Positions 1 to 40,172 of a DNA stretch of 40,172 nucleotides are shown piece by piece. Made by a program: the position numbers and the translations under genes. Below the pieces are notes generated by a model. It made no database searches and was not told the origin of the DNA. It saw nothing but the letters and a program-made list of their open reading frames with translations. The stretch's first letter is position 1; the number at the start of each line of letters is the position of its first letter. The DNA is from Candidatus Borkfalkia excrementavium (GTDB taxonomy: Bacteria; Bacillota; Clostridia; Christensenellales; Borkfalkiaceae), in the NCBI GenBank assembly GCA_019115945.1, contig DXCO01000013.1, positions 1 to 40,172 on the forward strand. Direction: 5' to 3'.

Positions 1-36
1 AAAGTCGAGTGCATATCACAAAATGCACTCGACTTT
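1..36. terminator. Perfect 14-bp hairpin at the window edge
   Basis: Bases 1-14 are exactly complementary to 23-36, with an 8-base loop. On the plus strand the stem is followed by TTTTAAA, so it could terminate a gene lying left of the window. On the minus strand it lies beyond the tRNA operon terminator. Any uridine tract on that side is outside the window, so direction cannot be settled. Confidence 0.5.
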
Positions 37-64
37 TAAATATATCTATTCCTTTGGCGGCAAT

Positions 65-114
65 AAAAAAACTACCCGAACCCACTTTTCTGTGATAGTG
101 GTGTTCGGATAGTT
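65..114 (-). terminator. Intrinsic terminator of the tRNA operon
   Basis: Read on the minus strand, the arm at 114-100 pairs with the arm at 83-70 (core CCGAAC/GTTCGG plus AACTA/TAGTT, with one bulge). A run of seven T residues follows (bases 71-65). It lies just downstream of the Glu tRNA and ends the three-tRNA transcript. Confidence 0.8.
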
Positions 115-120
115 CCAATT

Positions 121-195
121 TGGTGACCCCACCGGGACTCGAACCCGGGTTACCGCCGTGAAAGGGCGATGTCTTAACCGCTTGACCATGGGGCC
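121..195 (-). tRNA. tRNA-Glu (anticodon TTC)
   Basis: The minus strand gives a full cloverleaf. The acceptor GGCCCCA pairs with TGGGGTC, the anticodon loop CTTTCAC carries TTC, the T-arm contains GGTTCGAGTCC, and CCA is encoded at the 3' end (bases 123-121). It is the last of three tRNAs in the operon. Confidence 0.95.
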
Positions 196-250
196 GTTCT
201 ATGTATCGAAGCAAGCCGCGAAACTTCGCAGTTCTTCCGAATTTTGCTTT

Positions 251-327
251 TGGTAGCGGCGGTGGGATTCGAACCTACGACCTATCGGGTATGAACCGAT
301 CGCTATAACCAACTAAGCTACGCCGCC
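251..327 (-). tRNA. tRNA-Met, elongator (anticodon CAT)
   Basis: The minus-strand cloverleaf has acceptor GGCGGCG pairing with CGCCGCT (terminal G-U), anticodon loop TTCATAC, T-loop TTCGAAT and an encoded CCA. The fully paired acceptor end and the body match Firmicutes elongator Met tRNAs. An Ile-CAT tRNA (lysidine-modified) is the only alternative and looks less likely. Confidence 0.9.
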
Positions 328-433
328 ATAAATGCCTTTGCAGGGCTTCGGAACCTGCCGTGCAGGATTCCGGAAAAGCAGGGGAAACCGCCGCCGCAAA
401 AATTTTTGCCACAAAAGCGCGGTATTCCTTTTT

Positions 434-510
<77 letters not shown>

Positions 511-540
511 ATATGGCCGCCTCTCAAAAGACGCTATATT

Positions 541-569
541 ATTCTATTAAATTTCAATGCGTTTGTCAA
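541..569 (-). promoter_or_regulatory. Sigma-A-type promoter of the tRNA operon
   Basis: On the minus strand, TTGACA (569-564) is separated by 17 bases from TAGAAT (546-541). This places the transcription start about 25 bases upstream of the initiator tRNA, as expected for a strong stable-RNA promoter. Confidence 0.85.
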
Positions 570-724
570 CTGTTTTTTTGACGGCAGATAAAATTTTTTA
601 CCGATTTGATAAAAATCTTTTCGCAGCGGTATGCGCCGCGGACGCGCCGACACGGCCGCGGGTGGCAAATCGGTCAAAAACGCGCTTTGCGGTGCCGCGC
701 CGACGGAAAAATTGCGGTAAATTC

Positions 725-753
725 TTTACAACGCGGCGTTTCCGTGTTACAAT
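725..753 (+). promoter_or_regulatory. Promoter of the rfbB-fucU operon
   Basis: TTTACA (725-730), a 17-base spacer and TACAAT (748-753) precede the rfbB start codon by about 36 bases. The tRNA promoter lies upstream on the other strand, so transcription diverges from this intergenic region. Confidence 0.8.
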
Positions 754-789
754 GTTTGCGATCAAAAATTTCGGCAGGGAGGGCGGAAC

Positions 790-1806
790 GTGAAAATACT
801 GGTAACGGGCGGCGCCGGATTTATCGGAAGCAATTTCATTTACTACCTTCTGGAGCATCGTCCGGATACGGACGTCGTGTGTATTGACAAACTCACCTAT
901 GCCGGAAACGTCGCTTCCCTGAAACCGCTCGAAGGCGAACCGCGCTTTCGCTTTTACAGGGGCGATATAGCGGACGCCGCCGCGGTGGAGGAACTGTTTT
1001 CGCGCGAGCGGCCTGACGTCGTAGTGAATTTTGCGGCGGAAAGCCACGTAGACAGATCGATCGACTCTCCCCAAGTTTTCCTGCAGACCAACGTGCTTGG
1101 CACGGGCACGTTGCTGGATGCGTGCCGCAAATATCCCGTATCGCGCTTTCATCAGGTATCGACGGACGAAGTTTACGGCGACCTCCCGCTCGGGCGGCGC
1201 GATCTTTTCTTTACGGAAGACAGCCCTCTCAAGCCGTCCAGCCCGTATTCCGCGTCCAAGGCGTCGGCCGATGTTTTGTGTCTCTCGTATCTTCGCACGT
1301 ACGGCGTTCCCGTAACGATCAGCCGCAGTTCGAACAATTACGGCCCGCGGCAGTTTCCCGAAAAACTTATACCGCTCGCGATCGCAAGGGCTTTGAACGA
1401 CCGCCCCGTACCCGTTTACGGCACGGGCGAAAACGTCCGCGACTGGCTGTACGTGACAGACCAGTGCAGGGCTTTGGACCTCTTGCTGGATCAGGGCGAG
1501 GTCGGCAAAGTATACAATTTCGGCGGCGGGGAAGCGCGGAGCAATCTTGAAGTTGTCAAAGCGGTGCTGTCAGCCCTTTCCGTGCCCGACAGCCTGATCG
1601 AATACGTACCCGACCGCAAGGGGCACGATCTTCGCTACGCACTCTCGTGCGCTCGTGCGGAAAAAGAACTCGGCTGGCGTCCGGCGGTGTCTTTTGCCGA
1701 CGGGATCGAACGTACGGTCCGCTGGTATCTCGAACACCGCGACTGGTGGGAGAACATCCTGTCCGGCAAATATCTGAAAGAAAATTCGCTTGTGCGGCGC
1801 ATATAG
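790..1806 (+). CDS. rfbB: dTDP-glucose 4,6-dehydratase
   Basis: A 338-residue cytosolic extended short-chain dehydrogenase. It converts dTDP-D-glucose to dTDP-4-keto-6-deoxy-D-glucose, the second step towards dTDP-rhamnose and other deoxysugars. Residues 7-13 are the NAD-binding GGAGFIG. STDEVYG at 124-130 supplies the catalytic Thr125-Asp126-Glu127. Tyr153 and Lys157 form the YxxxK pair. SSNNYGPRQFPEK and RDWLYV are further family signatures, and the length is normal for RmlB. The GTG start follows a GGAGGG-type ribosome-binding site. The usual partners (rmlA, rmlC, rmlD) are absent from the window, and a sugar mutarotase gene follows 36 bases later in the same operon. A related UDP-glucose-type epimerase is a less likely reading because the TDE triad is intact. 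Confidence 0.93.
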   Translation: MKILVTGGAGFIGSNFIYYLLEHRPDTDVVCIDKLTYAGNVASLKPLEGEPRFRFYRGDIADAAAVEELFSRERPDVVVNFAAESHVDRSIDSPQVFLQTNVLGTGTLLDACRKYPVSRFHQVSTDEVYGDLPLGRRDLFFTEDSPLKPSSPYSASKASADVLCLSYLRTYGVPVTISRSSNNYGPRQFPEKLIPLAIARALNDRPVPVYGTGENVRDWLYVTDQCRALDLLLDQGEVGKVYNFGGGEARSNLEVVKAVLSALSVPDSLIEYVPDRKGHDLRYALSCARAEKELGWRPAVSFADGIERTVRWYLEHRDWWENILSGKYLKENSLVRRI

Positions 1807-1832
1807 CGCGGCGTGCGGCGTTGTATAGAAAC

Positions 1833-1838
1833 GGAGGT
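1833..1838 (+). promoter_or_regulatory. Ribosome-binding site deciding the fucU start
   Basis: GGAGGT ends four bases before the ATG at 1843. It rules out the upstream in-frame ATG at 1813, which would add ten residues unlike the family. Confidence 0.85.
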
Positions 1839-1842
1839 AATC

Positions 1843-2268
1843 ATGTTAAAAGGCATTCCAAAAATTTTGTCGCCGGAACTTCTGAAAATCCTTGCGGAGA
1901 TGGGGCACGGAGACGAGATCGTGATCGCGGACGGCAACTTCCCCTCGGAAAATTACGGAAAGCGCGTGATCCGGGCGGACGGGATCGGGGGCGAGGCGAT
2001 GCTTTCCGCCGTGCTTGCGCTCATTCCTTTGGACACGTACGCGCAGGAAAATTTCGTTTTAATGAAAACGGTGGAGGGCGACGACCCGAATCCGCCCGTG
2101 TGGCAGGCATACCGCAAGATCGCGCACGCGGCCGACGACAACGTGAAAGAGGCTTTTGCGGAGCGTTTCGCGTTTTACGAGCGCGCGAAGGGCGCGTATG
2201 CGGTCATCGCCACGGGCGAAGAGCGCACGTATGCGAACATCATCCTCAAAAAAGGCGTCGTCAGATAA
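1843..2268 (+). CDS. fucU: FucU/RbsD-family sugar mutarotase (L-fucose mutarotase-like)
   Basis: A 141-residue cytosolic protein of the RbsD/FucU family, which interconverts anomers of free sugars before phosphorylation. The N-terminus, MLKGIPKILSPELL then EMGHGDEIVIADGNFPSE, carries the family's catalytic His in GHGDE and the DxNFP motif. The length matches FucU (about 140) and the MLKGI start is typical of FucU rather than RbsD. It is the second gene of the rfbB operon and is followed by a perfect palindrome. No fucose or ribose kinase or transporter is visible nearby, so substrate assignment rests on family resemblance alone. The last residues are short but intact. Confidence 0.87.
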   Translation: MLKGIPKILSPELLKILAEMGHGDEIVIADGNFPSENYGKRVIRADGIGGEAMLSAVLALIPLDTYAQENFVLMKTVEGDDPNPPVWQAYRKIAHAADDNVKEAFAERFAFYERAKGAYAVIATGEERTYANIILKKGVVR

Positions 2269-2305
2269 GAGATCGAGTGGCGCACGCTTGCGCCGCACCA
2301 TTTGT

Positions 2306-2345
2306 AAGAAACAGGGCAGAGAAAATTTTCTCTGCCCTGTTTCTT
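2306..2345. terminator. Perfect 40-base palindrome, terminator of the rfbB-fucU operon
   Basis: Bases 2306-2325 are the exact reverse complement of 2326-2345. The core is AACAGGGCAGAG and the centre AAAATTTT. The outer arms are A-rich then T-rich (ending TTTCTT), so it can terminate in either direction. It begins 38 bases after the fucU stop. Confidence 0.8.
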
Positions 2346-2451
2346 GCGGGATCAACAACGCCGTTCGGCATGTGCTGAAAAAATTTCATAGACGACGGAC
2401 GGATCGGCGATTGTTTTTCAGGTTTTTTGATAAGATAAAATGAAAAATGTA

Positions 2452-2480
2452 TTGACGAAATAAAAATATTGTGATAGAAT
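2452..2480 (+). promoter_or_regulatory. Promoter of the giant surface-protein gene
   Basis: TTGACG (2452-2457), a 17-base spacer and TAGAAT (2475-2480) sit in an AT-rich stretch. Transcription would start near 2487, leaving a leader of roughly 375 bases. A weaker second candidate, TTGGCG-N16-TATAAA (2794-2821), lies close to the start codon. Confidence 0.75.
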
Positions 2481-2486
2481 AGTAAT

Positions 2487-2864
2487 TACATTTTTCATAA
2501 AATATTACATTGAGAAAAGATATCGGCTCAGAAGATAGAAAGGGGCGCCCCTTTGCCGTTTTTGAAAACGGCAAATTCATTTAATAGGCCGAAAGCGTGT
2601 ACCGCACGCGATCAAGAAGCAGGTAGTGGGAAATAAATTCGGAGGAGCAAAAAAAGGCTCTGCAGACGGGGCTGTCGGCAGAGAAGCATTTTTCGGCATA
2701 AAAATACTTTGGTATCATTTCCGCGGTCATCGGTGTCGAACGGACGGAAAGATTGTCGATTTTGCGGCAAAATTCCGGCGGCTTTTGGCAGGTTTGGCGG
2801 ATGCTTCGGAATATATATAAATAATGTAAGAAAAAAATACGGGTATTTGAACGGAGGTGCATAA
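2487..2864 (+). other. Long 5' leader of the giant gene, no recognised riboswitch
   Basis: The roughly 375-base stretch between the promoter and the start codon contains stacked palindromes at 2539-2572 and a 6-bp stem at 2658-2663/2678-2683. An AT-rich segment follows, and the ribosome-binding site GGAGGT lies just before 2865. I looked for the c-di-GMP, cobalamin and T-box consensus cores and did not find them. Short open frames exist on both strands but have no ribosome-binding site or family resemblance. Confidence 0.5.
2539..2572. repeat. Two adjacent palindromes in the leader
   Basis: AAAGGGGCGCCCCTTT (2539-2554) is a perfect 16-base palindrome. It abuts GCCGTTTT-TG-AAAACGGC (2555-2572), a perfect 8-bp hairpin. 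No T tract follows, so a simple terminator is unlikely. They may form a leader RNA structure or a protein-binding site. Confidence 0.65.
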
Positions 2865-2975
2865 ATGATGAGCACAAGAAAAAGGATAGGCATATCGCTT
2901 TTTGCTGTTCTGCTTATGAGCATTGCGGCATTTGCGATTGCCTTTTTTCTTCCTCAGAAAAGCGTATATGCGGCG
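2865..2975 (+). other. Signal peptide of the giant protein
   Basis: The encoded residues are a basic n-region (TRKR), about 22 hydrophobic residues and then SVYA followed by AED. This matches the AxA-like rule for signal peptidase I, with cleavage after residue 36 or 37. It implies that the following 4,600 residues lie outside the membrane. Confidence 0.88.
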
Positions 2976-5900
2976 GAGGATCCCTCCTCTTATACGGGCA
3001 TAACGGCGGAACTGAGGAGAGACGAGGAAAACAACATCGTCGATGCGGAGGGTGAAAACGTCCGCATTTTTGCGAACAGTTCGGAATTTTCGCTCGACGA
3101 TCTGAAACAGGTCCTCATCGTAAAGGCCGCACCCGTGGGCGGCGGAGAGGCCGTCGAACTTACGGCGGAGGATTACGAACTGAGCGGTTCTCTTACCGTC
3201 ATCGGCGATAACGAGATCACCGTTACGTTCGGCACGCATTCCGCGTCGGTCATGGTCCCCGCCGAGGGAGTCGAACTGGAAAAACTTGTGATCGACACAT
3301 CCGCATTGAATGGGGTCACGATTTTTGTAACGGATACCATCGACGTATTCAAAGAGTATATCAAAGTGACGGGCGTGCGGAACGACGGTTCCGCATACGA
3401 CGGGGGAGCGGAGATCAAAGATTATCAGATTTCCGGCGAAATGCGTCATGGATTGCAGACTTTCCGCGTTACCTTCGCGAGCGTTTCGGCCACTTTTGAA
3501 TATACGGTTACGCCGATAGAGGTCGTAGAAGCGACGGCAACCTCTACCCAAAACGGGCAGACAATTTATTCCACTGCAGATTCTACCACGCTGTCATGGT
3601 ATTTGTCTTTGAATGTTCGCTACAATAACGGGAATTCGGGCGTATATACTGGCGGTTTTACTGTTGAAGTTTGCCAAGAAACCGAGGATGATCCCGCGAC
3701 GCTTCGTCCCACGGCGGCCGAAGCAAAACTGCCTTCCTATGAGCGTAAAGTTGTGGCGCGCATACCCGTAGAGGGAAATGACGACGTCGTTTCCGAGCCG
3801 GTAGTGCTTACGATCACGCCTGCCACGATCTTGGGCATGACGGCACGTATTACCAATAAAGCATATTCAGCTTATACCTCTCTTTCAGCAGAGGATATAA
3901 CGGTTACGCTCATGTACTCTGACTTTACTCCCAGGACCCTTTCAGCCGGAGAGTATAAAGTCATTTACGATGAAGAGGACCTCGAAAGGGATTATTTCCT
4001 TGTCGGGGATACGACGCTGCAGATCGAATATACGGGATATGAATATCTTGAAAGCGGAGAGGTAGCCTCCGCCACGGTCAACAACGTCCGCGTCGTGCAG
4101 GCGGAGTATAATATGCCGACCATGAGCACGATGTCCGACGTGTATACGGGGCAGGAGATCATAAAATATCTCAACGGTTTCGACGATAAAAATATGGAGG
4201 TCTTAAACTCTACGGCCGACAGATACGAAGCGGGGCAAAACCAGAGCGGCGAAAGTGCCTTGCTCCTGTATGCCGTTTCAGCAGGCAAATATTCCGTTAC
4301 GATCAGGCTGAACAACGAGAACTACAAGTGGGGGAGCATCGGCGGCGACGGCGGTGTTCTCAACGATGACGGATCGATCACCTATACCTGGCAGATCACC
4401 AAAGTCAGCATTTCTGCCGGCGACGTCAGTCTGTCCATATCCGGCTGGGATTACGGAGAGTCCGGCCGTCCCTCCGTCACCGTGTACGCCACGGTCGGCG
4501 GCGACCGCATCGATATCGCCTCCGAGTTGCTGGAAGAAAACAAGATCACCTTCTATTACGGGGGCACGGTCAACGGCTCTTTGGACCCTTTCACCCTGGT
4601 AACGCAGGATATTGACAAGGTGCCCACGCAGGCGGGGTCGTATACCGTCTATATATCCATAGAAGAATCCACCAACTATTACGGTATCACCAAAAGCGAG
4701 ACGCGTAGATTTACGATAAACCGCGCTTCGGTGGCCATTCCCGTCCTTGAGGATAATAAACTCGAATATAAGGGAGAATTGATCCAACCTACCGTCGTCT
4801 CACCCGAAACGGACAAATATGACATCACAAACGCCGGGGGTACTGACGTCAAGACGGACGGTACGCGTTATACCGTCACGCTTACGCTGAAGGATAAAAA
4901 CAACTATCGCTGGTCTGACGGCAAGACGGACGATAAGGCCCTCGAATGGGATATCGTGCCGGCGGATAACGAACTCGACTTTACCGTCGGCGAGAATCTC
5001 GGCGGCGGTCTGCCCGGCTGGATCTACGGCAGCGAACCGTCATCTCCTCAAGTCACCGCAATTTCGTTCGGAAAGGACAGACTGGAAGAAATCGTCTATA
5101 CATATTACTATAAAGCGTGGAACGACTCCGACTTTACAAAAGTGACGGGCGATCTGTCGGCTGCGTCTCCCTCCGGCTATTACTACGCCGTCGCCTCCTT
5201 GACGGGCACGTCGAATTACTATGACGTCACCACCGAACCCGTCTATTTCATGATCTGGCGCGCCGAAGTTTTCGCAAATCCTTCGCTCGGGATTACGGAG
5301 TACGAGTATACCGGGTCACAGATCACCGTCGACGAAAGCGGTTTCGACAAATCGGATACCTATTATACCTATTCGGGCCACAGCGGCGAGGACGTGAAAG
5401 AGTATACGATCACCTTCACCCTTACCGAAAATTACAGGTGGAAAGGTACGGCCGTCGACGATGCCGTGCGCACGAAGAAGATCGTTTGGGAGATCTATAA
5501 AAAGGCGATCGACGCGCCCTCTTTGCAGAATCCGAGCGTCGTCTATGCTTCGGGCGGCAACGCGACCGAAGTGGACGGATATGACGTCGATACCATGCAG
5601 GTCGTAGAGGGGAGCGCGTCGGAAGGGCTCGTCTGGTCCTCTCTGCCTTCGATCTCTACGGCTGCGGGCGCAGGCGACTATACCATTCGTTTTGAGCTGA
5701 AAGACAAGGCCAACTGCGCCTGGGATTCGCGCGACGATGAAAGAGACTACATAGAACTCACCTGGACGGTCACGCAGGCGCCGAATAAACTGAAGGGTAC
5801 GCTCACCATTCGGGGCTGGACGTACGGGAAATACAATAGCGACCTCGGCGCATCGGGAATCTCTGCATCTTTCGGGACAGTGGAATATATCTATTATACG

Positions 5901-8900
5901 GATGAAGCCTGCGAAAACATAGTTTCAGCCTCTCCCGCTGAGATGGAAGCGGGCAACTACTGGGTGCGCGCCGAAGTCGTCGGCAATAAAGATTATGCTA
6001 GCATTCACTCTGACCCCGTTCCGTTCAAGGTGCTCAGGCAGGGCATCGCGCAGCCGACCATTTCTCCCGAGGGCGATTTGCCCTTTACCGGTGAAGAGCA
6101 GACCAAAACGCTGAGCGACTTTGACGCCGATCTCATGGAGTTTACCTACAGCGAAAACCTCACGGTCGGCGGCTCGGGCAGTACGCGCACTTTCACCGCG
6201 CGCAACGTGGCCGATGACTACGCCGTCACCGTCTCTTTCAAAGACGAGGTGATCAAAAATTATACGTGGGGCGAAGACGGCGACCCCGATCTCCAGCCGG
6301 CAGAAGAGATTTCGTTTACATGGAAGATCACCCCTGTCGAAAACCCGATCGATTTCGATTTATTTGCCGGTTGGGCATACGGCAATACGCCTTCGACGCC
6401 TTCGGCGACCGCATGGTACGACAATGCTGCAGTGCTCTTCAAATATTATAAAAAGGGCGCGGGAGACAAATGGCAGGAGATCACCGAAGGGATCGAGGAC
6501 AACCGCCTTCCCGCAGACACGCCCGCAGGCGAATACAAGATCGTCGCCTACGTGGAGAAGGGCGCAAATTACAATTATACCGAAGAGGAGCAGACCTTCA
6601 CCGTAAAGCAGAATACCGATGTCACGCTCACGGTCACCTTTGATCCGGACGGCTGGTATTATCAGGACGGCGAAAAGTACATCCTCACCGTAAGCAAAGC
6701 ATTCGTCGGCGAAACGGAGATCGACCTGAAAGATCTGGTCACCGTATCCTACCGCACCAAAGGCTGGACGGAGGATAGTTGGGGAGAGTGGCAGACCGTG
6801 TCTCTTTCCGGGTTTGCGTACACGTTCGCAAACGATCTCGCCGCGGGTGTGTATGAAGTTAAGGCAGTTGTTTCTGATACTGCCGACTATACCGAAGAGG
6901 TATGGAATCAGTCGTTTACGATTGACCGCCAGATCGTTACCGCGCCGAAAACTGCGGGCGAAGGCGATAACGGCAGGGTTCTGACTTATGCGGACGGCGC
7001 GGGGCTCGTTCCCGTCGCCATCGAATCCGCGGCGACAGACAGCCCTCTGTACGCGATCGTCGAATATATCAGAATGGGCAACGGAGATACGTCTTTAGGA
7101 CCTGCGAAACCGTTTGAAATCGGCAATTATTTCGTCGTTCTTGCATTGAACGACCCTGCAAATTATCAATGGGCGATCAACAATGACGAGCAGGGCAGCG
7201 ACGAAGACGAAAAGGACGAGATCGAAGACGTCTCTACGGGCAGGGTCAAATTGTGGTACGAGATCGCCCGCGACGATTACGAGGCCACCGTCACGATAAC
7301 GGGCTGGACCTACGGCGATACAGACTATGCCGACAACAAGCCCGCGATCGCTACGACTAACAGCGAAGCGCTCGCCGCGATCGAAAGGGGAGACGTTACC
7401 TATTGGTATACGGGGACTGTTTATAACGACAGCGATCCGTATACTTCCGAACCGAATAAAGATTACACGGTCGGAATTCCTCCGCAGGCGGGCGAATATA
7501 CGCTGCACGTGCGCATCGTCGAACTCGCCAACTACCGCGAAAAGACGATCACCTGCACCTTTACGATCACTCCGAAAGACATTACCGTCACCATCACGCC
7601 CAACGACGGCGTTTACGGCTCCACAAAGGCGGCGACCGCAACGCCGGACGGCCTTGCTTCGGGCGATTCGCTTGAAGGCCTCGGCATCGTATGGGCGTAT
7701 ACGGGCACGGGCACCCACGTCCCTCCCACCGATGTCGGCAATTATACCGTTTCCCTGACCGTTTCCAATAAAAACTATAATCTGACCGGGGTAACCGCCG
7801 CGGATTATATAATTACGCCCGCACCCCTTACGGTCACCGCAAAATCAGACGCGCAGGACAACACGATCACCTACGGCGACGAGGCTCCCAAATATTCCTT
7901 CACCGTTTCCGGCTGGCAGAATGGCGATCAGATACATCTCGAAGAACAGATTGCCGTTTCTGGTGATTATAAAAGGGGAGATGGTGTCGGAACATACCAT
8001 ATCACGCTCAACAAACCTGAATTTTCCAATTATGTCGTGACGTGGAACGACGCCGGACTGACCGTACAATGGCGCGAGATCAGCATCGACATCGGCGATC
8101 AGTCCGCCGGCTATACGGGCAAGGAACCGAAAGTCGACAACACGAAATACACCCTCTCGTCGGGCGAAGAACTGAGCGATCTTCCCGCAGGCATCACCCT
8201 TCTCAAAGAGGGGGGCGCCGCTGCGGGAACGTATGCCATTACGCTGGGCGAATGGTCGAATAAAAACTATGTCGTAACGCAGGCAAGCGCAGGTACCTTC
8301 ACGATCTCTCCCGCCGATTTTACGGGTAAAGAAACGGTCAAAGGCTTCGATGTAACTTATAAAGGGGAAGCGTACTCCATCTTTGAAAACGCCCTCTTAA
8401 GCGGCGTCAAAACGGTGGACGGCACCCAGTTGAGTGCCGAAAACTGGTCGTTTGAGGTCGACGGCGCGGCACAGACTTCCGTAAAAGACGTCAAAGTGGA
8501 AAACGGAGAAGTTTCCGCTTACGACGTTTCCTTTACGCTCACCGCGCCCAACCATAACGATTTCAAGAGTACGTTCGAGATCACGATCAGACAGGCGGCT
8601 CTCACCGTTTCCGCGCAGAACGCGACCGTCATATACGGCGATGCGGCGCAGGCGATGACCGTCAAATACAGCGGCTTTGTCGGCGGCGAAGGGGACGAAA
8701 ACGGCGCAAACGAGGGGATCCTCGGCGGCTCGCTCTCCTTTGCGTGGGATAAAGAATACGCAGTCGGCGATGCTGCGGACAGCGTCTATACCGCCACTCC
8801 GCAGGGCTTTACCTCCGATAACTATGCGATTCAATACAAGAGCGGCACGCTCACCGTTCAAAAGCGCGAAATCACCGTTGTCATCGGCAATCAGTCTTCC

Positions 8901-11900
8901 GTTTATACAGGCGAAGAACCTTTAATAAGTTCCGAATGTGGCATTGGATACACCTATGCCGAGGGCAGCCGCGAAGAATACGCCGGCGACACGGCAGGCA
9001 TCCTGCTCGAAAAGGAACCCGGTGCCGATTACAGAGAGAACGGTTATAAGATCACCCTGCAGGATTTCACGAATAAAAACTATATCGTCAACGTGCAGGA
9101 TAATAAGTCCGGCACTTTCACGATCGAAAAGGCAGACATCACCGTCACGCCGTTCGAGAACTTTACGTTCACCTACGACGGCAAAGACTGGGTGATTTTG
9201 GACCACGTGAACGACTATGCTGTCACCGTAAACGATCAGGAAGCGAACTGGTCGTTCACAGCGGACGACATGTCCGTATCCGTCCTCAAAGACGTCAAAG
9301 TGGATGCGGAAGGCGCGGCCGTCGCGTACACCGTCGACTATATCATCACCGCGGCAAACCACAACGATAAGCCGGGTATGTTTACCGTGCTCATCCAAAA
9401 GGCAAAGGCAGAGATCTTCTGGACGGAAGATTCCTTCACCTACGACGGCACCAACCAGCGCGAAAAAGTCGAAGCGGAATATACCGATCTCGAATTGGGT
9501 GGCAGGATCGGCCTGCTCGTTACGCTCGACGGAGAATTCCGCGATCATAACGGCGGCGCGAAGTATACCTTTACCGCCGCATTCAACGACGCGGACAATG
9601 AAAAGCACAACTACTATATCGCGGAAGAGGACCGCACGAACGAATATACGATGAAGCAAAGGGCGCTCACCGTCTCGGTCGACGATGCGTCCGTAATGTA
9701 CGGCGAGTCCGTCTCGCAGGATTCCTTCTCCGTCACGTATACGGGGCTTGCGGAAGACGAGGCCGCAAACGCCGACGACAAGTCCGCCCTCGACGCAAGG
9801 CTCGAGTATACTTGGACGTATCAGGCGGGCGATTGGGTCACCGCATCGGGCAAAGAGTATACCGTCGGGCTGAACCCGATCGTGTACGACAATTATTCCA
9901 TTACTCTTGAAAAGGGTGCGCTCACCGTCACCGCCCGTCCCATCCGCGTAGGCATCGATTATAAAACGTCTGTCTACGGCGAAGCATTGCTCGGTTTGAC
10001 CGCGCACGTGCTCGAGGCGGAAGGGGAGTATTACGCCCTGTATACGGGCGACGTCGGCAAAGACGAGCAGATTTATACCGTCGGTTTTCAGGACGGCATC
10101 ACGCCCAAGAGCGCGGATACGTACGAAGTCGTCGGCACGCACCTGAACGGTTCGTCCGATCTCGGCGTCAATTACGATATCACTTTCTGCGGCCAGGTGG
10201 CGGAGAACGGTGAGTATATCTCCGGGCAGCCCGCTCATTACGTGATCACGAGGCGGTCTGTCGACAGCACCATCACCGTACCGGACGTTCTCACTTATGA
10301 CGGAGACGAGAAGGAGGCCACCTTTACAGTCTCTACGGGCGATTTTGCCGATGGCGATAACGTCACGACCGAACTGTATTATTTCGGCACGCTGGCAAAC
10401 GGAGACCCGTATTATTCGGCAGAAGAGCCCACGTTGCAGGCTCCTACGGATGCGGGTTCCTACACCGTCGTCCTGGTCATAACGACGGAGAACGAAGACG
10501 ACTACGTGTTCTCGACGCCCTCTACCGCATTCAAGATCTCAAAAGCCGAGTATAACTGGTACGGGATCGATTTTACCGAAAAGCCGTATACACGTGTGTA
10601 TGACGGTCAGGCGCATTCGCCGCAACTGACCAAAATGCCCGAAGCGGGTGAAGACGAGATCGTTCCGGATGTGACCTTCGATAAGGGCATCACCGACGTC
10701 ACGGGCGCTGGCGGCGTCACTTTCAAGGCGTATTTCTCTTCCGACAGTTATAACTATACTCTGCCGTTCACGGAATTGAGCGTAAAGGTCATCATCACTC
10801 CCGTAACGGTTACGATCGACTGGACGGAAGAGACGGAGTTCTTCTACGACGGCACCAATCAGAGCGGCAAGATCTCCGCCACGTATAAAGATGTTTTCGG
10901 CGGCGTGCAGACGCTTGTCCTCTCTCGGCCCGAATTCAAAGATTACAGCCCTGATTTGTATTCTTTCGAGGTCACGGGATTCTCTGCAGGGGATAACCCC
11001 GTCAACGGCTACGGCCAATACAACTACATTCTCCCGACGGACAGTTCGCTGACCCGCGGCTACTCGATGCAGAAGCGCGCCGTCGAGATCTATGCGAAGG
11101 ACGCCGAAATGTATTACGGCGATTCCGTGCCCACCTCGTCCGAGATCATGGCATGGGGCTATCGCGAGGGATCCGCAGAATTTGTTGCGGAGGACGGTAT
11201 TCGCTTCGCGGTGTATACGAACGCGACGGATTCGAGCGAGATCACTACGGAGACGCGCACTTACTTTACTTATATCGTCGAGCCCGTTCCGGGCAGCGGC
11301 GGTTATAACGCCCGTCTTAAAAATTACGACATCACGGGCCTGGGCGTTTCGGGGAACGTCGGCGTCATGACGGTACTGCCCCGCCCGATCGAGATCGTGA
11401 TCAACGATCAGACGGCGGTATACGACGGCGAAGAACCCGACGTATTGCAGGAACTCGGCGAAACGGACGGCTATATCCTTGCGGAAGGCAGCAAATCGAT
11501 CGTTGCGGGCACCGATCCGGGCATCGTGCTTAAAAAAGCATCCGGAGTCGATGTGAGCGATTACGAGATCACGCTGGACTCTCGGGCGAATGAAAATTAC
11601 GCCGTTACCGTCAAAGACGGCAAGGCAGGCACTTTCATGATCACGTCCGCCGCACTCAGTTACGATATTTCCCCGTATGAACAGGAATATATCGGCGAGG
11701 CCGTCGATTTTGCGACATACAGTGCCGAGACGGTGCATTCCCGCGACGCCGATTCCGTCGAATGGTCGTTCAGCCTGACGGAGGGCAGCGGCTATGTCTC
11801 GTTTGATGAACTGAAACCGAACTTTGTCAACGTGCAGACGACGGTCGTTTACTACAAACTCACGGCCGATAACCATCAGGAAGTTACGGGCAAGATCACG

Positions 11901-14900
11901 GTGACCATCTCGCAGGGCGCCGTCGATCTGCAAGTCACGTTCAACCCCTCCGGTTGGACGTATAAAGACGAGTCCTCCCTTTATCCGCTCACGTTTACCG
12001 CAAAAGTCGGCAGTCTCGACCTCACAGAGTCCGTCAAAGTAACTTACAGTTACAAGGGCTGGAGCGAAGGGGAAGACTGGAGCGAGATCGGCGAAGAAAT
12101 GGATGAGTATGCCGCCGCGGGCTATTATAAAGTCGTCGTCTCCGTCGGCGAAACGGATAACTACGTTCTTTCCCAGCCGTACACCCGTGAATTTACCGTT
12201 GCCAAATACATCCTCAACGTCTCGTGGCAATATACGAACGTCGGGCTCGAACAGGTAACGGAAGGGCAGATCGCGACAAATACGATCGCCAACTTCGATC
12301 CCGAGATCATGACGGTCACGGGCGTGAACATCGATGCGGACGGAAGTTCCGTCACCATTCCCGCGGCGTTGGGCACCTATACGGTAACGGTTTCCATCCG
12401 TTCCGAGCATCTGAACAATTACGAATGGGGCAACCCCGATACGGGCAACACCGCCAACAGAACGATCTCCTTTACCGTTTCCACGGCTACGAACTATATC
12501 ACCATCACGATCGACGAGGAGAGTTGGGTTTACGACGGCAATACTCCTTGGGAGCACGGCCTGAAAGCGACCGCCCTGTCCGATCCTGACGGCGTCAACA
12601 TCACGTTCATGTTTGCCAGGGGAGAAGAGGGCCAGTCTGAAGAGGATGCCGCCCAGATCGCTTCCTACGTTTCCGTTGCGCCTTCGGACGCGGGCGTGTA
12701 CTGGGTACGCGCGTTTGCGCCGGGCGGCGGAGATTACGGTGCGGGTTACGGCTACAAGATGTTCATCATCGAACAGGATACCGTCACGCGCGTATCCCAG
12801 CCGGATGAGATCTATTCCGTCGAATACGAGCGCAACACCTTGCAGACGTATACTCCCGAAGGCTTTGATCCGGACTTGATGCAGATCGCGGGCAACACGG
12901 CGCGCGTCGCGGGTGACTATGATGCGGTCATCACCTTAAAAGATCCGACCAATTATAAATGGGCGGACGGCGAGGCGAACGACGAAATCGACATCGCCTG
13001 GAAGATCGCGAAACAAAAACTTGCGCTTCCCACCCTGGGCGAAACGGACGGACAGAGCGCCGTAAGCGAATATGATCCCGCAGCCGATACGATTTTCATC
13101 AACGCATTCGACGATCTTACGATGGGTATCGGCAGAACGCAGGACGCGACGTATAACGTCGACGAAGAGGGCAGGCCGGTCATGGTCGCCTCCTCGGCGG
13201 GCACGCATATCCTCTATATCAAACTCAAAGATACGGCCAACTACGAGTGGGCAGACGACACCGTGTCCGACAAGCCGCTCACCTGGACGATCGAGACCGC
13301 CGTATTCGATATTGCCGCCGCCGTGCGGTACGAGGCGCAGAGCCTGCCTTACACCGGAACGGAACAGAGGATCGAATTTACGCTCACGGGCGAAGATCTT
13401 CCCGCATACGTGCGCTACAGTTATTCCGACGGGTTCACCGATTCGGGCAGCCGCACGCTTTCCGTGACCTTCACTTCCGCCGACAGAAACTATCAGTTCA
13501 CGCAAAACGGCGAAAAGGTAAATTCGGTCACGCTCAGGGCACAACTCACGATCACCCCGTTTGTGATCGAAGAGATCAACTGGACAGAGCAGACGCATTA
13601 CACTTACAGCGGCGAAGACCAGAGCGGCCTGATCGGCGCGTACTACGTCAACGCCCTCGGCGTGCAGACGACGCTCGCAGTCACGTCTCCGGAGGAAGGA
13701 TTTGTCGATTACAGCGAATCCGGATACGAATTCACGGCAGACTTTGCCGGAATGCAGGGCGGTAACGAAAGGCATAATTATGTATTCTCCGAAGATCTGC
13801 TTGCGGGCAAAAATTTGCCGGTAAAAACTTATTACATCGACAAACAGGCGGTTACCGTAACGGTATCCGACCAGACAGCGGTATACACGGGCGAAGAGGC
13901 CGTCCTCATGCAGGGCGAAGAAAGATATACCGTAAGCGCCGAAGTTTATACGGGCTTTGCGGTCACGATCGTCTTTGCAGACGAAGCCGAGCACGTGAAT
14001 GCGGGCGGTTATGCGATTACGGGCACGTTCTCGGGCGAAGAGGAGATTTCCGAAAATTATCAACTCACCTTTACGCAGGCAACGTTGACGGTCACGCCCG
14101 CGCCCGTTACCCTCACCATCGTTTCGGGCGGCGGCGTTTACATGGGCGAGATTTCGCCCGCCGCCGTGCCGGCAGATTCCGTGGTCGGCATCGTCGGCGA
14201 AGACAGCGCCGAAGCGTTCATCGAAAACGATCTGATCCTTACCTATGAAGGGCAGCCGAATGACCCTGCCGCAGAGTACCACAGCGGCACAGACGTTCCC
14301 TCGCTTGCGGGTGTATATACCGTGCGCGCGTCTGTCAAAGAGGGCGGCAATTATTCCCTGCAGGGCACGAGCGTCGCGTTCATCGTAGAACGCAGAGCGC
14401 TTACATTTGCCGCGGAAGACCAGTTCTATACGGGCAGCGCGATTACGGTTGCGGAAGAAAATCTCGCGGGCCAGCGTTACGGCGCCGTGTTCGGAGAGAC
14501 CTTTGTTTTCTCCGCCAACGATGGCAGAACGGAGGTCGGCGCGGCGAGCGTCACGCTCAGGCTCAACGATACGTACAATTATTGCTGGGCTTATCCCGAC
14601 GATGAACCGAGCGAATGCACGCTCGAGTGGTATGTGATCCAGAGCGAGAATGTCCTCGAAGCAGACGCATCCCTTACGGACGATACTTGGACGTACGGCG
14701 AACAGATGCCCGAGATCACGGCGCCTGTCGGAAAATTCGAAGGCGAGATCGTCTACAATTATTATTATAAATCGGGCGAATCGTATTTCCTGCTCGGCGG
14801 GCAGCCTGTCAATGCCGGAACCTATTATCTGCGCGCAACCATCGTCGGAAATGAAAACTTCACCGACGTATCGGGCGACTATATCCGTTTCACCATCGAA

Positions 14901-17900
14901 GCGGACGTTTACGACATGCAGTCCGTTTCCCTGTCCGATGCGAAAGTCACATACGACGGGAACGAACATTCCCTCGCGTTTACGGGCGATCTGCCCGTCG
15001 GAAACGACGATCTGCCCATCGGCGTAGCCGTCTCCTACGAAGGGGACAGAGTCAACGCAGGTACGGTGCAGGTCACGTACACCTTCACCTCCGCAAGCGG
15101 CAACTACGTATTCGTAACGGAGGGCGGCGAGCGCGTCAATTCCCTCTCGCTTACGGCAACGCTCACCATCGAGCCGCGCAGGATCGATTCCGTGCACTGG
15201 TCGGGCAGCGATTACGTGTACGATGCGAAAGACCACGCGACCGACATCGCCGCGTCCTATACCGACGTGAACGGGGAAACCGTTTCCCTGGCCGTATCCG
15301 TACAGGGCGGCGCGTTCAGGGATTACAGCGCGGACGGCTATGTGTTCACCGCCTCGTTCGCGAGCGAAGAGGGGAGCGCGGAGCGCAGGAACTACCTCCT
15401 TCCCGACGAGATCACGCAGACGTATTTCATCAGACAGAAAGAGATCACCGTTCAGATCGGCAAAGACGCGGAAACGGAGTACGTATACGACGGCGAAGGA
15501 AAACCCGTATCGGTCAACTTTGTCGGCGCGGCGGACGAAGTCGAATACGCGCTTACCTACACGGGTACGCCGAACGGAACGGAAGAAAACAGTTATCAGT
15601 CGGATGCGGCCCCGAGCGCCGCGGGCAGTTATACCGCCTCCGTCGCCCTGAAAGATCCCGATGGCAATTACAGGCTGATCGGTGCCCGCTCGTTTGCCTA
15701 TGCGATCGACCGCGCTGCCGTGGAAGCCCCCGACCTTACCGCAGTTTCGAAAGTCTATAACGGCAAAGAACAGACGAGCGGATTTACGGCGGGCGAAGGA
15801 TATACCGTCGTCAACGCCAAAGGCACGGATGCGGGCGAATATGCCGCAGTGTTCTCTCTCGAAGACAAAAACAACACGGCATGGAGCACGGGCGGCACAG
15901 ACGATCTGTTTGCAGTGTTCGCCATTACTCCCGCCGGGCAGGGCGACCTTACGGTCAGCGCGCCCGATATGGACGGCTGGATCTACGGCGAAACGCCCTC
16001 CGCACCCTCGGGCGCCGTCGCGAAGTTTGAGGGCGGCGAAGAGATTGCGGTCACCGGATATCTCTATTCCGACAGCGAAGACGGCGCATATACGAGCGTC
16101 AAGCCTTCCGATGCGGGCACGTATTACGTCAAAGCGTACCTTGCGCGGACGGACAATTACGGCGAGGCGTTCTCCGAAGCAACGGCGTTCACCGTTTCCA
16201 AAGCGGATTACGACATGAGCGGCATCACCTTTGCATCGGCGTCTGTCGTCTATGACGGGTCGCTGCATACGCTTACGATTGCGGGCACGCTGCCCGAGGG
16301 AGTGCGCGTCACGTATGAAAACAACGTGGCTGCGGCGCCCGGCGTGTACGAAGCGGTCGCCTATTTTGAAGGCGATTCGAAAAATTACAACGAGATCGGC
16401 GCCCTGCGCGCGACGCTCACCGTCCGCGCGGCAGAACTTTCCGTCACGATCGAAGAGGAATTCCGCGAAAGGGTCGTCGTATCCTCGCAAGGCGGTTTCG
16501 ATCCTTCCCTCACGCTCGTCATCGAAGAACTGACTAAAGAAACGTATTCTGAATACGATCTTGCAGGGTTCGAAGGTTACGAGATCGGCGCTGGCTACGG
16601 CCTTTCGCTGCAAAAGGGCGGCTCGGTCGTACAGCCCGAAGGGTCTGTCGTCGTGCGCTTGCTCATTCCCGAAAACATGCGCGGCAAAGACTTCCTGCTC
16701 CTGCACCGCACGGGCGGGACGCTTGAAAAAGTCGAGTACACAGTGTACGGCGACTATGCAGTATTTACGGTCGATTCCTTCTCCGAATTCCTGTTTGTAA
16801 CGGAGATAGAAGCGGCAGACCTCATGTGGCTGGTCATCCTCCTCGCGTGCGTTGCGGGCGTGGAACTGATCCTGCTCGCGCCCATCTTGATCCGCCGTAA
16901 AAAGATGGTGCCTGTAGGCCCCGACGGCGGCTCCGACAGCCCCGACGGCGGCTCCGACAGCCCCGACGGTGAAGACGGACCCGACGGCGGGACGGACGGT
17001 CCCGACGGCACAGACGAGGGCGGCGAACTTGGAACGGAAGAAGAGAAAACGGAAGGGGAGGCCGGTCCGCAGGATCCCGCTCCCTCCGAGGGCTCCTCCG
17101 TAAAGATCAACAATTTTGCGGTGCTCCCTCTGTTTGCGCTTTTGGCGGCGATCCCGAGCGGTCAGATCGCCGCGATCGCCGCGCTCGGCGCGGCAGTCGC
17201 GGGGCTCGCCGTAGCGGATAGCGTGCTGTTTTTCAAAAAGAAAAAATTAAAAGAAGAACCTGCCGAACCGCAGGAAGAGATTGCGGAAGAAGTCCCCGCC
17301 GAAGAACCTGCCGAGGAGATCGCGGAAGAAGCGATCCCTGCCGATGCGCCCGAAGAAGAGCCGCTCGCCGAACAATTCCCCGAAGAAGAGGCCGTTGCCG
17401 CAGAGGAAGAGACGGCCGCGGCCATACAGGATGCATCGTTGTCCGCGCAGGAGAGCGAAGTCCCCGAACCGGAAGAAGCGCCCGTTTCCGAACCGGAAGA
17501 AGCGGTTCAGACGGAGGAACAGGGAGAAATTCCCTCCGCGGAGGAGCCAGAGCCGTCCCTTGCCGCCGAAGAGCCTGCGGCAGAGGAAGAAGAGGCTTTG
17601 GCGGAAGAATTTGCGGAGGACGATTTTACCGACGAAGATTTCGAATTTTTCGACGACGAAGAAGAGGACGACGAGGATGACGAAGACTTCACCGACGATT
17701 TCGACGTCGAAGAAGAGGAAGTGCCCGCCGAACTTGCCGCCTCTTCCGACGGCGCGGAACGGGATGGCGTTTCAGCCGCCGCGATCCTTCCGCTCCTGCC
17801 GGTCGCGCCGGAGGCGGAAGAAAAGAAGAAGGTCTATATCCGTTATAATTACAGTTTCCGCGCAAAACTCATCCAGTCGGGCGAGCAGATCCAGTCCAGA

Positions 17901-18719
17901 TACGGCGAACTTGCCGATGAGATCAAAGCGTACGCCGCTTCGCGCGTCAAAATGTCCGAAAGTTGGAAGCAGGTGCGCGTTTACGCGGGCAGAAACACGC
18001 TGGCGCTCATTCTGTTCAAGGGGCGCAAATTGTGCATCGCCTTCGCGCTCGATCCCGCCGAATATGCCGATACGAAATACCGCGGTATAGACTTATCCTC
18101 GATCAAGCGCTTTCAGAAGACGCCGATGCTGCTCAAACTCACCTCCCGCCGCCGCACGATATACGCGAAATATTTGTTCATGCAGGCTGCCGCGAAAGTA
18201 GACGCGGTCCGCGGTTCGGTCAGGCGCACGCGCTTCTCTCTGCCTTACCGCACGACGGAAGAACTCGTCGGGGCAAAACTCGTCAAGATCCTCTCCAGCG
18301 GAAACGTGGGCGAAAACACCGAGATCGTACAGGCAGACGTTGCCGCAATGATCCGCGAAAAGGTATCTCTGCGCGAAGCGCAGGCGGCCCTCTCCGACGA
18401 AGTTGCGGCGGAATTGGTCGAGCACGAAACGAAAGGGGATTTTTCCGAAGAGCCGGAAGAAAGACCGGAAGGTCCCGATACCAAGGGCAGGCGCGCGATC
18501 GTCAATATCGATACGCTCTCGAAAAACTTTGCGGCGGACGACGTGGTGACGCTCGAAGTGCTCAAAGCAAAGGGACTCGTGCCGAAAAAGGCGTCCTCGC
18601 TCAAGGTCTTGGCGCGCGGTTTCATCGATAAACCCTTGCTCGTCGAAGCGCACGATTTTTCCCTCGATGCGGTCAAAATGCTGCTTCTCACGGGCGGCAA
18701 AGCGATCCGGATCAAATGA
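2865..18719 (+). CDS. Giant exported modular repeat protein with membrane anchor and uL15-like cytosolic tail
   Basis: A single uninterrupted frame of 5,284 residues. Residues 1-36 are a Sec signal peptide (MMSTRKR, hydrophobic core, VYA/AED cleavage). About 38-412 resemble bacterial Ig-like domains. About 413-4525 are a long array of MBG/YDG-like beta modules, with recurrent GWxYG, YTGEEP, WTExxxxYDG and LKDxxNYxW motifs. A juxtamembrane domain precedes a transmembrane segment at 4653-4676, followed by RRKK. Then come a PDGG(S/T)D linker, a second hydrophobic stretch (4751-4790), an acidic linker, a conserved basic domain (about 4987-5110) and a uL15-like end (5209-5284). No LPXTG motif was seen. 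The ribosome-binding site GGAGGT precedes the ATG. The gene is monocistronic, with its own promoter and terminator. The likely role is a cell-envelope adhesin or scaffold anchored in the membrane; the cytosolic function is unknown. The modules are seen directly; the topology is inferred. Confidence 0.95.
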   Translation: MMSTRKRIGISLFAVLLMSIAAFAIAFFLPQKSVYAAEDPSSYTGITAELRRDEENNIVDAEGENVRIFANSSEFSLDDLKQVLIVKAAPVGGGEAVELTAEDYELSGSLTVIGDNEITVTFGTHSASVMVPAEGVELEKLVIDTSALNGVTIFVTDTIDVFKEYIKVTGVRNDGSAYDGGAEIKDYQISGEMRHGLQTFRVTFASVSATFEYTVTPIEVVEATATSTQNGQTIYSTADSTTLSWYLSLNVRYNNGNSGVYTGGFTVEVCQETEDDPATLRPTAAEAKLPSYERKVVARIPVEGNDDVVSEPVVLTITPATILGMTARITNKAYSAYTSLSAEDITVTLMYSDFTPRTLSAGEYKVIYDEEDLERDYFLVGDTTLQIEYTGYEYLESGEVASATVNNVRVVQAEYNMPTMSTMSDVYTGQEIIKYLNGFDDKNMEVLNSTADRYEAGQNQSGESALLLYAVSAGKYSVTIRLNNENYKWGSIGGDGGVLNDDGSITYTWQITKVSISAGDVSLSISGWDYGESGRPSVTVYATVGGDRIDIASELLEENKITFYYGGTVNGSLDPFTLVTQDIDKVPTQAGSYTVYISIEESTNYYGITKSETRRFTINRASVAIPVLEDNKLEYKGELIQPTVVSPETDKYDITNAGGTDVKTDGTRYTVTLTLKDKNNYRWSDGKTDDKALEWDIVPADNELDFTVGENLGGGLPGWIYGSEPSSPQVTAISFGKDRLEEIVYTYYYKAWNDSDFTKVTGDLSAASPSGYYYAVASLTGTSNYYDVTTEPVYFMIWRAEVFANPSLGITEYEYTGSQITVDESGFDKSDTYYTYSGHSGEDVKEYTITFTLTENYRWKGTAVDDAVRTKKIVWEIYKKAIDAPSLQNPSVVYASGGNATEVDGYDVDTMQVVEGSASEGLVWSSLPSISTAAGAGDYTIRFELKDKANCAWDSRDDERDYIELTWTVTQAPNKLKGTLTIRGWTYGKYNSDLGASGISASFGTVEYIYYTDEACENIVSASPAEMEAGNYWVRAEVVGNKDYASIHSDPVPFKVLRQGIAQPTISPEGDLPFTGEEQTKTLSDFDADLMEFTYSENLTVGGSGSTRTFTARNVADDYAVTVSFKDEVIKNYTWGEDGDPDLQPAEEISFTWKITPVENPIDFDLFAGWAYGNTPSTPSATAWYDNAAVLFKYYKKGAGDKWQEITEGIEDNRLPADTPAGEYKIVAYVEKGANYNYTEEEQTFTVKQNTDVTLTVTFDPDGWYYQDGEKYILTVSKAFVGETEIDLKDLVTVSYRTKGWTEDSWGEWQTVSLSGFAYTFANDLAAGVYEVKAVVSDTADYTEEVWNQSFTIDRQIVTAPKTAGEGDNGRVLTYADGAGLVPVAIESAATDSPLYAIVEYIRMGNGDTSLGPAKPFEIGNYFVVLALNDPANYQWAINNDEQGSDEDEKDEIEDVSTGRVKLWYEIARDDYEATVTITGWTYGDTDYADNKPAIATTNSEALAAIERGDVTYWYTGTVYNDSDPYTSEPNKDYTVGIPPQAGEYTLHVRIVELANYREKTITCTFTITPKDITVTITPNDGVYGSTKAATATPDGLASGDSLEGLGIVWAYTGTGTHVPPTDVGNYTVSLTVSNKNYNLTGVTAADYIITPAPLTVTAKSDAQDNTITYGDEAPKYSFTVSGWQNGDQIHLEEQIAVSGDYKRGDGVGTYHITLNKPEFSNYVVTWNDAGLTVQWREISIDIGDQSAGYTGKEPKVDNTKYTLSSGEELSDLPAGITLLKEGGAAAGTYAITLGEWSNKNYVVTQASAGTFTISPADFTGKETVKGFDVTYKGEAYSIFENALLSGVKTVDGTQLSAENWSFEVDGAAQTSVKDVKVENGEVSAYDVSFTLTAPNHNDFKSTFEITIRQAALTVSAQNATVIYGDAAQAMTVKYSGFVGGEGDENGANEGILGGSLSFAWDKEYAVGDAADSVYTATPQGFTSDNYAIQYKSGTLTVQKREITVVIGNQSSVYTGEEPLISSECGIGYTYAEGSREEYAGDTAGILLEKEPGADYRENGYKITLQDFTNKNYIVNVQDNKSGTFTIEKADITVTPFENFTFTYDGKDWVILDHVNDYAVTVNDQEANWSFTADDMSVSVLKDVKVDAEGAAVAYTVDYIITAANHNDKPGMFTVLIQKAKAEIFWTEDSFTYDGTNQREKVEAEYTDLELGGRIGLLVTLDGEFRDHNGGAKYTFTAAFNDADNEKHNYYIAEEDRTNEYTMKQRALTVSVDDASVMYGESVSQDSFSVTYTGLAEDEAANADDKSALDARLEYTWTYQAGDWVTASGKEYTVGLNPIVYDNYSITLEKGALTVTARPIRVGIDYKTSVYGEALLGLTAHVLEAEGEYYALYTGDVGKDEQIYTVGFQDGITPKSADTYEVVGTHLNGSSDLGVNYDITFCGQVAENGEYISGQPAHYVITRRSVDSTITVPDVLTYDGDEKEATFTVSTGDFADGDNVTTELYYFGTLANGDPYYSAEEPTLQAPTDAGSYTVVLVITTENEDDYVFSTPSTAFKISKAEYNWYGIDFTEKPYTRVYDGQAHSPQLTKMPEAGEDEIVPDVTFDKGITDVTGAGGVTFKAYFSSDSYNYTLPFTELSVKVIITPVTVTIDWTEETEFFYDGTNQSGKISATYKDVFGGVQTLVLSRPEFKDYSPDLYSFEVTGFSAGDNPVNGYGQYNYILPTDSSLTRGYSMQKRAVEIYAKDAEMYYGDSVPTSSEIMAWGYREGSAEFVAEDGIRFAVYTNATDSSEITTETRTYFTYIVEPVPGSGGYNARLKNYDITGLGVSGNVGVMTVLPRPIEIVINDQTAVYDGEEPDVLQELGETDGYILAEGSKSIVAGTDPGIVLKKASGVDVSDYEITLDSRANENYAVTVKDGKAGTFMITSAALSYDISPYEQEYIGEAVDFATYSAETVHSRDADSVEWSFSLTEGSGYVSFDELKPNFVNVQTTVVYYKLTADNHQEVTGKITVTISQGAVDLQVTFNPSGWTYKDESSLYPLTFTAKVGSLDLTESVKVTYSYKGWSEGEDWSEIGEEMDEYAAAGYYKVVVSVGETDNYVLSQPYTREFTVAKYILNVSWQYTNVGLEQVTEGQIATNTIANFDPEIMTVTGVNIDADGSSVTIPAALGTYTVTVSIRSEHLNNYEWGNPDTGNTANRTISFTVSTATNYITITIDEESWVYDGNTPWEHGLKATALSDPDGVNITFMFARGEEGQSEEDAAQIASYVSVAPSDAGVYWVRAFAPGGGDYGAGYGYKMFIIEQDTVTRVSQPDEIYSVEYERNTLQTYTPEGFDPDLMQIAGNTARVAGDYDAVITLKDPTNYKWADGEANDEIDIAWKIAKQKLALPTLGETDGQSAVSEYDPAADTIFINAFDDLTMGIGRTQDATYNVDEEGRPVMVASSAGTHILYIKLKDTANYEWADDTVSDKPLTWTIETAVFDIAAAVRYEAQSLPYTGTEQRIEFTLTGEDLPAYVRYSYSDGFTDSGSRTLSVTFTSADRNYQFTQNGEKVNSVTLRAQLTITPFVIEEINWTEQTHYTYSGEDQSGLIGAYYVNALGVQTTLAVTSPEEGFVDYSESGYEFTADFAGMQGGNERHNYVFSEDLLAGKNLPVKTYYIDKQAVTVTVSDQTAVYTGEEAVLMQGEERYTVSAEVYTGFAVTIVFADEAEHVNAGGYAITGTFSGEEEISENYQLTFTQATLTVTPAPVTLTIVSGGGVYMGEISPAAVPADSVVGIVGEDSAEAFIENDLILTYEGQPNDPAAEYHSGTDVPSLAGVYTVRASVKEGGNYSLQGTSVAFIVERRALTFAAEDQFYTGSAITVAEENLAGQRYGAVFGETFVFSANDGRTEVGAASVTLRLNDTYNYCWAYPDDEPSECTLEWYVIQSENVLEADASLTDDTWTYGEQMPEITAPVGKFEGEIVYNYYYKSGESYFLLGGQPVNAGTYYLRATIVGNENFTDVSGDYIRFTIEADVYDMQSVSLSDAKVTYDGNEHSLAFTGDLPVGNDDLPIGVAVSYEGDRVNAGTVQVTYTFTSASGNYVFVTEGGERVNSLSLTATLTIEPRRIDSVHWSGSDYVYDAKDHATDIAASYTDVNGETVSLAVSVQGGAFRDYSADGYVFTASFASEEGSAERRNYLLPDEITQTYFIRQKEITVQIGKDAETEYVYDGEGKPVSVNFVGAADEVEYALTYTGTPNGTEENSYQSDAAPSAAGSYTASVALKDPDGNYRLIGARSFAYAIDRAAVEAPDLTAVSKVYNGKEQTSGFTAGEGYTVVNAKGTDAGEYAAVFSLEDKNNTAWSTGGTDDLFAVFAITPAGQGDLTVSAPDMDGWIYGETPSAPSGAVAKFEGGEEIAVTGYLYSDSEDGAYTSVKPSDAGTYYVKAYLARTDNYGEAFSEATAFTVSKADYDMSGITFASASVVYDGSLHTLTIAGTLPEGVRVTYENNVAAAPGVYEAVAYFEGDSKNYNEIGALRATLTVRAAELSVTIEEEFRERVVVSSQGGFDPSLTLVIEELTKETYSEYDLAGFEGYEIGAGYGLSLQKGGSVVQPEGSVVVRLLIPENMRGKDFLLLHRTGGTLEKVEYTVYGDYAVFTVDSFSEFLFVTEIEAADLMWLVILLACVAGVELILLAPILIRRKKMVPVGPDGGSDSPDGGSDSPDGEDGPDGGTDGPDGTDEGGELGTEEEKTEGEAGPQDPAPSEGSSVKINNFAVLPLFALLAAIPSGQIAAIAALGAAVAGLAVADSVLFFKKKKLKEEPAEPQEEIAEEVPAEEPAEEIAEEAIPADAPEEEPLAEQFPEEEAVAAEEETAAAIQDASLSAQESEVPEPEEAPVSEPEEAVQTEEQGEIPSAEEPEPSLAAEEPAAEEEEALAEEFAEDDFTDEDFEFFDDEEEDDEDDEDFTDDFDVEEEEVPAELAASSDGAERDGVSAAAILPLLPVAPEAEEKKKVYIRYNYSFRAKLIQSGEQIQSRYGELADEIKAYAASRVKMSESWKQVRVYAGRNTLALILFKGRKLCIAFALDPAEYADTKYRGIDLSSIKRFQKTPMLLKLTSRRRTIYAKYLFMQAAAKVDAVRGSVRRTRFSLPYRTTEELVGAKLVKILSSGNVGENTEIVQADVAAMIREKVSLREAQAALSDEVAAELVEHETKGDFSEEPEERPEGPDTKGRRAIVNIDTLSKNFAADDVVTLEVLKAKGLVPKKASSLKVLARGFIDKPLLVEAHDFSLDAVKMLLLTGGKAIRIK
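2976..4100 (+). other. N-terminal Ig-like region of the giant protein
   Basis: About 375 residues form roughly four beta-rich units of the bacterial Ig-like type. Each has a hydrophobic strand, an LTAxDYxLSG or LSAGEYKVIY-like segment, and a closing strand such as NEITVTFGTHSASVMV or DTTLQIEYTGY. The stretch at about 3530-4000 is visibly more AT-rich than its surroundings. Domain borders are approximate. Confidence 0.6.
4101..16437 (+). repeat. Array of diverged beta modules (MBG/YDG-like) in the giant protein
   Basis: At least four recurring module types are visible. Type 1 carries GWxYG (near bases 4441, 5017, 5815, 6369, 7300 and 15972; variants at 6649, 11953, 12520 and 14682). Type 2 carries Q(S/T)xxYxGEEP-like motifs (near 8083, 8873, 11391 and 13852). 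Type 3 carries W(T/S)xxxxYxY(D/S)G (near 9409, 10806, 13570 and 15187). Type 4 carries an LKDxxNYxWxDG motif before a WxI strand (near 4900, 5700 and 12940). ITYGD or VIYGD MBG-type units lie near 7860 and 8630. The modules are diverged in DNA as well as protein, so this is an old array rather than a recent expansion. Confidence 0.8.
16438..16815 (+). other. Juxtamembrane domain of the giant protein
   Basis: About 125 residues differ from the repeat modules. They include the segments VVVRLLIPENMRGKDFLLLH and YAVFTVDSFSEFLFVTE. A closing FxVDxFSEFxF-type strand just before the membrane anchor is common in large Clostridia surface proteins. Confidence 0.6.
16821..16892 (+). other. First transmembrane segment of the giant protein
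   Basis: Twenty-four hydrophobic residues starting LMWLVILLACVAG (residues 4653-4676) are followed by RRKK. By the positive-inside rule this puts the downstream region in the cytoplasm. No sorting signal for sortase is present. Confidence 0.85.
16919..16969 (+). repeat. 21-bp tandem repeat in the PDGGSDS linker
   Basis: Two identical 21-base copies (16919-16939 and 16940-16960) and a partial third encode PDGGSDS units. Degenerate PDGxDGPDG units follow. In-frame copy-number change by slippage would leave the reading frame intact. Confidence 0.85.
17115..17234 (+). other. Second hydrophobic stretch of the giant protein, probable membrane hairpin
   Basis: Forty apolar residues (4751-4790) contain a central IPSG turn and are followed by KKKK. 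They could form two short membrane helices, which would keep the C-terminus cytosolic. A single long helix would instead put the tail outside, which is less consistent with the basic and ribosomal-protein-like domains that follow. Confidence 0.6.
17250..17775 (+). other. Acidic low-complexity linker of the giant protein
   Basis: About 175 residues are dominated by Glu, Ala and Pro (EEPAEEIAEE-type repeats). They end in a run rich in Asp, Glu and Phe around DEDFEFFDDEEEDDEDDEDF. The segment is probably disordered and strongly negative, directly preceding a basic domain. Confidence 0.85.
17823..18195 (+). other. Conserved-looking basic domain of unknown function in the giant protein
   Basis: Starts KKKVYIRYNYSFRAKLIQSG and continues with a WKQVRVYAG strand, LFKGRKLCIAFAL and KRFQKTPMLLKL. 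It is compact, aromatic and Arg/Lys-rich, unlike the repeat modules. I recall similar segments beside uL15-like tails in other Clostridia proteins, but cannot name a family. Confidence 0.55.
18489..18716 (+). other. uL15-like C-terminal domain of the giant protein
   Basis: The last 76 residues match the plan of the C-terminal half of ribosomal protein uL15 (L18e/L15 fold). In order they show VNIDTLSKNF, a VTLEVLKAKGLV helix, SLKVLARG, LLVEAHDFS and a GGKA-type end. Authentic uL15 normally ends in a similar VKAHxFSxxAxxxIxxAGG pattern. No rest of uL15 precedes it. Confidence 0.75.
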
Positions 18720-18774
18720 TATCATGGGCCGCTGCACATCCCCGCTGAACGGGGCGCGGCGGCACGGAAATGAG

Positions 18775-18806
18775 GCCGATCTCTGCAAATTGCAGAGATC
18801 GGCTTT
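18775..18806 (+). terminator. Terminator of the giant gene
   Basis: GCCGATCTCTGCAA (18775-18788) pairs perfectly with 18790-18803, and TTT follows. It lies 55 bases after the stop codon. The short U tract suggests moderate strength. Confidence 0.8.
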
Positions 18807-18865
18807 ACTGTGCCCGTATCTTTTGAAAATTGCAAAAATCGATCCTTTCTTCGTGCCGCAATCTG

Positions 18866-18894
18866 TTGACATTCACAAAAAATAGGAATAAAAT
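18866..18894 (+). promoter_or_regulatory. Promoter of the cation/proton antiporter gene
   Basis: TTGACA (18866-18871), a 17-base spacer and TAAAAT (18889-18894) form a near-consensus sigma-A promoter 45 bases before the start codon. Confidence 0.88.
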
Positions 18895-18925
18895 GGTTAA
18901 GGGTCAAAAGGTTTATTGAAAAATT

Positions 18926-18930
18926 GAGGG
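18926..18930 (+). promoter_or_regulatory. Ribosome-binding site deciding the antiporter start
   Basis: GAGGG lies eight bases before the GTG at 18939. It overlaps the alternative upstream TTG (18924), which therefore cannot use it. The GTG is preferred. Confidence 0.75.
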
Positions 18931-18938
18931 AATCGGCA

Positions 18939-20225
18939 GTGGACATCACGCAAATATTTCTTGATCTGGCAATCATCTTGCTGTTTACAAAATTGTTCGG
19001 CATGCTCATGCGCAAACTCGGTCTGCCGCAGGTCGTGGGCATGGTCATCGCGGGGCTTCTGATCGGTCCCGCCATCTGGAGTCAGTTCGGCTGGGGCGCG
19101 CCCATAGATCCTGCGCCGGAAGAGGCGGATTTTCTCGACGGGATCGCAGAGATCGGCGTCGTGCTCATTCTGTTTTCCGCGGGGCTGGAAACGGACGTGA
19201 AGGAACTTCGGCGCTCGGGGCTGAAAGCCACTTTGATCGCATTCGGCGGCGTTCTTGTGCCCATGGGGCTGGGTTTTCTGGTCGCGGTGCCTTTTTTGGG
19301 CGGCTTTTCCGCGCTTTCGGATTCTGCGATCCGCCTCGACGCGATTTTCGTGGGCGTCATACTTGCGGCAACAAGCGTCGGCATTACGGTCGAAACGCTC
19401 AAAGAAATGGGCAAACTGAAAGGCCGCGTCGGCACGACGATCCTTTCCGCGGCGATCATAGACGACGTGATCGGTATCGTAGTGCTTTCCATTGTGCTCG
19501 GCTTTAAAGATCCTTCCGCCGATCCTCTGAAAACGATCCTGATGACGGTCCTGTTTTTCGTCTGCGCGATCGCGTTGGGGATCCTTCTCAAACTGCTGTT
19601 CCGGTTTTTATCCGAAAAGTACGATCATACCCGCCGCATCCCGATATTCGGGCTTGTCGTCTGCTTTGTCTTCGCGTTCGCCGCGGAAAAATGGTTCGGC
19701 ATCGCAGACATTACGGGCGCGTACGTTGCGGGCATTATTTTAAGTTCGCTGAAAGATACCGATTATATCGACCGCAAGGTAGACGTAAATTCTTACATGA
19801 TCTTTTCGCCCGTTTTCTTTGCCAATATCGGCATCGGGGCAAGTTTTGACGGGTTCACGCTCGACCTTCTGTGGTTCGCGCTGGCGTTTGTCGGGGTCGG
19901 AATACTGGGCAAGATCATCGGCTGCGGCGGCGTCGGGAAACTGTGCGGAAACACCTGGCGCGAATCCTCCATCATCGGCTGCGGCATGATCGCCCGCGGC
20001 GAAGTCGCGCTCGTCGTCTGCAACAAGGGGATTGAGGGCGGGCTCTTTGCGGGTACGGCCATCAATCCGGTCCTGCCCGTCATCATGCTCGTCATAATTT
20101 CTTCTCTTCTCTGCCCGATATTTCTGAAACTTTTGTATAAAGGGGACAGATCGGACGGCCTTCCGCTGCAGGGCGCGTCTTTCGATCCTCCTGCCCAAAG
20201 TACTGCGCGGCCGACGGAAGTCTGA
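18939..20225 (+). CDS. Cation:proton antiporter, CPA2 family
   Basis: A 428-residue polytopic inner-membrane protein of the CPA2/Na+(K+)/H+ exchanger family, with about 12 hydrophobic segments. It begins with the family N-terminus VDITQIFLDLAIILL. The LGLPQVVGMVIAGLLIGP motif and the AIIDDVIGIVVL segment, with its two adjacent Asp residues, are typical of electrogenic NapA/KefB-like exchangers. The protein ends soon after the membrane domain, so no RCK/TrkA-N regulatory domain is present. It is a single gene with its own promoter and terminator. Whether it moves Na+ or K+ cannot be read from the sequence. A slightly longer protein starting at TTG 18924 is possible but has no ribosome-binding site. 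Confidence 0.9.
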   Translation: MDITQIFLDLAIILLFTKLFGMLMRKLGLPQVVGMVIAGLLIGPAIWSQFGWGAPIDPAPEEADFLDGIAEIGVVLILFSAGLETDVKELRRSGLKATLIAFGGVLVPMGLGFLVAVPFLGGFSALSDSAIRLDAIFVGVILAATSVGITVETLKEMGKLKGRVGTTILSAAIIDDVIGIVVLSIVLGFKDPSADPLKTILMTVLFFVCAIALGILLKLLFRFLSEKYDHTRRIPIFGLVVCFVFAFAAEKWFGIADITGAYVAGIILSSLKDTDYIDRKVDVNSYMIFSPVFFANIGIGASFDGFTLDLLWFALAFVGVGILGKIIGCGGVGKLCGNTWRESSIIGCGMIARGEVALVVCNKGIEGGLFAGTAINPVLPVIMLVIISSLLCPIFLKLLYKGDRSDGLPLQGASFDPPAQSTARPTEV

Positions 20226-20253
20226 CGGCGCGCCGAACGCTCATCTTAAATGC

Positions 20254-20293
20254 AAAGAGGGATGATGCATGTGCATGCATCATCCCTCTTTTT
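20254..20293. terminator. Strong terminator between convergent genes
   Basis: AAAGAGGGATGATGCATG (20254-20271) pairs perfectly with 20274-20291. Five T residues follow on the plus strand and three on the minus strand. It ends the antiporter transcript and may also stop the minus-strand CmpB gene. Confidence 0.9.
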
Positions 20294-20335
20294 ATACTTT
20301 TGTTCCGATATACGCGCGGTCGGTTGTGCGCAGTT

Positions 20336-20965
20336 TCAATAGAGCGCGAAATGACAGCCCTTTACTGCAAGGTAAGCGATATTGAAGATAAAGTCCGCGA
20401 TCAGCAGGGCGGCCAGCACGAAGGCGATAATCTTAGCCGCGCGCCTCGGTATTTTACAGATCAATTTTTCCAAAAGCGGCCAAATGGCTCCCATGGCTAC
20501 CGTAATGACGACGCCCCAAAACACGGTCATCTCCAGGCAGACATAGCCGAAAAGATCGTATTTATAGTAACTGTAATCCCACAGTGTCACGCCGAATACC
20601 CGATCGAAAAACAGGGCGGTAACAAATTCCGCGATGGTGGGGATCGCCGCGGCGCACAGAAAATAGAGCGCGATCAATCCGATGTAAGCGGGTATTCTCA
20701 GCCAAAGGTGCAAATTTTCAGCCCGCAGAAACAGCGGTTTCAGCCTTCCGCTCCACGGCGTTCCGATGATCAGATAGATCGCGACCAGGCTGAACCCGTA
20801 AATCGTACAAAATGGCAGCGTCAGAAAGCCCCTGTCGATCCAGACTTTCCAGCGGATGCGGAAGTAGACCGTTTCCTGGCACCATCCGAAAAAGGAGATC
20901 AGCGCAAACAGTATGATCAGGTAAAAAATTTTATCCTTCTTGTCCGTCTTTTCTCTCATTTGCAT
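20336..20965 (-). CDS. Putative membrane protein of the ABC-transporter-permease-like CmpB family
   Basis: A 209-residue integral membrane protein with about six hydrophobic segments. The N-terminal segment IISFFGWCQE-like (here LISFFGWCQETVYFRIR) and the following RGFLTLPFCTIYG motif are the signature of the family Pfam names ABC_trans_CmpB. The biochemical role of that family is not established. No nucleotide-binding partner is nearby. It lies alone between the antiporter and the HAD gene, with 188 bases of intergenic sequence upstream and no clear promoter or Shine-Dalgarno. An alternative start two codons downstream (ATG at 20959) is equally possible. Confidence 0.8.
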   Translation of the reverse strand: MQMREKTDKKDKIFYLIILFALISFFGWCQETVYFRIRWKVWIDRGFLTLPFCTIYGFSLVAIYLIIGTPWSGRLKPLFLRAENLHLWLRIPAYIGLIALYFLCAAAIPTIAEFVTALFFDRVFGVTLWDYSYYKYDLFGYVCLEMTVFWGVVITVAMGAIWPLLEKLICKIPRRAAKIIAFVLAALLIADFIFNIAYLAVKGCHFALY

Positions 20966-21152
20966 TTTTTACGAAATTATTTTACGAGCCGCATATGTAA
21001 ACGGGTTGAACAAATTTTGTCAGGTCTCTGAAAAATTGTGACAAGCGCTGTCGTGCGAAAAAACAAAAACGAGGCTGGACATTCCGTTACCCCGTTCAGT
21101 AAAGGCGGGCTTTCTTACGGACATTAAACAACGCGTTCCGTCATAAGGTCTT

Positions 21153-21950
21153 TCACGCACTTTCAAGAATATCCGCAAGCGCAGTCAGCACGCCGCCCTC
21201 GTCGTTGGAGGGGATCGTTCTGCCGATCAGTTTTTTCAGCGGCGGAAAGGCGTTTTCCGTCACATAGGGGTGCCCGCACGCGAGCAGCATTTCATAATCG
21301 TTCATGTGGTCGCCGAATGCCGCGCAGTTTTCGGGCGGTATGCCGAATTTTCTCAGGATCAAGCGCAGCGCTTCGCCCTTGTTGACGTGCGGATCGGAAA
21401 TATCCAGCCAATTCCCTCCCGACTGGATGACGCGCAGCCCTGCAAGCCTTTCCGGCAGTACTTTCATGCTGTTATTTTCGGGGCCGAAGGTATCATATAC
21501 GGCGATCTTGCACACCTCCGACCGGTCCGCAAGCGATACAAGCGGCTTTTCCGCGCGCGCGTTGCTGATATAGGAAGCGCGCACGAAATCGGCAAACACG
21601 GGTTCATCGTCCTCGTAATAAGCGCAATCCACCGTGCACAGCAGGGGATACGCGCCGCCTATTTTGCGCACTTCCCCGAGCGAGCGCAATACGTTCTCTT
21701 CCGACAGAAGATTTTTGCTCAGAATCTCTCCCGCATACGCGCACAGCGCCCCGTTTTCGGCAATAAAAACCGCCTTGTCCCGTACGGGCGCAAACATTTT
21801 TTCGAGCGCGCACAACTGTCTGCCGCTGGCCGCGCAGAACAGGATGCCTTTTTCGTACAGTTTTTCGATCATGGGGAAGATCTGTTCGGGCAGCCGCCCC
21901 GAAGAATCGAGCAGCGTCCCGTCGAGATCGCTTGCAATCAGTTGAATCAT
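21153..21950 (-). CDS. Cof-type HAD-IIB family hydrolase
   Basis: A 265-residue cytosolic phosphatase-like protein of the haloacid dehalogenase superfamily. DLDGTLLD at residues 8-15 carries the nucleophile Asp and general acid Asp. ASGRQ is motif II, a Lys follows in VCKIAV, and GDHMNDYEML is the Mg-binding motif. The cap between motifs II and III places it in the IIB (Cof/YidA) group, which dephosphorylates sugar phosphates and cofactors. The substrate is not predictable. It starts 18 bases after the cardiolipin synthase stop and is probably the last gene of that operon. Its Shine-Dalgarno is weak, suggesting translational coupling. Confidence 0.9.
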   Translation of the reverse strand: MIQLIASDLDGTLLDSSGRLPEQIFPMIEKLYEKGILFCAASGRQLCALEKMFAPVRDKAVFIAENGALCAYAGEILSKNLLSEENVLRSLGEVRKIGGAYPLLCTVDCAYYEDDEPVFADFVRASYISNARAEKPLVSLADRSEVCKIAVYDTFGPENNSMKVLPERLAGLRVIQSGGNWLDISDPHVNKGEALRLILRKFGIPPENCAAFGDHMNDYEMLLACGHPYVTENAFPPLKKLIGRTIPSNDEGGVLTALADILESA

Positions 21951-21968
21951 AATATTTCTGAAAGTATG

Positions 21969-23492
21969 TTACATCAGCGGCGCAAAAATGCGCAGGATAG
22001 AGCGATACATTCTCGTAAAGATATTTGCCTTGTTCTTTTTTTCCGTCACCAGTTCGCACTCGTCGCAGGTATTCAGGTAGTCTTCTTTCAGTTTATCCGC
22101 GATCTCCTTTTCAAAGAACATGATATCGCATTCGCAGTGGAGATAAAAACTTCTGAAATCCATATTGGAGGAGCCGATCAGCGCATATCTGTCGTCGCTG
22201 ACGATGCTTTTTGCGTGGATAAAACCGGGCGTATAACTGTAAATTTTGATCCCTTCTTTCAGAAGTTGCGTATAAAACGCTTTCGTGACGGCGAAAACAT
22301 ATTTTTTGTCTGGAATGTGCGGCACGGTAATGCGCACGTCCACGCCCGAATGCGCCGCAGTCACGAGCGCGCGTTTCATTTCGCTGTCGATGATCAGATA
22401 GGGGGTGTTGATATAGACGTATTTTTTCGCGTTGTAGATGATGCGCAGATATAAATCTTCGCAGATATTGGTGTTGTTTTCAAAGGGCATGTCGCTGAAG
22501 GGCAGGCACAGATATTTTCCGGGCGGGCATTCGGTCAGGTATTGCGTATAATTTTCTCCCGCCGATTTCAGCCCCCAAAGTTGCAGGAACATGGCGGTAA
22601 AGTTCTGCGTCGCGCGGCCTCTCACCATCACGCCCGTATCTTTCCAATGCCCGTGCAGTTCGATCTCGTTCGTGTACTCGTCCGCAATGTTGATGCCGCC
22701 CGTAAAAGCGGTGATCCCGTCGATCACCGCAATTTTGCGGTGCGTGCGGTTATTTTGTCCTACGTCGAGCACGGGGCGGAAGCGGTTGAAGCAGAGGCAT
22801 TTGATACCTTTTTTTTCCAATTTTGCGGCAAAGTCGGCGGGAACGCCCTTCATGGAGCCGATATCGTCGTAAATGACGCGCACGTCCACGCCCTTTGCCG
22901 CTTTGTCGCACAGGATCGTAAACACGCGGTTCCAGAATTTTCCCTCCGAAATTACGAAGTATTCGAGAAAGATGTATTTCTGCGCTTTCGCAAGTTCATC
23001 CTCCAGTTTTGCGCCGAATGTTTCCCCCGTGGAAAAATATTCGTATTCAAAGCAATCCGACGGGGTAAGGTAACCGTGTTCGGATACGAATTCCGCGCAC
23101 AGCGCGTCAAAATCTCCGCTTTCGGCAAAGCGTTCGGAAATATCGGGCAGTTCCTTATAGAGGCAACTCATTCTCCCGTAATCTCTCAAAAGCACTTTCA
23201 GTTTCCGCCTCGGTTTTCTGCGCCTGAGCAAAAGGTAAATGGGCACGCCGAAGGGCGGAAAAACCAGAATGGGCACGAGCCAGGCGATTTTATATTCCGC
23301 GTTGATGTCCGAATTGATGATATAAACGGTCAGGACCAGCCCGCCCGCAATGCAGAGCAGGTAAAAATAAAAGGCCGGCAGAAATCTTGTCGTCAGCAGA
23401 TAACTTCCGCCGACAACGACGACGATTTCAATCAGCAGCAGAATGGTGATAAACAAAAATCTGCCGGTCAGTATTTTCAGAAATTTGCGCAT
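21969..23492 (-). CDS. cls: Cardiolipin synthase
   Basis: A 507-residue membrane enzyme of the phospholipase D superfamily. It joins two phosphatidylglycerol molecules to make cardiolipin and glycerol. The N-terminus has two to three hydrophobic segments (residues about 10-85), then a basic RRRKPRRK stretch. Both HxKx4D motifs are present: HRKIAVID in the first half, followed by TGGIN, and HAKSIVSD in the second, followed by GSSNMDFRS. The length is normal for ClsA. It is the middle gene of a minus-strand operon, 50 bases after the MDR-like gene. The mature-sized protein shows no defect. Confidence 0.93.
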   Translation of the reverse strand: MRKFLKILTGRFLFITILLLIEIVVVVGGSYLLTTRFLPAFYFYLLCIAGGLVLTVYIINSDINAEYKIAWLVPILVFPPFGVPIYLLLRRRKPRRKLKVLLRDYGRMSCLYKELPDISERFAESGDFDALCAEFVSEHGYLTPSDCFEYEYFSTGETFGAKLEDELAKAQKYIFLEYFVISEGKFWNRVFTILCDKAAKGVDVRVIYDDIGSMKGVPADFAAKLEKKGIKCLCFNRFRPVLDVGQNNRTHRKIAVIDGITAFTGGINIADEYTNEIELHGHWKDTGVMVRGRATQNFTAMFLQLWGLKSAGENYTQYLTECPPGKYLCLPFSDMPFENNTNICEDLYLRIIYNAKKYVYINTPYLIIDSEMKRALVTAAHSGVDVRITVPHIPDKKYVFAVTKAFYTQLLKEGIKIYSYTPGFIHAKSIVSDDRYALIGSSNMDFRSFYLHCECDIMFFEKEIADKLKEDYLNTCDECELVTEKKNKANIFTRMYRSILRIFAPLM

Positions 23493-23542
23493 ATTGCGAG
23501 ACCTCGCGTAACCACGAAGCGGACGATCTCAAAAACCGTAAG

Positions 23543-24562
23543 TCAGATCAAATTGATGACCGCCGTTCCGGTACGGGAACCTTTTTCGAGCAGAGCCGCT
23601 TTTTCTTCCAATAATTTTTTCATGTCCGACAGGGGGTATTCCTGCGGGTAGATCGGGTTCAGGGTCAGCGCCTTGTTGACGAGAAGGTTGATCGCCGCCG
23701 CAGAGTGCATGTAATCGCTCTCCGCGCCCGTCAGCGTAAGGTTTTTGTCCATAGCCGCCTTCATGGGCAGAGAAAATTCAGGAAATTCCAACCCCGTATA
23801 CACCACCGTCCCCCGATCGGAAGTAAGTTTGAAGGGAAGATCCGCCGGGAGGGAGGTGAAAGAGAGGAACACGCTGCCCGCCGCCATCCTGCCTCCCGTG
23901 ATTTCCGACAGGTCGGAAAGGAGAGAGTCTCCCGCCTTTAACGTATAATAGATGCCGCACTGCGCCGCCTTTGCGAGCCGCTGTTCGTCCCCGTCGATGA
24001 GGATGGGCACGGCCTGATGCCAGATGAGCAGTTGGCTGAGGATGTTTCCGATAATGTCCGCCCCGATCACGGCGATGTGGGTGCCCTTGGGTACGTCCAG
24101 GCGGTCGATCACCGATTCGCACAGCGCCACGATCCCCGAAAAGAGCGCGTCGTTGTCGGATACGGAAGAGGGAAGGGGAGACAATGCGGATTCGTCCGTG
24201 ACGATAAAGTCGCGCAGATATCCGTCGGCGTCCAGCCCCGGGAAGCGCACGTTGGCGCAGTTGTCGTAATTGCCTTTCAGGCATTCGGGGCACTTGCCGC
24301 AGGGTGCGGCGCCTCCCAAAAAGACGCGCGAATTTTTTTCGACCGTCACGCACCCGCTGCCCGCCTCGGTAACGACGCCCACGGCAAACATTCCGGGGAT
24401 GAACGGGTATTTGGGTTTGGAAACGCCGGAATACCGCCTGATTTCCGGCTGCCCGATCATGACTTTTGTGATTTTTACTTTGGCTTGGGTGTCAGACGAA
24501 ATATTGTCCGGGCGCTCTTCCTCGGTAAGGACTTTGGGGGAAATGATTTTCCAGATCTTCAT
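23543..24562 (-). CDS. Zinc-type MDR dehydrogenase-like protein lacking the usual catalytic zinc ligands
   Basis: A 339-residue protein of the medium-chain dehydrogenase/reductase superfamily. The N-terminal GroES-like part keeps the structural zinc site (CGKCPECLKGNYDNC, four Cys). A Rossmann-like part follows, with GTHIAVIGADIIGN and LIDGDEQRL. The usual first catalytic Cys (in a GICGSD-type motif) is replaced around VMIGQPEIRRY, and the GHE motif reads GMF. Classical alcohol dehydrogenation is therefore doubtful. The ATG at 24562 is chosen because of the TGAGGT ribosome-binding site and the promoter just upstream; a longer frame back to 24724 would cross that promoter. It is the first gene of the operon with cls and the HAD phosphatase. 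Confidence 0.82.
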   Translation of the reverse strand: MKIWKIISPKVLTEEERPDNISSDTQAKVKITKVMIGQPEIRRYSGVSKPKYPFIPGMFAVGVVTEAGSGCVTVEKNSRVFLGGAAPCGKCPECLKGNYDNCANVRFPGLDADGYLRDFIVTDESALSPLPSSVSDNDALFSGIVALCESVIDRLDVPKGTHIAVIGADIIGNILSQLLIWHQAVPILIDGDEQRLAKAAQCGIYYTLKAGDSLLSDLSEITGGRMAAGSVFLSFTSLPADLPFKLTSDRGTVVYTGLEFPEFSLPMKAAMDKNLTLTGAESDYMHSAAAINLLVNKALTLNPIYPQEYPLSDMKKLLEEKAALLEKGSRTGTAVINLI

Positions 24563-24595
24563 GCATACCTCACGGATTTGCTTGATTTTGTCTTC

Positions 24596-24624
24596 ATTAT
24601 AGCGAAAAAGCAAAAAATAAGCAA
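24596..24624 (-). promoter_or_regulatory. Promoter of the MDR-cls-HAD operon
   Basis: On the minus strand, TTGCTT (24624-24619), a 17-base spacer and TATAAT (24601-24596) lie about 34 bases before the start codon. It is divergent from the rpmE promoter. Confidence 0.8.
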
Positions 24625-24758
24625 GCGAAAAGGCGCCTTGTACCCATTCAAAGTTTTCGGGCGCGGCGCAAAAGGGCGCAAAAGGCGAATGCGCATGTCC
24701 GTGCAGAAGAATAGTTTGCACCAAAGGGAAAAATTTTTTTCATGTATGCCTTTTCTGT

Positions 24759-24787
24759 TTGACTTGTACGAAAAAATAATATATAAT
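24759..24787 (+). promoter_or_regulatory. Promoter of rpmE
   Basis: TTGACT (24759-24764), a 17-base spacer and a consensus TATAAT (24782-24787) leave a leader of about 36 bases. That leaves no room for a structured L31 autoregulatory leader. Confidence 0.9.
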
Positions 24788-24829
24788 AAATCAGCATCTT
24801 AACGGAAATAAGTCAAAAGAGGTGAAATT

Positions 24830-25033
24830 ATGAAACCCGATATACATCCCGAGTATCACGAGGTCACCGTGACCTGCGCCTGCGGCGCCACTTTCAAGAC
24901 GGGCACGACCAAAAAGGGCGATACCCTCAAAGTGGATATTTGCAGCAAATGCCATCCTTTCTTTACAGGCAGACAGAAACTCGTTGACACAGGCGGCAGA
25001 GTCGATAAGTTCAAAAAAAGATACGGAATTTGA
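24830..25033 (+). CDS. rpmE: 50S ribosomal protein L31 (bL31), zinc-binding form
   Basis: A 67-residue ribosomal large-subunit protein. It begins [20 protein letters not shown], and the CxC pair together with the later [10 protein letters not shown] CxxC gives the four zinc ligands of the C+ form of bL31. [12 protein letters not shown] is the family C-terminus. The ribosome-binding site AGAGGTG precedes the ATG. A hairpin-T-tract follows immediately, so most transcripts probably end there, with some read-through into the DUF1385-PrmC gene. Confidence 0.97.
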
Positions 25034-25044
25034 TTTTGTGTTTT

Positions 25045-25080
25045 CAGCTCTAAGTGTTTGCTTGGGGCTGATTTTATTTT
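25045..25080 (+). terminator. Terminator after rpmE
   Basis: CAGCTCTAAG (25045-25054) pairs with CTTGGGGCTG (25061-25070), including G-U pairs, over a 6-base loop. ATTTTATTTT follows. The presence of genes of the same operon type downstream suggests partial termination. Confidence 0.75.
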
Positions 25081-25116
25081 CCGACAGGAAAGGAACGGAT
25101 TCGGAGATTCTGCCAG

Positions 25117-26952
25117 ATGAGCAAAAAGAAAAAAGGGGACAGGCGCACGTACATCGGCGGTCAGGCCGTGCTGGAAGGCGTCATGATGCGCGGCAAAACG
25201 GCGTATGCGACCGCCGTGCGCGATCCCGAAGGCAACATTCAGGTGGAGAGCCGCAGGCTCAAAACCTCCAAAAAGCAAAAGATCGTCTCGAAGATCCCGC
25301 TCGTGCGCGGCGTGGTGAATTTCGTCTCCTCGCTCGTGGTGGGGGCCAAGATCCTGATGCGCAGCGCCGAAGTATACGGCGACGTCGGCGAGCCTTCTAA
25401 ATTCGAAAAGTGGTGCGAGGAAAAACTGCATCTGAACGTCATGTCCGCAGTTTCGTTCATCGCTACCCTTCTCGGTATCTTGCTCGCCGTGGGGCTGTTC
25501 GTATTTCTTCCCATGCTTTTGGCCGATCTTCTCGTCGATTCGGGAGACTGGCTTGTCCGCTACAGCATCGGCTACAATCTGATCCAGGGCGGGCTCCGTC
25601 TGATCATTTTTATCTTATATATTGTCGCGATCACGGCGATGAAGGACATCCGCCGCGTATTCATGTATCACGGCGCCGAGCATAAAACGATCACCTGTTT
25701 CGAAAAGGGTATGCCTCTGACGCCCGAAAACGCAAAAAAATGTTCACGCATCCACGACCGCTGCGGCACGACCTTTCTCTTTCTGGTCATGGCGGTCAGC
25801 ATCATCGTCTTTTCCGTCGTCAACTGGGTGTGCGACGAATATCTCGACATTTTCAATTACGGAAAAGTCGTCAATTTTCTCATTCAGTTTTCCATAAAAA
25901 TTTTGTTCCTGCCTTTTGTCGCGGGGCTTTCGTACGAAGTTTTGAAACTTCTTGCCAAATCGCAGAGCAAGATCCTGCTCCCCATCAAGGCGCCGGGCTT
26001 TGCCCTGCAAAAACTGACCACGCGCGAACCGACGGACGACATGCTCGAAGTGGCGATCGCCGCCTTTAACCGCGTGTACGACATGGACGAGGATCCCTCG
26101 CGTCCCGAAACGGATTTCACCGTTTCCAAATCGGTCAAAAAATACACGGAAGAACTGAAAGCGATCTTTGCGGAGAAGGGGATAGACGAGAGCGACGCAG
26201 AGTGGCTGGTTTCCCTCAAAACGGGTGTCCCGCGCAGTGAACTTGCCCAAACGGACACTCTCATTGTGCCGAGCAAAGTGCGCGAACTCGACGAGATCGC
26301 CGGCGAGCGCCTCACGGGGAAGCCCCTTTGGTACATCCTGGGCACCGCAGAGTTTTACGGTTACGAGATCAAGGTGGACGGGCGCGTATTGATCCCCCGT
26401 CCCGAAACGGAACTTCTCGCGGAAAATGCGGTCAAAAGTCTGGAAGAGGGAGACAAGGTGCTCGATCTCTGCACGGGCAGCGGCTGCGTGGCGATCGCCG
26501 TATGCAAACAGGCCGCGGAAAAGAAACTGGGCGTTTCCGTCACGGCCTCCGATATCAGCAAAGACGCGCTCGAACTTGCGGAAGAAAACGCGCGCGAAAA
26601 CGGCGCGGACATTAAATTTATCGAGAGCGATCTCTTTGCCTCCGTCCGCGGCAAATTCAACCTGATCGTCAGCAATCCGCCCTACGTAAAGAGCGGGGAA
26701 CTGAAAGAACTGCAGAAAGAAGTGAAAGATCACGAACCCGCGCTCGCGCTCGACGGGGGCGAGGACGGATTGGATTTCTACCGCCGCATCGCGGCGGAGG
26801 CGCCCAAACATCTCGTCAAGGGCGGCACGCTCCTTCTGGAATGTGGTGCCGGGCAGGCGCAGGAGATCGTCAAACTTCTCGGAAAATTCGAATATACGAT
26901 GATCATGCGCGACTACAACGACGTAGAGCGCTTTATCCGCGCGGTGCTGTAA
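25117..26952 (+). CDS. prmC: DUF1385 membrane protein fused to PrmC (release-factor glutamine methyltransferase)
   Basis: A 611-residue two-part protein. Residues 1 to about 325 are a complete DUF1385 domain: YIGGQAVLEGVMMRGK near the N-terminus, several membrane segments, and YHGAEHKTITCFE. About 340-611 are a complete PrmC, with an N-terminal helical domain containing GKPLWYILG, RPETE, the SAM site DLCTGSGCVAIAV and the catalytic NPPY at 520-523. PrmC methylates the Gln of the GGQ motif in release factors, and prfA follows 21 bases later. DUF1385 and prmC are usually separate adjacent genes in Clostridia. Here the frame is continuous, with an acidic linker (MDEDPSRPETD). The fusion would tether the methyltransferase to the membrane. 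The gene lacks a strong Shine-Dalgarno. Confidence 0.92.
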   Translation: MSKKKKGDRRTYIGGQAVLEGVMMRGKTAYATAVRDPEGNIQVESRRLKTSKKQKIVSKIPLVRGVVNFVSSLVVGAKILMRSAEVYGDVGEPSKFEKWCEEKLHLNVMSAVSFIATLLGILLAVGLFVFLPMLLADLLVDSGDWLVRYSIGYNLIQGGLRLIIFILYIVAITAMKDIRRVFMYHGAEHKTITCFEKGMPLTPENAKKCSRIHDRCGTTFLFLVMAVSIIVFSVVNWVCDEYLDIFNYGKVVNFLIQFSIKILFLPFVAGLSYEVLKLLAKSQSKILLPIKAPGFALQKLTTREPTDDMLEVAIAAFNRVYDMDEDPSRPETDFTVSKSVKKYTEELKAIFAEKGIDESDAEWLVSLKTGVPRSELAQTDTLIVPSKVRELDEIAGERLTGKPLWYILGTAEFYGYEIKVDGRVLIPRPETELLAENAVKSLEEGDKVLDLCTGSGCVAIAVCKQAAEKKLGVSVTASDISKDALELAEENARENGADIKFIESDLFASVRGKFNLIVSNPPYVKSGELKELQKEVKDHEPALALDGGEDGLDFYRRIAAEAPKHLVKGGTLLLECGAGQAQEIVKLLGKFEYTMIMRDYNDVERFIRAVL

Positions 26953-26962
26953 AGCGCCCGCC

Positions 26963-26967
26963 GAGGG
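26963..26967 (+). promoter_or_regulatory. Ribosome-binding site deciding the prfA start
   Basis: GAGGG directly abuts an ATG at 26968 but is six bases from the ATG at 26974. The second ATG, giving MIKKLEDILGRY, is therefore preferred. Confidence 0.75.
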
Positions 26968-26973
26968 ATGTTT

Positions 26974-28047
26974 ATGATTAAAAAACTGGAAGACATTTTG
27001 GGCAGATATCTGCGCCTCTCCGAAGAAATGGCGGATCCCGCCGTCATTTCCGACACCGAGCGCTGGACGAAATGCGCCAAGGAACATGCCGAATTATCCG
27101 AAGCGGCGGAAAAATATCTCGAATACAAGCGCACGGAAAAGCAGATGAACGACGCCTTTTCCGTTGCGGAAACGGAGACCGACCGCGAGATGAAGCAACT
27201 GCTCACCGACGAGGGGTACGCCCTCAAAGAGAAACTTTCGGAAATTTACGGCGAATTGCGCATCCTTCTGCTACCCAAAGACAAAAACGACGAGCGCAAC
27301 GTCGTAATGGAGATCCGCGGCGGCGCGGGCGGCGACGAAGCGAACCTCTTTGCGGCGGAACTGTATTCCATGTACTGCCGCTATGCGGAGAGCATGCGCT
27401 GGAAAACGGAGATCATCGAGGCGAATGAGACGGAACTCGGCGGCATGAAAGAAGTCGTGTTTACCGTTTCCGGCAAGGGGGTTTACAGCAAACTCAAATA
27501 CGAAAGCGGCGTGCACCGCGTGCAGCGCGTTCCCGAAACGGAGTCGCAGGGCAGGGTGCATACGTCCACTGTCACGGTCGCGGTGCTTCCCGAGCCCGAA
27601 GACGTGGAAGTGGAGATCAACGAAAAAGATCTGAAGATCGACACTTACCGTTCGGGCGGCGCGGGCGGACAGCATATCAATAAGACGGAAAGTTGCATCC
27701 GCATCACCCATCTTCCCACGGGCATCGTCGTGACCTGTCAGGACGAACGCTCGCAGATCAAAAACCGCGAAAAGGCGATGAAGGTGCTCAAAAGCCGCCT
27801 TTACGATTTTTACAATTCCAAATATCAGAGCGATTATGCGGAAAACAGGAAAAGCCAGGTCGGCACGGGGGACAGGAGCGAGCGCATCCGCACGTACAAC
27901 TTCCCGCAGAACCGTGTCACCGATCACCGCATCGGCCTGACGCTGTATTCGCTCGATCATTTCATGCTCGGCGACATCGGCCAGATGCTCGAAGCGCTCG
28001 CCATCGCCGACAGAGAAGCGCAGTTATCCTCATCGGAAGAAGGTTGA
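26974..28047 (+). CDS. prfA: Peptide chain release factor 1
   Basis: A 357-residue cytosolic factor that recognises UAA and UAG stop codons and triggers peptide release. GGAGGDEANLFAAEL lies in the central domain. PET in HRVQRVPETESQGR is the codon-recognising PxT motif. GGQ at residues 231-233 (RSGGAGGQHINKTES) is the catalytic motif, methylated by PrmC, whose gene lies just upstream. The length is standard. It is co-transcribed with the DUF1385-PrmC gene and probably with the aminotransferase that starts 42 bases after its stop. Confidence 0.96.
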   Translation: MIKKLEDILGRYLRLSEEMADPAVISDTERWTKCAKEHAELSEAAEKYLEYKRTEKQMNDAFSVAETETDREMKQLLTDEGYALKEKLSEIYGELRILLLPKDKNDERNVVMEIRGGAGGDEANLFAAELYSMYCRYAESMRWKTEIIEANETELGGMKEVVFTVSGKGVYSKLKYESGVHRVQRVPETESQGRVHTSTVTVAVLPEPEDVEVEINEKDLKIDTYRSGGAGGQHINKTESCIRITHLPTGIVVTCQDERSQIKNREKAMKVLKSRLYDFYNSKYQSDYAENRKSQVGTGDRSERIRTYNFPQNRVTDHRIGLTLYSLDHFMLGDIGQMLEALAIADREAQLSSSEEG

Positions 28048-28089
28048 CCGCGCGCGGAACAGGAAAAAATTTTTACGAGGTAAACATAT

Positions 28090-29280
28090 ATGAGCATTAC
28101 GAAAAGGATCTCATCCATCTCCCCCTCACTGACGCTTGCCATCACCGCCAAGGCAAAGGCGATGAAGGCGGAAGGAAAATCCGTGATCGGTTTCGGTGCG
28201 GGCGAGCCCGATTTCAATACGCCGCAGCACATTATCGACGCCGCGAAAAAGGCGCTGGATAACGGCTGCACGAAATATACGCCCTCTTCCGGCCTTCCCG
28301 AGCTCCGCAAAAAGATCGCGGAAAAATTCAAAGAGGAAAACGGCCTCGGTTACGATTTTTCGCAGATCATCGTCTCTTCGGGCGCGAAGCATTCCATTTT
28401 CAACGCCGTGTTTGCGCTCATCGAGGAAGGGGACGAGGTGATCATTCCCGCGCCTTATTGGCTTACATATCCCGAAGTCGTCAAAGTCTGCGGCGGGGTG
28501 AGCGTGTTCGTCGAAGGGCATAAGGAAAACCATTTCAAGATCAGTCCGGAAGACCTCAAAAAGGCGATCACGCCGAAAACGAAAATGCTCATATTCAATT
28601 CTCCCTCCAACCCCACGGGCGCCGTGTATACGGAAGAGGAGATCCGCGCCCTCGGCAAGGTGTGCGAAGAAGCGGGCATCTGGGTCTTGTCCGACGAAAT
28701 TTATTCCAAACTCATCTACGACGGCGTAAAGCATTTCTCCATGGCGCAGGTGAGCGAAAAACTCAAAGAAAAGACGGTCATCATCAACGGCGTATCCAAA
28801 ACGTATGCCATGACGGGCTGGCGCATCGGCTGGCTCGCCGCGCCGAAGGAAGTTGCCAAGGCCATCGACTCTTTCCAGAGCCACGCCACCTCCAACCCCG
28901 CGAGCGTATCGCAGTATGCCGCGCTCGCCGCGCTCAACGGCAGCGAGGAAGAACTTGTCCGTATGCGCGACATTTTCAACGACCGCCGCAAATTCATGAT
29001 CTCTCGGATCCGCGGGATCGAGGGGTTGGACTGCATCGAACCGGACGGCGCCTTTTATATCATGCTCATCGTCAAAAATCTGTACGGCAAGCGCTTCAAC
29101 GGCAGAAAGATCCTCGGCTCGCTGGACGTGGCGGACATGCTTCTCGAAAAGGGCGTGGCGGTCGTCCCGGGCATCGCGTTCGGCGACGACGAGTGCGTCC
29201 GCCTCTCCTATGCCATTTCGAAAGAGGACATCGCGGCCGGCCTCGACCGCATCGAAGAGTTTGTCAAGGAGGTCTTTTAA
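28090..29280 (+). CDS. Pyridoxal-phosphate aminotransferase, aspartate aminotransferase type
   Basis: A 396-residue cytosolic fold-type I PLP enzyme of the class Ib aspartate aminotransferase group. It exchanges amino groups between aspartate and 2-oxoglutarate. GAGEPDFNTP, KYTPSSGLPELR, PAPYWLTYPE, NSPSNPTGAVY and the PLP-binding Lys in NGVSKTYAMTGWRIGW are all present, and a terminal Arg in CVRLSYA binds the substrate carboxylate. The ribosome-binding site GAGGT precedes the ATG. The next gene starts only four bases after its stop, and that gene's ribosome-binding site (AAGGAGG) lies inside this one, so the two are translated together. Confidence 0.92.
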   Translation: MSITKRISSISPSLTLAITAKAKAMKAEGKSVIGFGAGEPDFNTPQHIIDAAKKALDNGCTKYTPSSGLPELRKKIAEKFKEENGLGYDFSQIIVSSGAKHSIFNAVFALIEEGDEVIIPAPYWLTYPEVVKVCGGVSVFVEGHKENHFKISPEDLKKAITPKTKMLIFNSPSNPTGAVYTEEEIRALGKVCEEAGIWVLSDEIYSKLIYDGVKHFSMAQVSEKLKEKTVIINGVSKTYAMTGWRIGWLAAPKEVAKAIDSFQSHATSNPASVSQYAALAALNGSEEELVRMRDIFNDRRKFMISRIRGIEGLDCIEPDGAFYIMLIVKNLYGKRFNGRKILGSLDVADMLLEKGVAVVPGIAFGDDECVRLSYAISKEDIAAGLDRIEEFVKEVF

Positions 29281-29283
29281 GCC

Positions 29284-30690
29284 GTGATCTATTTTGACAA
29301 AAGTAAAAATCTTCTGGAAGAGGATAAATATCACTACCAGTTGCAGGACGTGAAAGAGCCCGAACTGTTCCGCGATATATATCCCTACGAAGAGATCCCG
29401 AAAATCGTATTCAATTATCGGCACGTGCCGATGGACATGCCCGCGGAGATCTGGATCACGGACACGACTTTCCGCGACGGCCAGCAGTCCACGTCGCCCT
29501 TCACGGTCAGGCAGATCGTGGAATTGTTCAAATTGATGTCCCGCCTCGGCGGGCCGAAGGGCATCGTGCGCCAGAGCGAGTTTTTCCTGTACAGCGAAAA
29601 GGACCGCCGCGCCCTGAAAGAGTGCCAGGACCTCGGGCTGAAATTTCCCGAGATCACGACATGGATCCGCGCGAACGAAAAAGATTTTGAACTCGTAAAG
29701 GATGCGGGCGTCGAGGAAACGGGCATTCTGGTAAGTTGCTCGGATTACCATATTTTCAAAAAAATGAATCTCACCCGCTCGCAGGCGATGGACAAATATC
29801 TCGGCATCGTCAAGAGCGCGCTTTCGCACGGCATCAAACCCCGCTGCCATTTCGAAGACCTCACCCGTGCGGACTTTTACGGCTTCGTCGTGCCGTTCGC
29901 GAACGAACTGATGAAACTTTCCCGCGAGAGCGGCATCCCCATCAAGATCCGCATGTGCGACACGATGGGCTTCGGCGTCAATTATCCGGGAACGAGCGTA
30001 CCGCGCAGCGTGCAGGGCCTCGTGTACGGCCTGCATCACCATGCCGAAGTCCCGAGCGAAATGCTCGAGTGGCACGGGCACAACGATTTTTACAAGGTGG
30101 TCACCAACGCGACGACGGCCTGGCTGTACGGCGCAAGTTCCGTCAACTGCTCTCTTTTGGGCATCGGCGAGCGCACGGGCAACTGCCCGCTCGAGGCGAT
30201 GGCGATCGAATACGCCTCTCTGCGCGGCACGGACGACGGCATGGATTTTACGGCGATCACGGATATCGCGCGCTTTTTCGAAGAGGAACTGGGCTATATC
30301 ATTCCTCCCAACACGCCCTTTGTGGGTCGCGCGTTCAACGCGACGCGCGCGGGCATCCATGCGGACGGCATGCTCAAAGATCCTGAGATCTACAACATTT
30401 TCGATACGGAAAAACTTCTCAACCGTCCGGCGCGCGTATCCATCAACAACGCGAGCGGCCTTGCCGGCATCGCCTATTGGATCAACGACTATTATTATCT
30501 GCCCGAAGAACTCAAGATCGACAAGCGCGATCCGCTCGTGCTCGCGATGAAAGAGATCATCGATAAAGAGTACGACGAGGGCAGGAACAGCGTTTTGGGC
30601 GACGACGAACTGGACAACATGATCCGCCGGATCGACCGCGACAAACACAGAGAGTTCGTCGCGTACGGCAGGCTCAAACGGTGCGACTGA
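29284..30690 (+). CDS. DRE-TIM metallolyase family enzyme, likely Re-type citrate synthase
   Basis: A 468-residue cytosolic enzyme of the isopropylmalate/homocitrate synthase superfamily. DTTFRDGQQS carries the metal-binding Asp and catalytic Arg, EWHGHNDF the metal-binding His pair, and GERTGNCPLEAM the acyl-CoA region. The C-terminal leucine-sensing LeuA domain is absent. NYRHVPMDMPAEIWITDTTF and the general plan agree with my recollection of the Re-citrate synthase of Clostridium kluyveri, which makes citrate from oxaloacetate and acetyl-CoA in anaerobes lacking the usual enzyme. The start is GTG, with the ribosome-binding site AAGGAGG inside the upstream aminotransferase gene. Isopropylmalate or homocitrate synthase remain alternatives. 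The metabolic link is oxaloacetate: the aminotransferase makes or uses it. Confidence 0.75.
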   Translation: MIYFDKSKNLLEEDKYHYQLQDVKEPELFRDIYPYEEIPKIVFNYRHVPMDMPAEIWITDTTFRDGQQSTSPFTVRQIVELFKLMSRLGGPKGIVRQSEFFLYSEKDRRALKECQDLGLKFPEITTWIRANEKDFELVKDAGVEETGILVSCSDYHIFKKMNLTRSQAMDKYLGIVKSALSHGIKPRCHFEDLTRADFYGFVVPFANELMKLSRESGIPIKIRMCDTMGFGVNYPGTSVPRSVQGLVYGLHHHAEVPSEMLEWHGHNDFYKVVTNATTAWLYGASSVNCSLLGIGERTGNCPLEAMAIEYASLRGTDDGMDFTAITDIARFFEEELGYIIPPNTPFVGRAFNATRAGIHADGMLKDPEIYNIFDTEKLLNRPARVSINNASGLAGIAYWINDYYYLPEELKIDKRDPLVLAMKEIIDKEYDEGRNSVLGDDELDNMIRRIDRDKHREFVAYGRLKRCD

Positions 30691-30754
30691 AACGCCGCAG
30701 AGGGCGCCGTTTTGAAAAAACACAAAAATATCTCAAAATATTTTCAAAAAGATA

Positions 30755-30783
30755 TTGAAAGATTTGAAAAACTGTTGTAAAAT
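30755..30783 (+). promoter_or_regulatory. Promoter of the small P-loop protein gene
   Basis: TTGAAA (30755-30760), a 17-base spacer and TAAAAT (30778-30783) stand 33 bases before the start codon in an AT-rich stretch. Confidence 0.75.
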
Positions 30784-30815
30784 ATAGATACCAACAAAAA
30801 TAAACGGAGGTTCCA

Positions 30816-31223
30816 ATGATCAAAGTTATTTACGGGCCCAAAGGCACGGGCAAGACGAAAATCATCATCGACGAGGCAAACGGCAAAGTGGCGTCGGCCA
30901 AAGGGCATATGATCTTTATCACCAACACAAAGCGCTATATGTACGACCTGCACAGAGACATCCGTTTGATCGATACCGAAGATTACAAAATTGCGGGCGA
31001 AGAGGCTCTCTGCGGATTCATCAAAGGGGCGGTCGCCGCAAATAACGACAACGAATATCTGTTTATCGACGGCGCCGCAAGGATCGCCGGCAAAGACGTA
31101 AAGGACATGGCGGGCTTCTACTATATGCTCGAGCGCCTTGCCGAAACGAACGGCCTCACCGTATACGTTACGTGCAGTTGCTCTTACGACGAACTGCCCG
31201 ATTTTGTGAAAAAATACGTTTGA
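30816..31223 (+). CDS. Small P-loop NTPase-like protein of unknown function
   Basis: A 135-residue soluble protein. MIKVIYGPKGTGKTKIIID has a Walker A motif (GPKGTGKT, residues 7-14). YLFIDGAARI resembles a Walker B strand ending in Asp, and VYVTCSCSYDELP could be a sensor-like strand. It is smaller than most P-loop ATPases, with no lid or partner domain visible. The ribosome-binding site ACGGAGG precedes the ATG. It has its own promoter and a hairpin downstream, so it is probably monocistronic. Similar short proteins occur in Clostridia without an assigned role. Confidence 0.8.
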   Translation: MIKVIYGPKGTGKTKIIIDEANGKVASAKGHMIFITNTKRYMYDLHRDIRLIDTEDYKIAGEEALCGFIKGAVAANNDNEYLFIDGAARIAGKDVKDMAGFYYMLERLAETNGLTVYVTCSCSYDELPDFVKKYV

Positions 31224-31297
31224 TGCGGCATGCGCCCGCTCTCTTTCGGGAGGGCGGGCGAATATCGGAATAAGGTAAAAATGCAGTTCCGCATAAA

Positions 31298-31326
31298 GCG
31301 GGGCGCTTTTTCGGCGCTCTGCTTTT
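31298..31326 (+). terminator. Weak terminator or leader hairpin before thrC
   Basis: GCGGGGCGC (31298-31306) pairs with GCGCTCTGC (31314-31322) through two G-U pairs over a 7-base loop. TTTT follows. It ends 18 bases before thrC and could terminate the P-loop gene or attenuate thrC. Confidence 0.5.
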
Positions 31327-31344
31327 ACGGATTTCGGAGGAATT

Positions 31345-32832
31345 ATGAATTTTATCAGCACGAGGGGGGGAGAAACGGTATCGGGCGCGCAGGCGATCGC
31401 GCAGGGCATCGCCAAAAGCGGCGGGCTGTTCGTGCCCGAACAATTTCCCGAAGTATCGAGGGAAGAACTCGAAGAGATGCTCGGCATGAGTTACGCCGAG
31501 CGCGCGGCGGCAGTGCTGCACAAATATCTCGACGAATACGATTACGGCGAACTGAAGTCCGCCTGCGAAAAGGCGTACGCCCAGTTTGAAGAGGGAGACC
31601 CCGCGCCGCTCGTCAAAATCGATTCGTCCCTTTATATACTCGAACTTTTTCACGGCCCCACGTGTGCGTTCAAGGATATGGCGCTCACGCTTTTGCCCTA
31701 TCTTCTGCGCAAAGGCTGCGATCTGACGGGCGTCAAAGAGCAGGTCCTCATTCTCGTCGCGACGAGCGGAGACACGGGCAAAGCCGCGCTCGAAGGTTTC
31801 AAAAACGCGGAAGGCGTCAAAATCATGGTCTTTTATCCCAACGACGGCGTGAGCAAGATGCAGAAACTGCAGATGTCCACGCAGGAAGGGGACAACGTGA
31901 ACGTCGTCGCCGTGCGCAGCAATTTCGACGACTGCCAGACGGCCGTCAAGACCATCTTCACGAGCGAGACGTGCAAGGAAGAACTGAAAGAAAAGGGATA
32001 TATCCTTTCGTCGGCAAATTCCATCAATTTCGGCAGGCTCGCCCCGCAGATCGCCTATTATTTTTCCGCCTACCTCGATCTCGTTTCCTCCGATCAGATC
32101 TCGATGGGGGACAAGGTGAATTTCGCGGTCCCGACGGGGAATTTCGGCAATATCCTCGCCGCCTATTATGCGAAGAGGATGGGGCTTCCCGTCGGCAAAC
32201 TCGTCTGCGCCTCCAATAAAAACAATATCTTGACGGATTTCATAAAGACGGGCGTATACGACAAGCGCAGAGAGTTTTATAAAACGATGTCGCCCTCCAT
32301 GGACATCCTCATTTCGAGCAATCTCGAAAGGCTCCTTTTCGAACTTTCCGGAAGAAACACCGAGCGCACGAAACTGCGGATGGAGAAACTTGCCTTCGAC
32401 GGCGTATTCGAAATTTACGACGAGGAGAAAGAGGCTCTGAACGAACTTTTCGCGGCGGATTTCTGCGGCGAAGACGAAACGGTCGAGACCATCTACGAGT
32501 TTTTCGAAGAATACCAGTATCCGATGGATACGCATACCGCGTGCGCGATGTACGCCGCCGGCAATTATATGGCTGCGAACAAAAAGGACGCAGCGCCGAT
32601 GGTCGTCGTATCCACGGCAAGCCCGTACAAATTCCCGCAGGACGTCATGTATGCGCTCACCGGCAACGACATCAAAGACAGTTTCAAGGCGATCAAGCAC
32701 ATGAACATCGCCACCGCGATGAAGGTGCCCAAGAGCCTTTCCAAACTCAGGGACAAGCCCGTGCGCTTCACGGCTGTCGCGGACAAAGACAAACTCTACG
32801 GCGAAGTCCTGAAGTTTATCGATAAAAAATAA
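31345..32832 (+). CDS. thrC: Threonine synthase
   Basis: A 495-residue cytosolic PLP-dependent lyase that converts O-phospho-L-homoserine to threonine. The N-terminus MNFISTRGG, the PLP Lys in CAFKDMAL, ATSGDTGKAALEGF and the PTGNFGNILAAYYAKRMGLP phosphate-binding segment identify the longer bacterial/fungal type of threonine synthase. Length and motifs are complete. The ribosome-binding site CGGAGG precedes the ATG. No clear promoter is seen, so it depends on read-through of the P-loop unit or on a weak promoter in the 120-base gap. No T-box is visible. Confidence 0.94.
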   Translation: MNFISTRGGETVSGAQAIAQGIAKSGGLFVPEQFPEVSREELEEMLGMSYAERAAAVLHKYLDEYDYGELKSACEKAYAQFEEGDPAPLVKIDSSLYILELFHGPTCAFKDMALTLLPYLLRKGCDLTGVKEQVLILVATSGDTGKAALEGFKNAEGVKIMVFYPNDGVSKMQKLQMSTQEGDNVNVVAVRSNFDDCQTAVKTIFTSETCKEELKEKGYILSSANSINFGRLAPQIAYYFSAYLDLVSSDQISMGDKVNFAVPTGNFGNILAAYYAKRMGLPVGKLVCASNKNNILTDFIKTGVYDKRREFYKTMSPSMDILISSNLERLLFELSGRNTERTKLRMEKLAFDGVFEIYDEEKEALNELFAADFCGEDETVETIYEFFEEYQYPMDTHTACAMYAAGNYMAANKKDAAPMVVVSTASPYKFPQDVMYALTGNDIKDSFKAIKHMNIATAMKVPKSLSKLRDKPVRFTAVADKDKLYGEVLKFIDKK

Positions 32833-32841
32833 TATGCAGGC

Positions 32842-32882
32842 AAGCGGCTTTGCGCCATTCGGCGGGGCCGCTTTTCTTTTTG
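32842..32882 (+). terminator. Terminator of thrC
   Basis: AAGCGGC (32842-32848) pairs with GCCGCTT (32867-32873), followed by a T-rich run TTCTTTTT. It sits 10 bases after the stop codon. Confidence 0.8.
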
Positions 32883-33004
32883 AAAATATTCAGATCTTGC
32901 GGAAAAAAGCGCGTGCCTTTTGCATAGTATGATCTTTTTTCGTTAATTTTCTGTGAAAATTCGCACATTTCGGTGAATTTGGATGCGCAGTGCCGTTAAG
33001 TCGT

Positions 33005-33033
33005 TTGCTTTTTGCCGACGGTTATGTTATACT
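33005..33033 (+). promoter_or_regulatory. Promoter of the trpS operon
   Basis: TTGCTT (33005-33010), a 17-base spacer and TATACT (33028-33033) leave a leader of about 23 bases. That is too short for a tryptophan T-box. Confidence 0.75.
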
Positions 33034-33062
33034 GAATAACGATTACACTGAGGTGACTTGTC

Positions 33063-34070
33063 ATGGGAGAGGAAGAAAAAAAGATTTTGTTTTCCGCCGT
33101 TCAGCCGAGCGGCGCGGTTACAATCGGGAATTATATCGGGGCCATCCGCAACTTTGTGAAATTGCAGGAAGAGTACGACTGTTTCTACGCCGTTGCCGAC
33201 CTGCACGCGATCACCGTGCGGCAGGAACCGGCGGTCTTGCGCAAAAACACGCTCGCTCTCGCGGCGCTCTTTCTCGCCTGCGGCATCGATCCGGAAAAGT
33301 GCGTGGTCTTTATACAGTCCCACGTTCCCGCGCATTGCGAACTGACGTGGGTGCTCAACACCGTCACGTATCCCGGCGAACTCTCCCGCATGACGCAGTT
33401 TAAGGACAAGAGCGCAAAGCATGCCGAAAACGTCAATATGGGGCTTATGGATTACCCCGTGCTGATGGCGTCCGACATTCTGCTGTATCAGGCGGCGCTC
33501 GTTCCCGTGGGAGCGGATCAGAAACAGCATCTCGAGATCACGCGCGATCTTGCCGTGCGCTTCAACAACCGCTACGGCCAGACGTTCACGGTCCCCGAAC
33601 CGTATATTCCGAAGGGGAGCGGCGCAAAGATCATGAGCCTTGCGGACCCTTCCAAAAAAATGAGCAAATCGGACGACAATCCGAATGCGTTTGTCACCAT
33701 GTCCGACGATAAGGACACGATCATCCGCAAATTCAAGCGCGCGATCACCGACAGCGGAAACGAAGTGCGCTTTTCGGAAGACAAGCCGGGCGTTTCCAAC
33801 CTCATCGCCATATACGGCGCCTTCACGGGCAAAACCGTTTCCGAGACGGAGAAGGAATTCGAAGGAAGGGGATACGGAGATTTCAAACTCGCCGTCGGCG
33901 AGGCGGTGGCGGATGCGCTCGCGCCCGTGCAGGCAGAGCAGGCCCGCCTTCTCAAGGACAAAGAATATCTCAATTCTGTGCTGAAAAGGGGAGCGGAATC
34001 CGCGTTCCGCGCGGCGCGCCGTACCCTTTCTAAAGTTTACAGAAAGGTCGGTTTCTATTCGGGAGAATGA
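33063..34070 (+). CDS. trpS: Tryptophan--tRNA ligase
   Basis: A 335-residue class I aminoacyl-tRNA synthetase that charges tRNA-Trp. QPSGAVTIGNYIGA is the HIGH-like motif and KKMSKSDDN carries KMSKS. MASDILLYQA and GADQKQHLE contribute to tryptophan and ATP binding. The length is normal. The ribosome-binding site GAGGTGA precedes the ATG. It heads a likely operon with the DUF5685 protein, which begins three bases after its stop, and the J-like protein. Confidence 0.96.
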   Translation: MGEEEKKILFSAVQPSGAVTIGNYIGAIRNFVKLQEEYDCFYAVADLHAITVRQEPAVLRKNTLALAALFLACGIDPEKCVVFIQSHVPAHCELTWVLNTVTYPGELSRMTQFKDKSAKHAENVNMGLMDYPVLMASDILLYQAALVPVGADQKQHLEITRDLAVRFNNRYGQTFTVPEPYIPKGSGAKIMSLADPSKKMSKSDDNPNAFVTMSDDKDTIIRKFKRAITDSGNEVRFSEDKPGVSNLIAIYGAFTGKTVSETEKEFEGRGYGDFKLAVGEAVADALAPVQAEQARLLKDKEYLNSVLKRGAESAFRAARRTLSKVYRKVGFYSGE

Positions 34071-34073
34071 TCT

Positions 34074-34955
34074 ATGTTCGGCTATATCCAACCGGATATT
34101 CCCTATCTTTATATGAAAGACAGCGCGCTTTATAAAGCGCTCTACTGCGGGCTGTGCAAAAGCATCGGCGCGTCCTGCGGCCAGCGGGCGCGGATGGGGC
34201 TGTCCTACGACATGACGTTTTTGTCCGCGCTGCTGCACAATATCATGAACACCGACGTCAAAGTGGAAAAGCATCACTGCGTGCTGCATCCGATCATAAA
34301 AAGGCCGATCGCGGAAGACGACGAGATCACGCGGGCGATCGCCTGCCTCAACACCGTTCTGACGTATTATAAACTCACGGACGATATCGAGGACGAAAAG
34401 AAGGGTCGCGTCACGCGGTTGTTTTTCAAAAAAGGATATAAAAAGGCGAAAAAGATCCATCCTATAAGCGCCGGGATTATCAAAAAGCACATGGAATCTC
34501 TGCGAGCGCTGGAAAAATCGAACTGCGCCAGCGCCGACATGGCGGCGGATCCGTTCGGGCTGATGATCGCGGATCTTTCCGATTATCTGCTCAAAGATTT
34601 CAAAACGGAAAAGACGCGCGGCCTGTTTTACGGGATCGGCAAATGGGTCTATCTCATCGACGCGCTCGACGATTATGACAAGGATATAAAAAAGGGGAAT
34701 TACAATCCCTTCTATGCGGCTTACGGCAGCCCGACGAAAGAAGAAATGCTCCGCGGGAACGGCGAGGAATTGGACTTCATTTTCAAGAGCGTGTTTGCGG
34801 AAAACGCAGAAAATCTTGCGGGGATCAAATTTTATTTCAATCACGATCTGACGGACAACATTATTTTGAGGGGCCTTCCCGCGGCCACGAAAAGGGTGCG
34901 CTGCGGCTGCTATAAAAAACTGAAGCCGAATAAAATGAAAATCAATCAGGCATAA
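34074..34955 (+). CDS. DUF5685 family protein
   Basis: A 293-residue predicted soluble, mostly helical protein. It opens MFGYIQPDIPYLYMKD, then has ALYCGLCKSIG, whose YCGLC pair of Cys residues is the recognisable feature of the DUF5685 family. DALDDYDKDIKKGNYNP is a second conserved-looking acidic motif. The helical core with aspartate-rich motifs is loosely reminiscent of prenyltransferase-like folds, but nothing establishes an activity. The gene begins three bases after trpS and is followed after 16 bases by the J-like gene. I recall this pair as common neighbours in Clostridia. Confidence 0.8.
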   Translation: MFGYIQPDIPYLYMKDSALYKALYCGLCKSIGASCGQRARMGLSYDMTFLSALLHNIMNTDVKVEKHHCVLHPIIKRPIAEDDEITRAIACLNTVLTYYKLTDDIEDEKKGRVTRLFFKKGYKKAKKIHPISAGIIKKHMESLRALEKSNCASADMAADPFGLMIADLSDYLLKDFKTEKTRGLFYGIGKWVYLIDALDDYDKDIKKGNYNPFYAAYGSPTKEEMLRGNGEELDFIFKSVFAENAENLAGIKFYFNHDLTDNIILRGLPAATKRVRCGCYKKLKPNKMKINQA

Positions 34956-34971
34956 AGCCGAAGGAAAATGC

Positions 34972-35613
34972 ATGAATAAACAGTATTACGATCTTCTCGG
35001 CGTAAGCGAAGACGCTACGGACGAAGAAATCAGGCAAAAGTTCGAAGAACTGAAAAAGAAATATTCGGAAGAGCGCTTTCTCGAGGGCGAGGCGGGCAAC
35101 GAAGCGGCAAAAATGCTCAACAAACTTGACGTCGCGTATAACGAGATCATGACCGAGCGCATGGAAAAGCGCGCCGCGGGCAACGAAGCGTCTTCGTACA
35201 CGAAAGTCGATCAGTTCATCCGTGACGGCAAGATTGCAGAGGCGCAGGCGGCGCTCGACGAGTTCAACGAACGCCCCGCCGAGTGGCATTATCTGCAATC
35301 GGTCGTGTTCTACAAAAAGAACTGGATGAACGAGAGCAAAAAGCAACTCGAGATCGCCATCCAGATGGATCCTTCCAACGAAAAGTACAGGATCGCATAC
35401 AATAAACTCAAGGACAAGATCGATTTCGACAAGAAAAAGGCGGAAACGCCTCAGAACGGATATAACACCGCGCAGGGACAGGGCGCGGATCCGAATACGG
35501 ATTACGACCAGCAGCAGATGGGCGGCGGCGGTTTTTGCGAACAGTGCGCCACCTGCTGTGCATGCAACATGCTCTTTAACTGCTGTCTCAACTCCTGCTG
35601 CGGTTGCAGATAA
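34972..35613 (+). CDS. J-like/TPR protein with cysteine-rich tail, HPD motif missing
   Basis: A 213-residue protein in three parts. Residues about 3-58 follow the J-domain plan (YYDLLGVSEDATDEEIRQKF, later LNKLDVAYNEI). The HPD tripeptide that activates Hsp70 is replaced by SEE in KKKYSEERF. Residues about 70-150 form TPR-like helices (KIAEAQAALDEFNERPAEWHYL and QLEIAIQMDPSNEKY). After a polar linker, the tail from about 186 has ten Cys in 26 residues, ending CCGCR. The tail could bind metal or anchor the protein. It probably no longer stimulates DnaK. It is the third gene of the trpS operon and is followed by a strong terminator. Confidence 0.82.
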   Translation: MNKQYYDLLGVSEDATDEEIRQKFEELKKKYSEERFLEGEAGNEAAKMLNKLDVAYNEIMTERMEKRAAGNEASSYTKVDQFIRDGKIAEAQAALDEFNERPAEWHYLQSVVFYKKNWMNESKKQLEIAIQMDPSNEKYRIAYNKLKDKIDFDKKKAETPQNGYNTAQGQGADPNTDYDQQQMGGGGFCEQCATCCACNMLFNCCLNSCCGCR

Positions 35614-35648
35614 TACTGTTCCGCATCCGGTCCCGTACAGAAGGACTC

Positions 35649-35680
35649 GCGCGGGGCGCATTTCCGCGCCCCGCGCTTTT
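35649..35680 (+). terminator. Strong GC-rich terminator of the trpS operon
   Basis: GCGCGGGGCGC (35649-35659) pairs perfectly with 35666-35676 over a 6-base loop, and TTTT follows. The next start codon lies only nine bases after the T tract. Confidence 0.88.
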
Positions 35681-35688
35681 ATAACGCC

Positions 35689-36462
35689 ATGCGAAAACAT
35701 TCCTTTCAAATCGCGCTCGCCGCGCTTTCCTGCGCTATGGCGACGCTGTTTCTGACATTGGGCATATACGTATCGTTTCTGACTGCCACGGCGTATTTGT
35801 TTGCAAGCATTGCGCTGATGCTTCCGCTTGCAAAAGAATTTCGGGCGGGCGGTTTTTTGGCATACGTCGCGACCGTCCTGCTGTCCCTTCTCATCGGCGG
35901 CGGATTCGCGCAGATCTGGCGGCTGTTCCCGTTTATCGTTTTTTTCGGCCTGCATCCGCTCGTGAATTCCTTTCAGAAAAAATGGAAGATCAACAAATGG
36001 ATCGCCCTCGCCGTCAAGATCGTATGGTTTGACGTCAGCATGTGGCTGTTCTGGGAATTTTCGCAACTCATCGCCGTGCCCTATGAGTGGATCGATCGGT
36101 ATATCGTTCTGATCATCGCGACGCTGGGGTCGGCCTTCCTCGTATTTTACGACTGGGTCATGACCCGCTGTCAGAAACTGATCGATTTTTACGTCTCTAA
36201 AATCGACAGAAGTTCCAGATCGCGCAGATCGCCTGTCCGCCGTGAGAACAAGACAGAAGACATTTTCGGCGATCCCTTTGCCTCCGCAGAAGAAAAGGAT
36301 GAAAACACAAAAAAACCTTCCGAAACGGGCGCGGATCCCGTCGGAGAAGATATAGGGCAATCCGCAGAGAATAAAAAAGAGCCGACCTCCGCCGGCGGGG
36401 AAGACCCGCCCTCCGGCAGCGGAGAAACAGAAGAGCCGGAAGAGAAGAAAAAAGGACAATAG
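35689..36462 (+). CDS. Membrane protein of unknown function with charged cytosolic tail
   Basis: A 257-residue protein. Residues 1 to about 170 contain five or six hydrophobic segments. The remaining 85 are hydrophilic, rich in Glu, Lys, Pro, Ser and Gly (TEDIFGDPFASAEEK to TEEPEEKKKGQ), and probably disordered in the cytosol. The membrane half, with AALSCAMATLFLTLG, GGFLAYVATVLLSLLIGG and a later FFGLHPLVNSF, resembles a widespread small Firmicutes membrane family of unknown function, possibly related to ECF-transporter S components. No Shine-Dalgarno is seen, and the gene sits right behind a terminator, so its expression is unclear. The RlmD gene follows 22 bases later. Confidence 0.7.
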   Translation: MRKHSFQIALAALSCAMATLFLTLGIYVSFLTATAYLFASIALMLPLAKEFRAGGFLAYVATVLLSLLIGGGFAQIWRLFPFIVFFGLHPLVNSFQKKWKINKWIALAVKIVWFDVSMWLFWEFSQLIAVPYEWIDRYIVLIIATLGSAFLVFYDWVMTRCQKLIDFYVSKIDRSSRSRRSPVRRENKTEDIFGDPFASAEEKDENTKKPSETGADPVGEDIGQSAENKKEPTSAGGEDPPSGSGETEEPEEKKKGQ

Positions 36463-36484
36463 AACAGAGCAGAGGAAAAAAATA

Positions 36485-37909
36485 GTGGAGAGAATAGCGG
36501 CACAGAAAAACAGCGAATTCACGGGCACGGTCGAGTCGTTCGGTTCGAACGGCGAAGGGATCGTACATAGCGGAGAGACAGTCTTTTTCGCTCCTTTTAC
36601 CGTAGTGGGCGAGAAAGTCAAACTGAAGGCTCTCAAAGTAAAAGACAATATCGGCTACGCGAAGGCGCTGGAGATCCTCACGCCTGCGGACGAGCGCGTG
36701 CGGCCGCGCTGCCCGTCATTCACCAAATGCGGCGGCTGCCAGTTGCAGCACATCAAGTACGGCGTACAATTAAAGATGAAGTCCAAAACGGTGCGCGACG
36801 CGCTGCGCAAGATCGCTGGGATCGATTATCCCGTTCCGCTCACCGTCAAAAGCGAGCATCAGTTCGAATACCGCAACAAGATGCAGATCCCCGTCGGCCG
36901 CGATGCGCAGGGCAACGACGCGATCGGCTTTTATGCGGAAAGGAGCCACAGGATCGTACCCTTTGAAAAGTGTCCCATCCATCCGGCATGGTCGGAAGAG
37001 GTTGTTTCGATCTTCCGCGAGTATATGCGCCAAAGCGGCGTGCGCGGTTACGACGAGCGTACGGGCCGCGGCCTGTTGCGCCATATCGTGGTGCGCGACG
37101 TAGACGGCGGGCTAATCGTCACGGCGGTGACCAACGGCGAAGAATTTCCGCAACGGGAACTTCTCGTCCGTATGCTGGAAAAAAAGTTCAGCCGCGTGAC
37201 CCTTTGGCAGAATGTCAACATCCGGGAAGGGAACGCAGTGTTCGGCAGCGAATTCAGGCTGATCTCGGGCGAGGGTAAATTCAGCGCCGCGGAATGCGGC
37301 ATCCGTTACGAAGCGGGGCCGAACACCTTCGTTCAGGTCAATCAGAACGTGTGCAGAAAATTATACGACCGCGCGGTCCAGTATGCCAAAGAGAGCGGCG
37401 CGAAAGTCGCGATCGACTGTTACAGCGGCGGCGGGCTGCTGACGGCCATGCTCGCCAAAGCGGTCGGGTGCGCCTACGGCATCGAGATCGTAAAAGAGGC
37501 GAGCGAATGTGCAGATTCGCTCAGGTCCGTCAATAAGTTGGAGGGCAAAATGCACAACGTATGCGGCAGGGTAGAAGAGGTCCTTCCCTCCGTTCTTCAA
37601 GGGCGTGATCCGTCCGAAACGGTGTTGGTCACCGATCCTCCGCGCAAGGGGATGGACCGTAGCACGGTCCGCTGCATTCTCGGTTCGGGGATAAGGCGTG
37701 TGATCATGATCTCGTGCAATCCCGCCACGATGGCGCGCGACGTAGGCCTCCTTACGGGCGCTTTGAAAGAGCAGGGCGGAGAACTGAAAAAAGAAGCCCT
37801 TCCCGCCGGCGGTGCGGAAGGCTGTTACAGGATCGTCGGCGTGCAGCCCTTCGACATGTTCCCGCAGACGAAAAACGTCGAGACGCTCGTCTGTCTCGAA
37901 CGGGTATAA
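36485..37909 (+). CDS. rlmD: 23S rRNA (uracil-5-)-methyltransferase, RlmD/TrmA family
   Basis: A 474-residue SAM-dependent methyltransferase that makes 5-methyluridine in 23S rRNA. An N-terminal TRAM RNA-binding domain (about 10-65, EFTGTVESFGSNGEGIV) precedes the iron-sulfur site CPSFTKCGGC, with a later Cys in FEKCPIHP. The catalytic half has DCYSGGGLLT (SAM binding), TDPPRKGMD and the nucleophile Cys in SCNPATMARD. The GTG start has the ribosome-binding site AGAGG nine bases upstream. Firmicutes often carry two or three paralogues of this family, so the exact target (U1939, U747 or tRNA U54) is not certain. Confidence 0.9.
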   Translation: MERIAAQKNSEFTGTVESFGSNGEGIVHSGETVFFAPFTVVGEKVKLKALKVKDNIGYAKALEILTPADERVRPRCPSFTKCGGCQLQHIKYGVQLKMKSKTVRDALRKIAGIDYPVPLTVKSEHQFEYRNKMQIPVGRDAQGNDAIGFYAERSHRIVPFEKCPIHPAWSEEVVSIFREYMRQSGVRGYDERTGRGLLRHIVVRDVDGGLIVTAVTNGEEFPQRELLVRMLEKKFSRVTLWQNVNIREGNAVFGSEFRLISGEGKFSAAECGIRYEAGPNTFVQVNQNVCRKLYDRAVQYAKESGAKVAIDCYSGGGLLTAMLAKAVGCAYGIEIVKEASECADSLRSVNKLEGKMHNVCGRVEEVLPSVLQGRDPSETVLVTDPPRKGMDRSTVRCILGSGIRRVIMISCNPATMARDVGLLTGALKEQGGELKKEALPAGGAEGCYRIVGVQPFDMFPQTKNVETLVCLERV

Positions 37910-37950
37910 AATATATATTAAAACTTTTTTGAAAAAAAGAGGGAGATAAT

Positions 37951-39597
37951 ATGAGTTTAAGTTTTAAGATTTTCGATTCTCTGTACAACCCCGCGGACAG
38001 GCGCAGGCAGCCTTCCGAATGTAAAAAATTCTCATGCTTTTCCAACGAAACGCTCAGTTTTCAGTTGATCGCAGAAAACGACGGAGAGTCCGTATGGGAC
38101 TGCTCCCTTGAGATCGCATCCGACCTTCCCGTGCGCGCAAGGCGCGAAGAACTTGTTCCGGCCGGCTTTCTCATGCACCCGTGGAGCGACGATTACGTTT
38201 TCACCAAAGATCAGCACGTGTTTTACGACTATCTCACGCCGCTGAACACGGGCAGATTCTGTCTGCGCGGGGGCTTCCGCAACGCTTATTGGTTTACGGT
38301 AGGAGGAGAAGATCTTCCCGCCGGCAGGCATAAGATTCTGCTCACCGTCAAAGACGGCGCCGGCGAGGTGCTCGCGCAAAAAGAGATCGCCGTCACCGTA
38401 TATCCCCAAAAATTGCCCGAAAGCGATCTTGCCGTGACCAACTGGATGCATTACGACTGTATCTGCAACTATTACGGCGTCAGTCCGTTTTCCGAAAAAT
38501 TTTGGACTCTTACGGGCGCATTCATCCGTTCCGCGGTGGAGCACGGCATCAATACTTCCTATGTTCCGATGTTCACGCCTCCGCTGGATACGGCAGTCGG
38601 CAAAGAACGCAGGACGATCCAACTGATCGACGTGAAGGCGGAAAACGGAAAATATTCGTTCGGCTTCGATAAATTCGACCGTTTCATCTCCATCGCGGAG
38701 GGCTGCGGTGTAAAGTACTTCGAGATGTCCCATCTGTTCACGCAGTGGGGAGCCCGCGCCTGCCCGAAGATCATTGCGGACACGCCCGAAGGGAAAAAGC
38801 GCATTTTCGGATGGGATACTCCTTCCGATTCGGCGGAATATACCTCTTTTCTGGAGAGTTTTCTTCCCGCGCTCGAGGCGCATATCACGGCCCTCGGCAT
38901 CAAAGACCGTACGTTCGTACATATTTCCGACGAGCCGAACGAAAAGTGCATCGATCTTTATGCGCGGCATAAAGCGCTGTTCCGCCGGCTGATCCCCGAT
39001 CTGAAACATATCGACGCGCTCAGCGAGATCGCCTACCTCGATCGGAAACTTGTCGACATTCCCGTCGCTGCCTCGAATGCCGCCGCTCCCTTTATCGCGA
39101 GCGGTGCCGAGTATTGGGCATATTACTGCACGAGCCAGTGCACGTCATACGTATCCAACAGGCTTATGAATATGCCGCACGCCCGCAACCGCGTGTTGGG
39201 CGTCCAGTTATACAAGAGCGGCGCAAAGGGCTTTTTGCAATGGGGCTTTAATTTTTACAACACGTATCTTTCCCATGAAACGGTAAATCCGTTCCTCGTT
39301 ACGGACGCGGGCGGCGGATTCCAGTCGGGCGATGCGTTTATCGTGTATCCTGCGCCCGACGGCGTGTACGATTCGCCGCGGTACGAAGTGTTCCGCGAAG
39401 CGATGCAGGATTACAGGGTGCTCATGCTTTTGGAAAAATATATCGGCCGCCCTGCGGTGCTCGATTTTCTGAAAGAAGAGGGAATCGAAGGGTACAGCGT
39501 GTATCCCCGCGGCGCAAAACCGCTGCTTTCGCTCCGCAAAAAAGCGGAAGCGCTCATCGCCTCCGCATCCCGCAAAGCAGATAATCGTTCTCAGTAA
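37951..39597 (+). CDS. DUF4091 domain protein, glycoside hydrolase family 123-like
   Basis: A 548-residue protein without signal peptide or membrane segment, so probably cytosolic. The N-terminal ~155 residues look like a beta-sandwich (NETLSFQLIAENDG; AGRHKILLTVKDG). The rest is a TIM-barrel-like part with FTPPLDTAVGKERRTIQLID, HISDEPNE (an Asp-Glu pair like the GH123 catalytic acids), QWGFNFYNTY and VYPAPDGVYDSPRYEVFREAMQDYR. The last is the typical DUF4091 ending. GH123 enzymes cleave N-acetyl-beta-galactosaminides by substrate-assisted catalysis. The specific substrate here is unknown. The ribosome-binding site AGGGAG precedes the ATG, 41 bases after rlmD. A strong terminator follows. Confidence 0.83.
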   Translation: MSLSFKIFDSLYNPADRRRQPSECKKFSCFSNETLSFQLIAENDGESVWDCSLEIASDLPVRARREELVPAGFLMHPWSDDYVFTKDQHVFYDYLTPLNTGRFCLRGGFRNAYWFTVGGEDLPAGRHKILLTVKDGAGEVLAQKEIAVTVYPQKLPESDLAVTNWMHYDCICNYYGVSPFSEKFWTLTGAFIRSAVEHGINTSYVPMFTPPLDTAVGKERRTIQLIDVKAENGKYSFGFDKFDRFISIAEGCGVKYFEMSHLFTQWGARACPKIIADTPEGKKRIFGWDTPSDSAEYTSFLESFLPALEAHITALGIKDRTFVHISDEPNEKCIDLYARHKALFRRLIPDLKHIDALSEIAYLDRKLVDIPVAASNAAAPFIASGAEYWAYYCTSQCTSYVSNRLMNMPHARNRVLGVQLYKSGAKGFLQWGFNFYNTYLSHETVNPFLVTDAGGGFQSGDAFIVYPAPDGVYDSPRYEVFREAMQDYRVLMLLEKYIGRPAVLDFLKEEGIEGYSVYPRGAKPLLSLRKKAEALIASASRKADNRSQ

Positions 39598-39619
39598 ATA
39601 ATAATGATCCGATCTGTTT

Positions 39620-39662
39620 ATAAGGACCTAAGGCAGTTAAACGGCTTAGGTCCTTATTTTTT
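39620..39662 (+). terminator. Terminator of the DUF4091 gene
   Basis: ATAAGGACCTAAG (39620-39632) pairs perfectly with 39645-39657 over a 12-base loop. It is followed by a T tract (39657-39662). The insertion element begins directly behind it. Confidence 0.92.
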
Positions 39663-39676
39663 ATCTAAAAAGAAAC

Positions 39677-39695
39677 CCACCGGCTATGCCGGTGG
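39677..39695 (+). repeat. Left-end hairpin of the IS200/IS605 element
   Basis: CCACCGGC-TAT-GCCGGTGG is a perfect 8-bp hairpin with a 3-base loop. Subterminal hairpins like this are recognised by TnpA as single-stranded DNA in this family. Confidence 0.85.
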
Positions 39696-39755
39696 TGGCG
39701 AGGGGCAGAGAAAAGGCTTTAGCAGCAGCAAGCGTCAGTATACAAAAAAACTCCG

Positions 39756-39858
39756 GTGTGCTAAACTGAATGTAAGGCTCGCAACCGTACACAAGAAAAG
39801 CACACAGGAGGACGTTTTGATGAAAAATCAAGAAAACGACACATTCAGTTTAGCACAC
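39756..39858 (+). repeat. 18-bp perfect inverted repeat enclosing the tnpA start
   Basis: GTGTGCTAAACTGAATGT (39756-39773) is the exact reverse complement of 39841-39858. The 67-base loop holds the AGGAGG ribosome-binding site and the ATG of tnpA. The right arm lies within the first codons. Such a structure would restrain translation of the transposase. Confidence 0.9.
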
Positions 39859-40172
39859 ACGACGTGGAAATGTCAATACCATATCGTGTTCACGCCGAAA
39901 TATCACAGGAAAGTGATATATGGGGCATTGCGGACAGAGATAGGAAAAATTTTGCGAGAACTGTGTAAGCGAAAAGGAGTGGAAATAATCGAGGCGCACG
40001 CAATGCCGGATCATATTCATATGTTGGTGAGCATACCGCCGAATGAGAGGGTATCATCGTTTATGGGATATCTGAAAGGGAAGAGTACGATGATAATATT
40101 CGAGCGGTATGCTCGCCTGAAGTACAAGTATGGGAACAGGCACTTTTGGAGCAGGGGATATTATGTAAGCAC
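39820..40172 (+). CDS. tnpA: IS200/IS605 family transposase TnpA, 3' end beyond the window
   Basis: 117 codons are present before the window ends. The product is a Y1 HUH single-strand transposase. WKCQYHIVFTPKYHRKVIYG is the typical N-terminus of the family. MPDHIHMLVSIPP carries the HUH metal-binding motif (HIH). FMGYLKGKSTMIIFERY and RHFWSRGYYVS follow in the usual order. The catalytic Tyr is expected shortly after the window end and cannot be checked. The ribosome-binding site AGGAGG (39806-39811) is eight bases before the ATG. No frameshift or stop is seen in the visible part. Confidence 0.93.
   Translation, partial: MKNQENDTFSLAHTTWKCQYHIVFTPKYHRKVIYGALRTEIGKILRELCKRKGVEIIEAHAMPDHIHMLVSIPPNERVSSFMGYLKGKSTMIIFERYARLKYKYGNRHFWSRGYYVS

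Follow-up and report, generated by a model that had tools for sequence, protein, structure and literature searches.

We propose that the 5,284-codon gene lying in a 40,172-nucleotide window (the whole stretch analyzed, contig DXCO01000013.1 of Candidatus Borkfalkia excrementavium) codes for a membrane-anchored surface protein. With somewhat better than even confidence, we read its cytosolic end as a lineage-specific docking module that incorporates a repurposed fold of the ribosomal protein uL15. The features of the gene and its product are the following:

2853-2859, + strand: Shine-Dalgarno sequence GGAGGTG, a few bases 5' of the ATG of the giant gene
2865..18719, + strand: giant surface protein gene, 5,284 codons plus stop, zero internal stops
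2865..2972, + strand: signal peptide (residues 1-36), with a hydrophobic stretch at 6-34, called from sequence and hydrophobicity
2973..16787, + strand: predicted extracellular part (residues 37-4641), made of imperfect beta-rich repeats; acidic, pI 4.2
16788..16898, + strand: membrane span 1 (residues 4642-4678), with RRKK at its end
17097..17237, + strand: probable two-span hairpin (residues 4745-4791), with KKKK after it and the C terminus inside
17250..17822, + strand: acidic E/P/A-rich linker (residues 4796-4986; 191 residues), net charge -78
17826..18218, + strand: basic YjbR/DUF5655/frataxin-like domain (residues 4988-5118), net charge +17, pI 10.2
18360..18434, + strand: conserved helix motif EAxxxLSDEVAAELV (residues 5166-5190)
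18486..18716, + strand: uL15-like domain (residues 5208-5284), with the PF00828 match at residues 5212-5280 (18498-18704)

The relationship of the C-terminal domain to uL15 is recovered from either direction. The Pfam profile of the family (PF00828) matches residues 5212-5280 with an E-value of 1.6e-10 and 41.7 bits (cut-off 21.5), detects the same tail at E 3.1e-11 when searched against the source genome, and matches 71 of 71 relatives. A reverse search with a profile built from 13 tails gave a match in 387 of the 398 genomes of a phylum sample; the matches listed outside the source genome involve the uL15 part only and are rplO-length frames, with E-values down to 4e-19. Since PF00828 finds the tail and the tail profile in turn finds rplO-length frames, the homology is clear both ways. 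When PDB sequences were searched using the tail profile, the matches listed were ribosomal proteins, one of them named only “uncharacterized protein.” An AlphaFold2 model of residues 4986-5284 (mean pLDDT 90.6) gave a concordant picture: its last ~85 residues match ribosomal chains of the uL15 family with Z-scores of ~12 (best 12.3, for 9tvu_L), and superposition on 4v8a_AP yields 1.8 A over 76 residues at 37% identity. The rplO model TIGR01071 aligns via its C-terminal half only (positions 72-142; 33 bits versus a cut-off of 78), placing the tail outside the full-length uL15 equivalog, as the glycine/arginine-rich N-terminal half that threads the rRNA is absent from it. Nor is the tail the uL15 gene of the ribosomal cluster: the source genome has a separate, normal rplO, encoded on a different contig alongside secY and rpsE. 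The original prediction had described a single frame joining exported repeats, an anchor, an acidic linker, a basic domain and a uL15-like end, and had looked to a profile match, a superposable fold and an independent rplO; it is borne out in each of these respects.

The basic domain, which is likewise real, displays a predicted fold common to YjbR, DUF5655, YdhG (DUF1801) and the frataxins, with a pLDDT of 94.6 when modelled alone. Its best fold neighbor is E. coli YjbR (2fki; Z 8.3 over 99 residues), followed by PSPTO_3016 (3h9x; Z 8.1) and YdhG-like proteins (Z 7.6, and 7.5 for 2oc6), with CyaY/frataxin (Z 6.7) and the DNA-binding domain of T4 MotA (Z 6.4) being weaker neighbors. At the sequence level, the giant's own copy has no match in Pfam, and relatives' copies match weakly, four to DUF5655 and five to YjbR (in some relatives, E 6.9e-5 for PF18899 and 0.0043 for PF04237); a PDB sequence search with the YjbR-like profile returned zero matches. 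YjbR and YdhG are free small proteins, in contrast to the domain of this module, which is membrane-tethered via acidic linkers and often tandem. All 56 of the 56 YjbR-like domains measured are basic (mean pI 9.8), an acidic 100-residue stretch lies ahead of the domain in 67 of 71 cases, and the uL15-like tails too have a net positive charge. What the YjbR-like domain contacts is probably nucleic acid or some other polyanion.

With regard to topology, 61 short forms were compared, and 54 of them have more positive residues after than before the membrane span; several large relatives combine a signal peptide with one clear anchor span near the tail; in a few members, the frame read has no membrane span. 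Taken together, the positive-inside pattern and the pairing of a signal peptide with a single clear anchor span make a cytosolic tail the consistent reading of these sequences. In the giant, a short acidic stretch separates span 1 from the probable two-span hairpin, and a hairpin-like segment is also found at the start of short paralogs. In Bacillota, the intracellular tail of wall-anchored surface proteins is usually short. The giant has both hallmarks of the MBG-repeat surface proteins, namely, a signal peptide and MBG domains, with MBG_2 (PF18676) being significant over six stretches in the middle third of the ectodomain in a Pfam search (E 8.9e-40). Like the MBG/B-repeat giants of Bacillota, it has a signal peptide and an outer part consisting of a long series of beta-repeats, but it falls outside the LPXTG/sortase class of surface proteins: the source genome (~90% complete) has no match to the sortase domain (PF04203), and ~490 residues, apparently cytosolic, follow the last span instead of a short tail. 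Another point of comparison is offered by the giant extracellular proteins of Apilactobacillus kunkeei, which have 3,000 to 8,000 residues, a signal peptide, repeats and a distinctive C-terminal domain, but are reported to lack transmembrane domains and to end in a wall-binding SH3b-like region; the stem “ribosom” is absent from the text describing them (PMC12863079). The window's giant is similar to these in size, signal peptide, repeats and the possession of a distinctive C terminus, and differs in its membrane anchor and uL15-like end.

As the original prediction had anticipated, the tail recurs on other surface proteins. Within the order, 42 of the 297 genomes searched have it, spanning at least eight family groups (nine with L064), in frames of up to 5,398 codons; 19 of the 62 tail frames listed exceed 900 codons and eight exceed 3,000. 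The YjbR-like domain or the full module is present in 122 of the same 297 genomes, and a class sample of 391 genomes yielded no uL15 tail outside the order. A scan of named genomes recovered 112 loci from uncultured Clostridia and some genomes labelled Bacilli, the genera including Candidatus Borkfalkia, Coproplasma, Gallimonas and Protoclostridium. The uL15-tailed frames in 40 relatives range from 232 to 6,374 codons, mostly alongside an rplO-length frame in the same genome. Within the source genome itself, the same inner module comes after one N-terminal span and a stretch resembling a B-repeat in a 516-residue paralog, and a 279-residue protein has a YjbR-like domain without uL15. The order of anchor, acidic linker, YjbR-like domain and uL15-like domain is kept in independent genomes, with one to three YjbR-like copies in related giants, while the outer parts vary: some are MBG repeats, B-repeats or further kinds of ectodomain, and others amount to no more than a short N-terminal anchor. 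In many cases the YjbR-like domain is present and the uL15-like part is not, so that the latter must be dispensable for some such proteins. Nearly all relatives have the helix motif ahead of their uL15-like domain, and in a subset of loci (L041 from G039, L056 from G032, L135, L142, L144 and L145) these two are found without a YjbR-like domain; hence, the motif plus the uL15-like domain seems to be the minimal unit.

Several further observations concern the spread of these domains. The order to which G1076 belongs (a genome with the label Bacillales) is a second one with matches, mostly to the YjbR-like domain alone, in 65 of its 98 genomes. Six of its proteins (L193-L198) possess multi-span membrane parts, acidic or proline-rich linkers and then a C-terminal YjbR-like domain, and are candidates for an uncharacterized membrane protein family. 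One genome (G562) shows a local expansion, with at least seven divergent uL15-tailed frames that reach 1,943 codons. At L096:6001-7044 and upstream, a 789-residue protein has an apparently identical internal duplication of the YjbR-like domain and linker, which reads as a recent tandem copy. We also considered a viral origin for the module and rejected it, there being no related locus among viral contigs.

In a tree of 80 tails and 33 rplO sequences, the two groups fall on either side of one fully supported branch, with the few alignment columns limiting finer detail. The best explanation is that the uL15-like end goes back to an ancient duplicate of uL15's C-terminal half. Among 13 genus orthologs, the YjbR-like and uL15-like parts have mean identities of 77% and 74% (66-74% from minimum to mean for the latter), against 21-33% for the anchor, repeat and linker; the C-terminal half of rplO is 86% identical across seven genomes compared. 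Eighteen core positions of uL15 are conserved in tails and rplO alike. In the last helix, positions charged in rplO are hydrophobic in the tails (L5267, V5270, a hydrophobic residue at 5274, and L5275), and K5264 and E5271 of rplO are replaced by D and K; the helix pattern and the rplO letters suggest that these changed positions are exposed. The invariance of the FSLxAVKM motif stems in part from the search pattern, and the PF00828-collected set shows the same trend. Compared with uL15 proper (rplO, PF00828, TIGR01071), the tail shares the fold, 28-37% identity over the C-terminal half and the 18 core positions, but it lacks the N-terminal half, is appended to membrane proteins, forms a separate branch and has a hydrophobic last-helix face, with rplO being retained in addition. 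Given the shared core positions and the net positive charge, the tail may have residual RNA binding.

Because the inner module is conserved and the outer part interchangeable, we favor its interpretation as a docking handle, one module carrying many different outer parts being what is expected of a common inner handle. From what the sequences and models provide (anatomy, homology, predicted fold, recurrence, a single branch and the conservation pattern), we infer the cytosolic location of the tail, its binding of a partner and the handle function. The module would begin with an acidic spacer, long and flexible, that keeps the YjbR-like domains (basic, and one to three in number) and the uL15-derived domain away from the membrane; the helix motif would be its remaining component. 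The uL15-derived part, having presumably shed the rRNA-threading half and acquired a hydrophobic, strongly conserved last-helix face, would bind either a partner in the cytosol that is itself conserved or the helix motif ahead of it, in cis or between chains, and the YjbR-like domain would most likely touch a polyanion such as nucleic acid. Such a handle could retain, cluster or position surface proteins. Several observations weaken this interpretation: distant genera have no neighbor family of the module genes in common, shared neighbors being seen mostly in closely related genomes; the YjbR-like domain is frequently present without a uL15-like part; a few members show no span in the frame read; and the tail keeps the 18 core positions of uL15 and a net positive charge. 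The neighbors of the giant gene, an NDP-sugar epimerase and a Na/H exchanger, are uninformative regarding function.

The original prediction had offered three roles for the ribosomal fold, of which that of a repurposed protein-binding fold fits best. The coupling of the protein's synthesis to the membrane is unsupported, and the tail is made last. Binding of ribosomes or rRNA, whereby the uL15-like and YjbR-like domains would tether ribosomes or their precursors to the membrane near the site of surface-protein export, draws on the true homology to uL15 with its 18 common core positions, on the basic character of the YjbR-like domain and on the positive charge of the tail. Nevertheless, we regard it as unlikely: the half of uL15 that threads the rRNA is missing, a normal rplO is encoded separately, the exposed helix positions have turned from charged to hydrophobic with the K5264/E5271 pair changed to D/K, and synthesis of the protein reaches the tail only at its end. 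A related alternative is that the YjbR-like domain binds DNA, with the uL15-like domain merely aiding dimerization, so as to link the surface to the nucleoid. All YjbR-like domains tested are basic and the MotA DNA-binding domain is among the fold neighbors, but that match is weaker than those to YjbR and YdhG, and the same fold is seen in frataxins, which are not known to bind DNA; we consider this alternative rather improbable. The broader proposition that the copied ribosomal half ties surface structures to ribosomes or the nucleoid across the whole lineage is also a long shot, though, if true, it would mean that adhesion is physically connected to the gene-expression machinery.

Two further alternatives take the tail to be without significance. 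It could be a vestigial fold that serves no specific purpose and persists by being harmless, and many genomes with YjbR-like tails indeed have no uL15 tail; the uL15-like part is nonetheless 66-74% identical in genus orthologs in which the linker and anchor are at ~20-30%, making this alternative very improbable. Alternatively, the tail might belong to a separate gene joined by a chimeric contig or a misread frame, the source genome being a draft of 42 contigs. However, there are zero stops between the anchor and the tail, an identical order is found in many independent genomes, and the giant of another species (L071) is co-linear over 2,581 alignment columns at 30% identity, spanning the repeats, anchor and tail. 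Since the arrangement recurs independently and is co-linear with L071, the frame is neither chance nor chimera; we reject a chimeric assembly at the sequence level and give it a negligible probability.

The proposed docking module defines an order-wide family with a structured, conserved inner region of several hundred residues that includes a captured ribosomal fold, and it presents a concrete target for studying how uncultured gut bacteria hold their surface proteins or sense with them. It clearly exemplifies the reuse of a ribosomal protein fold beyond the gene that normally encodes it, and PF00828-based annotation could mislabel the tailed surface proteins as ribosomal. Both the fold and surface-repeat proteins are known, the combination is new and its use is probably new; in the open-licence literature, we found nothing on uL15 fusions or on extraribosomal uL15-like tails of membrane or surface proteins.

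Two other genes in the window are worth recording. A 611-residue frame (25117-26952) fuses DUF1385 (PF07136) to a PrmC-type release factor methyltransferase, with prfA (26968-28047) directly after it, and a glycoside hydrolase of the GH123 family (PF13320; E 8.9e-97) is encoded at 37951-39597, in the same window as the giant.
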